Below, one piece after another: positions 1 to 64,000 of a stretch of DNA of 64,000 nt. The translations under genes were made by a program, and so were the position numbers. Numbering within the stretch: position 1 is the first letter of the stretch; each line of letters opens with the position of its first letter. Below the pieces are notes generated by a model, which saw nothing but the letters and a program-made list of their open reading frames with translations, had not been told where the DNA came from and ran no database searches. The DNA is taken from contig NZ_CP059732.1 of the NCBI RefSeq assembly GCF_014117325.1, positions 8,073,501-8,137,500 on the forward strand, written 5' to 3'. This DNA comes from Spirosoma foliorum. GTDB taxonomy: Bacteria > Bacteroidota > Bacteroidia > Cytophagales > Spirosomataceae.

Positions 1-1
1 C

Positions 2-1276
2 TATGATGATCTGAACCAATACGATAAAGCATTAGCCTACTACCGGATAGCGCTTAAACACGCGAAAGAGTCTGAATCAGAGCTATTACAGGCGGACATT
101 TTAGTTAATACGGGCTTAGTTTTACGAGAGGCCAAACGATTTGAGGAGGCAAAACGCCCCATAGAGCAAGCTTTGGTTCTCAATAAGAAGCAGGAAAGTA
201 AAGGGGCGATGGCTACCGATTATTTCAATCTGGGGCAGGTGTATGAAGATCTTAAAGACTATAAGCTGGCGGAGCAGAACATGAAAAAGGCGCTGGCCCT
301 GGCTAATGAACTGGAGGACAATACGAAAATAGCCATCTATACGCAGGGCCTGGCCGATCTGTACGGTGGCATGAAGGACTTCCAGCAGGCCTATGTTTTC
401 CAGCTCGAACGAAACCAACGTATGGATTCTACGACAACTATTCGTACTACAGCCGAAGTACAACGATTGATGGTCAAATACGAAACGGAAAAGAAAGAAG
501 CCCAAATTAAACTCCTTCAGCAGCAAGCCAAACTCAATCAGCAGGAGCATGAGCGTACTCGCTTCCGAACCAATGTGCTGATTGCCGGTGGTGTGCTTCT
601 GCTTTTATTGGGAGCCAGCGTGAGCGCCTGGTTACTCAACCGATCTCGGCTCCAACGGCTCGAAGAAGCGCAGCAGTTGCGTAAACAGATTGCCCATGAT
701 CTTCACGACGAGGTAGGTAGTACACTCAGTAGTATTTCGATGCTGAGTGGCCATACCGATACGTTGCTGAGTCAGAACCGACCCGAAACGGCCCAGAAAA
801 TGGTTCAGAAAATCTATACCGACGCACGCCAGATTCTCGAATCGATTGATGAAATCATCTGGACCATTAACCCCGGCAACGACTCCCTGCATCGGATTGT
901 TCTGCGATTGCAGGAATATGCGCAGCCATTGATGGAGTCGAAAAATATTCAATGCTCGTTCCAGATCGATGCTGCTTTGGAAGAAGCACCCATCTCAATG
1001 GATGTGCGCCGAAACCTGTATTTGATTGGGAAAGAGGCTATTAATAATCTGGTTAAATACTCTGGGGCTACACAGGCAACGGTTCGTTTTGAGCGAAAAA
1101 ATAGTCAGCTCCAGGTCGTGATTCAGGACAATGGCCGAGGATTTGATCCGGACCAGCCCAGCGAACGAACGGGGCAGGACAGCATGAAGCAGCGCGCCAA
1201 ATCGGTGGGTGGGTCGTTAGAAATTCAGTCGTCGCCGGGTCAGGGCACGCGCCTTCAATTGGTAGTTAGTTCGTAG
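2..1276 (+). CDS. TPR sensor histidine kinase, NarL/HisKA_3 type (5' partial)
   Basis: The reading frame is open from the first bases of the window, so the start lies upstream; 424 residues are visible. The N-terminal part is made of tetratricopeptide-like helical repeats (for example YDKALAYYRIALKHA and YKLAEQNMKKALALA), followed by a coiled coil and one membrane segment near FRTNVLIAGGVLLLLLG. Next comes a HisKA_3 dimerisation box with the phospho-acceptor in QIAHDLHDEVGS, and an HATPase domain with the N-box near KEAINNLVKYSG and the G-box DNGRGF. No periplasmic sensor domain is visible. Such kinases of Bacteroidota usually sense through the TPR region and phosphorylate a NarL-type regulator, here the gene starting 80 bp downstream. 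The ligand is unknown. Confidence 0.9.
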   Translation, partial: YDDLNQYDKALAYYRIALKHAKESESELLQADILVNTGLVLREAKRFEEAKRPIEQALVLNKKQESKGAMATDYFNLGQVYEDLKDYKLAEQNMKKALALANELEDNTKIAIYTQGLADLYGGMKDFQQAYVFQLERNQRMDSTTTIRTTAEVQRLMVKYETEKKEAQIKLLQQQAKLNQQEHERTRFRTNVLIAGGVLLLLLGASVSAWLLNRSRLQRLEEAQQLRKQIAHDLHDEVGSTLSSISMLSGHTDTLLSQNRPETAQKMVQKIYTDARQILESIDEIIWTINPGNDSLHRIVLRLQEYAQPLMESKNIQCSFQIDAALEEAPISMDVRRNLYLIGKEAINNLVKYSGATQATVRFERKNSQLQVVIQDNGRGFDPDQPSERTGQDSMKQRAKSVGGSLEIQSSPGQGTRLQLVVSS

Positions 1277-1318
1277 AGGTCATACGTTTATCCGATTTAT
1301 CGGTATTCGAAGTTGCCC

Positions 1319-1326
1319 TATTTTTG
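1319..1326 (+). promoter_or_regulatory. Candidate -7 box (TATTTTTG) for the response regulator gene
   Basis: TATTTTTG is an exact match to the Bacteroidota -7 consensus TAnnTTTG and lies 30 bp before the start codon of the regulator gene. No clear TTG -33 element is seen at the usual distance, so the call is tentative. It would let the regulator be transcribed separately from the kinase. Confidence 0.35.
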
Positions 1327-1356
1327 CCAGATAAGCAGCCAGAGCCTACATAGCTT

Positions 1357-1983
1357 ATGATCCGCATTTCTATTTTCGATGATAATGACTCGCTTCGGGA
1401 AACACTCGCCCTGATTTTCGACGCAAGCGACGACCTGATTGTGACTGGGCAGTATCCGAATGCCCTCCAGGCTGTTGAGGCTGTTCTGATGAATCAACCC
1501 GATGTAATTCTGATGGATATTGATATGCCTGGTCGGACGGGTATTGAAGCCGTTAAACTTATTCGTCAGCAGACAACCCGACCCAAAATTCTGATGCTGA
1601 CTGTGTTTGAAGACGTGGAACGCATTTTTGCGGCTGTCTCGGCCGGGGCTGTAGGCTATTTATTGAAGAAAACGCCCGCCGATAAGATCATGGATGCCAT
1701 TCGTGAAGTGATGAATGGGGGAGCAGCCATGACGCCGTCCATTGCTCTGAAAGTACTGGAGGCATTTCGGCAACCCAAGGCCGATAACTTCCTGCTCACT
1801 GACAAAGAAAAAGAAGTACTACAGCGACTCGTGGAAGGCGACAGCTACAAGCTGATTGCGCACCACTGTGGTATCAGTATGGGTACGGTTCGCACGCACA
1901 TTGTCAATATCTACGAAAAACTGCACGTCAACTCCAAGTCCGAAGCGGTAGCGAAAGCGCTAAAAACAGGGTTGTTCAAATAG
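1357..1983 (+). CDS. Two-component response regulator, NarL/LuxR type
   Basis: This 208-residue protein has the standard two-domain layout. The receiver domain (about 1-120) carries the acidic pocket at D8/D9, the phospho-acceptor D54 in VILMDIDMPG and the conserved lysine in GYLLKKTPAD. The C-terminal LuxR helix-turn-helix (about 143-205) begins LTDKEKEVLQRL and contains the recognition region GISMGTVRTHIVNIYEKL. It is very likely the partner of the TPR kinase that ends 80 bp upstream. Targets cannot be read from the sequence. Confidence 0.93.
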   Translation: MIRISIFDDNDSLRETLALIFDASDDLIVTGQYPNALQAVEAVLMNQPDVILMDIDMPGRTGIEAVKLIRQQTTRPKILMLTVFEDVERIFAAVSAGAVGYLLKKTPADKIMDAIREVMNGGAAMTPSIALKVLEAFRQPKADNFLLTDKEKEVLQRLVEGDSYKLIAHHCGISMGTVRTHIVNIYEKLHVNSKSEAVAKALKTGLFK

Positions 1984-2001
1984 CCAAGTACTCTTCCAAT
2001 T

Positions 2002-2097
2002 TAGATTCTGGAGCTTCTTTTGATTCTAATTGACGATTTAGTTATTGATTATCGGTAGAATACCATCAATGGAATCTGGTAGAATCAACAGAATCTA
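2002..2097. repeat. Imperfect intergenic inverted repeat
   Basis: The words tagattctg and ttgattcta on the left are mirrored by tagaatcaacagaatcta on the right (2080-2097), with a short insertion in the left arm. It lies between the response regulator and a secreted protein gene. It belongs to the general class of intergenic hairpins that is frequent in this window. Confidence 0.6.
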
Positions 2098-2236
2098 CTT
2101 TGGTAAAGCCCTGTAGTGGTGTGGATAAGTTCGTAGAGTTATCAACATATCCACAAAAAACACCCGTACCTCGGGTACAATCGGTCGATTATACCAGTTT
2201 TGTAAGTGCTCTTTCCATCTCTTAACGAATCTACCA

Positions 2237-2932
2237 ATGAAAACGAAACTAATGCTGTTGTTGATGGCAATGACGCTATCAGTCTCTTTATATGCACAAA
2301 AGCCCCTATCATACACGCTGACCAAGCCAGGCAGTATGACAATCAAGTTCGATCCTAAGAAACTGCAAAAGATTCCGCCAATTCTTCTTCCCTGCAAACT
2401 GACAAATGGGAAAGATCGGCCTTATGCCTGTGAATTTTCGTTCGATAAACTGGAATTTTATGGAAACGATGGCTCGTTGCTGGGAACGGTAAAACCCGTG
2501 AAAGGGCAGCCTGCTATTACGCCGTTGCCATTCAACAAGGCTAAAAAATCGGCTCCTGCCGGCCAGGGAGGACAGATAACCTACACCGTAAAAGCGTATT
2601 TTACCCGCCGAAACACCCCCGCTTTCCCCGTCAGCAAAGGCTATCAGGTTCGTACGTGTAAAGTCACGAGTTGTTTACCATCCGATGAGATTTCAACCGT
2701 ACTATCGAGTGTTGCCATGCCTGCCGGAATAAATGATCAGGCCATCCTGACGTTCGATCTGTCGTGGATTTATAGCAAAAAAGATGGACTGATGATTGGG
2801 CCACACGAGGTGTATCTTGAAAATGACGTAACGACAACCAAGATGTCGATGTCTGTTCAGACTCCCCTTCGCGATCGGGCAGAAGCCTGGATCGATATTC
2901 AGCCCAGCATTACTGGCGATCCTTCGAATTGA
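2237..2932 (+). CDS. Secreted protein of unknown function
   Basis: A 231-residue protein with a Sec signal peptide (MKTKLMLLLMAMTLSVSLYA, cleavage expected just after, before the mature QKPL). I do not recognise the rest. It looks beta-rich, with one pair of cysteines in VRTCKVTSCLP and another two in LPCKLTNGKDRPYACEF that could form disulfides in the periplasm or outside the cell. It stands alone between the two-component pair and a lipoprotein gene. No catalytic motif is visible. Confidence 0.75.
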   Translation: MKTKLMLLLMAMTLSVSLYAQKPLSYTLTKPGSMTIKFDPKKLQKIPPILLPCKLTNGKDRPYACEFSFDKLEFYGNDGSLLGTVKPVKGQPAITPLPFNKAKKSAPAGQGGQITYTVKAYFTRRNTPAFPVSKGYQVRTCKVTSCLPSDEISTVLSSVAMPAGINDQAILTFDLSWIYSKKDGLMIGPHEVYLENDVTTTKMSMSVQTPLRDRAEAWIDIQPSITGDPSN

Positions 2933-2986
2933 CCGCTACAAATTCTATCCACACCATTCTCCACCTAGCCTGCTTTCGTTTAACCT

Positions 2987-3745
2987 ATGCCTACTACCCC
3001 ATTGCTAATACTGCTGTTAGCCGCTGTACTATGCGCTTGCCAGCCAAAAACGTCATCGACCGAACAAACTGACAAGCAAGCGAAAACGGACTCTGTCTCA
3101 ACGGACAAGGCCACTAAGTTGGAGGCTAATGAAAATACAAAGACGGCCAATAGTGATTTTCTGATCATACCGGGCAGGCAGGTCGGGCCTATCAAATCAG
3201 CTACGTCCGAAGCTGAATTAATTAAGCTGTTAGGCCCATCGGTAGTTACGGCTGGCGATACCTTATATGGGCCTGAAGGTGCCGAATTTATAGGAACAAC
3301 GCTTTATAAAGACACTTCAGATGAGGTGCAGATCATTTATACCGACGAAAAACGAACAAAGCCCGAAACGATCCTCATTCGTCCGAAACTTACTGATGAC
3401 GAAGGCGAGCCACTTAAAAATGTTATGCCTACGCGTTGGGCCACAGTCGACGGTCTGCGTATAGGTACTACGTTAAAGGAACTGGAACAGCGAAATGGAA
3501 AGCCGTTTAAATTGTGGGGTTTCGCCTGGGATTATGGCGGTATGGTATCGAATTGGCAAGGTGGCAAACTAGGACTATCCAATAAAAAGATGTTTCTGGC
3601 AATAGGCCTTGGCCCTTCGGCCACGCAGACTCCTGCCCAGGAGAAAGCCTATAACAAGCTGATGGGCGATAGTGAATTTTTATCGTCTTTGGCAGCCATG
3701 CAAGTGCTCAATCCGGTTGTGCAGAGCATGCAGGTAAGTTTTTGA
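2987..3745 (+). CDS. Lipoprotein of unknown function
   Basis: A 252-residue protein that starts with a lipoprotein signal peptide. The lipobox is LCAC (in LLLLAAVLCACQPK), followed by a Ser/Thr/Lys-rich linker (about 20-55) typical of surface or periplasmic lipoproteins. The rest contains two similar stretches beginning IIPGRQVGPIKSATSEAEL and TVDGLRIGTTLKELEQRNG. Each has the form 'G.. IG...T..EL', suggesting a duplicated small fold of the kind seen in many Bacteroidota lipoproteins. Function unknown. It follows the preceding secreted-protein gene by 54 bp and may be co-transcribed with it. Confidence 0.8.
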   Translation: MPTTPLLILLLAAVLCACQPKTSSTEQTDKQAKTDSVSTDKATKLEANENTKTANSDFLIIPGRQVGPIKSATSEAELIKLLGPSVVTAGDTLYGPEGAEFIGTTLYKDTSDEVQIIYTDEKRTKPETILIRPKLTDDEGEPLKNVMPTRWATVDGLRIGTTLKELEQRNGKPFKLWGFAWDYGGMVSNWQGGKLGLSNKKMFLAIGLGPSATQTPAQEKAYNKLMGDSEFLSSLAAMQVLNPVVQSMQVSF

Positions 3746-3918
3746 TGGTGTCGACGCCGATGGGAGGGACGGCCTACGACTATTCGAAGGGATAGCCCAA
3801 GAAAATTTGAATTAACATATTGTTACTTTTTTTGTTCTATTCGTCAGAATAGATTGTTTATCCACTTCATTAGTATAGTATCTTGTCAATCAACATCTTT
3901 AACTCATTCCAATTCTCC

Positions 3919-4080
3919 ATGAGCTGCCCTGCTTGCGGCAATATCGATGCTCGACGCATTCATCGAGTCGGACTACAGAAACTTATTCCTGGCAGAGCCT
4001 TACAATGTTCATCTTGTCGCCAGCGCTATTTTCAATTAGGGATTTTCAAGGCTCCTAAAAGCTACGCGAAAGATGAGTAG
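3919..4080 (+). CDS. Small zinc-ribbon-like protein
   Basis: A possible 53-residue protein starting at ATG 3919; a TTG 36 bp upstream in the same frame would add 12 residues. Two CxxC knuckles, MSCPACG and CSSCRQRY, are about 30 residues apart with basic residues between. This spacing is typical of a small zinc ribbon. No homologue comes to mind, and there is no strong ribosome-binding or promoter signal. The cysteine pattern is the only support that this is a real gene. Confidence 0.5.
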   Translation: MSCPACGNIDARRIHRVGLQKLIPGRALQCSSCRQRYFQLGIFKAPKSYAKDE

Positions 4081-4270
4081 CAGCACTATTATTTGTGGTA
4101 TTTAATTGATTCACAGGTGTTTTTCGTTGAGATAAAATTAAAGTACTAGTTGTTGAATCTAAGTATTTATACCCTACGTATATGTACTAATTACATTTAT
4201 GAAAATCGTCTGTGACTTTTTCTTTGTGATCGCATCTAACTTGTAACTTTAATTCAAAAACGAACTAACC

Positions 4271-4456
4271 GTGTCTGTTAAAAAGTACTCATTGCAACTG
4301 CCTCTGTCGGCTTTCTTCTTCTCGTTCTCGCTCCCAAAAGTTAGCCCTCGTTTAGCTGATCAGCTTATTCGGATTACTACCTGGTCTGTTGTTTTTGGCA
4401 TTGGTTTCTCTTTATTCGCCCTGACCGTGCGAACTATCTGGTCGGCGATTATCTAG
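4271..4456 (+). CDS. Possible small single-pass membrane protein
   Basis: A 61-residue frame with a GTG start. It holds a short basic N-terminus and one clear hydrophobic segment near the C-terminus (TTWSVVFGIGFSLFALTV), followed by a charged residue and a short tail. It sits alone in a 580-bp region before the large surface operon. The hydrophobic segment makes it more plausible than a random frame, but I do not recognise it. It could be spurious. Confidence 0.35.
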   Translation: MSVKKYSLQLPLSAFFFSFSLPKVSPRLADQLIRITTWSVVFGIGFSLFALTVRTIWSAII

Positions 4457-4661
4457 TGGCTACCGCGCCGTATTGGGTAAAACTACGTATTGATTCAATC
4501 CTTAGTTAATTTTCTTGTTTTGGTAATATATTGATTAACAGTAAGTTGTGTATGATTGGCGTATTCGCGTAGTTTCCCTATCATACATTTATCCGATTGA
4601 TGCACGCACGAGTGCTGAGTAGTTTTGATACAAGATATTCGAGTAAAATCTGTGTCAAAGA

Positions 4662-6356
4662 ATGCGCTCAACTCTACTACTTCTACTTTTCGGGTTTTGG
4701 CTGAGTTGCCCAGTGTGGGCTCAGACCGATTCACCCAGTAGTAAATCGGTGCCTGTAAAGGTATCTGGTGGCCTAAATGCTTACGCAGGCTTTTATACGG
4801 CGACTGGTATCGAAGCCCGCAACCAGACTTCGCCTTTTGGGATAAGCGGTTCAGTAACCGTAACATTACCGGGCGGAATCTCCCTTCCATTTTCGGCTGT
4901 GCTGGGAAATCAGGGCAGCAGCTTCCGGCAACCTTTCAATCAGTTTGGCGTTTCGCCAACCTATAAATGGGCTACTGTTCATGCGGGCTACCGCAACGTA
5001 TCCTTCTCACCGTTCACGCTGGCTGGTCATACCTTTCTGGGCGGTGGGGTTGAACTAAATCCTGGTATGCTACGGCTGGGGGCCGTTTATGGCCGGTTCA
5101 ATAAAGCCATCTCCACCAATATCGCCGAACCCGATATTATTCCTGCCTATCAGCGAACGGGTTATGCCGTAAAAATTGGCTACGGTAAACCCACGAATTA
5201 CGTTGACCTGATTATGCTTCGGGCCAAAGATGATTCGGCCTCTATTGCATCGGTTCCCCAGTCGACCTCTCAAGCGGTGGCCCCCGCCGAAAATCTGGTA
5301 GTTGGTCTTACTACCCGATTGCTGATTTTGAAGCATATTACGGTTGAACTGGACGAAGCTGTAAGCGCCTATACGCGCGATGTTCGAAGCTCTGTAGTAG
5401 AAACAGAGGGAAGCAATCCGGTCGTACGGTTGTTCGGCAAACTGATTACCCCTCGACTCGCTACTCAACTTACCCAGGCAACCCAGGCATCTATTGGTTA
5501 CAAGGGCCAGATGGCGGGTATCAAACTTCAATACAAGCGCATCGATCCGAATTTCCAGACGATGGGCGCTTATTATTTCCAGAGTGATATTGAAAGCTAC
5601 GCCATTGCGCCAAACCTCACGCTAATGGAGGGGAAACTTCGCTTGTCGGGGAGTTATGGGGTTCAGTATGACAACCTTGCCAATAACAAAAGTGCCCGCA
5701 CCGGGCGAACTATTGGCTCTCTGACCGCTTCCTATAACCCGGCGACTAAATTTGGTATTGACGTACAACTGTCTAACTATGGCATCAGTCAGCAAGCCGG
5801 AATTCGACCTATTATCGACACCCTGAAATTAGCTCAGAACAATCTATCGGCTACGGTAAATACACGCTATACAATTCAAAAAGAAGATGTTATGCAGGTG
5901 TTTACCTTAACGACCACCTACCAAAAGCTGAGTGATCTGAACGCGAGCACGGCTAACCAGACCGAAAATAACAACGTCAACCTGAATCTGGGTTATTTCT
6001 ATCAGCAAACGACCACGGGCTGGGGCTTCAACGGCATGCTGTCGTACACGCAGACACAACTGCCCATTGCCGTTGGCGATACGAACCAAACCGTCCGGTT
6101 TTTCGGCCCGACGCTTGGCGCTACCCAATCCTTTCTCGACAAAAAACTAACGACCTCATTCAACGCCAGTTACCTCGTCAATCAGCAGTCGGGTATAACG
6201 GGGAAGGTCATAACGGTTTCGGCTAATGGTGGCTATCAGGTAGCCAAACGGCAAACACTAACCGTCTCGCTCAACTATCTGAACTCAAATACAGGTATTC
6301 AGGAACAGACTTTCAACGAACTCAGAGGAAATCTTGGCTATGGAATCTCGTTTTAA
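4662..6356 (+). CDS. Putative outer-membrane beta-barrel protein, first gene of the surface operon
   Basis: This 564-residue protein has a Sec signal peptide (MRSTLLLLLFGFWLSCPVWA, cut before QTDS). After it come many alternating-hydrophobicity strands rich in Gly, Tyr, Thr and Asn, ending in GNLGYGISF with a terminal Phe, as expected for an outer-membrane beta-barrel. The sequence contains no plug or TonB box. Its last codons overlap the start of the giant gene that follows, so the two are probably translationally coupled. As the first gene of six encoding exported proteins, a role as outer-membrane anchor or pore for the others is a reasonable guess. The family is unknown to me. Confidence 0.75.
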   Translation: MRSTLLLLLFGFWLSCPVWAQTDSPSSKSVPVKVSGGLNAYAGFYTATGIEARNQTSPFGISGSVTVTLPGGISLPFSAVLGNQGSSFRQPFNQFGVSPTYKWATVHAGYRNVSFSPFTLAGHTFLGGGVELNPGMLRLGAVYGRFNKAISTNIAEPDIIPAYQRTGYAVKIGYGKPTNYVDLIMLRAKDDSASIASVPQSTSQAVAPAENLVVGLTTRLLILKHITVELDEAVSAYTRDVRSSVVETEGSNPVVRLFGKLITPRLATQLTQATQASIGYKGQMAGIKLQYKRIDPNFQTMGAYYFQSDIESYAIAPNLTLMEGKLRLSGSYGVQYDNLANNKSARTGRTIGSLTASYNPATKFGIDVQLSNYGISQQAGIRPIIDTLKLAQNNLSATVNTRYTIQKEDVMQVFTLTTTYQKLSDLNASTANQTENNNVNLNLGYFYQQTTTGWGFNGMLSYTQTQLPIAVGDTNQTVRFFGPTLGATQSFLDKKLTTSFNASYLVNQQSGITGKVITVSANGGYQVAKRQTLTVSLNYLNSNTGIQEQTFNELRGNLGYGISF

Positions 6357-9300
6357 ATCAGATAAACCGCAAAGAGCGCAAAGAATCTTAGTGACCTTTG
6401 CGATTATCTTGGCAGTCTTCGCGGTTAAGCCTGCATTCTCGCAGACCTTTCCTCTGCAAGTTCAGGTGAGCGTTATGCCGCCTTATAGCGCCTATTTGCA
6501 GGATTATCCCGGTGCTGGTCAGCAGGTGCGGGTGTTCATTATCAATACCAGCCGTACGAGTTATCAGGTTCGGCTAACGGGTCAGTTAACGGGCGATAAT
6601 GGCATCGAGATTCGAACCTCGCCTAGTTACCGTCCACCCCGGCCCGTTACGATACCACCCGGCCAAACGCTGCTTACCCGAAACGATCTGGAAGGTCTTT
6701 TCGATCTGAATCAGGTGGAGGTGATGGGTATCAATAAAAATCTGTTATCTAGAGGGTTACCCTTGCCCGATGGTACGTACCAGCTTTGCATTCGGGCCTA
6801 CAACGAATCGGCTACCAACACGGCTGTAACTGCTTTTGGGCAGCCCCTTTCCTCCGAATTTCCGCTGGGTTGCTCGGCTCCTATTGTTGTGAAATCAGTG
6901 GAGCCGCCTATTCTGATTTCGCCCCTTTGTGATGCGGAAGTAACGGCTACAAACCCACAGGCCGTTGTCTTTACCTGGACACCGCCCGCAGGTGTATCAC
7001 CCGCGTCGGTTGAATACACTTTACGGATTGTTGAATTACCTCAAACGAATGTAGACCCTAACGTATTTATCGACGCGGTTGCGTTACCCAAGTCGGGCGT
7101 CGAGGTGCGGAATTTACGAACGAGTACGTTTTTGTATGGCCCAACCCAGCCCCCTTTGCAGGTCGGTAAGCGATACGCCTGGCGAGTGCAGGCGATTGAT
7201 CGTTCGGGTAAACTAAATTTTCAGAACGACGGCAAAAGTCCCGTGTGTTCGTTTACCTATGGCACTGGCTTACCGGCAGTAGCTCAGAAGCCAGGATTCG
7301 AACTGGTTCAGAAACCTACAGTTATCTTGCCGATTCCCGGCCTGGACGCACAGGATACGCCACCAGCAGGCGCTACCGCTATAGCCGACAAAATCCCCGC
7401 TCCATCGACGCCTTACGAACAGAAAATTACCAATTGTAACTGCAAAACCCCACCTTCGAACACAACCGGAAGTGTAGCTGATAACCAGACGGCCGTCAGC
7501 AAGAAGCAATTAACAGTCGCTGGTTTTACGGTCGATCTAGCAGGCGTACAGTTGGATGGCGAACAGAAAATTAACGGTACGGGCACCGTGCAGCTTCCGT
7601 ACGTGGGCGGAGGGTACATTAAGTTACGGGTGTCGCTCAGTAAGGTGCAATGCAATTCGGGTGGGCAAGTCATTGCGGGTAAAATTCGTGGATTATTGCA
7701 ACAAAACGCCAGCCTGTTGCCCGGTTACGACAAACCCGACTTCAGTGCACTTGACCTGAAACCAGCTGACGTAAGTAGTATCAGTAAAAAGCTGGATGCC
7801 ATAAAAGATCAGGTAAAGGAAAGTGTTACCAATTCGAAAAACAGTGTTGGCTGGGAAATGCCGCTGGGTGTATACACCGCTCATGTAGACGTGGCGGTCA
7901 CCAATGTGGTCTTTGAGCCTGCTCAAGCGTATTTCGATGCCGTTACCTGGTTCAAAGTTGCCAGCGCACAGTTTGGGGGCGTTCCGTTGAGTGCAACGAA
8001 AGTATGCATGAGTCCTGATAAGCCAATCTGTGGCGACATGACGCTTTATCTGGGACTGGATATGCCCTTATCCAAACTGTTGACGCTGAAAGGAGCCACT
8101 ACAGACGTCAATAATAAGTCTGCAAACAATCTGGATTTCAAGAAGATTACAAACGTCAATCTGACCAATTGGGACTTCAAAACGTTCCATATTGTCGCTG
8201 ACCTAAAACCACCCGGCCTAAAAGAAGCCAACGGCGCGAACAAGGATAAAGACGTAGCATTTACGTTGGTCTACGACTCACCAAAGGCCGATCTGAACGA
8301 CTGGACCGCTACGGTCGAATTTCCTGATTTTTACGTCGATAAACTCTCCCGCGATTTCATCTTTTCGATGGATGGGAAGCCCGGTATTTACGACCAGTCA
8401 GAGTCGCCTGATGAATACACGGCCAAGTTGCCCAGCGATTATCCCCAGACTGGTCAGAAGCCAGGGCCTGAATGGACAGGGTTGTTTTTCCCCAAGCTGA
8501 AAGTGACCACAACCGTGTTGAAGTCGCTGAACCAGGGTAAGCCGTCAACGGTGTCCGTCGAAAACCTGATTTACGATAACAATGGCTTTACGGGCGCCTT
8601 CATGGCCACGCCGGTTATTTCGCTGGGCGAAGGATCGCTGGATGGCTGGTATTGCTCAGCCGACACTCTAAAGCTTAACCTGCTGATGAGTCAGTTTAAG
8701 AATGCACGGCTGGCCGGACGCGTTGTTATGCCCATCTTTAAGTACAATCCCGACGAGAAGAAGATGGAAAAGGCGTCGATCTGGCCCTACACCTGCACCC
8801 TCTCGAAAGATGAAAAACCCAACAGCGGCCTGAAGTACCAGTTCCAGATCGTTTCGCCAAAAGAAGATGTCAATGTAAAGCTTTGGGCAGCAAAACTATC
8901 GGTGCTCGACGGTACAAATATCACCGTTGGCAATCAGGGAAATAAAGATGGAGCATTCAATGCCTCCGTTACGCTCAATGCCAAGCTGAGTGTGGATGCC
9001 AAAATCGTGTCGCCGGGCATGACCATTATGGGCATGAAGCTGCAAAGTTCCCCTCCTGACGGGACCAGCTATTTCACGTCTGGCTCCATTAATTCCTCGT
9101 TTGCATCTCCCCAGAAATCGCTGCTGGCCGCTGCCGACGACGAAGGTTTCCCGGTTACGATTAAGGGCGTTAGTCTGGATAAGACAAAGGGGCAGACAGG
9201 CAAATACGATTTCAAATTCACCGGCGACATTACACTAATGGAAGGGAATATCCACGCGGCCATTACCCCTTACGTTCGGTTTAAAATTGGATTCGGTTCC

Positions 9301-12300
9301 AACAAACGCCCCGACTGGGATTTCGATAAAGTAGGGGTCGATTCGGTGGGTATTCATGGGAATCTGAGCTTTATGCGAATCGACGGCACTGCGGAATTTT
9401 TCGACAATGAGGCTCCCTATGGTACTGGTTTCAAGGGTGATCTGAACGTCAAATTACTAGGCGCAGGCTTTTCGCTGGGAGGCTATTTTGGGCGGGTCAA
9501 TGGGTTCCGATATTGGCAAGTAGGCGGCAAAGCCGATCTGCCTGCGCCCGTTCCCATTCCGGGTACGCCCCTAACGCTGGCCGCTTTCGGTGGTGGTGCT
9601 TTCCACAACATGATTAAGGAAACCCAGACCGACGCTAATGGAAAACCCAAAGTAGGGGCACCCGTTAAGTTCACGCCCAGCCAGAAACACGACGGGTTTG
9701 AAGTGGCCGTAGAAGTGACGGTGCAAACCAAAGACCTGCTCGATATGAACGGGGTAATGGCTGCAACCGTGAGTACCGATAACGGCTTCCATTTAAGCGA
9801 TTTACGATTAGACCTGGATGCGGCTCTGTTTGGCCCTGACCGCGACAAAGCGCTGGCAACAGGGGTTGGCTATATCGATGTCAATTTTGACAATGGTTAT
9901 TTCGATAGCAAGTTCGGGCTTAACCTCCACTATGAACCTGCCGGTGGCGTATTGAGTGTGACTGGGAACGGGGATCTAGGTTTACACGTCTCTTTTCCAC
10001 CGTCTCTGGGTAATCCTGATCAAAACCAGGATTTTAGCAAAGAGCAGCCTGGTGATTGGTACTTCTTCATTGGTCTACCCGATGCAACGCCCTGTGGCAA
10101 TGCCGATGACTGCTTCGCCAGTTCAGAACGGGTAAAGCTTTCTATCAAGGTGAAGAGTTTAGGGGCGCTTACGTTTGGGTCGTATTTTGTGATGTACCAC
10201 AACCTAAAACCAGATGGCGTGACGGTATTGCCGCCACCACCCTGGGGTATGTCGGCGGCTGATCTGACTGCGCTGGGCTACAAAGGCGGTCAGTTGGCCG
10301 GGACCGACGCGTTAGCTTTCGGGTCAGGTTTTGTTACCGACGACAAGTTTACATTTGGACCTTTTGAAGCCAAATTCCATGCCGCGTTTGGTTTTGATCT
10401 GGCTCTGCAAAAAGTAACGGCCCCCTGCGGTAATGGACAAATACCAGGCTTTAATGGCTGGTATGCCAATGGTCAGATGTACGCCGACCTGGCGCTGACA
10501 CTCGGTATCAACATCGACATCTGGATTTATTCGGGCTATCTGGAACTCCTCAAGGTACAGGCTGCGGCCCTGCTCGAAGGGGGTATGGTGAATCCGATCT
10601 GGATACATGGCAGCATTCTGTTACGTTATCGGGCTTTGGGTGGCCGCATCAAGGGCAGTACTACTTTCGAGATGTGGTATAACAAAGATGAGCAATGCAA
10701 ACCGGCTTTCGAACAACCCAATCCGTTTGCCGATCTGCCCATCATTGCGGGTATGACGCCCGAAAACAACAGCAAGAATGTATCGGTCATCGCCCCTTAT
10801 TATGCCGAATTCAGCTACCCTGTTCGGACCTTGATTCAAATCAATGATGTTGATCCTGAGTCAAGACAGCCTGTTTCGAGTTTCCGGACATTCCGGTTGG
10901 ATTTCACGAGTGGTACACCTGCCAATCCGTTTGTAACTACCCAGGTGCAGGCAAGTACCACAAACCCGGCTTGTGCGCTCGATAACAGCGGTCGGCTGCG
11001 TTTCGGTAATGATGCCGATGGAGGTGGCAACTTCAATGTAACGTTCTTCCGCGATGCTACACTGCCACCCAATGCTAAGTTTAACGTATCGCTGACTGTA
11101 ACCGTCAATTTATTGAACACGGGCACGAATAAATATGAGCCCTACCAGTATAAAAATCAACTGGTTTTCCAAACTAAATCGTACACGTTCACAACGGGCG
11201 AATGTGTTAGTTCGCTCAGCCAGGATGGAGCGGTACCGTCGGTTGCGTACTCCTATCCGTTCGAAGGACAGCGGTATTACACCATTGGCGACGGCGGAAT
11301 CTTCGGTTACGTTGAACTAGCCAGTAATTTTGGCTGCTGTCTCGACAAAATTGAGAGCGACAAATATTACAAGCTCAGTGTGCGTTATACCGCGCTGAAA
11401 GGGAATAAGTTCGACAAAAAGGACCCCAGCAGTGTCTGGACGAACAGCAGTGTCAAGTTCGACGGGAAGCTATTGCGTTTCGGTATCCCGCTTACATTCC
11501 TGCAAAAGAAAACCTTATACCGCATCGAAATCTTCCGAGAACCGACCGATGCGCTGGTGGCCGAACAGAAGAAAATCATTGCTCAGCAGAAGGGTAAAAT
11601 TCGCAAAGATCTGGAAGACAAGTATTTGGGTGGGCAGAAAGCCGAATTTGGCTTTGGTAGCGATGCCACAGCTTCATCTAAACCCGGATTGGGGCCAGGG
11701 ACTGGTGTATTGGGCAGTAAAGTATCGGCTGTGAATGGGTTGGCGCAGGGGTATAATTCGGCCTACATTGATCAGACTATACAGAGCGGGAACAGCAGTC
11801 AGGGAAATGCCATCGGCGCAAAAGTAACCGGACAGTCGGCCGGGTCGATGACGGATATCAAGCTGGGCAAGGGTAAGAGCGACGAGGAAGTCGATGTAAA
11901 AACCCAGTTGGAACAGCCCGTTTACACCTATTATTTCCAGACCAGCCAGTATAACACACTGGCCGAAAAACTGAAAGCTAGCCCATTCCTGACGGCTGAA
12001 CAGAAAACCGTTCGGACGGATAATATCGAAGCATATACCATTCCTGTTCAAAATCCCGAAGGCTTTGATAGCTACGAGTTGCTTTGGAAGAAGTTGCCTA
12101 ACGGTAGCGCGTTGCCCCCGTTAGTGCTTCAAAAAGTGCTGGATACAACGAATCCCTGGTTTGCCGATTTTGTGAAACCAATGGTTAACCTGATCAATGG
12201 TCTGTCGAGCTATCAGTTGAGTAATGGCAATATTTTGTTCAAAACGACGGCTAATACCACTGCTGCTACAGTCGATTATGAGCAACTGATGAGGCAGGTA

Positions 12301-12381
12301 GTCCTCTTCAACCAGGGCGGTTTCGATAACGCTCAGACACCCATTTCAAAAAATAGCCTGAAAGGCATTACGCAGAACTAA
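6340..12381 (+). CDS. Giant secreted protein (2013 aa) of the surface operon, function unknown
   Basis: The likely start is ATG 6340 (a TTG lies 6 bp upstream), inside the end of the preceding gene. The signal peptide has a basic start, the core ILVTFAIILAVFAV and an AFSQ cleavage region. An Ig/FN3-like region follows (about 30-310; note the fibronectin-like words VVFTWTPP and RYAWRVQAIDRSG), then a Cys-containing linker with NCNCK. A very long beta-rich body (about 390-1450) repeats strands such as FRYWQVGGKADLP. An Ig-like region begins near ITPENNSK-type sequence (GMTPENNSKNVSV), and the C-terminal 500 residues are mixed and Gln/Lys rich. There is no enzyme motif and no T9SS sorting domain at the end. 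A structural or scaffold role at the cell surface is inferred. The gene stops 1 nt into the next start (TAATG). Confidence 0.85.
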   Translation: MESRFKSDKPQRAQRILVTFAIILAVFAVKPAFSQTFPLQVQVSVMPPYSAYLQDYPGAGQQVRVFIINTSRTSYQVRLTGQLTGDNGIEIRTSPSYRPPRPVTIPPGQTLLTRNDLEGLFDLNQVEVMGINKNLLSRGLPLPDGTYQLCIRAYNESATNTAVTAFGQPLSSEFPLGCSAPIVVKSVEPPILISPLCDAEVTATNPQAVVFTWTPPAGVSPASVEYTLRIVELPQTNVDPNVFIDAVALPKSGVEVRNLRTSTFLYGPTQPPLQVGKRYAWRVQAIDRSGKLNFQNDGKSPVCSFTYGTGLPAVAQKPGFELVQKPTVILPIPGLDAQDTPPAGATAIADKIPAPSTPYEQKITNCNCKTPPSNTTGSVADNQTAVSKKQLTVAGFTVDLAGVQLDGEQKINGTGTVQLPYVGGGYIKLRVSLSKVQCNSGGQVIAGKIRGLLQQNASLLPGYDKPDFSALDLKPADVSSISKKLDAIKDQVKESVTNSKNSVGWEMPLGVYTAHVDVAVTNVVFEPAQAYFDAVTWFKVASAQFGGVPLSATKVCMSPDKPICGDMTLYLGLDMPLSKLLTLKGATTDVNNKSANNLDFKKITNVNLTNWDFKTFHIVADLKPPGLKEANGANKDKDVAFTLVYDSPKADLNDWTATVEFPDFYVDKLSRDFIFSMDGKPGIYDQSESPDEYTAKLPSDYPQTGQKPGPEWTGLFFPKLKVTTTVLKSLNQGKPSTVSVENLIYDNNGFTGAFMATPVISLGEGSLDGWYCSADTLKLNLLMSQFKNARLAGRVVMPIFKYNPDEKKMEKASIWPYTCTLSKDEKPNSGLKYQFQIVSPKEDVNVKLWAAKLSVLDGTNITVGNQGNKDGAFNASVTLNAKLSVDAKIVSPGMTIMGMKLQSSPPDGTSYFTSGSINSSFASPQKSLLAAADDEGFPVTIKGVSLDKTKGQTGKYDFKFTGDITLMEGNIHAAITPYVRFKIGFGSNKRPDWDFDKVGVDSVGIHGNLSFMRIDGTAEFFDNEAPYGTGFKGDLNVKLLGAGFSLGGYFGRVNGFRYWQVGGKADLPAPVPIPGTPLTLAAFGGGAFHNMIKETQTDANGKPKVGAPVKFTPSQKHDGFEVAVEVTVQTKDLLDMNGVMAATVSTDNGFHLSDLRLDLDAALFGPDRDKALATGVGYIDVNFDNGYFDSKFGLNLHYEPAGGVLSVTGNGDLGLHVSFPPSLGNPDQNQDFSKEQPGDWYFFIGLPDATPCGNADDCFASSERVKLSIKVKSLGALTFGSYFVMYHNLKPDGVTVLPPPPWGMSAADLTALGYKGGQLAGTDALAFGSGFVTDDKFTFGPFEAKFHAAFGFDLALQKVTAPCGNGQIPGFNGWYANGQMYADLALTLGINIDIWIYSGYLELLKVQAAALLEGGMVNPIWIHGSILLRYRALGGRIKGSTTFEMWYNKDEQCKPAFEQPNPFADLPIIAGMTPENNSKNVSVIAPYYAEFSYPVRTLIQINDVDPESRQPVSSFRTFRLDFTSGTPANPFVTTQVQASTTNPACALDNSGRLRFGNDADGGGNFNVTFFRDATLPPNAKFNVSLTVTVNLLNTGTNKYEPYQYKNQLVFQTKSYTFTTGECVSSLSQDGAVPSVAYSYPFEGQRYYTIGDGGIFGYVELASNFGCCLDKIESDKYYKLSVRYTALKGNKFDKKDPSSVWTNSSVKFDGKLLRFGIPLTFLQKKTLYRIEIFREPTDALVAEQKKIIAQQKGKIRKDLEDKYLGGQKAEFGFGSDATASSKPGLGPGTGVLGSKVSAVNGLAQGYNSAYIDQTIQSGNSSQGNAIGAKVTGQSAGSMTDIKLGKGKSDEEVDVKTQLEQPVYTYYFQTSQYNTLAEKLKASPFLTAEQKTVRTDNIEAYTIPVQNPEGFDSYELLWKKLPNGSALPPLVLQKVLDTTNPWFADFVKPMVNLINGLSSYQLSNGNILFKTTANTTAATVDYEQLMRQVVLFNQGGFDNAQTPISKNSLKGITQN
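6365..6426. repeat. Inverted repeat inside the coding region, encoding the signal peptide of the giant protein
   Basis: The segment starts aaccgcaaagagcgcaaaga and ends with cttcgcggtt, so its ends are inverted copies (aaccgc/gcggtt, with further partial pairing). Its wording resembles an intergenic 'ACCGCAAAGAGCGCAAAG...CTTTGCGGTT' repeat that I recall as common in Bacteroidota genomes. Here it is translated as the positively charged and hydrophobic parts of the export signal. Confidence 0.6.
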
Positions 12382-13559
12382 TGAAAACGAAAAATCAACT
12401 CCAGGCTTACGGAATTACCGGGCTACTTTCGCTGATTATCAGCCTGGTGTATCCATCGGCAGGATTGGCTCAGTACAGCCTAAAGATGAGTCAGCAGGAT
12501 ATGGCGAAGGTTGCCAATACCGCAATCACCGTGGACGATATGAGTCAAAAAACGGTGCCGATGACTTTAGGCGGACAGGCATTTGTGAGTACGCCCGGAA
12601 AATATGGCATGATGTTTTTGAATGCGCCCGTATATAAAGCCTATGTCGAACGACTGGAAGACAATATCGATGTAATGATCAGTACACTCAATGAAGCGTA
12701 TCCACAGCGTAAAGCGCTAATCGATAAACTTTTAGCCGTGGCAGGAGGCCTAACCTACGAGTATCATATGGCCGTTGGCACACAAACGGGGCAGCCTAAA
12801 AGCATGAGTCAGGCTGGTCGGGAAAAGTTTATGAAGAGTATTACCACATCGTTGAATCTGGATTTCTACACAGACGATTTTCTCTCGCTGAATGATGACT
12901 ATCGCAATTATTTCTTTCAGAATAGGTTGAGCAGCGCAGCAACGGCTTCGGGAGAAGTGTCTATTACGCAATACAATCCGAATATGACCTATATGGCTTC
13001 TCAGGGTAGCGACCCCAGCCGGGGAAAAGACCGGATTCGGGACACCGCCAAAGACTGTGTGGCTCTGGTGCTGAGTGAAGTCAAGAAAAATGAGAGTTTG
13101 GGGGCTGTCAGTCAGGCAGTGTCTAGTGCGATAGATGTGGTAGGTTCAGTTGTTTCAACGGGCTCAGTAGCGAACAGCGCACAAGTGAATACGCTTTTCA
13201 AAACATTTACGCGAATTAAAAGCGGCAGTTACTGGCAACTGACCAAACCGGGCTCGGTTATTGGCTTTTATCTCAAACTACTACCAGGCGCTACACTGGC
13301 TTCAGACGTAACGAATAAAGACGGCACCGGCGACCGCTACGTCGATGAATACGCGCTGAAAAATGGTATTCCGCCCTTTCCATCGCCTTACGCGCTGAAT
13401 CTGGCTAAATCGGTTAGTAATGACTTTTCGGGGGTAGGCGTAGTAACGGTTCCTGGCGGCACCAACGGCGTCATTGTTGTTCAACCCGGTTCGTCATCGG
13501 GTAATACGTCTAACGGTCAATCATCGGGCACGCCTGCTCCTCCAACTCCTATTCATTAA
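12381..13559 (+). CDS. Exported protein of unknown function, third gene of the surface operon
   Basis: This 392-residue protein begins with a Sec signal peptide (hydrophobic core GITGLLSLIISLVY, cleavage after GLAQ). The mature part is mostly helical and polar, with few cysteines. It ends in a low-complexity Gly/Ser/Asn/Pro tail (about 370-392) that looks like a flexible linker rather than a sorting domain. Its ATG overlaps the stop codon of the giant gene by one base, which points to translational coupling. No family is recognised. It probably works together with the giant protein on the cell surface or in the periplasm. Confidence 0.8.
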   Translation: MKTKNQLQAYGITGLLSLIISLVYPSAGLAQYSLKMSQQDMAKVANTAITVDDMSQKTVPMTLGGQAFVSTPGKYGMMFLNAPVYKAYVERLEDNIDVMISTLNEAYPQRKALIDKLLAVAGGLTYEYHMAVGTQTGQPKSMSQAGREKFMKSITTSLNLDFYTDDFLSLNDDYRNYFFQNRLSSAATASGEVSITQYNPNMTYMASQGSDPSRGKDRIRDTAKDCVALVLSEVKKNESLGAVSQAVSSAIDVVGSVVSTGSVANSAQVNTLFKTFTRIKSGSYWQLTKPGSVIGFYLKLLPGATLASDVTNKDGTGDRYVDEYALKNGIPPFPSPYALNLAKSVSNDFSGVGVVTVPGGTNGVIVVQPGSSSGNTSNGQSSGTPAPPTPIH

Positions 13560-13588
13560 CGGCTCGACTCTTTTTCAGAAACCTGATC

Positions 13589-15715
13589 ATGAAAGTATTC
13601 GTCACGCTTCTTGTTCTGTTCATGGGTATGTCGGGCTCGAGTCTGATGGCCCAACGTGCGCCAGGCCCAACTACGCCAGCGGCTACCCGTCCTCCTGCTC
13701 AAACGGCCACTTCCAGCAACGATACCCATTTCGAATTATCCATGATAGGTCGAGCCTTTGGCGACTCGGTTGTTGTTCGATGGGCTCCTCATAACATTAT
13801 TCTGTACCGCGAAATCAACCGCAGTGGCGGGTATATCTTAACGCGTAGGAGCCTGGGTGCCAATGGGCGATTACAGGTCGATTTTCAGAAAGATGTAAAA
13901 GTCTGGACACTCAACGAGTGGAAACAACGCGTTTCGCGCACTGATAGTCTGGCGGCTGCCTGCGCCCAATTGATTTACGGAAAAAGCAGTGTCCTTCAGT
14001 CGGCCAACGATCCCGTGACGCTCGATAAGCTAATGCAGCAGAAAAGTCGGGACGATTTTCAACTAATGTTTCTGCTGATGCTGGCCGATGAAAACGCGCG
14101 TCATGCAGAAGGTATGGGATTAGGATACATCGACCGGGCCGTCAAAAAAGGAGTACAGTATTTTTATTACCTAACACCCCGTTACGACGGAAAGCTGCTG
14201 TCGGTTGATGAACAAAAGGTGCTGGTTAGCAACGTGGGGCCTTATACCCGTCCGCCGATGCCAGTTGTTCGGGCAGAACAAAAAGACCACGCCATCAAAC
14301 TCGTTTGGGATCGGCAGGTTACTGACGAACTGTTTTCTGCCTATTACATTGAGCGTTCGCAGGATGGCGGACGAACATTTCGACGCATGAATCGGATGCC
14401 CTATACGCAAGCGCCGATTCAGTCGGAGCAGGCATTGTATAGCTACGTCGATTCGCTAAAACAGAATTACGTGAAATACCAGTACCGCGTGGTGGGCATT
14501 TCGCCTTTTGCCGAGCGAAGCATCCCCTCGCCCGTTATAACCGCACAAGGTGTCGACTTAACGCCACCCGTTGGCGCTCGAAACGTGCAGGCCAAACACC
14601 TGAGCGGTAGTAAAGTTCGCATTACCTGGGAGCAGCCTAGTATGTCCTCCGATTTTGCCGGGTACATTATTGCGCGGGGAAGCGACGAAAACAAACCACT
14701 GAGTCCGCTAACAAAGCAGGTACTGGGCAAAACGGTTCGTGAATACGTCGATGAAACGGCGAACCCCTACGAGAAAACATTTTACAAAGTAATTGCGATC
14801 GACACGGCGAAGAATTCGAACCCGTCGATGGCCGCTTACTGCACGTTCAAGGATGTAACGGGTCCGGCGAAACCCAAAAATTTACAGGGCTATATTGACA
14901 CAACAGGCTTTGTACGGATTGTCTGGGACCCAAACAAAGAGCCTGATATTCTGGGTTATGCGGTATTGATGGCGAATCAGGCCGACCATGTGTTCACCAA
15001 TCGTACCAGCAGCTATCTGCCAACCAGTGTTTTCGAAGATCGCACTACGCTGACCACGTTAACGAAGAAACTGTATTACCGCGTTGTCGCCTACGACAAA
15101 AATTACAACCCAAGTCCACCATCCGATATGCTGGAATTAGCTCGGCCCGATAAAGTGGCACCGACCAGTCCGGTTATTAGCGATTACGTGGCCAGCGACA
15201 CTGCTATTGCCTTACGATGGGTAGCCAGCATCAGCGAAGACGTTCGGGAGCAGGTTTTGTATCGCCGGGGGGCAAATACCGAGAACTGGCATGAGTTAGG
15301 CAAGTTAACGCCGAAACAAAATAGCTACGTAGATCAGCAGGTAAAACCAAATACCCAGTACAGCTATATGCTCGTAGCAATTGATTCGGCCGGGTTGCGA
15401 TCTGGCGAATCATTTCCGCTCAATACGAGCACGTTACAGATGGTGCCTCGTCCGGCTAAGCAGCTTAGCGTGCAGGTAAGTCCCGATGGTAAGACCGTTG
15501 TCTTGAACTGGAAGCACCCTGATCAATACGCTCGTTTTGTCATTTACCGGTCCAACGAGGCCAAGATTTTACGCTCGTATGATGCCGTTAACCGTGAGCT
15601 GACCTTTACGGATCGAGCCGTTCAGAAAGGACAATATGAGTACGCGGTTAAAGTAATTTATCAAGATGGGCGTGAGTCGGGACTTTCGAATCGGGTAAAA
15701 ATTGACGTCAACTAG
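13589..15715 (+). CDS. Exported fibronectin type III protein, fourth gene of the surface operon
   Basis: A 708-residue protein with a Sec signal peptide (core VFVTLLVLFMGMSGSSLMA). A Pro/Thr linker and a unique N-terminal region (about 45-215) follow. The rest is a row of about five fibronectin type III modules, recognisable by the repeated words ITWEQPS, RIVWDPNKE, ALRWVAS and VLNWKHP and by the tyrosine-corner pattern FYKVIAIDTA. The last module ends at the C-terminus (YAVKVIYQDGRESGLSN), without a sorting domain. The gene begins 30 bp after its neighbour and ends 2 bp before the next. FN3 arrays in bacteria usually mediate binding or act as spacers; the ligand is unknown. Confidence 0.88.
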   Translation: MKVFVTLLVLFMGMSGSSLMAQRAPGPTTPAATRPPAQTATSSNDTHFELSMIGRAFGDSVVVRWAPHNIILYREINRSGGYILTRRSLGANGRLQVDFQKDVKVWTLNEWKQRVSRTDSLAAACAQLIYGKSSVLQSANDPVTLDKLMQQKSRDDFQLMFLLMLADENARHAEGMGLGYIDRAVKKGVQYFYYLTPRYDGKLLSVDEQKVLVSNVGPYTRPPMPVVRAEQKDHAIKLVWDRQVTDELFSAYYIERSQDGGRTFRRMNRMPYTQAPIQSEQALYSYVDSLKQNYVKYQYRVVGISPFAERSIPSPVITAQGVDLTPPVGARNVQAKHLSGSKVRITWEQPSMSSDFAGYIIARGSDENKPLSPLTKQVLGKTVREYVDETANPYEKTFYKVIAIDTAKNSNPSMAAYCTFKDVTGPAKPKNLQGYIDTTGFVRIVWDPNKEPDILGYAVLMANQADHVFTNRTSSYLPTSVFEDRTTLTTLTKKLYYRVVAYDKNYNPSPPSDMLELARPDKVAPTSPVISDYVASDTAIALRWVASISEDVREQVLYRRGANTENWHELGKLTPKQNSYVDQQVKPNTQYSYMLVAIDSAGLRSGESFPLNTSTLQMVPRPAKQLSVQVSPDGKTVVLNWKHPDQYARFVIYRSNEAKILRSYDAVNRELTFTDRAVQKGQYEYAVKVIYQDGRESGLSNRVKIDVN

Positions 15716-15717
15716 CT

Positions 15718-18700
15718 ATGAAATCACGCATAGGTTTTCTTGTACTGAGCTTGATGCTGCTGGCGTCAACTCATCTGTTGGCGCAGTCCAATGCCCCAAC
15801 GAATCTGTCGGGGACGGCACCGGCATACAATCGGGTGGTGCTTACCTGGAAAGACAATTCGACGAACGAAACCAAGTTTGAGATCGAACGAAACAACTTC
15901 GCCAGCTATACCAAAATCGGTGAAGTTAGCGCCAATGTGACAACCTATACCGACAATACAACTGGCGGAGGAACTTACCGAGTTCGGGCCGTTTTTGCGA
16001 CGGGAGCGGCTTCGGGTTATTCCAACGAATTCACCATTACCACACCTCCCGAACCACCAGGAATGCCAACGGGCCTTACGGCAACCCTGCAAAACGGTAG
16101 TGTGGTGCTTAGCTGGAGCAATGGCTCAGGCGGTACGGCGTCAACTTATCGGGTCGAGCGGTCTGTACAAGGTGGGGCCTATAGCCTATATCAGACCGTT
16201 TCGTACAGCCGGGCGCCTACTTTGACAGACAATGGCGTACTTGGTGGCCAGCAATATTGTTACCGAGTTCAGGCAGTGAATACTGGAGGCTCATCGGGCT
16301 ATGCCGGACCTGCCTGCCAAACAATTCCACTCACGCCGACCAATATCAAAAATTTGACCGCAACCACGTTAAGCAGTAGTTCCATTAAGCTAAACTGGAC
16401 GCCTTACGGGAAAGAATCGGGCATTACGATTGAACGACGCAAAGGACAAACGGGCAATTTTGATAAGATCAAAGACTGGCTGGCCGATAGTGGCGAATTT
16501 ACCGATACGGGTCTGGAATCGAACACGGAATACTGCTACCGGATTGGTGAAAGTGGGCATGACTATTCGGCAATAGTTTGTAAAACGACCCTCCAAAGCA
16601 TCCCAGCGGCTCCCGGCCGAATGCAGGCTCAAGCGGTGGCTTATAACCGAATCGATCTGCAATGGGCTGACCTAAGTAATAATGAAACCCGATTTGAGGT
16701 TGAACGATCTACAAATGGCTCGGCGGGTACGTATACTAAACTTGCTGACGTAGGGGCTAACACGACTAAGTACAGCGATCAGAGTGTTCAGGCAAGTACG
16801 CAATACTGCTATCGGGTGCGCGCTGTGAACGATGCGGGTGCCAGCGGTTATACCGATCCGCCTGCCTGCGCTACGACGCCCGCACCTCCCGCAGGCGTTC
16901 CGCAAAATGTAGCGGCTGTAGCAACGTCAACTACCCAAATTAATGTGAGTTGGGACGCGGTAGCCGGAGCTAGTGGCTATCAACTGGAACGCAGCCCGAA
17001 TGGTAACGATGGCTGGCAACAGATTGGCCCTTCGCCTGCGACAGCCACTACATTTTCCGATAATGAACGGACGCCCAATACGCGCTATTACTATCGGGTT
17101 CGGGCGGTGAACAGTGCTGGTGTTCCGGGCGATTATTCTGGCGTTGCGAATGCCATTACGCCCGATGTGCCGCCTGCCGATCCAGCCCGGCTGACTATTA
17201 CCTCATTTACCTACAATCAGGTTAGCCTGCAATGGGCTGATCTGTCGAACAACGAAGCTGGATTTCAGATCGAACGCTCGACAGATGGGGCCAACTGGAG
17301 CAAAATTGCGGATGCGGGCGCAAACGCGACGGCCTATGCAGATCAATCTGTACAGCCACAGACGCATTATTATTACCGCATTCGGGCGGTCAATGCGGCT
17401 GGTTCGTCGAACCCGTCCAATGTCGTAGACATAACCACGCCTGCTGGTCCGCCCGTTGCCGCTCAGGATTTGAAAGCCACGGCCACGTCAACTACGCAAA
17501 TCAGTTTGACCTGGAGTGCTATCGCCAATGCGACCAGTATCGTCATTGAGCGGAGTCCAGACGGGTCAAGTAACTGGAATTCGCTCACAACGGTGGCCGG
17601 TACGGCAACGAGCTATACCGATAATGGCCTGACGCCGAATCAACACTATTATTACCGAATCCGGGCGACTAATGCGAGTGGAACAGGTAATAATAGTAAC
17701 GTCGCTGATGCAACCACTCCTGACGTACCGCCAACAGCGCCAACTAATCTGACGATTACGTCGGTGACCTACAGTCAAATCAGTTTGCAGTGGGCCGACA
17801 ACTCGACCAACGAAAGTGGGTTTGTACTGGAACGATCGCCTGATGGGGCTACGTTTACCAAGCTCATCGACCTGCCTGCCAACACGACTACGTATAACGA
17901 TCAGACGGTTGCCCCCCAAACCCATTACTATTACCAAGTACGGGCCGTTAACGCAGCCGGGCCATCGGGCAATTCCAATGTGGTTGATGCCACAACACCC
18001 GTTGGTCCACCTACAGCAGCCCAAGACCTGAAAGCCACAGCTATTTCAACGACCCAGATTAGCCTGGCTTGGACGGCTATCCCAAATGCAGCCACCATCG
18101 TTATTGAACGCAGCCCTGACGGCGTTAGCAATTGGACTTCTGTCTCGACGGTAGCGGGTACTGCAACCAGCTATACAGACAATGGCCTGACCAAGAATCA
18201 GCATTATTATTACCGCATTCGGGCAACTAACGTGAGCGGAACGGGGAATAATAGTAACGTCGCCGATGCGGCTACGCCCGATGTCCCGCCAGCCGCTCCC
18301 GCCCGACTGACCGCTACTGTCGTATCGACAAGCCAGATCAACCTGGTTTGGGCCGATCTGTCGAATAACGAGAGTGGTTTCGAGATCGAGCGGGGTACTA
18401 GCGCGACAGGCACCTTCACCAAGATTATGGATGTACCTGCCAATACGACTACGTATGAAGACAAGAACCTGACCGACGATACGCAGTACTGCTATCGGGT
18501 ACGAGCGAAAAATGCGGCTGGCCCTTCGGCTTATACCGATGCTGCCTGCGCCACAACACCTCTAGCCCCGCCAGCAACTCCGACTAATTTAGTCGCTCAG
18601 GTGTTTGATTACGATCAGATAAAACTGACATGGGCAGCCGTGAGCGCTAAAGCGGTTACTATTGTCATTGAGCGGGCTTCAAATCCTAACGGGCCCTTTT

Positions 18701-19116
18701 CTGAGCTTAAGCAAATCCCGGCTTCGCAGACGAGCTATGTGGACATGGGTTTACAGGAGTTTACAACCTATTATTACCGGATCAAAGCCGTAAATACAGC
18801 GGGTAGTTCAGATTATTCAAATGTCGCAACGGCGCGGGTTGAAGAAGTGATCATCGCTGTGGAAGATGAGCTGGAAACCCATACCACGCTTTTTGTGAGT
18901 CAACGTACACTACACGTCATTACAAACTGGTTTACAACGGCCCAGACGACGATTCAGCTTCATACAGCCAGTGGGGGAACTGTACTGACCGACAACCGAA
19001 AGGTACGTCCGGCTGATCGCTGGGACTACAATCTCGATACCCTGCCTACGGGTCTGTATATCATTAATATTGTTGCCGATGGGCGCAAACTTGCCAAACG
19101 TATTCTGCTGCCATGA
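15718..19116 (+). CDS. Large fibronectin type III surface protein with T9SS sorting domain
   Basis: The 1132-residue protein has a signal peptide (core IGFLVLSLMLLASTHLLA). I count eleven FN3 modules of about 85-95 residues, each with a strand like INVSWDAV or VSLQWADLSNN, a 'xIERS' word and a YYYRIRAVN tyrosine corner. Two consecutive two-module units (about residues 480-665 and 670-855) are near copies. The last 75 residues form a separate domain ending LPTGLYIINIVADGRKL then AKRILLP, the pattern of a type A C-terminal domain exported by T9SS. The protein is therefore probably secreted across the outer membrane and attached to the surface. It overlaps the next gene by 4 nt. Confidence 0.9.
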   Translation: MKSRIGFLVLSLMLLASTHLLAQSNAPTNLSGTAPAYNRVVLTWKDNSTNETKFEIERNNFASYTKIGEVSANVTTYTDNTTGGGTYRVRAVFATGAASGYSNEFTITTPPEPPGMPTGLTATLQNGSVVLSWSNGSGGTASTYRVERSVQGGAYSLYQTVSYSRAPTLTDNGVLGGQQYCYRVQAVNTGGSSGYAGPACQTIPLTPTNIKNLTATTLSSSSIKLNWTPYGKESGITIERRKGQTGNFDKIKDWLADSGEFTDTGLESNTEYCYRIGESGHDYSAIVCKTTLQSIPAAPGRMQAQAVAYNRIDLQWADLSNNETRFEVERSTNGSAGTYTKLADVGANTTKYSDQSVQASTQYCYRVRAVNDAGASGYTDPPACATTPAPPAGVPQNVAAVATSTTQINVSWDAVAGASGYQLERSPNGNDGWQQIGPSPATATTFSDNERTPNTRYYYRVRAVNSAGVPGDYSGVANAITPDVPPADPARLTITSFTYNQVSLQWADLSNNEAGFQIERSTDGANWSKIADAGANATAYADQSVQPQTHYYYRIRAVNAAGSSNPSNVVDITTPAGPPVAAQDLKATATSTTQISLTWSAIANATSIVIERSPDGSSNWNSLTTVAGTATSYTDNGLTPNQHYYYRIRATNASGTGNNSNVADATTPDVPPTAPTNLTITSVTYSQISLQWADNSTNESGFVLERSPDGATFTKLIDLPANTTTYNDQTVAPQTHYYYQVRAVNAAGPSGNSNVVDATTPVGPPTAAQDLKATAISTTQISLAWTAIPNAATIVIERSPDGVSNWTSVSTVAGTATSYTDNGLTKNQHYYYRIRATNVSGTGNNSNVADAATPDVPPAAPARLTATVVSTSQINLVWADLSNNESGFEIERGTSATGTFTKIMDVPANTTTYEDKNLTDDTQYCYRVRAKNAAGPSAYTDAACATTPLAPPATPTNLVAQVFDYDQIKLTWAAVSAKAVTIVIERASNPNGPFSELKQIPASQTSYVDMGLQEFTTYYYRIKAVNTAGSSDYSNVATARVEEVIIAVEDELETHTTLFVSQRTLHVITNWFTTAQTTIQLHTASGGTVLTDNRKVRPADRWDYNLDTLPTGLYIINIVADGRKLAKRILLP

Positions 19117-19568
19117 AAAAGCAAACGCCTGTTATATACCTGTTGATTACAGCTATTCTTGGGAGTCTGGCAGCCTGTCAGCCCAAAACGGTTACGCCCA
19201 TTACGTCGCTGATTAACAAAGTCTGGAAAGCCAACACCGTAAAAGAAGCCGATTTATTGGTGTTTACGCTGGGTGCTACCAATAATATTAAACCCGGCTA
19301 CACGAACTTTCGGCTCGACCTGAGTAGGCCCGATACCGTGCGGTTGAAAGACGTGGACGGCCGATTAACCGTTGGCACCTGGACCGTCTCGACCGATAAC
19401 AAACGACTGATTTTGTCGAATCTAAACCCGAAGCCAACCAACACCGGCGGCAATATTGAATATTATATTCTGAGCGAACCCGATGGACTGTCGTTAAGCT
19501 TGGAACGCACCGCTGAAAGCCGGAAGACGGGGAATACGATTGATCAGTATGCGTTGATACCGGAGTGA
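19113..19568 (+). CDS. Small lipoprotein, last gene of the surface operon
   Basis: A 151-residue protein whose signal peptide ends in the lipobox LAAC (ITAILGSLAACQPK), so it should be lipid-anchored. The mature part is a compact beta-rich domain with 'VWKANTVKE' near the start and 'GTWTVSTDNKRLILSN' in the middle, reminiscent of the lipocalin-like lipoproteins of Bacteroidota. The start codon overlaps the stop of the FN3 gene (ATGA), so it is translated with the operon. Function unknown. Confidence 0.83.
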   Translation: MKKQTPVIYLLITAILGSLAACQPKTVTPITSLINKVWKANTVKEADLLVFTLGATNNIKPGYTNFRLDLSRPDTVRLKDVDGRLTVGTWTVSTDNKRLILSNLNPKPTNTGGNIEYYILSEPDGLSLSLERTAESRKTGNTIDQYALIPE

Positions 19569-19580
19569 TTCATGCCATGC

Positions 19581-21740
19581 TTACTCAAGCGGAAGCTTTA
19601 TCGTAAATTTTGTAAACTTTCCTAGTTTGGTGTCGACGCTCAATAGGCCGCCGTGTCCTTTGGCAATAATATCGTAGCTAAGCGATAAACCTAGCCCAGT
19701 TCCCTGGCCTGGGGGTTTGGTCGTGAAAAAAGGCTGAAATACTTTCTGGCGAACCTCGTCAGGAATGCCCGTTCCATTATCCCTGATCTGGATAACTAAT
19801 TGACCACCATCCTGGCTAGTTTGAACAAATACCATTGGTGAAAAACCGGATTCCAACTGACTCTTCTGCTGGACGGCATAAAACGCATTGTTGAACAGGT
19901 TGACCAATACTCGCCCAATGTCTTCCGGTACCAGGTTGATTGTCGGTAGATTGGGGGCAAAGTGGGTAGTCAGATGCGCATTGAACGATTTATCTTTTGC
20001 CCGAAGCCCCTGATAAGCCAGCCGCAGGTATTCATTGATGAGCGCATTTAGATCAGTGGGTTGTTTCTGTCCCGAACTGGCTCGGCTGTGCTGAAGCATA
20101 CCCCGAACGATGCTGGCGGCCCGTTTGCCGTGATCACTGATTTTCTGTACATTCTGGCCCAGATCACTTAACAAATCGGTTTCCAGTTCAGTATCGCGTT
20201 CACCTTCGGGCTTTGCCCGTTCTTCATTAATCTCCTGCACAAGTTCGACCGAGACTTCGGCGAAGTTATTGACGAAGTTGAGTGGATTCTGAATTTCATG
20301 AGCAATGCCCGCGGTCAGTTCACCCAATGAAGCTAATTTTTCCCGTTGTATTAATTGATCCTGTGTTGCCTTTAGTTCTTCGAGAGACTGGTGGAGTTCT
20401 GCCGTACGAGCCTGTACCTGTTCTTCCAGTAATTCATTTTGCCGGGCCAGCAAGTGTTGCTTTTCCTGTTCCTGAGCCAGCGTTCGGGCCGAAAGTTGTT
20501 CAACTTCCCGGAGATTATCGCCTAGAGCCTTATAGGTGCGGGTGTAATCGCGTACCAGAGAAAGCGACAGGCCAACGGGAATACTAATGATGGCGCCCGC
20601 AACGAGAAGCACGAAAACAACCAGCATGTACTCTATAACATTATTCCGAAGCGATTCGAAAATGCCGGTGATAATACCAAATACAATGATGAGCAAAAAG
20701 CAATATAAAGACGCTTTCAGGGCATTCCAGGGTAATCGGGCATCCACATCCTTCATTTTGCGCCCTAACCAGCTTACCCGGATATAATCGAGGATAACTA
20801 GTGCCAGGGGAATCCAGCCGAATTCGTTGAGGAGGCTACCAATACCTGTTCGATAAAGCTGGTCAAGAAAAACTATGGCCAGAATACCATAATAAATCCA
20901 GCGTCGGCGGAGGTGTAAATACTGATAAACAGCGGTGAGAATCAGGATGAAACCTGCATGAAGACTTACATCACTCAGCAGATCGGTTAACGAAACATAC
21001 GTGAGTGTACCTACGTAGTCATTTAACTCCGACATGGCGGCCGAAAGGGCAAAAAACAGCATAGCCCAGGCCAGCGTCCGGTTAATTGGCTGCTTCCGAT
21101 TAGCCCGGTAAAACAGAAAATGGAGGAGCGCCAATACGCCACATAAACCTATAAAGCATCCATTGAGTATCGCTGGCCACTGGGTTTCATCCACTAACGA
21201 AATGCCCACCTGATCGGCTTCCTGAAAATGAATGCTTAACGGAGAAATGTCGGTCGATGCCTGAACGATTGGATCGCGTCGAAACTGGTACCGAATGGCC
21301 AGTGTATGTCGGCTTGTATCGGAAAAGTGAATGGGAATAAATCGAATAAGTCGCTGAGAACCGCCTGAATCAAACCGGGCGGGTTTAAGCGTGGCAAATA
21401 GTTTCCCATCCAGATAAATTTCAGACGAACCGAACTGCTTGACAACGAGACGAAGATCTTTCTGACGAAGACTTTTTCCGGGATACAGGGATTGCCGGAA
21501 CCAGGCCTGGTTTTTTGACCATGTCGTATCGTTTAGTTCGATCGCTGTTTCAATAGACCGTTTTTTCCATGACTTGTCATTAAAGGCCGAGTCAGCCCAT
21601 TTCATATCATCGCCGGGCATAAATTGCCACTTATCTCTGCCTAACTCCAGATTACTTTCGTTGGATATGCGTACCAGTTGGCCAACAGCGATATTGGTTA
21701 TAAGCAACACGAAAGTTATCCCAAGTAGTAGTCGATTCAT
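19581..21740 (-). CDS. 7TMR-DISM sensor histidine kinase
   Basis: This 719-residue kinase reads, from the N-terminus: a signal peptide, an extracellular jelly-roll-like sensor region (about 25-175), seven membrane segments (about 185-400), a coiled coil rich in Gln/Glu, a HisKA domain with the phospho-acceptor in TAGIAHEIQNPLNFV, and an HATPase domain with the N-box near NLFNNAFYAVQQ, the G1 box DNGTGIP and the G2 word GTGLGLSLSYDI. This matches the 7TMR-DISM class, which is thought to sense carbohydrate-like ligands. No response regulator lies next to it. It is convergent with the surface operon, 12 bp from its last gene, and may or may not control it. Confidence 0.92.
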   Translation of the reverse strand: MNRLLLGITFVLLITNIAVGQLVRISNESNLELGRDKWQFMPGDDMKWADSAFNDKSWKKRSIETAIELNDTTWSKNQAWFRQSLYPGKSLRQKDLRLVVKQFGSSEIYLDGKLFATLKPARFDSGGSQRLIRFIPIHFSDTSRHTLAIRYQFRRDPIVQASTDISPLSIHFQEADQVGISLVDETQWPAILNGCFIGLCGVLALLHFLFYRANRKQPINRTLAWAMLFFALSAAMSELNDYVGTLTYVSLTDLLSDVSLHAGFILILTAVYQYLHLRRRWIYYGILAIVFLDQLYRTGIGSLLNEFGWIPLALVILDYIRVSWLGRKMKDVDARLPWNALKASLYCFLLIIVFGIITGIFESLRNNVIEYMLVVFVLLVAGAIISIPVGLSLSLVRDYTRTYKALGDNLREVEQLSARTLAQEQEKQHLLARQNELLEEQVQARTAELHQSLEELKATQDQLIQREKLASLGELTAGIAHEIQNPLNFVNNFAEVSVELVQEINEERAKPEGERDTELETDLLSDLGQNVQKISDHGKRAASIVRGMLQHSRASSGQKQPTDLNALINEYLRLAYQGLRAKDKSFNAHLTTHFAPNLPTINLVPEDIGRVLVNLFNNAFYAVQQKSQLESGFSPMVFVQTSQDGGQLVIQIRDNGTGIPDEVRQKVFQPFFTTKPPGQGTGLGLSLSYDIIAKGHGGLLSVDTKLGKFTKFTIKLPLE

Positions 21741-21807
21741 TGGGCTAAAATACGGGTAAACTAATCTTTATGCTGTATTTGTTGTCTAACCAAAAAAGAA
21801 TACTCCG

Positions 21808-22428
21808 GTGAAAACAAATAAACTAGTTCGCTTTGCCTTAATGGCCCTGCTGGTGTCACTGACTTTATCAACGGCACAGGCTCAACCGAAAGGCTATACA
21901 TTAGGGGACGTTGTCGCCGATTTTCGCCTGAAAAACGTAGATGGTCGTACGATTTCGTTAGCCGATTACCGTTCTCAGAAAGGATTGATCGTCGTGTTTA
22001 TGAGCAATCACTGCCCATTTGCGAAAGCCTATGAAGATCGAGTCAGTGCGCTGGATCGTAAATTTTCGTCCCAGGGCTACCCGGTACTGGCCATCATGCC
22101 GAATGACCCGGCTGCTTATGAAGAAGACTCCTTCGAAAATATGAAAGTTCGTGCCCGCGATAAGAGTTTTCCATATGCTTATACCATCGACGAAACACAG
22201 GCTATCGCTCGGGCTTTTGGCGCCACGCGTACGCCACAGGTGTATGTGCTCAAGCAAACAAATAACCAGTTCGTTCTGGAATACGTAGGGACCATCGACG
22301 ATAGCCCACAGGACGAAGCCAGTGTACAACGTCGGTATGTCGATGAGGCCGTCAGTAGCCTGTTAGCTGGTCGTCCCGTTCAATCACCCATCACCAAACC
22401 CATTGGTTGCGCGATTAAATGGAAGTAG
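21808..22428 (+). CDS. Exported thioredoxin-fold (redoxin) protein
   Basis: A 206-residue protein with a GTG start that gives a full Sec signal peptide (core LVRFALMALLVSLTLS). The thioredoxin fold starts at GYTLGDVVADFRL. The active-site region reads SNHCPFAKAYEDR: a single cysteine and no CxxC, as in the AhpC/TSA-like proteins with an NHCPxA/V motif. The cis-proline side is present in GATRTPQVYVL. One further cysteine is near the C-terminus (PIGCAIKWK). It might act as a peroxidase or thiol-dependent reductase in the periplasm; substrate unknown. It is divergent from the 7TMR-DISM kinase. Confidence 0.85.
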   Translation: MKTNKLVRFALMALLVSLTLSTAQAQPKGYTLGDVVADFRLKNVDGRTISLADYRSQKGLIVVFMSNHCPFAKAYEDRVSALDRKFSSQGYPVLAIMPNDPAAYEEDSFENMKVRARDKSFPYAYTIDETQAIARAFGATRTPQVYVLKQTNNQFVLEYVGTIDDSPQDEASVQRRYVDEAVSSLLAGRPVQSPITKPIGCAIKWK

Positions 22429-22445
22429 GAAATGAGAATGTTTAG

Positions 22446-22469
22446 CCCCTCTCCTGTTTGGGAGAGGGG
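22446..22469. repeat. Short G/C hairpin repeat
   Basis: cccctctcc and ggagagggg form a 9-bp stem with a 6-nt loop, followed by ttggggtgaggg. The same wording is, as I recall, a frequent intergenic repeat of Bacteroidota. It lies 18 bp after the thioredoxin-like gene and could also work as a transcription stop, although no T-tract follows. Confidence 0.55.
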
Positions 22470-22545
22470 TTGGGGTGAGGGATGTAAGTTCTGGCACATC
22501 ATTTGTCAAAAGGGTTGGTAGAAATCAAACTACACACAACGTATT

Positions 22546-23094
22546 ATGAAAAAGCCACAATTAATACTGACCCGATTGAAGAACGTTGCCGGTACCCTAA
22601 TGTTGGTAGCCTCATTGGCACTCTTGCAAGCGTGCGGTTCCGACGGTAAAAAAGAATCGCGTACAGAGGATGCGCTCGAAAAAACGGGCGATGCCATTGC
22701 CGCTGATACTAAGGATGCGACCGAAAAGGCGAAGGAAGATTTAAAAGAAGCGGGCGAGAAGGCGGATGCCAAATCAGAAGAGATATCCGCTGATTTTAAG
22801 CGAGAACGCGACGAAGCGGTTGCTAAAATGAAGATCCAGAAAGAAAAACTGGATGCGAAAATTGATGAATTAAAGGCAAAGGCCGACAAACAAAAAGATA
22901 AGGCGAAAGCCGAAACCGAACGCCAGAAAGTGAAGCTGGAAGATGAGCGGAGAGACTTAGATCGAGACATCGATAAAGCCAAAAATGCGACTGCCGATGC
23001 CTGGAAAGATGTAAAATCGGGCTTTAAAAGCGCCGGTCGTGACATAGGCGATGCCTTCGATAAAGCGGGCGATAAATTGAAAAAAGACAACTAA
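22546..23094 (+). CDS. Helical lipoprotein, apolipoprotein/LEA-like
   Basis: The 182-residue protein has a signal peptide ending in a lipobox (LALLQAC), so it should be a lipoprotein. The mature part is almost entirely charged amphipathic helix, rich in Lys, Glu, Asp and Ala with repeated 11-residue-like periods (EKAKEDLKEAGEKADAK, AEISADFKRERDEAV-type wording). This is the composition of coiled-coil, apolipophorin or LEA-like stress proteins. Function is unknown; a role in envelope stress is only a guess. A strong terminator follows immediately. Confidence 0.8.
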   Translation: MKKPQLILTRLKNVAGTLMLVASLALLQACGSDGKKESRTEDALEKTGDAIAADTKDATEKAKEDLKEAGEKADAKSEEISADFKRERDEAVAKMKIQKEKLDAKIDELKAKADKQKDKAKAETERQKVKLEDERRDLDRDIDKAKNATADAWKDVKSGFKSAGRDIGDAFDKAGDKLKKDN

Positions 23095-23113
23095 GTTTAG
23101 GCTCTTTTTTGGA

Positions 23114-23150
23114 AACGGTGCCATTTCTCTCAGGAGGTGGCACCGTTTTT
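23114..23150 (+). terminator. Rho-independent terminator after the helical lipoprotein gene
   Basis: A perfect 10-bp stem (aacggtgcca / tggcaccgtt) with a 14-nt loop is followed by a run of T. It lies 20 bp after the stop codon and before the PPIase promoter. Confidence 0.85.
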
Positions 23151-23206
23151 GTTTAGACGTTGTGGAGCCAACTCCTCACTTTTGGGGATAGATATACAGT
23201 TACTAC

Positions 23207-23237
23207 TTGTATTCGAACAGGGAAAATTGTTATTTTG
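23207..23237 (+). promoter_or_regulatory. Candidate promoter of the PPIase gene
   Basis: A TTG at 23207-23209 and TTATTTTG at 23230-23237 (7 of 8 matches to TAnnTTTG) are 20 bp apart, which fits the Bacteroidota -33/-7 arrangement. The start codon is 27 bp downstream. Confidence 0.4.
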
Positions 23238-23264
23238 CGGGCTAAATTGACTGTTAAAAGCGAA

Positions 23265-25385
23265 ATGTCTGTCATTAATAAGATCAGAGAACGTTCGGGG
23301 TTGGCTGTAGGCGTTATTGCCGTCAGTTTGATCCTGTTCATTGTGGGTGGAGATTTGCTCGGCGGCCGTAGCCTGCTGTTCGGTGGCGATCAACAAAAAG
23401 TCGGCGAAATTGCCGGTCAATCCATTGATTATCAAGAGTTCAATGCGAAAGTAGACGAACTTCGGGCACAATACGAACAACAAACGGGCCGCGCTCCTGG
23501 CGATCAGGAAATGGGTCAGGTTCGGGAACAAGCCTGGAATCAGCTGCTGTTTGACATTGCCTACCAGAAAGAGTTCGATAAGCTTGGCCTTCAGGTTTCG
23601 CCCGAAGAACTTGTCGACATGGTACAGGGCAACAACATCAGCCCCGCCGTTCGTCAGGCATTTACAAATCCTCAAACGGGCGTTTTCGACAAAAGCTCAA
23701 TCATTAGCTATTTGAAAGGCTTAAAGAATCTGCCTATTCAGCAACAGACTGCCTGGGCTAGTTTCGAGAAAAACTTAAGCTCGAACCGGCTTCGCGACAA
23801 GTACGAAGGGCTGATGCGTATGTCGATCTTTGCTACTACGGCTGAAGCTCAGAAGGAATATCAGGCGCAAAATTCGAAAGCGAATGTGAAATTCCTGTTC
23901 GTGCCATATTACACGATCAACGATACGACGGTTAAGGTGACCGACTCGCAGTTGCAGGATTACCTCAACAAGCACAAAGATGAGTATCCTGGTGCCGACA
24001 GCCGGTCAATTCAGTATGTAACGTTCTCGGTTGCTCCTTCTAAAGAAGATAGCGCGACGTTGTACAACGAAATCAAGTCGTTGGCACGTGGATTAGGCGC
24101 AGCTTCGAACGACTCGACTTTTGCTCAGCAAAATAGCGACGTTCGAGTTCCTCTTTACCTGACCGCAGGCGAAATGCCAGAACAACTCCGGGCGGCTATC
24201 CCAACGTTTACGCCAGGTGGTATTTATGGCCCCTTCCGTGAGAACAACACCTATTTCATCTACAAATACGGTGGTAGTAAGAAAGATACAAGCTATACCG
24301 CTCGCGCCAGCCATATCCTGATCCAAACCAAAGGGTTGGCTGATTCGGCTAAGGCAGAGGCTCGTCGGAAGGCAGAAGGTATCCTGAAGCAAATTCAGGG
24401 TGGTGCTAGTTTCGAAGCATTGGCACAGGCTAACAGCCAGGATGGTTCTGCTCAGGCTGGTGGTGACTTAGGTTATTTTAAAAACAATGGTCAGATGGTA
24501 AAACCATTTGAATCAGCTGTTTTTGGTGCTACGGGTGCTGGTCTGATTCCTCGTCTGGTTGAAACCGAATTTGGTTATCACATCATCAAAGTAACGCAGC
24601 CTAAAACCAATACGCTCTACCGTGTAGCCGCTATCGGTAAAACGATTGCACCAAGCCAAACAACGCGTGATGAAGCGCTGCGCAAAGCCGATGAGTTTGC
24701 CTCGACGGTTCACAGCAAAGAAGAGTTTGATGCTAAGGTGAAAGAAGATAAATCGCTGGTCGTAGCGACAGCTGATCGGATTCCAGAAGGAGCTGCTCAG
24801 ATCAATGCTTTGTCAGGCACCGAAGTTCGGCAGATTGTTCGTTGGGCATTCAATGATAAAACTGATCTGAATTCTGTTTCGGAACCATTCGAAGTGGGTG
24901 ACCAATATGTTATTGCCGTATTGACCAACAAAACGGATAAAGACAAGGTAGAAGTTGAAGACTACCGGACTGAGTTGACCGCTAAAGTTCGTAACGAACT
25001 GAAAGCTGAGCAGATTATCAGCAAACTAGGTAACCCAAGCGGTACGCTTGATGCGGTTGCTCAAAAGTACGGTTCAGGAGCCTTAGTTGAACTGGCTGAT
25101 GATGTTAATCTGGCTACTGGCTTCCTGCGTAGCGCGGGTGTTGATCCTGTTGCTTTAGGAAAAGCATTCGGTCTGAAGCCTGGCAAACGCTCGAAACCTT
25201 TCGCTGGCGAAAGCGGTGTACTGATCATGGAAACAGCCTCGCTGACACCTGCTCCAGCCGTTGCTGACTACACGATGTACAAAACACAGCTTCAGCAAAA
25301 CAATACCTCACGTGTAGGTTTCTACATCAACGAGGCTATCAAAGATGCATCGAAAGTAGAAGATCGCCGGGCGAAGTTCTATTAA
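23265..25385 (+). CDS. Membrane-anchored parvulin-type peptidyl-prolyl isomerase (SurA/PpiD-like)
   Basis: The start is ATG 23265 (MSVINKIRERSGL), giving 706 residues; the frame is open upstream but contains no sensible start. One N-terminal membrane segment (GLAVGVIAVSLILFIVGG) places the rest in the periplasm. A SurA_N/PpiD-like helical domain follows (about 45-230). The parvulin domain runs from about 340 to 445: it starts ARASHILIQTKG, holds QDGSAQAGGDLGYF and ends ETEFGYHIIKVT. A second, degenerate rotamase-like region comes later. PpiD-type proteins help exported outer-membrane proteins to fold. This fits a cell with many beta-barrels, but the exact client is unknown. The gene stands alone, between two terminators. 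Confidence 0.9.
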   Translation: MSVINKIRERSGLAVGVIAVSLILFIVGGDLLGGRSLLFGGDQQKVGEIAGQSIDYQEFNAKVDELRAQYEQQTGRAPGDQEMGQVREQAWNQLLFDIAYQKEFDKLGLQVSPEELVDMVQGNNISPAVRQAFTNPQTGVFDKSSIISYLKGLKNLPIQQQTAWASFEKNLSSNRLRDKYEGLMRMSIFATTAEAQKEYQAQNSKANVKFLFVPYYTINDTTVKVTDSQLQDYLNKHKDEYPGADSRSIQYVTFSVAPSKEDSATLYNEIKSLARGLGAASNDSTFAQQNSDVRVPLYLTAGEMPEQLRAAIPTFTPGGIYGPFRENNTYFIYKYGGSKKDTSYTARASHILIQTKGLADSAKAEARRKAEGILKQIQGGASFEALAQANSQDGSAQAGGDLGYFKNNGQMVKPFESAVFGATGAGLIPRLVETEFGYHIIKVTQPKTNTLYRVAAIGKTIAPSQTTRDEALRKADEFASTVHSKEEFDAKVKEDKSLVVATADRIPEGAAQINALSGTEVRQIVRWAFNDKTDLNSVSEPFEVGDQYVIAVLTNKTDKDKVEVEDYRTELTAKVRNELKAEQIISKLGNPSGTLDAVAQKYGSGALVELADDVNLATGFLRSAGVDPVALGKAFGLKPGKRSKPFAGESGVLIMETASLTPAPAVADYTMYKTQLQQNNTSRVGFYINEAIKDASKVEDRRAKFY

Positions 25386-25406
25386 TAGAGTTAGCTATCG
25401 TTTAGT

Positions 25407-25440
25407 AAAAAGGCTCCCGTTGAACAACGGGAGCCTTTTT
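25407..25440. terminator. Strong terminator, possibly bidirectional
   Basis: A perfect 16-bp stem (aaaaaggctcccgttg / caacgggagccttttt) with a 2-nt loop lies 22 bp after the PPIase stop codon. Runs of A and T on both flanks let it work in both directions, so it may also end the transcript of the RraA-like gene from the other strand. Confidence 0.88.
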
Positions 25441-25442
25441 AT

Positions 25443-25533
25443 TGTAGCGCGGCTGGAAAGCCGCGTAACTTTAGGCTAAAACTTCCGGTTACATAGTTAG
25501 CCTGCGGCTACGCGGCTTTCCAGCCGCGCTACA
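25443..25533. repeat. 25-bp perfect inverted repeat with nested palindromes
   Basis: tgtagcgcggctggaaagcc (the first 20 bases of the left arm, 25443-25467) is exactly mirrored at 25509-25533. Each arm also folds on itself (cgcggct-ggaa-agccgcg). It lies between the PPIase terminator and the end of the first RraA-like gene and looks like an interspersed repeat. Confidence 0.85.
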
Positions 25534-25536
25534 GTA

Positions 25537-26469
25537 TCACCAGGTTCTCTTACTCATTACTTTATCCAATTCTGGCCGAGTCATCGTTCCTAGCTCTGGA
25601 TGTTGCGTCAACCATTTCAGGAAATCAGTTTTGATTTCGTCGGTCCATTGACTATCGATCTGACCGGTGGTGTATTTGCCCGACTTGACGGTTTCAAAGC
25701 CAAACTGATCTTTACGGACAACAAACTCGGCGGTGCTGACAACCTGCTCGGCCATGTGGGCCGGTACAAAAAGAACGCCTTCTCGTTGCGCAATCACCAA
25801 ATCGCCAGGGAGGACCATCACATTGCCGATTCGGATTGGTGTGTTCAGACCCATGAGCACCATTTCTTCCAGAAACGACGGATGAAAATCGCGAACAAAG
25901 GCGTTGAACCCTTTTATGTTTTCGAGTTCCTGCAAATCTCTGGCCGCTCCATTGAAGATCACCCCATTGCCCGTTTTACTGAAAATAGCGTTGCCCAAGG
26001 TGGCACCTACTAAGGTTCCCCCACCAATTTTACCAAAACCATCGGCCACATACACATCGCCTTTGGTCAGGGTTTCTATCGGCCAGGTATTGGTGTTGCC
26101 TTTTCGACCTTGCTTGGTAATGCCGCGTTCTTTAATCGTTTTCTCAACATCGGGCCGACTGGGCATGAACATGGCCGTTACGGCTCGTCCGGTTACAGCA
26201 ACATCGTTGTGAATCAGTTTCCAGTTGCCTTCAAACTGATTGGTGTAGCCTTCGTTTTTTAAGACGGTCCAGGCATCATCAATCCCAATGTGTTTAGCCC
26301 GTTCTATTAAGTTATCCGAAACTTTAGGACGACCATCCGGGAACCGTTCGCCTTTCCATTCCGATGTTAAAAAGATCAATTCATCTTTAGGGATTGTTTG
26401 TGCAAGTAAAGGACCCGCGGCACAAAACGCAGTGATAAGTGATGCTAAGACAGTAATTCGGGATTTCAT
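25537..26469 (-). CDS. Exported RraA-family (HMG/CHA aldolase-like) protein
   Basis: A 310-residue protein with a Sec signal peptide (core ITVLASLITAFCAAGPLLA). The rest is the RraA/dimethylmenaquinone-methyltransferase-like fold. The words GRAVTAMFMPSRPD, GDVYVADGFGKIGGGT, TLGNAIFSKTG and GAARDLQELE hold the pieces of the usual active site, in particular the Arg-Asp pair of ARD in the position of the metal-binding VRD. Members of this fold act as aldolases or decarboxylases on keto-acids, or as RNase E inhibitors. An exported version cannot act on RNase E, so an aldolase-like role is more likely. It is paralogous to the next gene (26618-27556). Confidence 0.85.
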   Translation of the reverse strand: MKSRITVLASLITAFCAAGPLLAQTIPKDELIFLTSEWKGERFPDGRPKVSDNLIERAKHIGIDDAWTVLKNEGYTNQFEGNWKLIHNDVAVTGRAVTAMFMPSRPDVEKTIKERGITKQGRKGNTNTWPIETLTKGDVYVADGFGKIGGGTLVGATLGNAIFSKTGNGVIFNGAARDLQELENIKGFNAFVRDFHPSFLEEMVLMGLNTPIRIGNVMVLPGDLVIAQREGVLFVPAHMAEQVVSTAEFVVRKDQFGFETVKSGKYTTGQIDSQWTDEIKTDFLKWLTQHPELGTMTRPELDKVMSKRTW

Positions 26470-26490
26470 TCGAGTTGTTAATTATGAACA

Positions 26491-26603
26491 CTGGCGCGGG
26501 TATTTACCCGTGCCTTCTTATTCGTCAGTATTCACTGACGCTGGTTGAATGAGGGCCAGCGAATGCTGGCTATATAGAAGGCACGGGTTCAAACCCGCGC
26601 CAG
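26491..26603. repeat. Imperfect inverted repeat between the two RraA-like genes
   Basis: ctggcgcgggtatttacccg (left, 26491-26518) pairs with the right arm 26576-26603 with a few mismatches. Two small hairpins (gtcagtattcactgac and gccagcgaatgctggc) lie in the loop. It fills most of the 148 bp between the paralogues. Confidence 0.8.
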
Positions 26604-26617
26604 ATCCAATAAATCTA

Positions 26618-27556
26618 TTAATGCCCTTCTTTTGCCAGATAAGCATCCACATCTTTTTGGGTGATCGCTAACTTCTTAGGATACTTACTAACCCATGTTC
26701 TGAATTCACCTTTGATTTTATCCGACCAATCGCCGTGAATTTCGCCCGATGGGTATTTACCTTGTTGCAAAAGAACTCGCTCAAATTCATCGCGTAAGGC
26801 AGTCATTTCAGAGGCCGATACCAATCCTTCAACGAGATGGGCCGGGATAAACACGGTGCCGTATTCGTTAGCAAAAACGGCATCACCAGGAAGTACGGTA
26901 ACCTCTCCAATGCGAATAGGCGCATTGATGGACGTTGGAGTCATGTCTTTAATATAAGACGGATCATGCCCTTTTACCCAAGCGTTGAAGCCTTTGGTGT
27001 CCTTCAATTCCTGCATGTCGCGAACCGATCCATAAAAAACGACGCCTTTGCCTGTTTTGCCATAAATGGCATTGCCCAGGCTAGACCCGATCAGCGTGCC
27101 GTCTTTAATCTTGCCATAACCATCAGCTACGTAAATATCGCCTTTGGTCAGGATATCGATGGGCCAGATGTTGATCCCGCCTTTTTGCGAACGACCTTCA
27201 GCTTTGCCCTGCGCCCGTACCAGACTATCGAGATCAGGACGGGTAGGCATAAATTGAGCCGTTACGGCTCGCCCTGTCATTGTTTCACCGGGTTTAAGAA
27301 TAACCCAGTCTTTCTCGACCTGATTCCGATAACCTTTTTTACCCAGATACCCCCAAATCTGTTCCAGCGTACAATTCTGTAGCCGTTCCAGCACGATATC
27401 CGGAATCTTCGGACGACCGTCCGGGAACCGTTCGCCTTTCCAGTTTGAGGTTAATGCCGTTATGTATTCAGGCGATGAACCTATCCGTTGCGCCTGGGCG
27501 AAAAAGCTCACCGAAAGGGTAATAAGTGTCAATACGACGAGTGTTTTTTTTGTCAT
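26618..27556 (-). CDS. Exported RraA-family protein, paralogue of the preceding one
   Basis: The chosen start is ATG 27556 (MTKKTLVVLTLITLSVSFFA); a TTG farther upstream would only add 10 polar residues. The mature part of the 312-residue protein repeats the RraA words GRAVTAQFMPTRPD, GDIYVADGYGKIKDGT, SLGNAIYGKTG and GSVRDMQELKD, here with an intact VRD metal site. It differs enough from its neighbour to have its own substrate. The two genes face the same way and are separated only by an inverted repeat. Just beyond them lies a divergent enolase-superfamily gene, so these three could form a periplasmic sugar-acid pathway (inference). Confidence 0.86.
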   Translation of the reverse strand: MTKKTLVVLTLITLSVSFFAQAQRIGSSPEYITALTSNWKGERFPDGRPKIPDIVLERLQNCTLEQIWGYLGKKGYRNQVEKDWVILKPGETMTGRAVTAQFMPTRPDLDSLVRAQGKAEGRSQKGGINIWPIDILTKGDIYVADGYGKIKDGTLIGSSLGNAIYGKTGKGVVFYGSVRDMQELKDTKGFNAWVKGHDPSYIKDMTPTSINAPIRIGEVTVLPGDAVFANEYGTVFIPAHLVEGLVSASEMTALRDEFERVLLQQGKYPSGEIHGDWSDKIKGEFRTWVSKYPKKLAITQKDVDAYLAKEGH

Positions 27557-27821
27557 TGCTTTAGGTAGAGTTGATTGGTCAATCAAATTGATTTTCAGCT
27601 TACACAGGAAATCACCTTTGAGATGGAAAAACGAAGGATTTAAGGGGGAATTCTAAACCAAAAAGCCTAAAGCATAAGTAAAATACTGGCATTAGTCTAC
27701 TTATATACATCCCTGACGAGAACGTTAGACCATAGTAGGCGCTCGTTCAATTTTGCCGCGGAATGCCCCTACTCATTTCTAAAATCCTGTATAGAATAGC
27801 CTTAAACCCTCAAGTTCTACC

Positions 27822-29246
27822 ATGAAAGACATTTTCTCCCGGTTGTCTTCTCCCGACAACTCCTCTGATCGCCGTGACTTTTTCCGTAAAGCGGGATTAG
27901 GTGGTCTCTCACTCGGTCTCATGTTCGATAAATCGCCAGAACAGGAGATGGAATTTATTACGCAGAAAGTAAGCCGTTTTGCCAAACCATCGGAACTGAA
28001 AATTACAGATATGCGGGTGGCCATCCTGCAAGGCGTGCCTTTCAGTAGCCCAATTATTCGAATCGATACGAACCAGGGTCTGGTAGGCTGGGGTGAGGTT
28101 CGCGACGGAGCCAGTGCCAACTACGCGCTCATGCTGAAAAGCCGACTGTTGGGCAAGAACCCGTGCAACGTAGAACAGATATTCAAGCAGATCAAGCAGT
28201 TTGGCGGACAAAGCCGGGCAGCTGGTGGCGTTTGTGGCGTTGAAATGGCACTTTGGGATTTGGCTGGTAAAGCATATGGTGTACCCGCTTATCAACTTCT
28301 GGGTGGCAAATACCGTGACTTTATCCGGTTGTATGCCGATACACCCGAAGCTGATACCTACGAAGGATTCGCGGAGAATATGAAAAAGCGCCGGGATCAG
28401 GGCTATACGTTCCTAAAAATGGATTTCGGTATTGGTATGCTGGCCGATCAACCGGGTATGCTGGTGAATGCCAACAACTGGAGTGTAAAACGCCAGTGGA
28501 GTGATGCAGAGCCAGGGAAACTAGGCAACTATGCCAACACAAAACACCCGTTTACGCGGATTCAGGTCACGAAAAAAGGACTGGATAGATTAGTGGAACA
28601 CGTGGGTAAAGTGCGTGAAATTGTGGGCTACGATACCCCGTTAGCTGCCGATCACTTTGGTCACTTCGACGTAAATACCGCTATTCAAATTGGTAAAGCG
28701 ATGGAGCCATTCCGGCTCGCGTGGCTCGAAGATCTTGTTCCCTGGTTCTATACCGATCAATGGAAACAGATTTCTGACGCTATCGACACGCCGACATTGA
28801 CTGGCGAAGATATCTATCTGAAAGAAGGATTTATTAAACTCATCGATGCGAAAGCCATCGATATGATTCACCCTGATCTGGCATCGTCAGGCGGGTTGTT
28901 GGAAACCAAGAAAATAGGCGATTATGCCGAAGAAAAAGGTATTCCAATGGCGATGCACTTTGCCGGATCGCCAATCTCGATGATGGCCAACGTACACTGT
29001 GCAGCTGCTACGGAGAATTTTGTCGCGCTGGAACATCACGGCGTCGATGTGGCCGGTTGGGAAGATTTGGTAACGGGTATCAAACCAATTGTTGACAAAG
29101 GATTTGTTCGGGTTCCTGATAAACCAGGCCTTGGCGTTGAACTAAACGAAGAGGTTGCCAAGAAATTTCTCAAAAAAGGTGGCACCTGGTTTGCGCCTAC
29201 CGATGTCTGGAATACGAAAGATTCGGCCGACCGGGAGTGGAGTTAG
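27822..29246 (+). CDS. Exported enolase-superfamily enzyme (mandelate racemase/dehydratase type)
   Basis: The 474-residue protein starts with a Tat-like signal (SSDRRDFFRKAGLGGLSLGL). The enolase-superfamily N-terminal domain is at about 65-175 (GGVCGVEMALWDLAGK). The barrel carries the catalytic lysine region TFLKMDFG, three metal ligands in AADHFGH, LAWLEDLVPW and LTGEDIYL, and the histidine in MAMHFAGSP. This is the layout of mandelate racemase and of sugar-acid dehydratases, which act on alpha-hydroxy acids through Mg2+. The substrate cannot be told from the sequence. It is transcribed divergently from the two RraA-like genes. Confidence 0.9.
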   Translation: MKDIFSRLSSPDNSSDRRDFFRKAGLGGLSLGLMFDKSPEQEMEFITQKVSRFAKPSELKITDMRVAILQGVPFSSPIIRIDTNQGLVGWGEVRDGASANYALMLKSRLLGKNPCNVEQIFKQIKQFGGQSRAAGGVCGVEMALWDLAGKAYGVPAYQLLGGKYRDFIRLYADTPEADTYEGFAENMKKRRDQGYTFLKMDFGIGMLADQPGMLVNANNWSVKRQWSDAEPGKLGNYANTKHPFTRIQVTKKGLDRLVEHVGKVREIVGYDTPLAADHFGHFDVNTAIQIGKAMEPFRLAWLEDLVPWFYTDQWKQISDAIDTPTLTGEDIYLKEGFIKLIDAKAIDMIHPDLASSGGLLETKKIGDYAEEKGIPMAMHFAGSPISMMANVHCAAATENFVALEHHGVDVAGWEDLVTGIKPIVDKGFVRVPDKPGLGVELNEEVAKKFLKKGGTWFAPTDVWNTKDSADREWS

Positions 29247-29247
29247 A

Positions 29248-29322
29248 GTAACGCGGACATTCTGTCCGCAGTGTGAGATAAACTATATCTTTTCTACACT
29301 GCGGACAGGATGTCCACGTTAC
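29248..29322. repeat. Inverted repeat of the 'GCGGACAGGATGTCC' family
   Basis: gtaacgcggacattctgtcc (left arm 29248-29274) is mirrored by the right arm 29296-29322, with two mismatches in 27 bp. The same core (gcggacaggatgtccgcg) occurs near 62561-62578, so it is an interspersed family. Confidence 0.82.
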
Positions 29323-30230
29323 GTTAACAAATCCTCCAGTGCCTTGGTCAAATCGGTATACTGATATGCAAACGTCGTCTCTTCGGCGATGCGCTTGTTC
29401 AGTACATAATTCCCTCCAGTAACAACAATCGCCATTTCGCCGTAGAGAAGCTTGATCGCAAAAGCGGGAATGTTTGGCAAAATAGTGGGTCGGTGTAACA
29501 CCTGAGCAATCGCCTTTGTCAACGTTTCATTCGTGACCGGATTGGGTGCTACTGCATTGTAAGCTCCTCGCCACGAGTCATCGGCCAAGGCTTGAATATA
29601 CATCTGACAGAGGTCGTCGAAGTGAATCCACGACATATATTGCTGTCCAGAACCAATAGGAGCACCTGCCCCAAGCCGAACTGGCTGGACTAATTTGGGT
29701 AACGCACCGCCCGTCATCGTTAATACGATACCCGTTCGCATTTTCACCGTACGAATACCAAGTGCGGCAATCTGATCTTCCGAACGCTCCCACGCCCGAA
29801 CCACCTGCGCCATAAAATCGGTGCCACCTACGCTGGTTTCGGTTAGTGGCCGGTCGCCGGTATCGGCTCCATAGTAGCCAATAGCCGATGCCCCGATAAA
29901 TGATTTTACATGGTGATCCGTTTCCTCTAATGTCTGAGCCAGTAGTTCGGTGGATTGCGTACGGCTGTTCAAAATTTCATCTTTTCGCTCATCAGTCCAG
30001 CGTTCATCGGCAATGCCTTCTCCGGCCAGATGAATAATATGATCGGCAGTGGTAATCGCTTGTGGGTCAATCTGCCCTTTTTTTACATCCCACAAATACA
30101 CGCGCACTTCCGGAATGGTCTTTGGCGATCGGCTTAGTAGCGAGACTTGATACCCTTTCTGTTGGAGCAATTGGGTTAAGCGCCGACCAATAGAGCCGGT
30201 GCCCCCTGTAATCAATACTGTTTCATTCAT
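29319..30230 (-). CDS. TIGR01777-type NAD-dependent epimerase/dehydratase-like protein (SDR39U1 type)
   Basis: The 303-residue protein begins MNETVLITGGTGSIGRRL, a Rossmann dinucleotide site. It continues with HLAGEGIADERWTDERK and SSIGYYGADTGDRPLTE-like wording (SAIGYYGADTGDRPLTET) and ends LEDLL, all typical of the TIGR01777/SDR39U1 (yfcH-like) family. The family's biological substrate is not known. Its length fits the family's usual ~300 residues. The C-terminal coding end overlaps the right arm of the neighbouring inverted repeat by a few bases. Confidence 0.9.
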   Translation of the reverse strand: MNETVLITGGTGSIGRRLTQLLQQKGYQVSLLSRSPKTIPEVRVYLWDVKKGQIDPQAITTADHIIHLAGEGIADERWTDERKDEILNSRTQSTELLAQTLEETDHHVKSFIGASAIGYYGADTGDRPLTETSVGGTDFMAQVVRAWERSEDQIAALGIRTVKMRTGIVLTMTGGALPKLVQPVRLGAGAPIGSGQQYMSWIHFDDLCQMYIQALADDSWRGAYNAVAPNPVTNETLTKAIAQVLHRPTILPNIPAFAIKLLYGEMAIVVTGGNYVLNKRIAEETTFAYQYTDLTKALEDLLT

Positions 30231-30428
30231 ACGTCAGCAATCGAGTTGGTGGGTACAAACTTATAACGCACCGTGTAGACAGGTTGTTTTTAGAAATGAG
30301 GTAAGGTCTTACCCGGATTATCGTGTAAATGACTGACCTTTAGCCCATTTGATCAAAAGTATGAAAACCGCTCGACTGAGCGATTATTTTTACATATATA
30401 TGTTCTATAGCGTTAAACGATACCCGTT

Positions 30429-32723
30429 ATGACTATTCGGCAACTTATAGGTTTTGTACTTGTAGCTCTTTTAACCTATACTGCCGGATGGGCAAGAACC
30501 TATACCGAAGCCGAAGGGCGGGCTGCCTGGGTACGAATGCAGCGCCAGCCAATCACCGAAAATACGTTTCGGGAAACCTGTGATCTGATTCAGGATATGG
30601 GGCAAACCAACCTGCCGCTGGCTTACGAATGGCTGGCCGAGTACGTTCCCAAAGTGAAGAAAACGAATAATCGGCGCTGGACGCATATCCTGCTTATTAA
30701 CTGGGGAAAGGCGAAAGAATCGCTGAACCATTTCGACGAAGCTGAGCCCCTGTTTCGGCAAGCCCGGCAGAATGCCCGACCAATTCCCAAACTTTATTGC
30801 GATGCCCTGACGTATACCGTTCAGTTGTATCACAGTTGGGATAAACCCGACTCGCTGGCTCATTACTTAGCCTTGGGCGAACAGGCGGCCCGTGCCATTA
30901 ATGATCGAGAGACGTTAGCGCTACTGCTTAATTTTCGAGGAGCGTCACGTAACCGAGCGGGACAGAATGAAGCGATGTGCGCTGATTTCAACGAATCGAT
31001 TCGATTGGCAACGGGCTTGCCGACAAAATATGCGTTGTTTATGGCAAGACATAGCCGTGCTTCGTATTGCCTGACTAATCCGCAAGAGCAGGTGATGGCC
31101 TTTGACAGTCTGCTCGAACTTGCTAACGATAGCAGTTTAGCTCGAAATCCCCGTTTTTATGAACGGACAACCGTTTACTTTCGTAGTCCTCGCCCTACAG
31201 TTCTCTTCAAACTGGCGCAGCTAAATATATTGCTAACGGATTACGACAATGCGGGCAAATTTGTGGATATGGTCTATGACGCACTAGTTCGCCCCAATCC
31301 TAAAGCGCCCAATGTTCCTTATTTCAATGCCGAAATGGCAACAATGCGAGTTTATCAGGGCCAGATTAAAGAAGCCAGAGCGTTTATTGATTCGAGTCGG
31401 CGGCAGTTTGGCGGAGTCGAAGCTCAAATTCCGTATTCTGGTTATTTCTTAGCTGCCGGTTTGTTGGCCGAGCATGATGGTCAGTTGACAAAAGCCATTG
31501 AGTATTATAAACAGTCGCTGACAAAAGGTGTGGCATCGGGCTCATTTTCCCGAATTCCGCTCGAACTGTTTTACGTCAGGGCTTTACTTCGCCTGGGCGA
31601 TTATGCGAAGGCGCGGCAGATGTTACTACCGTTAACAAAAGCGGCAACTGCTGATCAATACTCAGCTATCGGGTTGTATTACTATCAGTCGTTGGCCGAA
31701 CTCAACAAAGCGCAGGGCGATTATCCGCACTACGGACAAGCGTTAGGAACGTACTATGCCATTCGGGATTCGCTGACGAATTTGAATCAGTACAGGGCTG
31801 TCCAGCAGATTCTGGCCCGTGTGCGCATTCGGGATAAGGAAGAGCAAATCAGTCGTCTGAATGCTGAAAACGCAGCGCGCGAACGGCAGCTCCAGCGCGA
31901 ACGACTATTCTACGGAGTCATCCTGGCGCTGGCCTTGCTGGCAATTGTTTTACTGACCCTTTATGTTCGAAATCGGCAGATTCGCGCCCGCCAGCGGGAA
32001 GCTTTGCAACAGAGTCAGTTAGAACAGCTTGAAAAACAGCGGCAAATTGATCTGATGCATGGCGTTATGCAGGCCGAAGAAAACGAACGGTTAACTATTG
32101 CCGATCAGCTTCATAATGAGGTAAATCCGTTGCTGGCTGTGGTTTTACTTAACGTATCGTCAGCCCTAGAAACGGTAGAATCGGATACGCCTACAGAACC
32201 AAAACTGCGTAAAGCGCAGGACGTGCTGGCGTCTGTAACGAGTACGGTGCGTAGAATCAGCCATCGGTTGACCCCGCAATTGATTGAAAAACAGGGTTTT
32301 AAGCGAGCGGTTGAAGAGCTGGCCGAGAGCATCAATCTGTCGGAGAAAGTTAAAATTCAGACGATTGTGGTTGGTTTTGAAGAAGCTTTGCCAATCTCTT
32401 TTCTGAGTGATCTTTACCGAATTGTGCAGGAATTGGTGCATAACGTTATCCGGCACGCGCAGGCTACCGAAGCCACCATTGAGGTGATTGAGCATGATCA
32501 GCACGTAACGATTTTGGTGGAGGATAACGGCGTAGGAATACCAGCAGATACAATAGGCGATGGGCAGGGATTGCAGACAATCCGGGGCAAAGTAGCGCTT
32601 CGTCATGGACAGATGGACGTACAGCGTAAGGCCGACGGGGGAACGTTAGTGGTTATCGACAATATCGAAGTTCCGAAGCAGGTGAAGGGCAAAAGCGAGT
32701 CTGTTGAATCGGAAATTAGTTAG
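30429..32723 (+). CDS. TPR sensor histidine kinase, HisKA_3 type
   Basis: A 764-residue kinase with a signal peptide (core LIGFVLVALLTYTAG), a long TPR-like helical region in the periplasm or on the outside (about 30-470), one membrane segment near residue 500 (LFYGVILALALLAIVLLTLY) and a coiled coil. The HisKA_3 box reads LTIADQLHNEVNPLL, with the phospho-acceptor His in QLHNE. The HATPase domain has an N-box in VQELVHNVIRHAQA and a G-box in VEDNGVGIP. It is followed 67 bp later by its NarL-type regulator. The layout is the same as the partial pair at the window start; the stimulus is unknown. Confidence 0.93.
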   Translation: MTIRQLIGFVLVALLTYTAGWARTYTEAEGRAAWVRMQRQPITENTFRETCDLIQDMGQTNLPLAYEWLAEYVPKVKKTNNRRWTHILLINWGKAKESLNHFDEAEPLFRQARQNARPIPKLYCDALTYTVQLYHSWDKPDSLAHYLALGEQAARAINDRETLALLLNFRGASRNRAGQNEAMCADFNESIRLATGLPTKYALFMARHSRASYCLTNPQEQVMAFDSLLELANDSSLARNPRFYERTTVYFRSPRPTVLFKLAQLNILLTDYDNAGKFVDMVYDALVRPNPKAPNVPYFNAEMATMRVYQGQIKEARAFIDSSRRQFGGVEAQIPYSGYFLAAGLLAEHDGQLTKAIEYYKQSLTKGVASGSFSRIPLELFYVRALLRLGDYAKARQMLLPLTKAATADQYSAIGLYYYQSLAELNKAQGDYPHYGQALGTYYAIRDSLTNLNQYRAVQQILARVRIRDKEEQISRLNAENAARERQLQRERLFYGVILALALLAIVLLTLYVRNRQIRARQREALQQSQLEQLEKQRQIDLMHGVMQAEENERLTIADQLHNEVNPLLAVVLLNVSSALETVESDTPTEPKLRKAQDVLASVTSTVRRISHRLTPQLIEKQGFKRAVEELAESINLSEKVKIQTIVVGFEEALPISFLSDLYRIVQELVHNVIRHAQATEATIEVIEHDQHVTILVEDNGVGIPADTIGDGQGLQTIRGKVALRHGQMDVQRKADGGTLVVIDNIEVPKQVKGKSESVESEIS

Positions 32724-32790
32724 GGATAACTATTTCAGACGAACGCTGTAGATCAGAATTTTAAGTCATTTTAACAGGCTACCTACTCCT

Positions 32791-33432
32791 ATGCGTCTTC
32801 TCCTTGCCGATGATCACCCTCTTTTGCTCGACGGACTGCGAAGCGTACTGTCCGACTTACCCGATACGGATTTATTACCGCCCGTTACTAATGGCCACCA
32901 ACTGCTTGATTACCTGCACCTGCATCCGGTCGATATGGTTCTGCTGGACCTAAATATGCCTAAAACGGATGGTCTGACAGCCCTTAAACAGATTCGACGG
33001 GATTTCCCTACGGTGAAGGTGATCGTGTTTACCAGCTACAACCAGCCGCAGCGAATTCGGGAAGTACAGGCCTTGGGCGGCATGGGCTACTTGCTCAAAT
33101 CGACCGATGCGCCAACGCTCAAAACGGCTGTGCAGCAAGTTTGGTCGGGCAAGCCGTGGTTCCCGACGCTACAACCTGTAGTTGACTCTACACGTCATAC
33201 TTCGGCAGTGGATATGGCGGAAGATGCCTTTATGCAGAAATATCAGCTGACGAAACGCGAGGTCGAAATAATTCAACTAATTAGTCGGGGAGAGACCACC
33301 CGGCAAATCGCAGATGAACTCACAGTCAGTGAATTTACAATCAACGCTCACCGACGTAACATTGCCCGAAAACTTGGGATCGATACGCCAGTAGGTTTGG
33401 TCAATTTTGCCCGCGAACAGGGCTTGGTGTAA
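32791..33432 (+). CDS. Two-component response regulator, NarL/LuxR type
   Basis: This 213-residue regulator has a receiver with D7/D8, the phospho-acceptor D53 in DMVLLDLNMPKTDG and a Lys in GYLLKSTDAP. A LuxR helix-turn-helix begins LTKREVEIIQLISRG and contains TVSEFTINAHRRNIARKL. It is the obvious partner of the TPR kinase directly upstream. The two outer-membrane-like genes downstream are possible targets, but no binding site can be read. Confidence 0.94.
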   Translation: MRLLLADDHPLLLDGLRSVLSDLPDTDLLPPVTNGHQLLDYLHLHPVDMVLLDLNMPKTDGLTALKQIRRDFPTVKVIVFTSYNQPQRIREVQALGGMGYLLKSTDAPTLKTAVQQVWSGKPWFPTLQPVVDSTRHTSAVDMAEDAFMQKYQLTKREVEIIQLISRGETTRQIADELTVSEFTINAHRRNIARKLGIDTPVGLVNFAREQGLV

Positions 33433-33539
33433 AGGAGGAAACTACCTCAAAAATCGTTAGCAGTAACTATTTCATAGGGGAGTGGCTAAGGCGAGTTTTG
33501 TTGAGCAAATCAACGTCTACGCTTTAATTATTCACCCGT

Positions 33540-34301
33540 ATGGAAAAGCAATCATCATTTCTGCTGACTTTGTTAATGCTCGGTCTGTGTCTGCAAGTAG
33601 CAACGGCACAGGTACTTATGAGCCGAACGGTTGTTAAGCTAAACTTATCTGGTGTCGTTATCAATAGTTATACCCTACAGGTTGAGCGGGTACTGAATCG
33701 ACATAGTTCCATCACGCTGTCGGGTAGTTATACGCCCAGCAATACGCCAGTTCCGTTCAAAAGCGCCCTTCTGGATCAATACGGCGATAACCAGGATGCT
33801 AGACGCGCTATTGAAACCACCTTGTTTAACAAGAAGATTGGAACACTCGAATATCGTTTCTACCTAGCGGGTCATGCGCCTACAGGCTGGTATCTGGCAC
33901 CCTTTGTGCGCTATGCGAGCATGGATATCAGCAACGATTACACCTACACCCCCAGCGATGGTATTCTGCACCATGCGCACCTGAATGCGAGTTTTAGTGG
34001 GGGTGGAGCTGGCGTTTTACTGGGCTATCAATGGCTGTTTGGCAAACACGTTGGTCTTGATTTGTGGTTGCTGGGACCTTTTTACGGAACAAATGTGAAA
34101 TCCACCTTTACGGGCGAAGATCCCCTCTGGCCCAGCCTGAAACCAGCCGATATCATAAAGCTGAAGAACGATATCGACAATACGCAGCTGCCCCTTTATA
34201 CCGTACAGTCGTCCCTGAATCTGCCGACGATTACAGCCACCTTAAACGGACCTTATTACGGCGTTCGGGCTTTCGGACTCGCCTTTGCCTATAGTTTCTG
34301 A
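33540..34301 (+). CDS. Outer-membrane-like beta-barrel protein, DUF3575-like
   Basis: A 253-residue protein with a signal peptide (core FLLTLLMLGLCLQVATA). The mature part is mainly beta strands, with the pattern 'VERVLNRHSSITLSGSY', 'LEYRFYLAGHAPTGWYLAP' and the end AYSF with terminal Phe, typical of small outer-membrane barrels. It resembles DUF3575-type proteins of Bacteroidota. The gene follows the regulator by about 107 bp and probably forms a pair with the next gene. Function unknown. Confidence 0.75.
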   Translation: MEKQSSFLLTLLMLGLCLQVATAQVLMSRTVVKLNLSGVVINSYTLQVERVLNRHSSITLSGSYTPSNTPVPFKSALLDQYGDNQDARRAIETTLFNKKIGTLEYRFYLAGHAPTGWYLAPFVRYASMDISNDYTYTPSDGILHHAHLNASFSGGGAGVLLGYQWLFGKHVGLDLWLLGPFYGTNVKSTFTGEDPLWPSLKPADIIKLKNDIDNTQLPLYTVQSSLNLPTITATLNGPYYGVRAFGLAFAYSF

Positions 34302-34346
34302 GAGGAAGAATAAGAAGCTTTTAAGTCAACCCAACTAATTACAGCC

Positions 34347-35201
34347 ATGAAAAATACAATATATGCACTAGTCGTACTATTTTTTATTTTGTTGACCAAG
34401 ATTGTCTGGGGGCAAAACCTACCTCAGCCAACGCCAACCGAAGCGGATAAGCAAGTCCAAACATTTCTGTCTGCATCAATTGATTTAGCTCGTTTACGGT
34501 TGTCTGGGCCGTCGTATCAGTACACACCAGGTCTTAACGATCTACGAAATCATCCTGCCGATGTGTTGGTTCTGAACCTGGCTATTAAGTTCAATAATAA
34601 GGGTTTAGTGAACCAGATGCTTAACTATTATCAAAACAAGAACAGCTCGTTTCGCAAGCCCCAACCCGCCGATCCAACTACCTTGCTGGCTACTAACTCG
34701 AATTTGCCTGGCCCTACGGCTCCATCCGAGAAGGCTCCATTTTTAAGTCACGTCAGTTTGCTGTATGGCTTTCAGCTAATTGGTAAGGGCGGGAAAGATA
34801 CCGATGCTTATAGTACCTCGAAAACGCGGATGACCTATCTGGAAACGATGGGCTATGTACTCTATAACCATGATCTGCCTAATGGTAAAGGCCGCCTATT
34901 TGGTGGTCCTGGGATCTATCTAGGCTATGGCCTGTGGGGAAAAAACAGTTACAGTTACCAGGGTGGTAATGAATCCTATCCGGCTTTCGACAAGCTCACG
35001 GGTTATAAGCGCTTCGATGCCGGAGTTGCCTTCACGGCGGGTTATGAATTGGCGCAGGAGTTACGATTGAGCCTGGAATATGAATTGGGATTAGTCAACA
35101 TCGACCCTGCCCGTGGCGACGACAAGACCAAAACGCGCTCCTTAAGCCTGAACATAGCCTATCCGCTTAAGAAACTGACAGCCATGATCAGAAAGAAATA
35201 G
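34347..35201 (+). CDS. Outer-membrane-like exported protein of unknown function
   Basis: This 284-residue protein has a signal peptide (core IYALVVLFFILLTKIVWG). The first part is polar. The second half has strands such as 'RLFGGPGIYLGYGLWGKN' and 'LRLSLEYELGLVNI', ending in a short lysine-rich tail. The ending suggests an outer-membrane or periplasmic barrel-like fold. It follows the preceding barrel gene by 45 bp, so the two are probably co-transcribed. No family is recognised. Confidence 0.7.
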   Translation: MKNTIYALVVLFFILLTKIVWGQNLPQPTPTEADKQVQTFLSASIDLARLRLSGPSYQYTPGLNDLRNHPADVLVLNLAIKFNNKGLVNQMLNYYQNKNSSFRKPQPADPTTLLATNSNLPGPTAPSEKAPFLSHVSLLYGFQLIGKGGKDTDAYSTSKTRMTYLETMGYVLYNHDLPNGKGRLFGGPGIYLGYGLWGKNSYSYQGGNESYPAFDKLTGYKRFDAGVAFTAGYELAQELRLSLEYELGLVNIDPARGDDKTKTRSLSLNIAYPLKKLTAMIRKK

Positions 35202-35277
35202 GGCTATGGTAACCTCGCAGGATTTGATTGCTCTTGGGATGGATTCACCTAATTGTAAGCTAATCATTAACCGAAAA

Positions 35278-35565
35278 TCAAGGCAAGGTACTTTGGCGAC
35301 TATCAAGAATATTGAGTATGATAACCTGCCTTTCAACTACAGCATAATAAATTATGTTGTAGGGCTGCAAAGGAAGTTTACGAACAGCTGTCAACTGGTC
35401 TAACTGCCGTCCTATAAAAGGCATCTTTTCCAGAATACGTAATTTGTTGTTAATCGTATCTGTGAACCGATCGGCAGTTGTAAAACCAAATGCATCTAGC
35501 AAATACAAGGCAATAAGTCGGTAGTTTTCTTTAGCCTCATCCGACCATACTATGGTGTAATCCAT
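35278..35565 (-). CDS. ParE/RelE-family toxin
   Basis: The 95-residue protein has the usual RelE/ParE layout: a first strand YTIVWSDEAKENYRLI, a helical middle and a beta sheet with LPLQPYNIIYYAVVERQVIILNILDSRQ, ending after the arginine-containing segment. In the family such proteins either poison gyrase (ParE) or cut mRNA (RelE); the catalytic type cannot be decided here. Its start overlaps the end of the antitoxin gene by 16 bp, as usual for a toxin-antitoxin operon. Confidence 0.85.
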   Translation of the reverse strand: MDYTIVWSDEAKENYRLIALYLLDAFGFTTADRFTDTINNKLRILEKMPFIGRQLDQLTAVRKLPLQPYNIIYYAVVERQVIILNILDSRQSTLP

Positions 35566-35789
35566 TGTTTTGCTTCTTTGGCTACCACATCATGAGGGGT
35601 TAGATAAGTTACCTGTGAAGAGGATAGAACTTTTTCTAATTGAGTAAGTAACTCAGGTGTTTCGCTGAAGATATTTGTGCGCTGACTGACAAACTCGCTC
35701 ACCGTTAGTAGCAAATCCTGAACATCTTGAGGGTCTTGAAGCCGGTCAATTTGTTGATGTAAGATTGACTTTAAATCCGAGGTAGCCAT
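35550..35789 (-). CDS. Antitoxin partner of the ParE/RelE toxin
   Basis: The preferred start is ATG 35789 (MATSDLKSILHQQIDRL), giving 79 residues; an upstream non-ATG start would add six. The N-terminus is helical. The C-terminal wording (THDVV... LTPHDVVAKEAKQW) resembles the toxin-binding tail of small Bacteroidota antitoxins. It precedes and overlaps the toxin gene by 16 bp. It probably represses its own operon together with the toxin, although the DNA-binding part is not recognisable. Confidence 0.75.
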   Translation of the reverse strand: MATSDLKSILHQQIDRLQDPQDVQDLLLTVSEFVSQRTNIFSETPELLTQLEKVLSSSQVTYLTPHDVVAKEAKQWITP

Positions 35790-35822
35790 AGTCTTGAGTT
35801 TTATCAAATATAAACTTTTATC

Positions 35823-36374
35823 TCACACTAACCATTCCTTCGGCAGCGCCAATTGGCGGGCGTAATGGGCTGAAGCGGTATGATTGACCCAGTTTAACAG
35901 TTTATTGATCTCGTCGGCAAACTCGATGTGATAGTCAGGGTCGAGTTTGCTGGCTTTTTTCAAAACCTGATCGGTGCGTTTGGCGATGTACTCTGCCGCT
36001 TTATCAGTCCGGGAGTTGTACTTCTGAAGCAGAGGTGCATTGTTGTCGTAGAACGTATTGAGCATATACAGCATTAGGTCTACCTCACCGTACTTGTCTT
36101 TTGTTACTTTCAGATGGCGACTGATATAGCCACTTACAGTGCGCATGTCCATCATCAGCCAACCCGCCGTGTCGGCATGAAGTTTGGCGGTACGATCGAT
36201 AAACTCCCGGATTAGATTGCGCCGTTCATCGATCGTCTGGCCTTCTTCCACCAGCTCAAACTGAAGCCGCTCGGTCAGCACAGCATCTTTGGCAATTAAA
36301 CGTAGCAGCAATTTATCTTTCTCCGTGCCAGGCATACGGACAATGGCTTTCTTCAGGTCAGGGTCAAGGGCCAT
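35823..36374 (-). CDS. Conserved-looking helical protein of unknown function
   Basis: A 183-residue, mostly alpha-helical soluble protein without a signal peptide: long charged helices (IREFIDRTAKLHADTAG, VLKKASKLDPDYHIEF) and a C-terminal stretch with HYARQLALPKEWLV. I believe similar proteins occur in other Cytophagales, but I cannot name a family. It is followed on its 5' side by an inverted repeat and the RimK-like gene in the same direction. No function is proposed. Confidence 0.72.
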   Translation of the reverse strand: MALDPDLKKAIVRMPGTEKDKLLLRLIAKDAVLTERLQFELVEEGQTIDERRNLIREFIDRTAKLHADTAGWLMMDMRTVSGYISRHLKVTKDKYGEVDLMLYMLNTFYDNNAPLLQKYNSRTDKAAEYIAKRTDQVLKKASKLDPDYHIEFADEINKLLNWVNHTASAHYARQLALPKEWLV

Positions 36375-36383
36375 TTTAATGAT

Positions 36384-36486
36384 GAATGAGTGAATGATAG
36401 AATGAGTGAATAGAGTGCTAAGTTATCCTGTTCTGAGCATTCATTTGCTATTTCCAGTATTCACTCATTCTATCATTCACTCATTC
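36384..36486. repeat. 29-bp perfect inverted repeat of simple sequence
   Basis: gaatgagtgaatgatagaat (left arm 36384-36412) is exactly mirrored at 36458-36486. It lies between the unknown helical gene and the RimK-type gene. A related but shorter word occurs at 63878-63953. Confidence 0.9.
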
Positions 36487-36495
36487 AAAATTTAA

Positions 36496-37404
36496 TTAAA
36501 CGCCCACCGTATCGCCTTCGTCGGTGCGGATTTTATCTTCAATGTAGGTGATGATCTGCGAGGCAATGTCGATACCTGTTGCCGTTTCAATTCCTTCCAG
36601 GCCCGGCGACGAGTTTACTTCCAGAACGAGCAGGCCCCGATCGGAGGGGAGCATATCAACACCGGCAACTTTCAGCCCGAGGGCGCGGGTGGCATCGATC
36701 GCCGTTTTTTCCTGATCGGGCGTAAGTTCTACGGCGCAAGCGTTGCCACCCCGGTGGATGTTTGACCGGAAGTCGCCATCGGCCCCCTGGCGTTTCATGG
36801 CGCCAACCACCTTGCCGCCAATAACAATCGCCCGGATGTCGGCACCTTTAGATTCGGCGATGAACTCCTGAACTAATACGTTCTTTTTCAGTCCATAAAA
36901 TGCCTCGATGGTCGACTTGGCCGCTTTAGTCGTTTCGGCCAGCACGACACCAATTCCCTGTGTTCCTTCCAGTAACTTAATCACAACGGGCGGGCCACCA
37001 ACTAGGTTAATGAGTCGGGTGATGTCGCCGTTTTTAGGGTGGTTGGCAAAAACCGTTTTGGGTAAGCCAACGCCTGCTTTCGAAAGGACCTGCAAACTCC
37101 GCAGTTTGTTACGGGAACGCATAATAGCTTGCGATTTGGCGGTTGTGAAAACGCCCATCATTTCAAACTGCCGGACAACGGCACAGCCATAGTCGGTAAC
37201 TGAGGCCCCAATACGAGGGACCACGGCATCGAATGAGTCCAGTTCAGTCCCTTCGTAGAGAATGGAAGGCTTGCCGCCTTCGATCATGACCTGGCAGTTC
37301 AAATGATTAATGACAACGCCCTGATGGCCACGCTGACTGGCGGCTTCAAGAAGTCGTTGGGTTGAGTATAAATCAGGCTTAGCCGATAGAATGGCAATAC
37401 GCAT
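36496..37404 (-). CDS. rimK: RimK-family alpha-L-glutamate ligase (ATP-grasp)
   Basis: This 302-residue protein matches RimK-type ligases in length and in motifs: the N-terminal [18 protein letters not shown], the ATP-grasp wording [37 protein letters not shown] and the C-terminal [15 protein letters not shown], with the Mg2+-binding EVNSSP. RimK adds glutamate residues to ribosomal protein S6 in E. coli; other family members act on other proteins or small molecules, so the substrate here is open. It lies directly downstream of a retropepsin-like gene that often partners RimK. The repeat at 36384-36486 is just after it. Confidence 0.9.
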
Positions 37405-37473
37405 AAAAGTGGGTAGTCGCTGACTATCAGTCGATACGCTAGGCCAGTAAAAGCGAATAATTCGTTTTACTAA

Positions 37474-37941
37474 CTACTTTTGACTGTGGACTTGCGACTT
37501 TTTTTTCTGGTACGATAAGTTTTTCTGAGAAACGTCTACGATAAAGCGGTTACGGAGCAGTTTTCGCCCTAATAGCACTGGATTTTTGAGGTTTTCCCGG
37601 TCGGCGAGGGTAAACTCAGCCCGAATGGTTCGTCCGAATAAAATAATTCGGGTTTTAATAACATAGCGTTTTTCCGCCACGCCGAATGAGTTGCGAATCA
37701 TGCGCTGGCTGAACTCGTTGCTATAAAACGGCCGCGCTTCCTCGCCACTTTTACCAATTAACAAGAAACTTAACATGGTTCGAACGCCCGACTTCACCAG
37801 GCGAACATCTTTGCAATGTAAAGCCGATGTATAGGCTCCCGTATCAATTTTAGCCTGCACATCGAAAAGACTCAAGTCTGGAAAATCGACAAGGTCTGTC
37901 ATGCCAATAATTTGCTTAGGCTTAGGCGTTTTGGCTTTCAT
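37474..37941 (-). CDS. Retropepsin-like protease partner of RimK (ATP-dependent zinc protease/DUF785-like family)
   Basis: A 155-residue protein with the aspartic-protease word AKIDTGAYTSAL and the wording 'GLTDLVDFPDLSLFDV'-type lead, typical of the RimB/DUF785 family, which is thought to process glutamate-modified proteins or act on the RimK product. It precedes the RimK-type gene on the same strand by 69 bp, a common pairing. The C-terminus is Lys/Ser/Gln rich. Whether it is a zinc or aspartic protease cannot be decided from sequence, but the DTG site points to retropepsin-like chemistry. Confidence 0.85.
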   Translation of the reverse strand: MKAKTPKPKQIIGMTDLVDFPDLSLFDVQAKIDTGAYTSALHCKDVRLVKSGVRTMLSFLLIGKSGEEARPFYSNEFSQRMIRNSFGVAEKRYVIKTRIILFGRTIRAEFTLADRENLKNPVLLGRKLLRNRFIVDVSQKNLSYQKKKSQVHSQK

Positions 37942-37947
37942 GGAGGA

Positions 37948-38036
37948 GTTGTATAGTTGCAGAGTTATACAGTTGTATAGTTTATGAGCAGAGAATCAAC
38001 TTTATAACCATACAACCTTTAACTCTATAACTTTAT
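37948..38036. repeat. Imperfect inverted repeat between the RimK-partner gene and holB
   Basis: gttgtatagttgcagagtta on the left pairs loosely with the right side (tataaccatacaacc and aactctataac). The arms are degenerate and AT-rich. It separates the retropepsin-like gene from holB. Confidence 0.55.
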
Positions 38037-39148
38037 CTAATCAACCGGCTGAATGTTAAGGACATATCGAGCATAATCATCTTGGCGCGGGCGTTGCGTT
38101 CGAGATGGTAAGTTGCTTCGTTTAGATCGTGTACGATTCTTTCTATGTGATTGATCGTTAATATTTTAGCAAAATTCTTGACAAAGGCCATCTCGTTGTC
38201 TGGCAAGCGTAATAATTCGGCGGCTCCCTGCTGCCAGAGAAATAGATCGCGGTACAAACGGATACTATATTCCAAAAGCCCTTTCTGCTTTTCCTTGTTG
38301 AAACCGTCGAATTGATCAGCCTGTTTAACCAGCGAAATCAGATCCTGTCGGTAGCAGGTACGCATCCATTCGGCAAACCAATTGTGCTGATCCATCGAGG
38401 CCGTATCGTTCTGGCTTAGTTGCAGGGCTTCAGCCAGATTCCCGTCGGCCAGATAAGCGATACGACGGGCTGTGGTTTCATCGAGATTCAGGTGCTGACG
38501 CAGGTAGGTAGCCACTTCCTCATCCGTAAATGCCCGTACGGCTACCCGTTGGGTTCTGGATAGAATCGTGATGAGCAGCTTATCGGGCTGATTCGTCACG
38601 AGCAGAAACAAGGTTTGCGCTGGTGGTTCTTCCAGTACTTTCAATAACGCATTGGCCGAGGTCACGTTCATCAGTTCGGGAAGCCAGATGAGCATAATCT
38701 TGTAGGCCCCCTCATAGGCTTTGAGCGACAGCTTTTGCAGAATATTTCGAGCTTCTTCGGCCGAAATATTGCCCTGTTTGTTGTCGGCTCCCATCGTTTC
38801 GAGCCAGTTGGGTAAGGTTCGATAGGGTTGTTCGAGCAGAAACTTTCGCCAGTCGGCTAAATACGTTTCGGAATTTTTGCCCTTTCCCAGATTGGCCACC
38901 GGAAAAACCATGTGCTGATCGGGGTGAACCAGTTTCTGGCTTTTTATACAGGACGCACATCGCCCGCAGGCATCGTTGGCCTGTTTATCCTCGCAGTTGA
39001 CATATTGAGCCAGGGCCAAGGCCAGCGCCAGATTCGCACTGCCTTCGGGACCATCGAACAACAAGGCATGTGCAAGATGGTTCGTTTGAACCGCTCGCAG
39101 CAATAGCTGCTTGGTTTCTTCCTGGCCAATTATTTCAGAAAATTGCAT
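38033..39148 (-). CDS. holB: DNA polymerase III subunit delta'
   Basis: A 371-residue clamp-loader subunit. The ATPase-like N-terminal domain (HALLFDGPEGSANLAL) has a degenerate P-loop without the GKT lysine, as expected for delta', which does not hydrolyse ATP. The zinc-binding cysteines are in CEDKQANDACGRCASC, and the sensor region is RTQRVAVRAFTDEEV. Delta' works with delta and tau/gamma to load the beta clamp during replication. Its stop lies in the inverted repeat next to the upstream RimK-partner gene. Confidence 0.92.
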   Translation of the reverse strand: MQFSEIIGQEETKQLLLRAVQTNHLAHALLFDGPEGSANLALALALAQYVNCEDKQANDACGRCASCIKSQKLVHPDQHMVFPVANLGKGKNSETYLADWRKFLLEQPYRTLPNWLETMGADNKQGNISAEEARNILQKLSLKAYEGAYKIMLIWLPELMNVTSANALLKVLEEPPAQTLFLLVTNQPDKLLITILSRTQRVAVRAFTDEEVATYLRQHLNLDETTARRIAYLADGNLAEALQLSQNDTASMDQHNWFAEWMRTCYRQDLISLVKQADQFDGFNKEKQKGLLEYSIRLYRDLFLWQQGAAELLRLPDNEMAFVKNFAKILTINHIERIVHDLNEATYHLERNARAKMIMLDMSLTFSRLIR

Positions 39149-39229
39149 AAGTCCGTTTTTTCCAGCCTTTCTCCTTTAACCTAACTTTGTTGGAATTTTG
39201 AAAATCGTATTTTAACCGGTCTAACATGG

Positions 39230-39313
39230 AGCTTTTTAACCCCTAAATCCCCTGAAGGGAGCTTTATCCGCAAATAAGCAAAGTCCCCTTCAGAGGATTT
39301 AGGGGTAGAAAGC
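39230..39313. repeat. Inverted repeat of the 'CCCCTAAATCCCCTGAAGGG' type
   Basis: taacccctaaatcccctgaa on the left is mirrored by ccccttcagaggatttaggg on the right, with flanking agctttt/aaagct. As I recall, this wording is a widespread intergenic repeat of Bacteroidota. It lies in the 247 bp between holB and the GlmU-like gene. Confidence 0.8.
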
Positions 39314-39395
39314 TGCTAAAATGTCAACTTTACATCATTTACATAAAACCTCTATAAGATTAGCCCCTATAACAGGAGAAAGGGAGAAGGAAAAG

Positions 39396-40613
39396 CTATA
39401 AATCGAATGGGGATGAGTTATCAAAGGATCGGGTTCGCTCCAGCGTGAAGATTTCTCTGAGGATGTCTTCTTCCTGTTTATCAAATACTTTATTGCGTCG
39501 TTTAAAGGCTTCGGCTGCTACATGAAGCGCTTTTTCTAGTCGATAAGTGGTGAAGCCGTCAATAGCCCCGCCCCATGAGAAGGAAGATATGTGTTTAGGT
39601 TGAAATCCACTGCCAAACACGTTGGCGCTAACGCCCACAACAGTGCCGGTATTGAACATGGTGCTGATACCCGCTTTGGTAAAGTCGCCCATCATGAGGC
39701 CACAGAAAATACGACCCGTATCTTCAAGTCGCCCCGTTGCGTAGGAGTGGAGTTTAACGTTGCTATAGTCGTTTTTGAGGTTCGAGTTATTTACGTTAGC
39801 GCCCAGATTACACCATTCGCCAATGGCCGAATTGCCTAAAAAGCCATCGTGCCCTTTGTTGCTATGGCCGAAGAAGATGGAGTTGCTTACTTCGCCACCT
39901 ACTTTACAAAATGGCCCAATGGTGGTGTTACTACGCATTTTGCCGCCCCAGTTCACGGTCGATTCCTCACCAAGCGAGAACGGCCCCATTACAATAGAGC
40001 CTTCACTAATCGTTGCGTTCTTTCCAATGTAAATCGGCCCGCCTTCTGCATTTAGAATAGAGGCCCGAATGGTCGCGCCGGGTTCTACGAAAATGTTTTC
40101 GGGAGCGTAGCAACGCGTAAAGGGGTCTGTGATGGGTTCTGATGTTCGTCCGGCGGTTAATCGGGCAAAATCGGCCCGAATCTGGTCGCCATTATGAACG
40201 AAAATATCCCACAGATTATAGATGATGGTTAGTGGCTCATCGAACGGCTGAAAGCTATAGCTGCCGTTGATCGTAGGCGAAGCCGTCAATTTAGTATTCG
40301 TTCGGATGGCTAGCACAACACCACCTGCCGTTATAAGACCTGCGCCGGGTGTTAGCGCTAAAATGGCCTCATGCAGTGCTGGTGTTGGACAAACAGCCCC
40401 GTTGATATACCAATTGTCGGAGCCTGCATTCTGAGCGAATTTGGCTCGTAAATACGGTTCTGTCAAAAACGATCCTGTCTGGCCAAGCACATCAGCCCAT
40501 TTTTCGGCCAGCGTTTGGATACCCACACGAATACCCGCCACCGGTCGCGTAAAGGTGAAGGGCAGCAGCGCTGTTCGGATAACCGGATCGTCAAATAAAA
40601 TCAGGTTCGGCAT
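39396..40613 (-). CDS. GlmU-like protein (putative sugar-phosphate nucleotidyltransferase with left-handed beta-helix)
   Basis: The start is set at ATG 40613 (MPNLILFDDPVIRTALLPF); a longer frame upstream is not needed. The first half (about 1-190) resembles the nucleotidyltransferase fold but lacks the clear LAAGxGTRM motif of GlmU. The second half is a left-handed beta-helix of hexapeptides (IYIGKNATISEGSIV, IGPFCKVGGEVSNSIF). This Bacteroidota GlmU-like family is recognisable but its exact reaction is not settled. The gene is transcribed in the same direction as holB. Confidence 0.82.
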   Translation of the reverse strand: MPNLILFDDPVIRTALLPFTFTRPVAGIRVGIQTLAEKWADVLGQTGSFLTEPYLRAKFAQNAGSDNWYINGAVCPTPALHEAILALTPGAGLITAGGVVLAIRTNTKLTASPTINGSYSFQPFDEPLTIIYNLWDIFVHNGDQIRADFARLTAGRTSEPITDPFTRCYAPENIFVEPGATIRASILNAEGGPIYIGKNATISEGSIVMGPFSLGEESTVNWGGKMRSNTTIGPFCKVGGEVSNSIFFGHSNKGHDGFLGNSAIGEWCNLGANVNNSNLKNDYSNVKLHSYATGRLEDTGRIFCGLMMGDFTKAGISTMFNTGTVVGVSANVFGSGFQPKHISSFSWGGAIDGFTTYRLEKALHVAAEAFKRRNKVFDKQEEDILREIFTLERTRSFDNSSPFDL

Positions 40614-40689
40614 TGAGTAAGTCAATGGATCAGACGGCAAATATCTAACCTTAATCGTTAAAAAAAGAATACATGAAACAGTACTTTTA

Positions 40690-40816
40690 CGATAGGATGC
40701 TGATTTTTATGATGATTAAGATAAGGGGTAATTTCTTTTATTTTTTACAATAGACTATGATTTATCTTATCTAAATCTGTGTAAATCATGATAATCATAA
40801 AAATCAGCGTTCTATT
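40690..40816. repeat. Imperfect inverted repeat upstream of the DxDDTA protein gene
   Basis: The left side gctgatttttatgatgatta is mirrored at the right end (taatcataaaaatcagc, to about 40810), with a long AT-rich interior that also pairs in part (aagataagg / ttatctt). It fills much of the 218-bp intergenic region. Confidence 0.65.
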
Positions 40817-40831
40817 GCTATTACCAAAACT

Positions 40832-41881
40832 ATGACTGTCCCGAAAACCGACGCCATCATTCAGCGCATTGCCGATTTACAGAAGGAGACCGGCTTGTTC
40901 CCCTGTGTTCGTCGAAATGATACGATTGGGTACCAGCGGCAGGATACCAATGTATTCTTTACGGCGATTACGGTTTTTACGTTGCAGTCGCTGCATGCTC
41001 TTGTCGGGTCAGAAACTCGATTATTGATTGACCAAATAGCCGAACGGGCTGCTATTGCTTACCCCATGTTTCGGAACAAAGATGGCCTGAATACCTATAA
41101 TTTCTGGCCTACGCGCCCGTCCCAACATTTTCCAAATGGGCATCTGTTCCATCGGTTTGAGCATTTCCGGATTCCCGACGACATCGACGATACGGCTATG
41201 GTTTACCTGACGACCAACCAACCCGATGCCGATAAACATTGGTTGAAAGACAAGCTGACTCAGCACGCCAACGGCAGTCAACGCCACAAAATTCGGAATA
41301 CCTATCCAGAATACCGGCAGCTACGCGCTTACTCAACCTGGTTTGGGAAAAACATGGGCATTGATTTCGATGCCTGTGCGTTGAGCAACATGCTCTTCTG
41401 TATTTATCAGTACAAGTTGCCGTTAAATCAGCACGATGCAGATTCACTGACGTATTTACGATCAATTGTCGAATCAGGGCGATACGTATCGGAGCCATTT
41501 CGGTGTTCGCCCCACTACGCCCGAACCTCCCTGATTATTTATCATCTGGCGAGGTTAATGGATGCTTTTCCTATTTCGGAACTGGAGCCCATTCGCTCCC
41601 GACTGATTGTCGATGCCTACCATGAATTGTCGAAAGCCACGAACCGTGTTGAACAGGTTATGTTGACAACGGCTTTGGTTCGCTTAGGCGAAACCGTCAC
41701 CCTTCCATCGCTTGACGGTATTGAGCAGGATGTAAAAACCTTTCATTTCTTCATTGCGGGTTTACTGACCGCTTATGAGCAACCCTGGCTACGCCGTTTT
41801 GCCGACCGCTCTATTGTTCAGATGCGTTGGCAATGTGAAGCCCATAGCTGGGCATTGGTGGCGGAGGGGATGGTTTTATGA
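40832..41881 (+). CDS. Unknown protein with a DxDDTA (class II terpene cyclase-like) motif
   Basis: A 349-residue cytosolic protein without signal peptide. Residues 117-123 read DIDDTAM, inside FRIPDDIDDTAMVYLTTNQP. This is the DxDDTA motif that protonates the substrate in class II terpene cyclases such as squalene-hopene and copalyl diphosphate synthases. The protein is helical overall and about half the size of those enzymes, so it may be a related alpha/alpha-barrel protein of other function. No isoprenoid genes lie next to it. It overlaps the following RAYT gene by 4 nt. Confidence 0.75.
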   Translation: MTVPKTDAIIQRIADLQKETGLFPCVRRNDTIGYQRQDTNVFFTAITVFTLQSLHALVGSETRLLIDQIAERAAIAYPMFRNKDGLNTYNFWPTRPSQHFPNGHLFHRFEHFRIPDDIDDTAMVYLTTNQPDADKHWLKDKLTQHANGSQRHKIRNTYPEYRQLRAYSTWFGKNMGIDFDACALSNMLFCIYQYKLPLNQHDADSLTYLRSIVESGRYVSEPFRCSPHYARTSLIIYHLARLMDAFPISELEPIRSRLIVDAYHELSKATNRVEQVMLTTALVRLGETVTLPSLDGIEQDVKTFHFFIAGLLTAYEQPWLRRFADRSIVQMRWQCEAHSWALVAEGMVL

Positions 41882-42519
41882 TTAATCAAATTGTCAATAT
41901 GAACACATATAATCCGGCCATTCACCATCGGCGGTCTATTCGATTAAAAGGTTATGATTATTCACAAGCGGGATTGTATTTCATAACCATCTGTTGTCAG
42001 GATAGAGCATGCTTATTGGGCGAAATAAAAAACGGCGAGTTGCAGCTAAATGACGCGGGTAAAATGGTGGAGGCTCAGTGGCTGGTCCTGCCAACCCGAT
42101 TTACCCATATTGATTTGCATGAGTTTGTGGTTATGCCGAATCATTTTCATGGCATATTACAAATTACGGATGTAGGGGCGCCCCTTGTGGTCGCCCAAAA
42201 ACACGAAGAAGGAAATGCGGAAGATATGGAAGGGCAACCACAAGGGATTGCCCCAACGATTGCCCCAACGATTGCCTCAGCGAGTACTCCAACTCCAGAG
42301 CGAAAAACGGTTGGTGATATGATGGATGCTTTCAAATCGATTACAACAGTTGAATACATTCGGGGTGTAAAAGGGATGGGCTGGATGCCTTTTAACGGTA
42401 AAGTGTGGCAGCGGAACTACTACGAGCACATTATACGAAATGAAGAGGCTTACCAAAACATTTCGGGTTATATTAGAGACAATCCGTCAAGATGGGATAA
42501 TGATAAGTTTTATAGATAA
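41878..42519 (+). CDS. REP-associated tyrosine transposase-like protein (RAYT)
   Basis: A 213-residue protein (ATG 41878; ATG 41899 is an alternative) with the Y1-transposase signature of the RAYT/IS200-like group: the lead YDYSQAGLYFITICCQDR, the HUH metal pair in MPNHFHGIL (His89 and His91), and the C-terminal wording YYEHIIRNEEAYQNISGYI with IRDNPSRW, where the nucleophilic tyrosine should lie. RAYTs nick single-stranded DNA at REP palindromes. Residues about 99-145 are a low-complexity insert that is itself a REP-like palindrome at DNA level. It overlaps the previous gene by 4 nt and the next by 1 nt. Confidence 0.88.
   Translation: MINQIVNMNTYNPAIHHRRSIRLKGYDYSQAGLYFITICCQDRACLLGEIKNGELQLNDAGKMVEAQWLVLPTRFTHIDLHEFVVMPNHFHGILQITDVGAPLVVAQKHEEGNAEDMEGQPQGIAPTIAPTIASASTPTPERKTVGDMMDAFKSITTVEYIRGVKGMGWMPFNGKVWQRNYYEHIIRNEEAYQNISGYIRDNPSRWDNDKFYR
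42172..42254. repeat. REP-like palindrome inside the RAYT gene
   Basis: gtaggggcgccccttgtggt (left, to 42196) and gggcaaccacaagggattgc (right, 42232-42254) are inverted copies with few mismatches. The wording 'GTAGGGGCG..CCTTGTGGTCGCCC' is, as I recall, a widespread REP-like sequence. The frame stays open through it. Confidence 0.8.
42246..42281 (+). repeat. 12-bp tandem repeat (three units) in the RAYT gene
   Basis: gattgccccaac, gattgccccaac and gattgcctcagc follow each other and encode APTIAPTIASAS. The first unit starts in the right arm of the REP-like palindrome, so the repeat probably grew by slippage from it. Confidence 0.85.
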
Positions 42520-42914
42520 TGAAGCCTACCATGACAACAAATACCCCAACCAATATCGACGCCTACATCGCTGATTTCCCGGAAGCGACTCAGGTGCTTT
42601 TACAACAAGTTAGGCAGACGCTTAAACAGGCTGCACCAGAGGCTGAAGAAGCAATCAGCTATGGACTTCCTACCTTAAAACTGAACGGGAACCTGGTTCA
42701 TTTCGGCGCGTTTAAAAACCATATTGGCTTCTATCCAGCGCCAAGAGCTTTAGAAGAGTTTAAGGAAGAGTTAGCTGGGTATAAAGGCGCAAAAGGGTCG
42801 GTTCAATTTCCGCTTGATCAACCACTTCCGTTAGAACTGATCACCCGAATTACGAAGTATCGGATTAATCAAAACCAGGCTAAAGTAGCGGCAAAAGGCA
42901 AAAAGAACGTGTAG
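42519..42914 (+). CDS. DUF1801 protein (YdhG-like)
   Basis: The 131-residue protein (ATG 42519; 42531 is a possible later start) has the DUF1801 wording PEAEEAISYGLPTLKLNGNLVHFGAFKNHI and PAPRALEEFKEEL. The family was named iron chaperone-like after frataxin-like YdhG proteins, but its function is unsettled. Length fits the family (about 120-140). It starts within the stop codon of the RAYT gene, so the three genes from 40832 may be one transcript. The next gene is on the other strand. Confidence 0.88.
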   Translation: MKPTMTTNTPTNIDAYIADFPEATQVLLQQVRQTLKQAAPEAEEAISYGLPTLKLNGNLVHFGAFKNHIGFYPAPRALEEFKEELAGYKGAKGSVQFPLDQPLPLELITRITKYRINQNQAKVAAKGKKNV

Positions 42915-42936
42915 TGCCTGATGAGTTCGCTACAGC

Positions 42937-43701
42937 TTACAAACTCATACCGCCATCGACAAAAATTGTTTGCCCCGTAACGTATCGGCCTGCGTCGGAG
43001 CAGAGGAGCGTGGCCATACCGGCAATGTCTTCGGGTTGACCTGCGGAGCCAACCGGAATGCTCATGCGGTCGCTTATGTGCTCGGGAATGGGGGGAGTTG
43101 GCTCACCGATGCGCGGTGTCTCGATAACGCCGGGTGAGAGATTATTAACCGTAACTCCTTTATCGGCGAGTTGTAACGCCAGATTCCGAACCATGTTGGC
43201 AACGGCTGCTTTGGTGCCCGCATACACGATCATGGCAGGGTGAGGCTTCAATTCCTGCACACTCCCGATGGTTAGAATTCGGCCCCAGCCACGCTTGGTC
43301 ATACCGGGTGAAAATCGTTGAATCATCAACAATGTCGACTTCCAGTTGGCGTTTACCTGTTTATCGAAATCGTCGGGTGTGGTTTCCTGCCATTGATCCG
43401 GGACTTGTACGGATGCGTTAATCACCAGAATATCAATAGCTCCCAGTGCCTTAGCGGCCTGTGTGTATAGTTTCTCAATGGCATCCTCTTCTGCGAGATC
43501 GACGCCGATCACGGCACTTTTACGACCAAGTTGTCGAATGTGGTTGGCCACGTTTTGGGCCTCTTCGTTGCCACTCCGATTATGAACAATGACGTTTGCC
43601 CCAAATTCAGCCAGCGCCAGCGCAATGGCCTGACCAATCCCCTGACTGGAACCTGTGACAAGTGCGTTTTTATCGGAGAGGTTGAGTAAGTCTTTAATCA
43701 T
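42937..43701 (-). CDS. SDR-family oxidoreductase
   Basis: The 254-residue enzyme has the classical short-chain dehydrogenase motifs: the dinucleotide site ALVTGSSQGIGQAIA, the NxxN region INASVQ, the active-site Ser in LTIGSVQELK and the YxxxK pair in YAGTKAAVAN. The C-terminus has the usual GQTIFVDGGMSL. Substrate unknown. It stands alone, with an inverted repeat at its 5' side. Confidence 0.92.
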   Translation of the reverse strand: MIKDLLNLSDKNALVTGSSQGIGQAIALALAEFGANVIVHNRSGNEEAQNVANHIRQLGRKSAVIGVDLAEEDAIEKLYTQAAKALGAIDILVINASVQVPDQWQETTPDDFDKQVNANWKSTLLMIQRFSPGMTKRGWGRILTIGSVQELKPHPAMIVYAGTKAAVANMVRNLALQLADKGVTVNNLSPGVIETPRIGEPTPPIPEHISDRMSIPVGSAGQPEDIAGMATLLCSDAGRYVTGQTIFVDGGMSL

Positions 43702-43707
43702 GGACGG

Positions 43708-43797
43708 TTTATGGTTTACGGTATTCGGTTAGGCTAGGCTGACGCGATGGTAATTGGTGCATCAGTCTACCGTAAACCGAATACTGTAAACCATAAA
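43708..43797. repeat. 23-bp inverted repeat with the loop word GGCTGACGCG
   Basis: tttatggtttacggtattcg (left, to 43730) is mirrored at 43775-43797 with one mismatch. The loop contains aggctaggctgacgcgatgg. It lies between the SDR gene and the ChaN-like gene. The arms are close to those of the repeat at 52628-52720. Confidence 0.85.
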
Positions 43798-43833
43798 CAA
43801 ACTAAATCTTCTCTAAAACTTAGCCAACGACCG

Positions 43834-44748
43834 TTAATACGTTTTCGTCATATCGGCGGGGATAGCGATGACAAAGTCGGCAAGATTCCGATTCTCGCTC
43901 GCAGGTTTGTCGATGTCGGGTATCTCAACTGAGGAAATCGTTAGGATTTTGAGTGTAGGTTGTTGCTTACGCAGGTACCACACAATTCCCTCGAAATTTT
44001 TAGAATGATAATCGCCGTTAAAATGCAGTAATGTCTGACCGGGTTTCCGGTTTTGCAGAATGAAATGGGCCATCGTTGCGTCTTTAATGGCCTGGGCGCG
44101 GGCGAAGTTGGCCGTCATATCGCTCGTCATTCCATGCGGATTGGTGTTGGCGGCACTGGTAGTGCTGCCGGGTGAGGAACTTCCACCCATCATATCCATC
44201 ATGCCTTTATAGCCTGGGAGCGTTAAATCGACGGTGAGGGGTAACGGAGCCATCTGGGTTTTTGCTTCGGCAGAAACCGTATCGAGCGCGGCTAATCCCT
44301 GTCTCGATACTAGTCGGGCATATCGGCGGGGTACATTCGTGGCTATAAATGGGATATGCTCCTCGCGGGCAAAATCGGCAATGGGTTTGTAATCGGTATT
44401 GAAATTAGACCATAAGCGGGCTTGCGTAGCTAATTCTTTGGCCGTTGTTTTACCCTGAACATAGTCGGTGAGCGCGGTTTGATTGTCTGCTTCGAACATC
44501 TCGGCACCAAGTATTAGATTGCCTTTTTTGGCTGCCTGCAAATCTTTGGTTAATTGGAATTCGAGCCAGTGGCAAATGGGGTCGTTGTGCAATTCGCCAA
44601 ACAGCACAACGTCAGCTTCTACGGCTTGGCGAAGTAGTTTGGCGTAGGTTGTGGATTTTAAATTGGGAGTATATAATCGGTAGGCCGGTTTATCGGCGCG
44701 GAAGGCAATGGCCAGACAGCAAAGTAGTGGTACTAGGTAGCGCATCAT
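43834..44748 (-). CDS. ChaN-family (DUF399) lipoprotein or exported protein
   Basis: The 304-residue protein has a signal peptide (core YLVPLLCCLAIAF). The ChaN-like body holds FGELHNDPICHWLEFQLT with the His-rich ligand site, GAEMFEADNQTAL, IATNVPRRYARLVS and LHFNGDYHSKNFEG. ChaN proteins bind heme in Campylobacter and are thought to help iron uptake. Here the exact ligand is not known. A Gly/Ser/Asn-rich stretch (about 195-215) interrupts the middle. No iron genes are next to it; the kinase/FAD module is divergently transcribed 205 bp away. Confidence 0.85.
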   Translation of the reverse strand: MMRYLVPLLCCLAIAFRADKPAYRLYTPNLKSTTYAKLLRQAVEADVVLFGELHNDPICHWLEFQLTKDLQAAKKGNLILGAEMFEADNQTALTDYVQGKTTAKELATQARLWSNFNTDYKPIADFAREEHIPFIATNVPRRYARLVSRQGLAALDTVSAEAKTQMAPLPLTVDLTLPGYKGMMDMMGGSSSPGSTTSAANTNPHGMTSDMTANFARAQAIKDATMAHFILQNRKPGQTLLHFNGDYHSKNFEGIVWYLRKQQPTLKILTISSVEIPDIDKPASENRNLADFVIAIPADMTKTY

Positions 44749-44953
44749 ATAGAAAGTTCTTTGTCGAAATGGCGGACAAAGTTATTTTGAAAGATTCTAA
44801 GGTAGCAATCCTAGCAATCCAAACGGCAGCTAAACTATAATTCTGTCAAAAAAAGCCCCTATCTTAACATGTAGTGCCATCAGTTTGCTTTCGGATGTTA
44901 ACCAATCCGCAAAACAATTAGTTACCTAGTCGGTTATTAGTCCTCTTCCTCCT

Positions 44954-46354
44954 ATGAATTTAGTAGAAACCCTGCGTCAGTTTCCCGCTTTCGATGGTGT
45001 GCCTGATGAACAGCTTCAGTGGGTCATTGGCCGCTCTGAAGAGGTTACCATTCCTGCCGAAACGATCATTTATAAAGCGAATGACCCCGTCGATTATCTA
45101 TCGCTATTGTTGGAAGGCCGCATCCGGATTGATACAGGCACCAACAGCTCAGGTGATGAAATTCTGACCTACGATGCCCATGCCATTTTGGGTGTGCTAC
45201 CCTTTTCGCGGATGAAAAGCATTCCGAATCGGATGGTGACCGAAAAGGAAACCCGCTTACTTCGGCTCCACCGCAACCAACTGCCCGACCTGATTCATGC
45301 CTGCTATGAACTGACCGAAGCTCTAGTTCATCAGATGACTACCCGCGTTCGGGATTTTACGAAGTTGACGCAGCAGAATGAAAAAATGGCATCGCTTGGG
45401 CGCTTGTCGGCAGGGTTGGCGCACGAACTGAATAATCCTGTGGCTGCCGTCGTGCGTTCCGCCGATACACTGAAAACGCATATGCGAGCCACCCCCGAAG
45501 CCTTCAAAACCATCATGCATCTCAACCTGACCGACGAGCAGGTGGATTCGGTCAACACGGTATTTTTCGGGAAATTAGATCAATGTCTGGCCAAAGGGGC
45601 TGGTTCGCCCATGACGTTGCTGGAGCGGAGTAATCTCGAAGATGATCTGACCGACTGGCTCGACGATCATGGGGTAGATGACTCGATGGATTTAGCTGGT
45701 CCCTTAGTCGAATACTGCTTTACCGTCGAGGACCTGGACTGGATTCTGGAAAAAATTGGCGATAAGAATTTGCTGGGTGTAGTCACCTGGCTGGTTAATA
45801 ATCTGGTGACCGAGAAATTAGTGCTGGATATTAGTGAGGCTTCTAAACGAATCTCGACGCTGGTCAACTCCATTAAAAACTATACCCACATGGACCGGGG
45901 AACCGGGAAAGAACGCATCCAATTGGCAGAAGGCATTCGGAATACGCTTACTTTGCTGGATCATAAAGTCAGAAGTAAACACATTAACCTGACACTGAAC
46001 TTGCCCAGTGATTTGCCCGACGTTTGTGGCTGGCCGGGTGAATTGAATCAGGTCTGGACGAACCTAATCGACAATGCCGTTGATGCGCTGCCCGATGGTG
46101 GAACGCTTGAAATCAGCAGCCAACCCGACGGTTCAGACTTTGTATTGACTAAGGTAATTGATAATGGTTCGGGTATTCCGGGCGATATTCAGGACAAAAT
46201 ATTTGAACCGTTTTTTACAACAAAAGGAATTGGTAAAGGCACGGGCCTCGGTCTGGATATTGTTCAGGGCATTGTGAAACACCACAATGGTTCTGTCAAA
46301 GTCCAGTCAAAGCCAGGCCGAACGGAGTTTAGTGTTTGTTTACCGACTCAATGA
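44954..46354 (+). CDS. Sensor histidine kinase with cyclic-nucleotide-binding (Crp-like) domain
   Basis: A 466-residue soluble kinase without membrane segments. It reads: a Crp/cNMP-binding-like domain (about 5-120; the ETIIYKANDPVDYLSLLLEGRI and LGVLPFSRMK region), a linker, a HisKA with the phospho-acceptor in LSAGLAHELNNPVAAV, and an HATPase domain with NLIDNAVDALPDGG, DNGSGIPGD and GTGLGLDIVQGIVKHH. It probably signals to the receiver domain of the gene that follows 131 bp later; both have no other obvious partner. The ligand of the Crp-like domain cannot be read. Confidence 0.92.
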   Translation: MNLVETLRQFPAFDGVPDEQLQWVIGRSEEVTIPAETIIYKANDPVDYLSLLLEGRIRIDTGTNSSGDEILTYDAHAILGVLPFSRMKSIPNRMVTEKETRLLRLHRNQLPDLIHACYELTEALVHQMTTRVRDFTKLTQQNEKMASLGRLSAGLAHELNNPVAAVVRSADTLKTHMRATPEAFKTIMHLNLTDEQVDSVNTVFFGKLDQCLAKGAGSPMTLLERSNLEDDLTDWLDDHGVDDSMDLAGPLVEYCFTVEDLDWILEKIGDKNLLGVVTWLVNNLVTEKLVLDISEASKRISTLVNSIKNYTHMDRGTGKERIQLAEGIRNTLTLLDHKVRSKHINLTLNLPSDLPDVCGWPGELNQVWTNLIDNAVDALPDGGTLEISSQPDGSDFVLTKVIDNGSGIPGDIQDKIFEPFFTTKGIGKGTGLGLDIVQGIVKHHNGSVKVQSKPGRTEFSVCLPTQ

Positions 46355-46369
46355 GCGTTAAGAAAGGCG

Positions 46370-46474
46370 AAAGAGTGAGAGAGCGAATGAGTGGTCTGCC
46401 CTAGCGGTAGAAAACGACGCGCCAGCCGGAATGCCGGATCATCACTCTTTCACTCATTCGCTCTTTCACTCTTT
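46370..46474. repeat. Inverted repeat of the 'GAAAGAGTGA' type before the FAD-enzyme gene
   Basis: aaagagtgagagagcgaatg (left, to 46393) is mirrored by the right side 46451-46474 with one mismatch. The central part (gtctgccctagcggtag, gacgcgccagccgg) resembles, in reverse, the centre of the repeat at 52628-52720. It ends 10 bp before the FAD-gene start; an upstream in-frame start would make it part of the protein, which I consider unlikely. Confidence 0.75.
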
Positions 46475-46484
46475 GACTAATCTC

Positions 46485-48146
46485 ATGAAACTACCCATCA
46501 TTTTTGCCATTGACGACGATCCACAGGTATTACAGGCGATCCAGCAGGATTTGCGAAAAAAATACCGCAAGCAATACCGTATTATAGCCACCAGCTCCGT
46601 TCGCGAAGCGCTTGATTCCTTGCCCGAATTCAAGAAGAAAGGGGAGGAAGTGGCCCTGTTCCTGTCTGACCAGCGTATGCCTGAATTGACGGGTGTCGAG
46701 TTTCTGATGCAGGCCCGCAAGATTTTTCCGAATGCCAAACGGACCTTGCTCACGGCTTATTCGGACACCGATGCGGCTGTTCGGGCTATCAATGAAGTTC
46801 AACTGGATTACTACATTGCCAAACCCTGGGACCCACCCGAAGAAAAACTTTATCCGGTTCTGGATGATCTGCTCGGCGACTGGCAGTCAGACTACCGGCC
46901 TGCTTTTGAAGGCTTAAAACTGATAGGGTATCAATTCTCGTCACAGTCGCATGATTTAAAGGATTTTCTGGCGGGCAACCTATTCCCCTATCAGTGGCTC
47001 GATATTGAAAATGACCCTCAGGCGCAGGAGCTACTTGATTTGCACGACAAAAATCGGAATGATTTACCCGCTGTCGTACTGGAAGATGGAACCGTCCTGG
47101 CACGACCTACGATTGCTGAGTTGGGTGGTAAGCTAGGTTTACAACCTAAAGCAACGCAAAGTCTTTACGATCTGGCGATTATTGGAGCTGGGCCTGCTGG
47201 ACTGGCCGCTGCGGTATATGGTGGCTCCGAAGGATTGAGAACCATTCTGGTCGATAAACGAGCCCCTGGTGGACAGGCAGGTACGAGCTCGCGAATTGAA
47301 AATTACCTCGGCTTCCCCAATGGACTGAGTGGCGCTGATTTGACCCGTCGGGCTATTGCGCAGGCGCAACGCTTTGGCGTCGAATTTCTGGCTCCTCAGG
47401 AAGTTGTCTCCATTCAATCGCAGGGGCAATACAAACACATTAAAATGGCCGATGATAGTGAGGTGGTAGCACGGGCTATTGTGCTAAGCACAGGGGTATC
47501 GTACCATAAATTAGAGAACGAAAGCCTCGACAAATTTACCGGAGCTGGCGTTTACTATGGGGCAGCTACCACCGAAGCATATGCTTTCAAAGGAAAGCCG
47601 GTTTATGTAGTTGGCGGTGGTAATTCGGCGGGGCAAGGGGCTATGTATTTGTCGAGAACGGCATCGAAAGTATTCATCTGCGTCCGTCGCCCTGACTTGT
47701 CCGAAACCATGTCGCAATACCTTATTGACCAGATCGGCCGAACGCCAAATATTACTGTCTTGGGTTGTACCGAAATTGTTGAGGGGTTAGGTAATGACCT
47801 CCTGGAATGCCTGGTGCTGGAAAATATGGATTCGCACGAACGTCGGACCGTGAAAGCTGCCGGGCTGTTTATCTTCATCGGCACAAAACCCCTGACCGAC
47901 TGGATCGAAATGAATATCATCAAAGATCCCAAAGGATTCATCGCGACTGGGCGCGATCTGGCTCGTTACGCCGACTTCAAGCAAGTATGGAAGCATGACC
48001 GGGAGCCGTACCTACTCGAAACATGCAGCGCAGGCATTTTTGCCGCTGGCGATGTGCGAGCTGGAGCCATGAACCGGGTTGCCTCGGCCGTAGGTGAAGG
48101 CGCTATGGCCGTGAGCTTTGTTCATAAATACCTGGCCGAAAACTGA
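46485..48146 (+). CDS. Receiver/thioredoxin-like/FAD-NAD(P) reductase fusion
   Basis: The chosen start is ATG 46485 (MKLPIIFAIDDDPQVL), giving 553 residues. The receiver domain (about 1-125) has the phospho-acceptor D62 in LFLSDQRMPELTG. A glutaredoxin/thioredoxin-like domain follows (about 145-215; DLKDFLAGNLFPYQWLDIE, DLPAVVLEDGTVL). Then comes a thioredoxin-reductase-like part (about 225-550): FAD site IIGAGPAGLAAAVYGG, NAD(P) site VYVVGGGNSAGQGAM and the C-terminal AGDVRAGAMNRVASAVGEGA. The place of the TrxR redox CxxC reads GVYYGAATTEA, without cysteine, so it should not act as a normal thioredoxin reductase. Likely a flavoprotein output of the upstream kinase. Confidence 0.92.
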   Translation: MKLPIIFAIDDDPQVLQAIQQDLRKKYRKQYRIIATSSVREALDSLPEFKKKGEEVALFLSDQRMPELTGVEFLMQARKIFPNAKRTLLTAYSDTDAAVRAINEVQLDYYIAKPWDPPEEKLYPVLDDLLGDWQSDYRPAFEGLKLIGYQFSSQSHDLKDFLAGNLFPYQWLDIENDPQAQELLDLHDKNRNDLPAVVLEDGTVLARPTIAELGGKLGLQPKATQSLYDLAIIGAGPAGLAAAVYGGSEGLRTILVDKRAPGGQAGTSSRIENYLGFPNGLSGADLTRRAIAQAQRFGVEFLAPQEVVSIQSQGQYKHIKMADDSEVVARAIVLSTGVSYHKLENESLDKFTGAGVYYGAATTEAYAFKGKPVYVVGGGNSAGQGAMYLSRTASKVFICVRRPDLSETMSQYLIDQIGRTPNITVLGCTEIVEGLGNDLLECLVLENMDSHERRTVKAAGLFIFIGTKPLTDWIEMNIIKDPKGFIATGRDLARYADFKQVWKHDREPYLLETCSAGIFAAGDVRAGAMNRVASAVGEGAMAVSFVHKYLAEN

Positions 48147-48152
48147 TTACTT

Positions 48153-48235
48153 GATGTATGATATAGGGTATATGATGTATGATGTGGCTGACGCGAAAGG
48201 AATCATCATATATCCTACTTCATACATCCTACATC
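48153..48235. repeat. Imperfect inverted repeat with the loop word GGCTGACGCG
   Basis: gatgtatgatatagggtata on the left is loosely mirrored by the right side (tatatcctacttcatacatc and cctacatc). The middle holds gatgtggctgacgcgaaagg. It lies between the FAD-enzyme gene and the zinc-finger gene, so it separates the two genes of one putative operon. Confidence 0.65.
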
Positions 48236-48253
48236 TCATATAAACCCAATACT

Positions 48254-48526
48254 ATGATTAGACCAACTATTTGCGAACACCTGTCTGCTTTGACAGAAAT
48301 CCGTACGGCTCGTGAGTACGTATGTGAAGAGTGCATTAAAACTGGCGATTCGTGGGTGCATTTGCGTACCTGCCAGACCTGCGGTACAACACTCTGCTGC
48401 GATTCTTCGCCCAATAAACATGCTACAAAGCATTTTCTGGTCAGTGAGCACCCTGTTGTGGTCTCGTCTGAGCCGGGCGAACGATGGTTGTGGTGTTTTG
48501 TAGATGAACAAATGGTAAATTATTAA
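48254..48526 (+). CDS. UBP-type zinc finger protein
   Basis: The preferred start is ATG 48254 (MIRPTICEHLSAL), giving 90 residues; the longer frame upstream is read from repeat sequence. Zinc ligands are visible as CEH, YVCEEC, RTCQTCGTTLCC, HATKHF and SEH, the C-H-C-C-C-C-H-H pattern of ZnF-UBP domains. In eukaryotes these bind the ubiquitin C-terminus; bacterial stand-alone versions have no known ligand. It follows the kinase and the receiver/FAD fusion in the same direction and is likely part of that module. Confidence 0.88.
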   Translation: MIRPTICEHLSALTEIRTAREYVCEECIKTGDSWVHLRTCQTCGTTLCCDSSPNKHATKHFLVSEHPVVVSSEPGERWLWCFVDEQMVNY

Positions 48527-48615
48527 ACAAGGAACTCACGATTCAGGTTAAGACTTTCACGATTACTGTAGGCTTACTAATCCTATGCCGATCGCACACC
48601 CAAAACCGTACCTGA

Positions 48616-49833
48616 ATGATTGCCGAACAAACACTTACTGACCAATATTTTCGGGTAAGAGCTCACTCCGAAACAATTTGTCAGGGGCTTGAAACCGAAG
48701 ATTATGTAGTGCAACCCATTGTTGATGTTAGTCCGCCTAAATGGCATTTGGGGCACACAACCTGGTTCTGGGAAACCTTCGTTTTAGTCCCTAACGCACC
48801 AGATTATCGACCCTTCCACGACGATTTTAGTTACGTATTTAATAGTTACTACGAGACAGTTGGTAAGCGTGTGCTGCGAACAGATCGTGGGAATCTGAGT
48901 CGCCCAACTGTGGAAGGCGTATACATGTACCGTGATTATGTGGATGAGCACATGAGCCGGTTCTTGAATAAGGCAGAGTTATCGCCTGAACTTCACGCGC
49001 TTATTGAATTAGGCCTGAATCATGAGCAACAACACCAGGAATTGCTTATTACCGATATCAAGTACATTCTGGGTCACAATCCACTATTGCCGATTATTAA
49101 GATGCCTATCGTTGAGCATCTGCGACAGGCAATAAATCCGCCCGTTTCAATAAAGGAGGGCATCTATTTAATTGGACATCCGTCTACCTCCCAATCGTTT
49201 TATTTCGACAACGAACTAGGGCAGCATAAGGTCTATCTGAACGATACAACGCTCTATGGAAATCTGGTTACCAATGGCGAATACCTGGAGTTTATAGAAG
49301 CTGGTGGCTATACGGATTTCCGCCATTGGCTGTCGGATGGTTGGGCGTGGGTACAAGCTAATGCTATAAAGGCTCCTTTATATTGGCACCAGATTGATGG
49401 CGAGTGGTGGAATTATACATTCGACGGATTAACGCCGATTGATTTGGCTGTTCCGGTTTGCCACGTGAGTCAATATGAAGCCGATGCTTACGCCCGCTGG
49501 AAAGGAACGCGTTTGCCTACTGAATTTGAATGGGAAGTGGCCGCCGTGGATTCGTCAGCCGTGGGCTCGGGCACAGTACAGACAACTAGTCGTCAACTTA
49601 ACTGGGGGACTCGTTGGGAGTGGACCAATTCGGCCTATTTGCCTTACCCCGGTTTTATAACGGCAGCAGGTGCCGTAGGTGAATACAATGGTAAATTTAT
49701 GAGTGGCCAAATCGTTCTGCGTGGGGCTTCGGTAGCTACTCCCGAAGGTCATTCGCGGCCGACTTATCGCAATTTTTTTCAACCAGACAAACGATGGCAG
49801 TATACGGGAATACGCTTGGTGGAGCGGGCATAG
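48616..49833 (+). CDS. egtB: Ergothioneine biosynthesis sulfoxide synthase EgtB
   Basis: The 405-residue protein has the two EgtB parts: an N-terminal DinB-like four-helix domain with the iron-binding histidines (KWHLGHTTWFWETF, NHEQQHQELL with HxxxHxE) and a C-terminal FGE-sulfatase fold (RLPTEFEWEVAA, GKFMSGQIVLRGAS, YTGIRLV). It joins the thiol donor (cysteine or gamma-glutamylcysteine, depending on the EgtB class) to hercynine with oxygen, using non-heme iron. It is followed directly by egtD, whose product makes hercynine, so both act in one pathway. Confidence 0.92.
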   Translation: MIAEQTLTDQYFRVRAHSETICQGLETEDYVVQPIVDVSPPKWHLGHTTWFWETFVLVPNAPDYRPFHDDFSYVFNSYYETVGKRVLRTDRGNLSRPTVEGVYMYRDYVDEHMSRFLNKAELSPELHALIELGLNHEQQHQELLITDIKYILGHNPLLPIIKMPIVEHLRQAINPPVSIKEGIYLIGHPSTSQSFYFDNELGQHKVYLNDTTLYGNLVTNGEYLEFIEAGGYTDFRHWLSDGWAWVQANAIKAPLYWHQIDGEWWNYTFDGLTPIDLAVPVCHVSQYEADAYARWKGTRLPTEFEWEVAAVDSSAVGSGTVQTTSRQLNWGTRWEWTNSAYLPYPGFITAAGAVGEYNGKFMSGQIVLRGASVATPEGHSRPTYRNFFQPDKRWQYTGIRLVERA

Positions 49834-49895
49834 GGCAGGGAGCAGAGGGCACGCGGTTGAGTTTAGAAAGTGGTAGGGGTGATGTTGATACAATT

Positions 49896-50840
49896 ATGCC
49901 CTCCGCCCTTGCCGATGAAGTGCGGACGGGTTTGCAGAAAACACCCAAGCGATTATCGTCTCGGTTTTTCTATGATGCCGAGGGGAGCCGACTGTTTCAG
50001 GAAATTATGCATGCGCCGGAATATTACCTGACCCGCTCAGAGTACGAAATTCTGGATACATATAAAGCTGATTTACTTCGCCAATTTGCAACTGATAACC
50101 GCCCATTTGAACTGGTTGAACTGGGTGCGGGCGACGGCCTGAAAACGAAAATTCTACTCGGATTCTTTGCCGATAAAAACGCCGACTTTACCTATGCGCC
50201 GGTCGATATTTCGGTTGATGCACTGGATGAATTAGTGATTGACCTTCGTCAGAAATGGCCTGATCTTCGGCTTAATCCCCGGCACGATGACTATTTCAAC
50301 GCCCTCGAGCAACTGTCGGAAGAATCAGACGCTCGGCGGGTTGTTTTATTTCTAGGCTCGAACATCGGCAACTTCGCACCTGAAGATGCAATTGATTTTT
50401 ATCAGCAACTTCACGACCATCTCCAACCCGGCGATTTGGTACTGACGGGCTTTGATCTACAGAAACATCCGGCTGTGATTCATGCTGCTTACAATGATAA
50501 GCAGGGGATAACACGAGCTTTCAATCTAAATCTGCTCCGACGAATCAATCGTGAGCTGGATGCTAATTTCGATTTGAGTGCTTTTGATCATTACGAAGTA
50601 TACAATCCCGAAACAGGCGAAGCGCGCTCGTATCTGGTGAGCCAGAAAGCGCAAACTGTTCAAATTGGCGCATTAGACATGACCGTGCCGTTCGACTACG
50701 GTGAAATCATTCATACCGAGATTTCCCGGAAATTTACGCGGGCGCAGATTGAAAACTTAGCCCAGCAAACGGGTTTTTCGGTGACGGGCTGGTTTACCGA
50801 CTGCAAAGGGTACTTTGCGGACGTTGTGTTTGAACGATAG
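49896..50840 (+). CDS. egtD: L-histidine N-methyltransferase EgtD
   Basis: The frame is open from 49794 inside egtB, but the segment between resembles a G/A-rich intergenic repeat. ATG 49896 gives 314 residues, close to the usual EgtD length (about 320). A TTG at 49857 is an alternative. Motifs: FFYDAEGSRLFQEIMHAPEYYLTR typed as SRFFYDAEGSRLFQEIM and PEYYLTRSEYEIL; the SAM site ELVELGAGDGLKT; the histidine-binding wording FLGSNIGNF and GDLVLTGFDLQKH. EgtD trimethylates histidine to hercynine, the substrate of EgtB. It ends the two-gene unit. Confidence 0.9.
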   Translation: MPSALADEVRTGLQKTPKRLSSRFFYDAEGSRLFQEIMHAPEYYLTRSEYEILDTYKADLLRQFATDNRPFELVELGAGDGLKTKILLGFFADKNADFTYAPVDISVDALDELVIDLRQKWPDLRLNPRHDDYFNALEQLSEESDARRVVLFLGSNIGNFAPEDAIDFYQQLHDHLQPGDLVLTGFDLQKHPAVIHAAYNDKQGITRAFNLNLLRRINRELDANFDLSAFDHYEVYNPETGEARSYLVSQKAQTVQIGALDMTVPFDYGEIIHTEISRKFTRAQIENLAQQTGFSVTGWFTDCKGYFADVVFER

Positions 50841-50876
50841 AGCTGTTTAAGCTTTTCCTGTTAAATATGAGTGTAA

Positions 50877-50961
50877 TTTTTGTCATTCCGACCTTAGGAG
50901 GAATCTCTAGCTCCCCTACTAATCAACCTTGAGATTCCTCCTAAGGTCGGAATGACAAAAA
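50877..50961. repeat. 31-bp perfect inverted repeat after egtD
   Basis: tttttgtcattccgacctta (start of the left arm, 50877-50907) is exactly mirrored at 50931-50961. Outside it, agctgtttaa (50841-50850) and tttaaacagct form a second, looser pair of arms. It lies in the convergent region between egtD and susD and may contribute to transcription termination. Confidence 0.9.
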
Positions 50962-51018
50962 ACGATGCATTTTCAGCCTGAATGAGAAAGTTTAAACAGC
51001 TTCGATGATAAACAAACA

Positions 51019-51041
51019 AGCCCAACTAATATAGTTGGGCT
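51019..51041 (-). terminator. Terminator of the SusD gene
   Basis: agcccaact and agttgggct form a 9-bp stem with a 5-nt loop. On the - strand it is followed by ttgtttgttt, a T-rich tail. It lies 39 bp after the SusD stop codon. Confidence 0.7.
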
Positions 51042-51079
51042 GTTCGCATAGTTTAGGTTAAGAAAAAAGTAAGATTGGG

Positions 51080-52612
51080 CTATTGCTTATCCCACCACAC
51101 GTGGGTATCCAGATTATCAGGACCTTGCCGTGTAACAGCTTCCTGGCGGTTGGCTGTATTGACAGATTGCTCAGAATCTGGATAGGATAAGCGGTAAATG
51201 AAATTCCCTTTGATTTCTTTACCCGGATAAGGGTTAGGTGTTAGCGCGGGAAATCCACTACGTCGGAAGTTAGCGAACAATTCAGGGCCGTTCAGGAATG
51301 AAACAATCCAATACTGGGTGTTAATCACTTCAAGCCCTTTTGCGGGATCATAGGGATTCTTTTGTAAATAAGCTGCGATGTTTGCATCCGAAACCAGCGA
51401 TGTAGCATCATAATCGCCCAACTGTTTCATGTGCGCTGTAACCCCAGCATTATAAAAGTCGGCAGCGTTTCCTGTTGTCCAGGTTCGCTGGGCCGCTTCA
51501 GCCAGCAGTAATTGTGTTTGCGCATACGTAACTAGGTAGCATGGGGCAAACTGACTGCCCATCCGGGTTCGATCCAACTGCGAATAATCGTAGAAACTGG
51601 CTAGTCCGTCGGCCGTGGCTTTGGCAGCAATCGTACCATTATCGTAGCCCATTGGCATACCAATTTGTACCGCCGGGTCACGATTGGCCTTCGCAGCTGT
51701 TTGTTCTGGGCCACTTTTGGCCCCTACATAACGTACGGCAATAGACACCAGGCGAGGATCGGACGTTGCTTTGAGGTAATTCACAAAGGCACCCGTGAGG
51801 TAATAGTTGGCCGCTTCGGTCGAATTGACAGTAGCGCCCACACCGTTCGTATAGTTAGCATTGTTGCGAACGACTGCATTATCGGCGTTTGAGGTCATCA
51901 GACCACCGGCAATAGCTTTCTGTACCGTCGATTGTGCCAGTGTAGGATTCACTTTCGAGAGCCGCATACCAACCCGCAGCAACAGTGAATTGCCGAACTT
52001 TTTCCATTTTGCAATGTCGCCCCCGTAAGTAATCTCGCCCGCTTCTGTGGGTTTGGCTGCATCTAAAGCGGCCGTTGCTTCGGTTAGCTCTTTAATGAGG
52101 TCATTATAAATGCTCTCCTGCGTATCGTATTTCGGTATAACGTTTCCCGAAATATACCCGAGTCCAGCCTGGCTATAGGGAATATCGCCATAAGTATCTG
52201 TTAGTACATTAAAGACATAGGCTTTCCAGATACGGATCATATTGTAGAGGTTAGTCCGATTGGCATCCGTTTTAGTTTGATTGGCTGCATCGACCAGATA
52301 GCGAACTACGTTCTGATAATATTGACGCCAGATACCGCCATTGTTACCCGTGGGTCCTCTGTTGTCGATATTAAAATTACCCCCTGCATTGATACCAGAG
52401 TTCGGGGTGAATATCTGCTGAACGATAGGTTCCTCAAAAACCAGAATTGACCCCGGAAACGAGGTGCCAACCATGGCATTGTTAAACGTAAATACGGGAT
52501 TAAGCGTTGTTGCCGCTGTCGGGTTAATGTTCAGTTCATCGAACCCTTTGTCGCAACTGCTAGTGACCAGAAGCAGGGCAAGCAGTGGTAGTATAAAAAA
52601 TATCTTTTTCAT
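51080..52612 (-). CDS. SusD/RagB-family nutrient-binding lipoprotein
   Basis: A 510-residue SusD-like lipoprotein. The signal peptide ends with the lipobox region TSSCDKGFDELNINP, so it is lipid-anchored on the outer membrane. The RagB/SusD wording follows: RIWKAYVFNVLTDTYGDIPYS, ELTEATAALDA and the C-terminal YPDSEQSVNTANRQEA typical of the SusD-like family. It captures the ligand for the SusC barrel encoded next to it. The nutrient is unknown; no glycosidase or regulator lies adjacent. The SusC gene upstream is frameshifted, so this SusD may lack a working partner. Confidence 0.92.
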   Translation of the reverse strand: MKKIFFILPLLALLLVTSSCDKGFDELNINPTAATTLNPVFTFNNAMVGTSFPGSILVFEEPIVQQIFTPNSGINAGGNFNIDNRGPTGNNGGIWRQYYQNVVRYLVDAANQTKTDANRTNLYNMIRIWKAYVFNVLTDTYGDIPYSQAGLGYISGNVIPKYDTQESIYNDLIKELTEATAALDAAKPTEAGEITYGGDIAKWKKFGNSLLLRVGMRLSKVNPTLAQSTVQKAIAGGLMTSNADNAVVRNNANYTNGVGATVNSTEAANYYLTGAFVNYLKATSDPRLVSIAVRYVGAKSGPEQTAAKANRDPAVQIGMPMGYDNGTIAAKATADGLASFYDYSQLDRTRMGSQFAPCYLVTYAQTQLLLAEAAQRTWTTGNAADFYNAGVTAHMKQLGDYDATSLVSDANIAAYLQKNPYDPAKGLEVINTQYWIVSFLNGPELFANFRRSGFPALTPNPYPGKEIKGNFIYRLSYPDSEQSVNTANRQEAVTRQGPDNLDTHVWWDKQ

Positions 52613-52627
52613 AATTATGTGTTTGTC

Positions 52628-52720
52628 GTTTACGGTATTCGGTTGGTTTACCGCACCGGCAGACCGGCCAAAACAAGGGCGCGTCAGCCAACCATAAACC
52701 TCAAACCAAATACCGTAAAC
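52628..52720. repeat. Imperfect inverted repeat with the loop word GGCTGACGCG (in reverse)
   Basis: gtttacggtattcggttggt (left) pairs with ataccgtaaac at 52710-52720 and nearby taaacctcaaaccaa. The centre holds caccggcagaccggcc and gcgcgtcagcc. It lies in the 112 bp between susC and susD and shares its left-arm word with the repeat at 43708-43797. Confidence 0.75.
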
Positions 52721-52724
52721 CTAT

Positions 52725-55586
52725 TTAAAATTTAACGTTCAGGTTGAAACCAACACTACGAGTGGTGGGTAAACCAGTCGATTCCAGACCAATCAGGTTA
52801 TCCGAGCTGAAGCCGAATTGTTCAGGGTCGATGTTGGGTACCCACTTCTTCAGAATTGCTACATTGTTGGCTACTGCACTCAGACGTACTCCTTTGATGA
52901 ACAAGGTTTTGGGTAATAGTTTAGTGAAGTCATAGCCCAGGCTGATCTGGCGCAGCTTCCACAAGCCCGCATCATAAACGACTTGCTCACCCAGACTCTT
53001 AGAACGTCCTACTGAATAGTAATCCTGCACAAACGCCCGAACGGCGTTGACTTCGCCTTTCTCGTTTACGCCAGGGCCAACCATCTTGTTGTCTGGGTCA
53101 CCCCGACCTACCAGCGTTTCTTTCTGCAAGCCGTGCCGGAAGGCATTCAGGTTGGTGCCCGAAATCATTTTGCCACCCAGTTTAAAGTCGATCAGTACAG
53201 ATAAGCTTAGTCCTTTGTAATTGAATCCATTAGTGATACCACCCACGAAACGGGGCAGGGCAGAGCCAAATGAAATTGGTGCATCGGTTCGTACAGGCAG
53301 ACCGTCGGTTCCATTGATAAGCTGACCATCAGCAGTGCGCTTATATCCATAGGTGTACAACTGGCCTAATTGCTGGCCTACTACCTGCCGTAATTCACCG
53401 ACGTAGATACCTGTGCCCACAACGATTTGCTCACCTGGTGTGTCGGTTATGAGCCGGAGCAATTTGGTCTGGTTATACGACCCGTTGAAGGTTACATCCC
53501 AGGAGAAATTTTTCGTCCGTACCGGCGATAGGTTCAATAATACTTCGATTCCCTGATTGCGGCTTTGACCGCTGTTGATAAGCGAACTGGTATAACCCGA
53601 CGCATCAGATGATTGCTTGGCAACGATCTGGTCGCTGGTGATTTTGCTGTAAACCGCCACATCAAGGCCCACCCGGTTATTGAACAACTTCAACTCCAGA
53701 CCTAACTCAGTTTCGGCTACACGACTTGGTTTAAGTGTGGTGCTGGGAACCGTATTAGAGGTAATGTAGCCCAGCGGTTGGCCATTGCCAGCCGGATTTG
53801 GGAAGAGGTTGGCATTGACGCCATAGAAGAGATTATTCGAGTAAGGGCCTACGTCGCCATCGCTACCCACTTCGGCATAAGCCGCCCGTAACTTACCGAA
53901 ATTCAACCAGGAAGGTAAGTTGTTGAAGGCTTGCGAAAAGACGAAGCTACCCGTTACAGATGGATACAGGATGCTTCGGTTGGCCGGAGACAGCGTTGAG
54001 AACCAGTCGTTCCGAACCGTTCCGTTCAGGTAAAGGAAGTCTTTGTACGAAAACTCAGCGGCTCCATATAACGAATTTACTTTCCGCTCGCTCAAGCTGT
54101 ACTGTGGGTCTTTCACCCGGCCATTCTGAGGTGTATAAAGCCCCCGAACAACAAAGTCAGTGGCCAGAACACTGTTCAGATCACTCCGGCGATACAACTG
54201 GTTACCCCCTGCCGTAAGATCAATACCGAAGACTCCGAATTTATGATTGGCACCAATCAGGAAATCCGTATTCAACTCGCGGAACCGACGAGCCTCCTGC
54301 ACATACGCACCATTGACGAATCCGGCTGGAGCAGCGGCCAACGAAGCCTGACCCGTTGGGAAGTTATAATCCTGATCTCGCGACCAGTAATCCTGCCCAA
54401 CCCGGCCCTGCACATATAACCAGTCCGTGACGTTATAGCGGGCCGAAACATTGCCAAACAAGCGGTCCCGACGGATGTTCTCGAATTTATAATTCATGAC
54501 GAAATAGGGGTTCGTCCGGTTCATAAACCGTGAATAGATAAACTCGTTACCCGTTGCTGGATTGATTTGGTTTGCTTCCAGTACATCAAGTGGCATGGAG
54601 TTGGCCAGCGTATAAATTACCGTAGGTGTGCTGTTATCCTGCTGAGCAATCTGAGGTGGGTTTTTGTTGTACTCATTGGAGTAATTGAGCGTGCCCGTAA
54701 CCGTGAGTCGGGGTGACAGATTATAGGTGAAACCCAGGTTGATCGTTTTACGGCTAAAGGTGTTATTTCGGGCAATGCCTTTGTTATCCAGATTTGACAG
54801 CGACAGGTTAAGGCCACCTTTCTCATTACCTGTCGAAACGGCAATGGAGTTGGTCATTGTAGAGCCGTCGCGATAGAACGTATTGATCCGATTCCGAACC
54901 GGAGCATAGGGAACGGTTACGCCCCCAAACAAAACCTGCGTCTGACCGGCAAACTTTTCGCCAAAACTCCATACACCTGAGGTTGGGTTAGGGGCCGTGG
55001 GTCGAACACCATATTCACCCTGACCATACTCATACTGATAATCGGTGTAGTCTAATGGGTGATCGGATGTGAAGTTCATGTTGTAAGTAACCCCAATTCC
55101 CTGGCCCGTTCCTTTGGTTTTGGTCGTAATCAGGATGGCACCGTCTTTGGCTCGTGAGCCGTAGAGAGCGGCAGCGGTACCACCTTTCAAAACGGTCATT
55201 CCTTCAATATCGTCGGGGTTGATTGAAGATAGACCGTCACCACCATCGGAGTAATTCCGATCGCGGCTACCAATGGAGTTGTCACTACCCGTATTCCCGT
55301 TATTCTGGCCAAAATTGGTGTTATCGACGGGAACACCATTGATAACAATGAGGGGTGAGTTCTGTCCCGAAAATGAAGACTGACCCCGTATGCGAATTTT
55401 ACTGGTGCCTGCTGCGCCTGTACCGAGGCTGCTAATGTTTACCCCCGCAATTTTACCCTGCAACGCATTGATAAAGTTAACCGAGCGGTTAGTCGTGACC
55501 TGTTCCGGGTTAACGATGGCCGTGGCATAGCCTAATCGTTTCGCTTCCTTTTTAATACCCAGCGCCGTTACAACTACTTCACCCAA
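52725..55586 (-). CDS. SusC/RagA-type TonB-linked outer-membrane receptor (main part, frameshifted)
   Basis: The frame holds the plug and barrel of a SusC-family receptor. It starts at the SusC word LGEVVVTALGIKKEAKRLGY, continues with the plug (LQGKIAGVNISSLGTGAAGT, IRIRGQSSFSGQNSPLIVIN, DDIEGMTVLKGGTAAALYG) and a long barrel ending SVGFNLNVKF with terminal Phe. It is 953 residues when read from a TTG, but it has no signal peptide. The N-terminal part is in another frame (55579-55911). The break is in a three-base G run (55582-55584 on this strand); removing one base restores ELGEVVV. Together the two pieces give about 1060 residues, the normal length. It is paired with the SusD gene downstream. 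Confidence 0.88.
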   Translation of the reverse strand: MGEVVVTALGIKKEAKRLGYATAIVNPEQVTTNRSVNFINALQGKIAGVNISSLGTGAAGTSKIRIRGQSSFSGQNSPLIVINGVPVDNTNFGQNNGNTGSDNSIGSRDRNYSDGGDGLSSINPDDIEGMTVLKGGTAAALYGSRAKDGAILITTKTKGTGQGIGVTYNMNFTSDHPLDYTDYQYEYGQGEYGVRPTAPNPTSGVWSFGEKFAGQTQVLFGGVTVPYAPVRNRINTFYRDGSTMTNSIAVSTGNEKGGLNLSLSNLDNKGIARNNTFSRKTINLGFTYNLSPRLTVTGTLNYSNEYNKNPPQIAQQDNSTPTVIYTLANSMPLDVLEANQINPATGNEFIYSRFMNRTNPYFVMNYKFENIRRDRLFGNVSARYNVTDWLYVQGRVGQDYWSRDQDYNFPTGQASLAAAPAGFVNGAYVQEARRFRELNTDFLIGANHKFGVFGIDLTAGGNQLYRRSDLNSVLATDFVVRGLYTPQNGRVKDPQYSLSERKVNSLYGAAEFSYKDFLYLNGTVRNDWFSTLSPANRSILYPSVTGSFVFSQAFNNLPSWLNFGKLRAAYAEVGSDGDVGPYSNNLFYGVNANLFPNPAGNGQPLGYITSNTVPSTTLKPSRVAETELGLELKLFNNRVGLDVAVYSKITSDQIVAKQSSDASGYTSSLINSGQSRNQGIEVLLNLSPVRTKNFSWDVTFNGSYNQTKLLRLITDTPGEQIVVGTGIYVGELRQVVGQQLGQLYTYGYKRTADGQLINGTDGLPVRTDAPISFGSALPRFVGGITNGFNYKGLSLSVLIDFKLGGKMISGTNLNAFRHGLQKETLVGRGDPDNKMVGPGVNEKGEVNAVRAFVQDYYSVGRSKSLGEQVVYDAGLWKLRQISLGYDFTKLLPKTLFIKGVRLSAVANNVAILKKWVPNIDPEQFGFSSDNLIGLESTGLPTTRSVGFNLNVKF

Positions 55587-55911
55587 GCTCTGTCTCGGCT
55601 TCTTTCAGAGTAATAGTTAATTGGGTCTGATTGCCAATAGCCACGGTCTGACCCTCAAAACCAATAGAGCTGAAAACGAGGGAAACGTTGGGCGCAACGT
55701 TCAGGGTAAAATTACCATTCCCATCGGTGGTCGTTCCGAGTTGTGTATCCCTGACCAGGATATTGACACCAGGAACGGGTTGCTGATCCTTGCTGGATAT
55801 AACGCGGCCCGTGACTCGGCGATCCTGTGCCTGAGCCAGATTTGTAAGTAAGAAGGCGGCCCAAAGAAAAAAGCAGTAGGCGCTCATTCTCATTCGTACA
55901 TTGTGTTTCAT
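55579..55911 (-). pseudogene. N-terminal part of the SusC gene (signal peptide and carboxypeptidase-regulatory-like domain), out of frame
   Basis: This 110-residue frame starts with a signal peptide (core CFFLWAAFLLTNLAQA). It holds the carboxypeptidase D regulatory-like domain that normally precedes the plug of SusC proteins: RRVTGRVISSKDQQPVPGVN, LGTTTDGNGNFTLN and SIGFEGQTVAIG. It stops right after KEAETELG, two bases before the receptor frame continues. As it stands, the exported N-terminus and the barrel cannot be joined without ribosomal frameshifting, so the locus is listed as disrupted. A sequencing error in the G run is an equal possibility. Confidence 0.8.
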
Positions 55912-56383
55912 TATAGGACAGATTGGTTGTTTTTTTGGCTTATGTATCCGAATAAGACAAATTAATCTTATTTAGTTAGTAAGAAATAAAGTGTGAATTT
56001 GACACTATTTATGTTCTGTTCCAAGATGAGATTAAAAAAAAATTTGGAATACTGAAAAGTGATATTCACCTTTGTCCATCAACCTAGGGGGATAGGTGTT
56101 TTCAAGGACTTGGGAACGAGTATTCTTTTCGGGAATAGGCTTATTAGTAGTCTGTTACGCCGTTTTTTCTCTTTATTGAGCAGAACTGAAAACACCTTTG
56201 AGCATGACTTAATGCTGGACAAAACCACTTTTGTCGTTCATTAATCGGCCTTTAGAAGTGATTTTTTTAGTTTAATGACCTGATTTTTTCAGCAAACGAC
56301 AGTTTGCTTTTCATTGACAGAATTACTATAGTAATTCTGTATACTAAATAGATTTATTGTTAGTTTAACTTAATTGAACATCA
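55912..56383. other. 472-bp AT-rich intergenic region between susC and the PhyH gene
   Basis: No convincing gene is seen. A 61-residue frame on the + strand (56059-56244) has no recognisable domain or hydrophobic segment and I leave it out. The region should contain the promoter of the susC operon and that of the PhyH gene. Visible structures are the palindromes at 56291-56308 and 56317-56340, which are near the PhyH start. Confidence 0.6.
56317..56340. promoter_or_regulatory. 24-bp perfect palindrome, possible operator of the PhyH gene
   Basis: acagaattacta is followed directly by its exact inverse. A second small dyad (agcaaac-gaca-gtttgct) lies 9 bp upstream. TAGATTTA at 56349-56356 matches 7 of 8 bases of TAnnTTTG, so the palindrome would lie where the -33 region is. 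A repressor or activator dimer could bind here; no regulator gene is adjacent. Confidence 0.5.
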
Positions 56384-57202
56384 ATGGTACTCACTAAACA
56401 CCCAGTTGCCATCCAGCCATTGGCAACTTTAACTGATGCCCAAGTAGCCTTTTTTAACAAAAACGGCTTTCTACACATTAAAAACTTTGTTAGTCGCGAT
56501 ACGGTACAGCTTTTTCTGGGAGAACTACAGCGCATAGAAGCCAACTGGCTTGCCGAGAAAGTGGATAAGATCAATGGAACGCCCCTGAAATTCGGTCGTG
56601 ACGAAAACGGGCAACCTATTGTACAGCGATTTGCGTTTGCCTCTCTGTTTAGCCCTGTATTGCGCGAGTTCCTGCACGATGAGCGTTTACGGGGGCTCAC
56701 ATCCTTACTACAACCCTACGACGGTCGTATTAGCGAGGAGGAGAAAGATGGTTTAGTGGTCAATCACTACGTTCGCACTCCCGAAAGCAATTTCTCACGC
56801 ATGGGCTGGCATACCGACAGTCCGCGTGATCTGTTCCTGGGTCATCGTATCCGCCCAATGCTGAACGTGGGTTTGCATTTAGATGACTGCCCCAAGAGCA
56901 ACGGTGGCCTCCGTGTGTTGCCCGGTACGCATAAGCAAAATACCCTGATGACCTTGTTCCGGAAGCGGCAGTTCATCGACCACCGCCCCGATCGGCGTGA
57001 GGTTGGGTTCGATATCGAAGCAGGCGATCTAACTATTCATAATGGCAGCTTATGGCATCGCGTTGAGCAGTCGCCTAAGCTGGGAGCCGAAAGTCGCCGT
57101 CGGGTGATGTACATCCCCATTATTACGGGTGAGTACCAGCCGAAAAGCGCTTCCAGTAAAACGCCGTTTTATCACCGTTTCGCAGCCAGAATCCAGAATT
57201 AA
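56384..57202 (+). CDS. Phytanoyl-CoA dioxygenase (PhyH)-family protein
   Basis: The 272-residue protein has the PhyH/double-stranded beta-helix pattern with the iron ligands in MGWHTDSPRDLFLGH (HxD) and the last His in LWHRVEQSPK, plus an Arg after it (RRRVMYIP). These Fe(II)/2-oxoglutarate enzymes hydroxylate alkyl or acyl substrates; some bacterial members work on other small molecules. The gene ends 8 bp before the fatty-acid hydroxylase gene, which suggests a joint lipid-modification role (inference). A palindromic possible operator lies 44 bp upstream. Confidence 0.85.
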   Translation: MVLTKHPVAIQPLATLTDAQVAFFNKNGFLHIKNFVSRDTVQLFLGELQRIEANWLAEKVDKINGTPLKFGRDENGQPIVQRFAFASLFSPVLREFLHDERLRGLTSLLQPYDGRISEEEKDGLVVNHYVRTPESNFSRMGWHTDSPRDLFLGHRIRPMLNVGLHLDDCPKSNGGLRVLPGTHKQNTLMTLFRKRQFIDHRPDRREVGFDIEAGDLTIHNGSLWHRVEQSPKLGAESRRRVMYIPIITGEYQPKSASSKTPFYHRFAARIQN

Positions 57203-57209
57203 GATACTC

Positions 57210-58439
57210 ATGCATGTCAATTGGCTTGCGTTTGCGGTTCCGCTCTTCCTATTTTTTATAGGGGTAGAATATCTTGTCGCGAAACGGCAGAAGAAGACCT
57301 ATTTCCAGTTCAATAACTCAATCGCCAACCTGAACGTCGGTATTGCCGAACGATTGCTGGACAGTTTTACCGTTGGGGTGTTTTATTTCTGGTATGATTA
57401 CCTGCATCGGCACTACGCGTTTCTCGATATTCGGGCGAGTGCCTGGGGCTGGATCGGGGTGTTCATAGCGACAGACTTTGTGTGGTATTGGTATCACCGG
57501 TTGGCGCACGAAATCAACGTGTTTTGGGCCGTTCATATCGTGCATCACCAGAGCGACGATTTCAATTATACGGTTTCGGCCCGAATTACTGTTTTTCAGG
57601 CCATTCTTCGCACTGGCTTTTGGTCTATTTTGCCTATTATTGGTTTTCCGCCAGCGATGATTACGACCATCCTGCTGCTTCATGGACTGTATCCGTTTTT
57701 TATCCACACGCGTACGATTGGCAAATTAGGCTGGCTCGAATATATTCTGGTGACGCCTTCGCATCACCGGGTTCATCATGCCAGTAACCCAGAATACCTG
57801 GACAAAAACTACGGTGACGTACTCATTATCTGGGACAAACTATTCGGCACATTTGTGGAAGAAAATGAAGAACCCGTTTATGGCTTAACCAAACCGCTCG
57901 ACAGCCATAGTTTTTTATGGCAGCATTTTCATGGTTTGCTCGAAGTGTTGGTTGCCACCCGGCGGGCAAGCGACTGGTCGGCGAAGTGGAAGGTTTTGTT
58001 TGGGCGCCCCGACTCGGTCGATCCGCATATTCGGGAAGAACTGGAGGAGCGGTTTTTATCGGGCGATGCGGCCAGTCGGACAGCTATTCATACAAAAAGT
58101 CGCCGATTTAAAGGGTATGTTATTGGGCAGATGGCTGGTATACTGTTAATTCTGTTCACCTTCCTGCTGATGGAATCGTATGTGCCGGGCTATCTCCAGT
58201 TTCTGACCGCCCTGTTTATTCTTTTAACGTTGATTAACTGTGGTGCCCTACTCGAACAGCGGCAATGGGTACTATATCTTGAAATTGGGCGAGTTGCGGT
58301 ACTTTGGCTGGCCTTATATAGTGTGTTAGGTTACCCCATGATTATTGTGCTGGGCTACATTGGCGCCTTGTCGCTCTGGGCGTATTTCTCTGGTATTCAA
58401 AAACGATATTTTCAGTTGTTATACGGTTCCTCACTATGA
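57210..58439 (+). CDS. Sterol desaturase/fatty acid hydroxylase-family membrane protein
   Basis: The start is ATG 57210 (MHVNWLAFAVPLFLFFIG), giving 409 residues; a longer frame upstream overlaps the PhyH gene. At least six membrane segments are visible. The histidine boxes of the family are present: WYHRLAHEINVFW, HIVHHQSDDFNYTVSAR and THRVHHASN-type wording (SHHRVHHASN). They bind a di-iron centre that adds hydroxyl or double bonds to lipids. The C-terminal 130 residues are hydrophobic and extend beyond the usual family core. The gene overlaps the next by 4 nt. Confidence 0.88.
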   Translation: MHVNWLAFAVPLFLFFIGVEYLVAKRQKKTYFQFNNSIANLNVGIAERLLDSFTVGVFYFWYDYLHRHYAFLDIRASAWGWIGVFIATDFVWYWYHRLAHEINVFWAVHIVHHQSDDFNYTVSARITVFQAILRTGFWSILPIIGFPPAMITTILLLHGLYPFFIHTRTIGKLGWLEYILVTPSHHRVHHASNPEYLDKNYGDVLIIWDKLFGTFVEENEEPVYGLTKPLDSHSFLWQHFHGLLEVLVATRRASDWSAKWKVLFGRPDSVDPHIREELEERFLSGDAASRTAIHTKSRRFKGYVIGQMAGILLILFTFLLMESYVPGYLQFLTALFILLTLINCGALLEQRQWVLYLEIGRVAVLWLALYSVLGYPMIIVLGYIGALSLWAYFSGIQKRYFQLLYGSSL

Positions 58440-59392
58440 ACTACACGGATTCATCTATCAAGCCCCTGAACATCTATTCGGGCAGTTTTTTCGGTTTATG
58501 GTTGCTGGCTATGTTCGCGTCGGTTGGCTGGCGAACCACCGACGAACCGTCCTACAAAGCACAGATTGACGAATGGCATCAGAACCGCCTGAAGTCGCTT
58601 AAAAGTGAATCCGGCTGGCTGAACATCGCGGGTTTATTCTGGCTGAAGGAGGGTGACAATAAAGTCGGTGGTGATCCTGGTAATGACATTGCGTTTCCAT
58701 CTGGCAAGGCACCCGCTCAATTAGGAAGCTTTCAACTCACCAAGGGGGCCGTCTTATTTACTCCCGCGCCCGAAGCGGCTGTCCTCGTTGACCGGTCGAC
58801 TACAGGTACGGAAAAGCCACAACCTGTGCTGACAACCGAAACGATTTTTTCGCCGGAAAGCAAAAAGGCCGTTGTGCTGCAACACGGATCGCTCCGCTGG
58901 TTCATCATCAAACGGGGTGAAAAATATGGGGTTCGGTTGCGCGATCTGGAAAGCCCACTGTTGAGTGAGTTTCATGGAATAAATCGCTATCCGGTGGATG
59001 AAAGCTGGAAAGTAAAAGCTCGTCTGGAAGTCCCATCAGAGCCCAAAACTATTCCGATTATGGATGTACTTGGGCAGATTTCTCAGTATCCATTGGCCGG
59101 TACACTCGTTTTTGAGCGAGGGGGTAAAACCTACCGTTTGGATGCGGCAGGCGAAGGGGAAAAATTGTTTATCCTGTTCGGCGATCCAACCAACACCCAC
59201 GATACCTACGGCGCGGGCCGGTTCTTATACGCACCCAAAGCAGGCTCTGATGGCACAACCACGCTTGACTTCAATCAGGCGATCAATCCGCCCTGTGCCT
59301 TCACAACCTTTGCCACCTGCCCCTTGCCGCCGAAGCAAAACAAGTTGGCGCTGGCCATTACAGCGGGCGAAAAACGGTACGGTGATCATTGA
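58436..59392 (+). CDS. DUF1684-family protein
   Basis: The 318-residue protein has a signal-like hydrophobic segment at 15-35 (FGLWLLAMFASVGW) and then the DUF1684 wording: KSESGWLNIAGLFWLKEGDN, NDIAFPSGKAPAQLGSFQL, AAGEGEKLFILFGDPTN and the C-terminal CPLPPKQNKLALAITAGEK. The family's function is not known. It starts in the stop of the fatty-acid hydroxylase gene (ATGA), so the three genes from 56384 are probably one transcript. I infer an envelope lipid connection only from this context. Confidence 0.85.
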   Translation: MNYTDSSIKPLNIYSGSFFGLWLLAMFASVGWRTTDEPSYKAQIDEWHQNRLKSLKSESGWLNIAGLFWLKEGDNKVGGDPGNDIAFPSGKAPAQLGSFQLTKGAVLFTPAPEAAVLVDRSTTGTEKPQPVLTTETIFSPESKKAVVLQHGSLRWFIIKRGEKYGVRLRDLESPLLSEFHGINRYPVDESWKVKARLEVPSEPKTIPIMDVLGQISQYPLAGTLVFERGGKTYRLDAAGEGEKLFILFGDPTNTHDTYGAGRFLYAPKAGSDGTTTLDFNQAINPPCAFTTFATCPLPPKQNKLALAITAGEKRYGDH

Positions 59393-59408
59393 TATTATTT
59401 TAGTAAGC

Positions 59409-59508
59409 AAATGGATAATGTAAAATGGATAATGTGTAATGAACGTGTTGATAGATAGAGGTTTATGGATTGGTAATTATTCATTTTACATTATTCATTA
59501 TCCATTTA
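59409..59508. repeat. Imperfect inverted repeat of 'AAATGGATAATG' type
   Basis: aaatggataatgtaaaatgg (left, to about 59440) is mirrored by the right side attattcattttacattatt and tatccattt, ending at 59508, with several mismatches. It separates the DUF1684 gene from the small gene at 59512 and ends just before its ATG. Confidence 0.75.
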
Positions 59509-59511
59509 CCC

Positions 59512-59802
59512 ATGAAGAGTAACCTCAACGGTAACGGGGCCGATCACTTTCATAACCTGGCTTATCAGGATCAGTTAAATCTGATCTGGCAGCAGGGCAA
59601 ACTCCTCGAAGCACGTCGAATTCCGGGATTCTGGCTGCATTTATATGCCATTAACGCCTTTTTTGTAGAGATGTGGATTTGTCAGCGGAAGTATAGCGTT
59701 AATTTGGTGCGCGTTCTGGCGAATGTGGACGAACTGGAACCCTATATTGACAAGGTATCACTCGGAGAATTGTTTTCCGATGGATACAACACGGCACTTT
59801 AA
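59512..59802 (+). CDS. Small unknown protein before the aminotransferase gene
   Basis: ATG 59512 (MKSNLNGNGADHFHNLAYQD) gives 96 residues; a longer frame is read from the inverted repeat and is unlikely. It is a polar, helical protein with no signal peptide (LIWQQGKLLEARRIPGFW, VRVLANVDELEPYIDKVS). I do not recognise it; its size and wording suggest a small conserved Bacteroidota protein. It is followed 3 bp later by the aminotransferase gene, so the two are probably co-transcribed. Confidence 0.7.
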   Translation: MKSNLNGNGADHFHNLAYQDQLNLIWQQGKLLEARRIPGFWLHLYAINAFFVEMWICQRKYSVNLVRVLANVDELEPYIDKVSLGELFSDGYNTAL

Positions 59803-59805
59803 GTA

Positions 59806-60972
59806 ATGACCAACCAAACACCTCTACTGGCTAGCCTTGCATCGAAACTGCCCACCGTTGGCACGACGATTTTTACAGTCATGTCGAAATTAGCGACCGA
59901 AACCGGGGCTATCAATCTATCACAAGGTTTTCCGGGTTTCGATTGCTCCCCCGAATTAGTATCGCTGGTTGAGAAATACTTGCGAGGGGGATTTAACCAG
60001 TATGCACCCATGACGGGTGTTCCAGCTTTACGAGAGGCTATCGCGCAGAAAACGGCCGATCAGTATGGCGTAAATTATCATCCCGAAACTGAAATCACGA
60101 TTACGTCGGGTGCCACCGAAGCCATCTTTGCCACTGTTACAGCTGTGGTTCGTCCGGGGGATGAAGTGCTGGTTTTTGAACCTGCTTACGACAGTTACGT
60201 TCCCGCCATCGACCTGAACGGTGGCGTGCCCGTTTACGTCACCCTTACCCCACCTGATTATAGCATCGACTGGCAAGTGGTGCGAGACAAAATCACGGAT
60301 AAAACCCGGCTGATTATGGTCAACACGCCACACAATCCAACCGGGCATGTGTGGACGACTGACGATTTGGCGCAGTTAGCGAATCTGGTGCGTGACCGAA
60401 ACATCTGGATTGTGAGCGATGAGGTGTACGAGCATATTCTATTCGACGGTCGAGTTCATAATTCACTCATGATGCATCCTGAACTGAGGGAGCGCACGTT
60501 TGTCATTGGATCGTTTGGCAAAACGTTTCACATTACGGGTTGGAAAATTGGCTACTGCCTGGCACCCAAGGAATTGAGTGTTGAGTTTCGGAAAATTCAC
60601 CAATACCTGACCTTCAGCACGGTTACGCCCATTCAATATGCACTGGCTGATTACCTGAAAGAACCGGACCACTACCGCCAATTACCAGCTTTCTACCAGC
60701 GCAAGCGTGACTTGTTTCTAGCTGGCTTGCAAGGCTCCCGATTCACCTGGAAACCAGCAGAAGGTAGCTTCTTTCAAACGGTTTCCTATACCGACATCAC
60801 CGATGAGCCGGATTATGACCTAGCGATTCGGTTAACGAAAGAAATTGGTGTTGCATCGATTCCAGTTTCGGTATTTTACAACCAGAAAAACGATTACAAA
60901 ATCCTGCGGTTCTGCTTTGCCAAAGACGATGCCATTCTGGCCGAAGCCGCCGAGCGATTGCGTAACTTATAG
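59806..60972 (+). CDS. PLP-dependent aminotransferase, methionine/kynurenine aminotransferase-like (class I/II)
   Basis: The 388-residue enzyme has fold-type I motifs: INLSQGFPGFDCSPEL (the KAT/YbdL-type start), ITSGATEAIFATVTA, VNTPHNPTGHVWT, the PLP lysine in GSFGKTFHITGWKIGY and the C-terminal LRFCFAKDD with the substrate-binding Arg. It resembles the methionine aminotransferase/kynurenine aminotransferase group, which transfers the amino group to 2-oxo acids. The substrate cannot be fixed. It follows a small unknown gene by 3 bp. Confidence 0.9.
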   Translation: MTNQTPLLASLASKLPTVGTTIFTVMSKLATETGAINLSQGFPGFDCSPELVSLVEKYLRGGFNQYAPMTGVPALREAIAQKTADQYGVNYHPETEITITSGATEAIFATVTAVVRPGDEVLVFEPAYDSYVPAIDLNGGVPVYVTLTPPDYSIDWQVVRDKITDKTRLIMVNTPHNPTGHVWTTDDLAQLANLVRDRNIWIVSDEVYEHILFDGRVHNSLMMHPELRERTFVIGSFGKTFHITGWKIGYCLAPKELSVEFRKIHQYLTFSTVTPIQYALADYLKEPDHYRQLPAFYQRKRDLFLAGLQGSRFTWKPAEGSFFQTVSYTDITDEPDYDLAIRLTKEIGVASIPVSVFYNQKNDYKILRFCFAKDDAILAEAAERLRNL

Positions 60973-60990
60973 GTGTATTGGGTGATTAGA

Positions 60991-61056
60991 TTGTACCCAC
61001 GGGCTTCAGCCGTGTATCAATTCAATCCATATACGGGCTGAAGCCCGTAGGTACAA
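60991..61056. repeat. Inverted repeat of 'GTACCCACGGGCTTCAGCC' type
   Basis: ttgtacccacgggcttcagc (left, to 61017) pairs with gggctgaagcccgtaggtac (right, to 61056) with one extra base. A second, unrelated inverted repeat follows after 4 bp. Confidence 0.82.
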
Positions 61057-61060
61057 TGTA

Positions 61061-61129
61061 GGCTCAAACAGGCTCCGGCTGTTTGACGTTGATCATACGA
61101 ATGAACAAACAGCCGGAGCCTGTTGAGCC
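61061..61129. repeat. Inverted repeat of 'AACAGGCTCCGGCTGTTT' type
   Basis: ggctcaaacaggctccggct (left, to 61084) is mirrored by agccggagcctgttgagcc (right, to 61129) with one extra A in the left arm. It ends 6 bp before the start codon of the next gene. Confidence 0.85.
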
Positions 61130-61135
61130 TTAGCT

Positions 61136-61681
61136 ATGTCCCGAATTTCTCCCCTTCCGTACAACGAAGCGACGCCCGATGTTCAGGCCGCTTTTGATGC
61201 GCACGTTGCCGATCATCCCGGTAGCCGCATCACCAATATGAAAGCCACGCTGGGTAGGTCGCTGCTGGCGTTTCAGGTGTATATGCAATGGTATCCATTG
61301 TATGAGCAAGTGAAAGGGATTGTGGGAGATCGGCTGGCGTATTTGTACGCGCATTCGATTTCGGAAGGGTCGGATTGCCCGGTCTGCACTACGTTTTTTC
61401 GCCGGATCATTATAGACAATGGTGAGCGTCCTGAAGAGATCCAACTAACCGATCACGAACAGGATGTCATTAACTTCGGCAGTGCCATTGCGCAAAACAA
61501 GGGCGAGGTTTCTGACGAACTCTATGCACCCATTAGTGAATGTTATACCGATGCCCAGATCGTTGTGCTGGTGGCTTTTGCGGGCCAGATGGTTGCGACC
61601 AATATCTTCAATAATACACTGAACGTAGATGTCGATGAGTATCTGTATCCCTATCTTCCGTTAACCCAAACTCACCCGTAA
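61136..61681 (+). CDS. Carboxymuconolactone decarboxylase/AhpD-like protein
   Basis: The 181-residue protein begins MSRISPLPYNEATPDVQAAF, typical of CMD-family proteins, and has the redox or catalytic motif SDCPVCTTFFRRI (CxxC), with a long helix after it (VAFAGQMVATNIFNN). AhpD-like members reduce peroxiredoxins through the CxxC; others decarboxylate or act on lactones. The CxxC favours the redox kind, but the usual EHxxxC... His is not evident. The SDR gene starts 3 bp later, so the two form an operon. Confidence 0.85.
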   Translation: MSRISPLPYNEATPDVQAAFDAHVADHPGSRITNMKATLGRSLLAFQVYMQWYPLYEQVKGIVGDRLAYLYAHSISEGSDCPVCTTFFRRIIIDNGERPEEIQLTDHEQDVINFGSAIAQNKGEVSDELYAPISECYTDAQIVVLVAFAGQMVATNIFNNTLNVDVDEYLYPYLPLTQTHP

Positions 61682-61684
61682 ACC

Positions 61685-62488
61685 ATGAGTGATTTACAAG
61701 GCAAAGTAGCTTTTATTACGGGCGCAGCCCACGGGCAGGGGAGGGCTGTAGCATTGGCCTTAGCCAAATCGGGAACGCATATAATAGCCTTTGATCTGGC
61801 TAAACCACTGGCCTATCCGGGTTACGCACTCGGCTCCGAAAGTGAACTGGAATCGCTGAAACGAGAAGTGGAAGCCCTGGATGTGACCTGCCTTATCGCA
61901 CAGGGCGATGTTCGGCGAGATGCAGATATAAAACCAGCCGTAGATGCCGCCGTTGCTCGTTTTGGTCGGATTGATATTCTGTTCAACAATGCGGGTATCT
62001 GCGCCTATGGCTTGGTTCACGAATTGCCCGAAGACGAATGGGACGCCATGATCGACATCAATCTGAAAGGAGCCTGGTTGGTGGCTAAACGGGTGATTCC
62101 AGTGATGATGGAACAGAAATCGGGCGTTATCATCAATAACTCGTCCATTGCCGGTCTTCGGGGCATGAGTCGCCTAAGCCACTATGCGGCTTCAAAATGG
62201 GGCCTGGTTGGTCTGACGAAATCATGGGCAATTGAATTGGCTCCGTACAACATTCGGGTTAACTCCATTCACCCAACGGGTGTTAACACCCCTATGAACG
62301 ACGGACTGGCCGAGTTGGAAGGGACCACCACGCAGGAAATTGCCGAACGTTCAGCGGGAAATCTGCTACCCGTTCCCTGGGTGGAGCCCGAAGATGTATC
62401 GGCTATGGTGCTGTACCTGGTTTCGGATGGCGCTCGGTATGTGACGGGCTCACAATTTGTACTGGATGCGGGCTTGCTAACGCGGTGA
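61685..62488 (+). CDS. SDR oxidoreductase resembling the mycofactocin-coupled group
   Basis: The 267-residue enzyme has the SDR motifs FITGAAHGQGRAVALAL, NNAGICAYG, INNSSIAGLRG and YAASKWGLVGL with the YxxxK pair, and ends FVLDAGLLTR. An insert between strand 2 and helix 3 (AKPLAYPGYALGSESELESL) is typical of the TIGR03971-like SDRs named after mycofactocin. No mycofactocin genes lie near, and these insert-containing SDRs also occur without it. It follows the AhpD-like gene by 3 bp. Confidence 0.88.
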   Translation: MSDLQGKVAFITGAAHGQGRAVALALAKSGTHIIAFDLAKPLAYPGYALGSESELESLKREVEALDVTCLIAQGDVRRDADIKPAVDAAVARFGRIDILFNNAGICAYGLVHELPEDEWDAMIDINLKGAWLVAKRVIPVMMEQKSGVIINNSSIAGLRGMSRLSHYAASKWGLVGLTKSWAIELAPYNIRVNSIHPTGVNTPMNDGLAELEGTTTQEIAERSAGNLLPVPWVEPEDVSAMVLYLVSDGARYVTGSQFVLDAGLLTR

Positions 62489-62490
62489 TT

Positions 62491-62583
62491 TGTAACGCGG
62501 CCGGGCTGGCGTACCAGCATCCTGTCCGCATAGCTGAAGAGAAAAACTTATCAAGGCTATGCGGACAGGATGTCCGCGCTACA
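62491..62583. repeat. Inverted repeat of the 'GCGGACAGGATGTCC' family with an insertion
   Basis: catcctgtccgcatagc (62518-62535 region) is mirrored by gctatgcggacaggatg (62556-62572). The outer arms tgtaacgcgg and ccgcgctaca would pair if about 17 bases (ccgggctggcgtaccag) were removed from the left arm, so the left side looks like a patchwork. The right arm contains the stop codon of the DUF1501 gene. Confidence 0.8.
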
Positions 62584-63865
62584 CCATCGGCAATAACGGA
62601 AACTGCCCCATTAATACCGTCTGAATATCATTGGATGGCAGATTGAGCCATTGCTGTAAAACCGTTGCGTAAACCGACCGGAAGTCGTGCTGCATGGCTA
62701 CGTTATCGTTGACGGTGGCATTGGCTGGTAATTGCGGATTTGTGCCGATTACGCCCCCTTTAACGGTATTGCCAAAATAAAAAACCGGGGCAGCGGCACC
62801 GTGATCCGTACCACCACTGGCGTTGGATTTGATGCGCCGGCCGAATTCGGAGAACGTCATGCCCATTACCCGATCGGCGGCATTCAATCCTTTCAAATCA
62901 TCCATAAACGCACCAACGGCTTCGGATACCCGGCGCAGTAACTGAGCCTGTACACCCGTCGTTGTGTCGTCGGCTTCGACCTGTTTGGCGTGCGTATCGA
63001 AACCGCTAAGACTCACCAGATACACTTTGGTTCGTAGGCCTCCGGCGATGAGTCGGGCTACGATTTTCAACTGGTCAGCCAGTGGGTTTTTGCCCGGTGT
63101 GGGGTACTTATCCGACTGTTTGGTAATGCTCTGAGCGGCTTTCTTGATCACACCCGCGTATTGATCCGTTTTCTGTGACACTTTTTCCAGATAGGCCAAC
63201 TGGTCACCCCAACGAGTGCTTGGCGTTGTTTCGGTTTTGTCTTCAACCAGATCATAAAACGAAGAAGGATTGCTGATTGCGAGGCCCATCGGGAACGCTG
63301 GTCCCTGAAACGCCGATGCGACAACCGACCCTATTTGAATCGCTAATGGATCGGGCATAGCTTCGGTCGGATATTTCTCGGGAAAACCGGGAAACGTATC
63401 GTTCAAATACCGACCTGCCCAGCCCGTATTCAGGATTTTGTCGGAATCGGAGCCTGTCATCCAGATATCGGTTGCCCGAAAATGCGAGAAGTTTGGTTTG
63501 GGATAACTAACAGCCTGAACAATACCCGCTTTCCCTTCATTGAAAAGCTGCTGAATTTCGGTCAGCGCGGGATGTAGTGCTACCGTGTCGGCTCCGTTTA
63601 ATTTCAGAATTTTGTTCTGCGGGAGCGCAATATTCGGTCGGGCAGCCTGATACGCACCGTATTGATCGACTGGGATAACCGTATTCAACCCGTCGTTTCC
63701 ACCAACAAGCTGAATCAATACCAATACCCGATCATTTGGCAAATCTTGCCCAATGGTAGGCATCAACGACGTTTGCGCCATTGCCCGAACCGAATACCCA
63801 TTCAAGAACTGGGGCAACACGACCCCAGCGAGGACAGTATGTTTTATGAAGTCTCGACGTTGCAT
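62579..63865 (-). CDS. DUF1501-family exported protein
   Basis: The start is ATG 63865 (MQRRDFIKHTVLAGVVLPQF), giving 428 residues; a longer frame is read from an inverted repeat. A Tat-like RRDFIK motif and hydrophobic stretch form the signal. The DUF1501 body has LVLIQLVGGNDGLNTVIPVD, PNFSHFRATDIWMTG, SLSGFDTHAKQ and MTFSEFGRRIKSNASGGTDHGAAAP, an alkaline-phosphatase/sulfatase-like metal site. The family's substrate is unknown. DUF1501 genes usually pair with DUF1800 genes, as here. Confidence 0.9.
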   Translation of the reverse strand: MQRRDFIKHTVLAGVVLPQFLNGYSVRAMAQTSLMPTIGQDLPNDRVLVLIQLVGGNDGLNTVIPVDQYGAYQAARPNIALPQNKILKLNGADTVALHPALTEIQQLFNEGKAGIVQAVSYPKPNFSHFRATDIWMTGSDSDKILNTGWAGRYLNDTFPGFPEKYPTEAMPDPLAIQIGSVVASAFQGPAFPMGLAISNPSSFYDLVEDKTETTPSTRWGDQLAYLEKVSQKTDQYAGVIKKAAQSITKQSDKYPTPGKNPLADQLKIVARLIAGGLRTKVYLVSLSGFDTHAKQVEADDTTTGVQAQLLRRVSEAVGAFMDDLKGLNAADRVMGMTFSEFGRRIKSNASGGTDHGAAAPVFYFGNTVKGGVIGTNPQLPANATVNDNVAMQHDFRSVYATVLQQWLNLPSNDIQTVLMGQFPLLPMV

Positions 63866-63877
63866 GATTTCTAATGA

Positions 63878-63953
63878 TTGAATGATAGAGTGACAGAATG
63901 ATTGAATAGCTAACGCACGCATTATTCTATCATTCAATCACTCTATCATTCAA
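63878..63953. repeat. Imperfect inverted repeat related to that at 36384-36486
   Basis: ttgaatgatagagtgacaga on the left (to 63908) pairs with the right side 63923-63953 (ttctatcattcaatcactct) with a few mismatches. The wording aatgatagagtgaatga is shared with the repeat before the RimK gene. It lies between DUF1501 and DUF1800. Confidence 0.82.
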
Positions 63954-63955
63954 AA

Positions 63956-64000
63956 TTATGTTAGTTGATACTGAGGCAAATTCATCAGGTACTTGTACAG
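63956..64000 (-). CDS. C-terminal end of a DUF1800-family protein (5' partial)
   Basis: Only the last 14 codons are in the window. They read LYKYLMNLPQYQLT and then TAA. This is the ending that I know from DUF1800 proteins (LYRYLMNLPEYQL-like). The position just upstream of a DUF1501 gene on the same strand supports the call. The rest of the gene lies beyond the window. Confidence 0.72.
   Translation of the reverse strand: MYKYLMNLPQYQLT

Follow-up and report, generated by a model that had tools for sequence, protein, structure and literature searches.

A conserved pair of genes, one for an outer-membrane barrel and one for a TANFOR protein, is described here, around which cargo is swapped as a multi-gene cassette. 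The pair lies in the window, the whole 64,000-nt stretch of Spirosoma foliorum DNA that was analysed, and because it recurs widely in the phylum Bacteroidota with exchangeable cargo, it looks like an undescribed system for export or surface display. Export or display of swappable cargo is the reading that the evidence favours first, and we consider it somewhat probable that the products form one envelope system founded on the barrel-TANFOR pair, a module for the export or display of TANFOR proteins. The barrel as TANFOR partner is what is new here, and it gives TANFOR proteins a conserved outer-membrane partner that can be tested.

The original prediction had read six tightly packed + strand genes as a single system. 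The six open reading frames and their junctions, including the TAATG at 12379-12383, proved to be as described (Table 1); signal peptides and the LAAC lipobox of the last product were also read by eye, and the six genes look like one operon. The small lipoprotein is 77% identical to its counterpart in S. profusum and 79% to that in S. panaciterrae. Upstream of the barrel gene there is a TTG-N20-TAnnTTTG motif, which we take to be of the Bacteroidota promoter type. It is the sole + strand copy in the 64 kb (chance expectation 0.85), and in 8 of 25 relatives tested, drawn from 80 barrel loci, a copy starts 52-73 bp upstream of the barrel match. Homologues of the two-component pair encoded further upstream also precede the barrel in a number of relatives that include Spirosoma, and this pair might possibly regulate the operon.

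Table 1. Positions of genes, domains and other features in the window.
Feature	Position	Strand	Remarks
TPR-histidine kinase gene	173-1276 (part covered)	+	Pfam HisKA_3, HATPase_c
LuxR-type response regulator gene	1357-1983	+	Pfam Response_reg, GerE
Presumed Bacteroidota-type promoter motif	4597-4627	+	ends 34 bp before barrel ATG
Outer-membrane barrel gene	4662-6356	+	564 aa, last residue F, no Pfam family
TANFOR-giant fusion gene	6340-12381	+	2013 aa from ATG; ORF caller starts at TTG 6334
TANFOR domain	6463-6843	+	residues 42-168; TIGR02542 profile
FN3-like domain after TANFOR	6910-7284	+	residues 191-315; sub-threshold fn3, residues 199-290
Cassette-exchange junction	7253-7278	+	homology blocks end at 7264, 7278, 7262, 7253 (four Spirosoma comparisons)
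Giant domain	7525-11019	+	residues 396-1560 modelled; AlphaFold model, profile match
Variable-slot secreted protein gene	12381-13559	+	392 aa
FN3 protein gene (P4 family)	13589-15715	+	708 aa
11-FN3 protein gene, T9SS-like tail	15718-19116	+	1132 aa; tail 18916-19107
Small lipoprotein gene, last of the operon	19113-19568	+	151 aa

On profile evidence, the 2013-aa giant is a divergent TANFOR protein. TIGR02542 matches it at full length with E 1.8e-7 (31.2 bits) and at its N-terminus alone with E 1.6e-8 (34.6 bits), both under the curated cut-off of 67, and the alignment spans model positions 7-140 of 145. The same profile is matched by 60 of 72 related N-termini, these being 72 of the 95 available, with 23 left out by hand, mostly from genera already represented. 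The FN3-like domain that follows TANFOR is conserved together with the barrel, and its counterparts in S. profusum and S. terrae are 84-85% identical to it. Consequently, the earlier statement that the set matches no described system holds only in part: it fails for the giant, which matches the TANFOR family, and stands where the barrel, the giant domain and the way the parts are assembled are concerned.

The 2020 description of TANFOR proteins presents them as polymorphic toxins of Bacteroidetes, with an exit route that is only hypothesised in the part of the paper used here (Jana, Salomon and Bosis, PMC7073777). The protein in the window resembles them, as far as that part describes them, in its N-terminal TANFOR after a signal peptide, its large size and variable C-terminal part, its FN3- and T9SS-tailed neighbours and its T9SS-bearing genome, where SprA is present. 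It differs in its sub-threshold TANFOR score and in a beta-rich giant domain, and no toxin domain scored over cut-off in the six products with Pfam and NCBIfam, searches that undescribed toxin domains could escape. Among the C-termini of the TANFOR group (last 400 residues of 82 proteins, after incomplete ones, those <600 aa and L070 were dropped), PT-HINT occurs in one. An outer-membrane barrel partner, present here, does not figure in the consulted part of the toxin description (PMC7073777).

The structural model of the barrel has 25 strands, and MtrB, ushers and LptD are among its best structural matches. Ushers and MtrB have 24 and 26 strands, respectively. The likeness to MtrB and to the ushers of chaperone-usher pili (FimD, PapC) lies in the large outer-membrane barrel. 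However, among 81 barrels searched at E up to 0.1 there was no consistent Pfam match, and neither PorP_SprF nor Usher (presumably the Pfam names for PorP/SprF barrels and for ushers) was matched; moreover, the partner here is TANFOR instead of a pilus chaperone or, as for MtrB, a multihaem cytochrome.

How constant is the association between barrel and TANFOR? Gene order was the check that the original prediction had set for its single system, and of the best 80 among 533 confirmed barrel loci, 78 have a co-directional TANFOR gene as the next gene downstream, so that the six-gene set is more than a product of chance. An FN3 protein is found within two genes in 66 of the 67 of these loci with a complete TANFOR gene. 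The 80 loci, which range over Spirosoma, Pedobacter, Sphingobacterium, Flavobacteriaceae and Bacteroidales MAGs, include close species, and their counts are thus not independent events. Across 148 genomes of the order, all 33 barrel-positive ones fall within the 37 that match the TANFOR-giant in either part, a comparison that took 61 of the rows of one search and 51 of the 58 of the other; second gene pieces were set aside, as were two barrel matches that were weak or short. In another family of the class (249 genomes), the 5 genomes with a TIGR02542 match, all sub-cut-off, lie within the 26 with a strong barrel. The TANFOR match adjoins the barrel in 11 of 15 strong loci of the phylum (L112-L126), in L119 through the FN3-like part only, and is absent next to the barrel at L113, L116, L121 and L122; these 15 loci, like the 50 barrels classed as strong, were picked by hand. 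One genome carries a natural fusion, L111, in which TANFOR (34-169, domain E 1.6e-5) is N-terminal to the barrel (592-1008, 2.2e-31), along with an FN3-like part (309-391, 7.3e-15). At L107, a distant barrel sits beside a TANFOR-like protein, a FecR protein and a CHASE2 cyclase, with no toxins there. At a second locus the same parts are found beside a toxin-type TANFOR protein, and a neighbour has SprB repeats and a T9SS tail.

At the sequence level, distances among 76 loci show two modules, the barrel with the TANFOR region (rho 0.73) and the giant domain with the FN3 protein (0.76), against cross values of 0.10-0.15. This set comprises the window and its relatives with a barrel >450 aa and a complete TANFOR protein >1200 aa, a limit that places short toxin-type TANFOR proteins outside it; L004, L005, L020 and L070 were dropped by hand. 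Deep pairs (n=2526) give 0.62 and 0.73 for the two modules versus <=0.09 across them. In close pairs (n=264), TANFOR identity is never <0.52, and in 126 of them no similarity between the passengers can be detected. Spirosoma species exchange some 8.5 kb, comprising the giant domain, the variable gene and the 708-aa FN3 gene, at a junction that stays the same, and in 3 of 4 comparisons homology resumes within the 1132-aa FN3 gene. What is retained while the cassette changes is the barrel, the TANFOR region and the two genes at the end of the operon (1132-aa protein and lipoprotein). Rhs and CDI are polymorphic toxins with tip exchange, and the operon is like these and other tip-exchanging toxins in its constant N-terminal trafficking part, its abrupt junction and the dissimilar passengers swapped between close relatives. 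In contrast to Rhs and CDI, the exchanged unit here is multi-gene, including a matched FN3 partner, and no toxin-immunity pair was seen in the window.

The giant domain matches 11 stand-alone giants by profile (E 2.8e-175 over 1231 columns), and in other loci it is encoded as its own gene next to an FN3 protein of the 708-aa type. Its AlphaFold model (pLDDT 75.9) consists of long antiparallel beta-strands, and Foldseek gives LptD as best match and also lists ApoB100. This would fit a giant that is not exported and forms, with the barrel, a conduit or scaffold for lipid or glycan from the periplasm to the outer membrane, TANFOR being a linker; the L111 arrangement and the company of the L107 barrel agree with it as well. 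Nevertheless, we hold this distinctly improbable: the confidence of the model is modest (pTM 0.47), the query TM-scores are about 0.1-0.15, a conduit with a housekeeping role in the envelope would not usually swap cassettes between species, and TANFOR proteins elsewhere carry nuclease toxins, according to the part of the toxin paper used here (PMC7073777).

For the preferred reading, export or display of swappable cargo, a working order can be proposed. Since TANFOR precedes the barrel in the L111 fusion, and the N-termini of such outer-membrane barrels are normally periplasmic, the TANFOR domain would dock where the barrel opens to the periplasm. The barrel may then pass the attached giant domain outward or keep it on the cell surface; the giant domain itself, fused to TANFOR in the window or separately encoded, could be core machinery or cargo. 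The 708-aa FN3 protein, with an N-terminal part followed by FN3 domains, goes with the giant domain and probably serves it specifically as chaperone, stalk or linker. Type IX export is the probable way out for the 1132-aa FN3 protein, which would then make up a fibre or coat on the outside; the small lipoprotein would be an accessory, and the 392-aa gene would supply the variable-slot product. Cassette exchange would alter what the cell displays or delivers and leave the gate unchanged. A bolder version, in which a phylum-wide Bacteroidota system with a ~26-strand barrel reads TANFOR as a signal and, independently of the SprA translocon, carries proteins with this domain (display giants in this operon, toxins elsewhere) over the outer membrane, cassettes being swapped like tips, seems to us unlikely. 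If the barrel is the exit or anchor, Bacteroidota would have an additional surface-delivery route, and we know of no list of secretion systems that includes such a barrel-based one. A literature search covering titles and abstract openings, with bioRxiv preprints and most subscription papers outside it, found no description of a T9SS-linked toxin-delivery barrel, and among the papers covered PMC7073777 was the sole one concerned with the TANFOR domain.

The presence of two FN3 proteins in the operon was borne out, at 41.3 bits for the 708-aa product and 232.1 bits over 11 stretches for the 1132-aa one. The T9SS-like tail predicted for the latter falls below both cut-offs of the sorting-domain profiles TIGR04183 and PF18962 (19.7 versus 23; 16.3 versus 27); of three homologues, two exceed the cut-off of 23 (27.9 and 29.5 bits) and the third is at 20.6. 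Such a tail and SprA in the host genome recall the T9SS, which might itself export the TANFOR-giant, with TANFOR as an alternative T9SS signal and the barrel only as surface anchor or export helper, as SprF serves SprB. We judge this unlikely; if it were so, the barrel would represent a new class of T9SS partner. In its favour, T9SS-tailed neighbours occur in relatives of the operon and, with SprB repeats, at the second locus, and SprA is present in 100 of 100 barrel-positive genomes versus 190 of 247 overall, a co-occurrence that is confounded because 17 of the 20 listed among the 57 SprA-negative genomes share one family. Jana et al. also proposed this route, and the part of their paper used here reports T9SS substrates enriched around TANFOR genes (PMC7073777). 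On the other hand, neither TIGR04183 nor PF18962 detects a sorting domain at the C-terminus of the TANFOR-giant with E up to 1, Pfam and NCBIfam searches gave no such tail for the 708-aa FN3 protein either, the PorP/SprF family is matched by 0 of 81 barrels, and a T9SS-only route by itself leaves the near-constant barrel gene beside TANFOR unexplained.

FN3-rich products, a T9SS-type tail and an exchangeable large domain would also fit the surface adhesion or capture machine of the original prediction, taken here with no secretion role for the barrel. This idea found no direct support, there being no adhesin or binding domain beyond FN3 in the six products, and it leaves unexplained the barrel-TANFOR linkage, the L111 fusion and the parts beside a toxin-type TANFOR protein at the second locus; we regard it as highly improbable, though the system might possibly have a part in adhesion. 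Finally, the 392-aa variable-slot protein belongs to a set of 11 proteins in a database search, itself included, of which the named ones are all from Spirosoma, and in some other loci different proteins occupy its slot.

The six ORFs of the operon claimed in the original prediction were all found in place by an ORF check of the window, and Spirosoma is the source of the nearest named barrel homologues. The barrel is closely linked to the TANFOR region. Among the best 80 of 533 confirmed barrel loci, a set that includes close species and hence does not count independent events, a TANFOR ORF lies immediately 3′ of the barrel on the same strand in 78 (median gap −4 bp, with the longest possible start used for counting). 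In the same set, a profile containing FN3 domains places the FN3 protein (the family of the 708-aa product) no more than two genes after a complete TANFOR gene in 66 of 67 loci; with a profile limited to its N-terminal part, it is still detected in 44 of the 80, some loci being incomplete. Eight of the loci with a complete TANFOR gene carry one additional small gene between the two, where the window has its 392-aa gene. L055 and L063 depart from the pattern by lacking TANFOR, and L058 by lacking the FN3 protein. In a separately drawn sample of the order, the barrel occurs in 33 of 148 genomes, all of them within the 37 that match either part of the TANFOR-giant. Its 51 places there comprise 34 with a TANFOR or giant match within 20 kb (two on the opposite strand), one lying 22 kb from a match and 16 without any on the same contig. 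Elsewhere in the phylum, a TANFOR match adjoins 11 of 15 hand-picked strong barrels, one of the 11 being weak. Another family of the class (f26, 249 genomes) has a strong barrel in 26 genomes, and these include all five with a match, always sub-cut-off, to the TANFOR model TIGR02542. Finally, one barrel-bearing locus, L111, encodes TANFOR and barrel as a natural fusion in a single 1016-aa protein.

Other barrel loci show variations of this arrangement. Two further TANFOR ORFs follow the fusion in L111, and in L120 and L123 the TANFOR ORF immediately next to the barrel has 4141 and at least 3782 residues, respectively. In two f26 barrels (L124, L125), ~240 further residues follow at the C-terminus; by eye they look charged and helix-like, and Pfam finds no match in them. 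In L107, L109 and L110, a distant barrel (798–909 aa) is clustered with a TANFOR-like secreted protein of 356–399 aa (E 1e-5, 2e-8 and 1e-12, respectively), a 239–247-aa protein (FecR in L107) and a 729–731-aa protein (CHASE2-cyclase in L107). These clusters suggest a signalling-type use of the barrel-TANFOR pair; L108 is arranged similarly, with no TANFOR match.

What kind of protein is the giant? TIGR02542 matches its residues 42–168 with an E of 1.8e-7 and 31.2 bits, under the cut-off of 67, and also matches 60 of 72 N-termini from the group (best E 1.6e-17). The window giant is thus a divergent TANFOR protein. In their published description, TANFOR proteins are Bacteroidetes polymorphic toxins, and their T9SS export is put forward as a hypothesis only (PMC7073777). 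Whereas the toxins described there carry toxin domains, none is recognisable in the window protein with Pfam or NCBIfam, and Pfam detects one in 1 of 82 C-termini of the group. SprA, the T9SS translocon, occurs in the genome that holds the window and in each of the 100 barrel-positive genomes sampled across the phylum, versus 190 of 247 overall. This co-occurrence agrees with a T9SS role, yet it is confounded: 57 genomes are SprA-negative, and 17 of the 20 listed come from one family.

Behind the TANFOR region, the operon changes between Spirosoma species. At the DNA level, the window aligns with S. profusum (L026) over 4568–7264 and again only at 16346, with S. panaciterrae (L029) over 4568–7278, resuming at 15760, and with S. 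arboris (L030) over 4519–7253, resuming at 15751 and continuing almost to where that locus ends. With S. terrae (L027) the alignment runs up to 7262, beyond which only weaker blocks are found because its passenger, the part behind the TANFOR region, belongs to the same type but has diverged. Protein identity with S. profusum is 88% for the barrel, 86% for the TANFOR part and 84% for the FN3-like part, at most 30% past residue 315, and 77% for the final lipoprotein. Such breaks between conserved flanks indicate that a segment of ~8.5 kb (giant domain, 392-aa gene and 708-aa FN3 gene) has been exchanged at a constant junction, the exact downstream edge being uncertain because alignment resumes inside FN3 repeats of the 1132-aa gene. 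L006, a close relative, retains the window's type along its whole length. Small secreted proteins occupy the slot between giant and FN3 protein; from species to species they are either unrelated or evolving very fast.

The operon also diverges as two modules. In 2850 pairs drawn from 76 loci, barrel and TANFOR-region identities correlate at 0.73 and passenger and FN3-protein similarities at 0.76, versus 0.10–0.15 for the four cross comparisons. None of 2,000 permutations attained 0.73 or 0.76 (maxima 0.20 and 0.12); the cross values, weak yet above chance, were attained in 0, 0, 1 and 0. For the 2526 pairs with barrel identity below 0.5, the values are 0.62 and 0.73, with cross values of at most 0.09. 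At barrel identities of at least 0.6 (264 pairs), TANFOR identity is always at least 0.52 and passenger similarity is undetectable in 126. Part of this pattern could come from linkage around the recombination point. Against that account, giant and FN3 protein stay paired with no TANFOR between or beside them in five loci, L012 and L025, whose stretch has none, and L015, L016 and L023, where it lies further along.

In profile comparisons, the window passenger set matches 11 stand-alone giant genes with an E of 2.8e-175 across 1231 columns and the S. profusum type with 1.6e-12; its match to the commonest passenger type is weaker, at 4.7e-8 across 135 columns. L015 and L016 have TANFOR protein, separate giant gene, FN3 protein and barrel in a single cluster; their TANFOR protein bears a different passenger, with a short 83-column match to the window type (E 8.4e-6) and none to the stand-alone giants. 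From these profile links and the separate giant gene, the giant domain appears to be a core part that can be either fused or separate. Its structural model, of modest confidence (pTM 0.47), has long antiparallel strands, and its weak fold matches to LptD, porins and ApoB100 are compatible with a membrane, lipid-binding or soluble surface structure.

We lean slightly towards a TANFOR-specific outer-membrane module as the best single account. In it, the barrel would recognise the TANFOR region and then export or anchor the part behind it; the giant domain would form a matched unit with its FN3 partner, replaceable as a cassette; and the 1132-aa FN3 protein, probably T9SS-secreted, and the lipoprotein would complete a structure presumably exposed at the surface. 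Linkage, a single fusion, paired divergence and cassette exchange are observed; the side of docking, transport, the part played by either FN3 protein and a surface position of the giant are inferred.

A second TANFOR locus in the same genome contains an SprB-repeat protein with a T9SS tail above cut-off, the FN3 protein, and two ORFs apiece for barrel and giant, one barrel match having internal stops. Its 1197-aa TANFOR protein has a zinc-protease-like motif by eye (TIGR03952, 19.7 bits vs 208). More ORFs repeat parts of this protein, one with a sub-threshold YwqJ-deaminase match (17.4 bits vs 25.9), and a separate ORF encodes endonuclease V. We infer a toxin locus; if so, the same parts also accompany a toxin-type TANFOR protein. 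As a whole, the locus has a row of partial toxin-like ORFs and, judging by position, a possible immunity gene.

Locations of features in the window, the second locus and other barrel loci
Feature	Location	Strand	Detail
Small secreted-looking ORFs	window 2237-3745		231 and 252 aa
Promoter-pattern match	window 4597-4627	+	ends 34 bp before barrel start
Slot between giant and FN3 protein	window 12381-13559
SurA/PPIase-type foldase gene	window 23160-25385
RraA-like genes	window 25537-27586	-	two, adjacent
Second TANFOR locus	G000 C1:8738000-8771900		L004, L005, L106
TANFOR-barrel fusion	L111:4357-7407		TANFOR 34-169 (domain E 1.6e-5), FN3-like part 309-391, barrel 592-1008
TANFOR ORF	L120:197-12622
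TANFOR ORF	L123:1-11348
f26 barrel	L124:13608-16067
f26 barrel	L125:1895-4351

Upstream of the barrel, the Bacteroidota promoter pattern TTG-N19-21-TAnnTTTG has its sole + strand instance in the 64-kb window, though its mere presence says little because 0.85 are expected by chance. Of 25 relatives tested, 8 have the motif starting 52–73 bp upstream of the barrel match, namely four Spirosoma, Fibrisoma, Larkinella, one Fibrella and Runella; in the rest, including another Fibrella and every Dyadobacter tested, it is absent within 250 bp. Upstream of the operon lie genes for a TPR-histidine kinase and a LuxR-type regulator, and their homologues precede the barrel in several loci, Spirosoma included. 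For the two small ORFs that separate regulator and barrel, matches occur in just two and one of the fetched loci, respectively. A few kb downstream of the operon, the foldase gene lies close to a redoxin-family gene, followed by the RraA-like pair.
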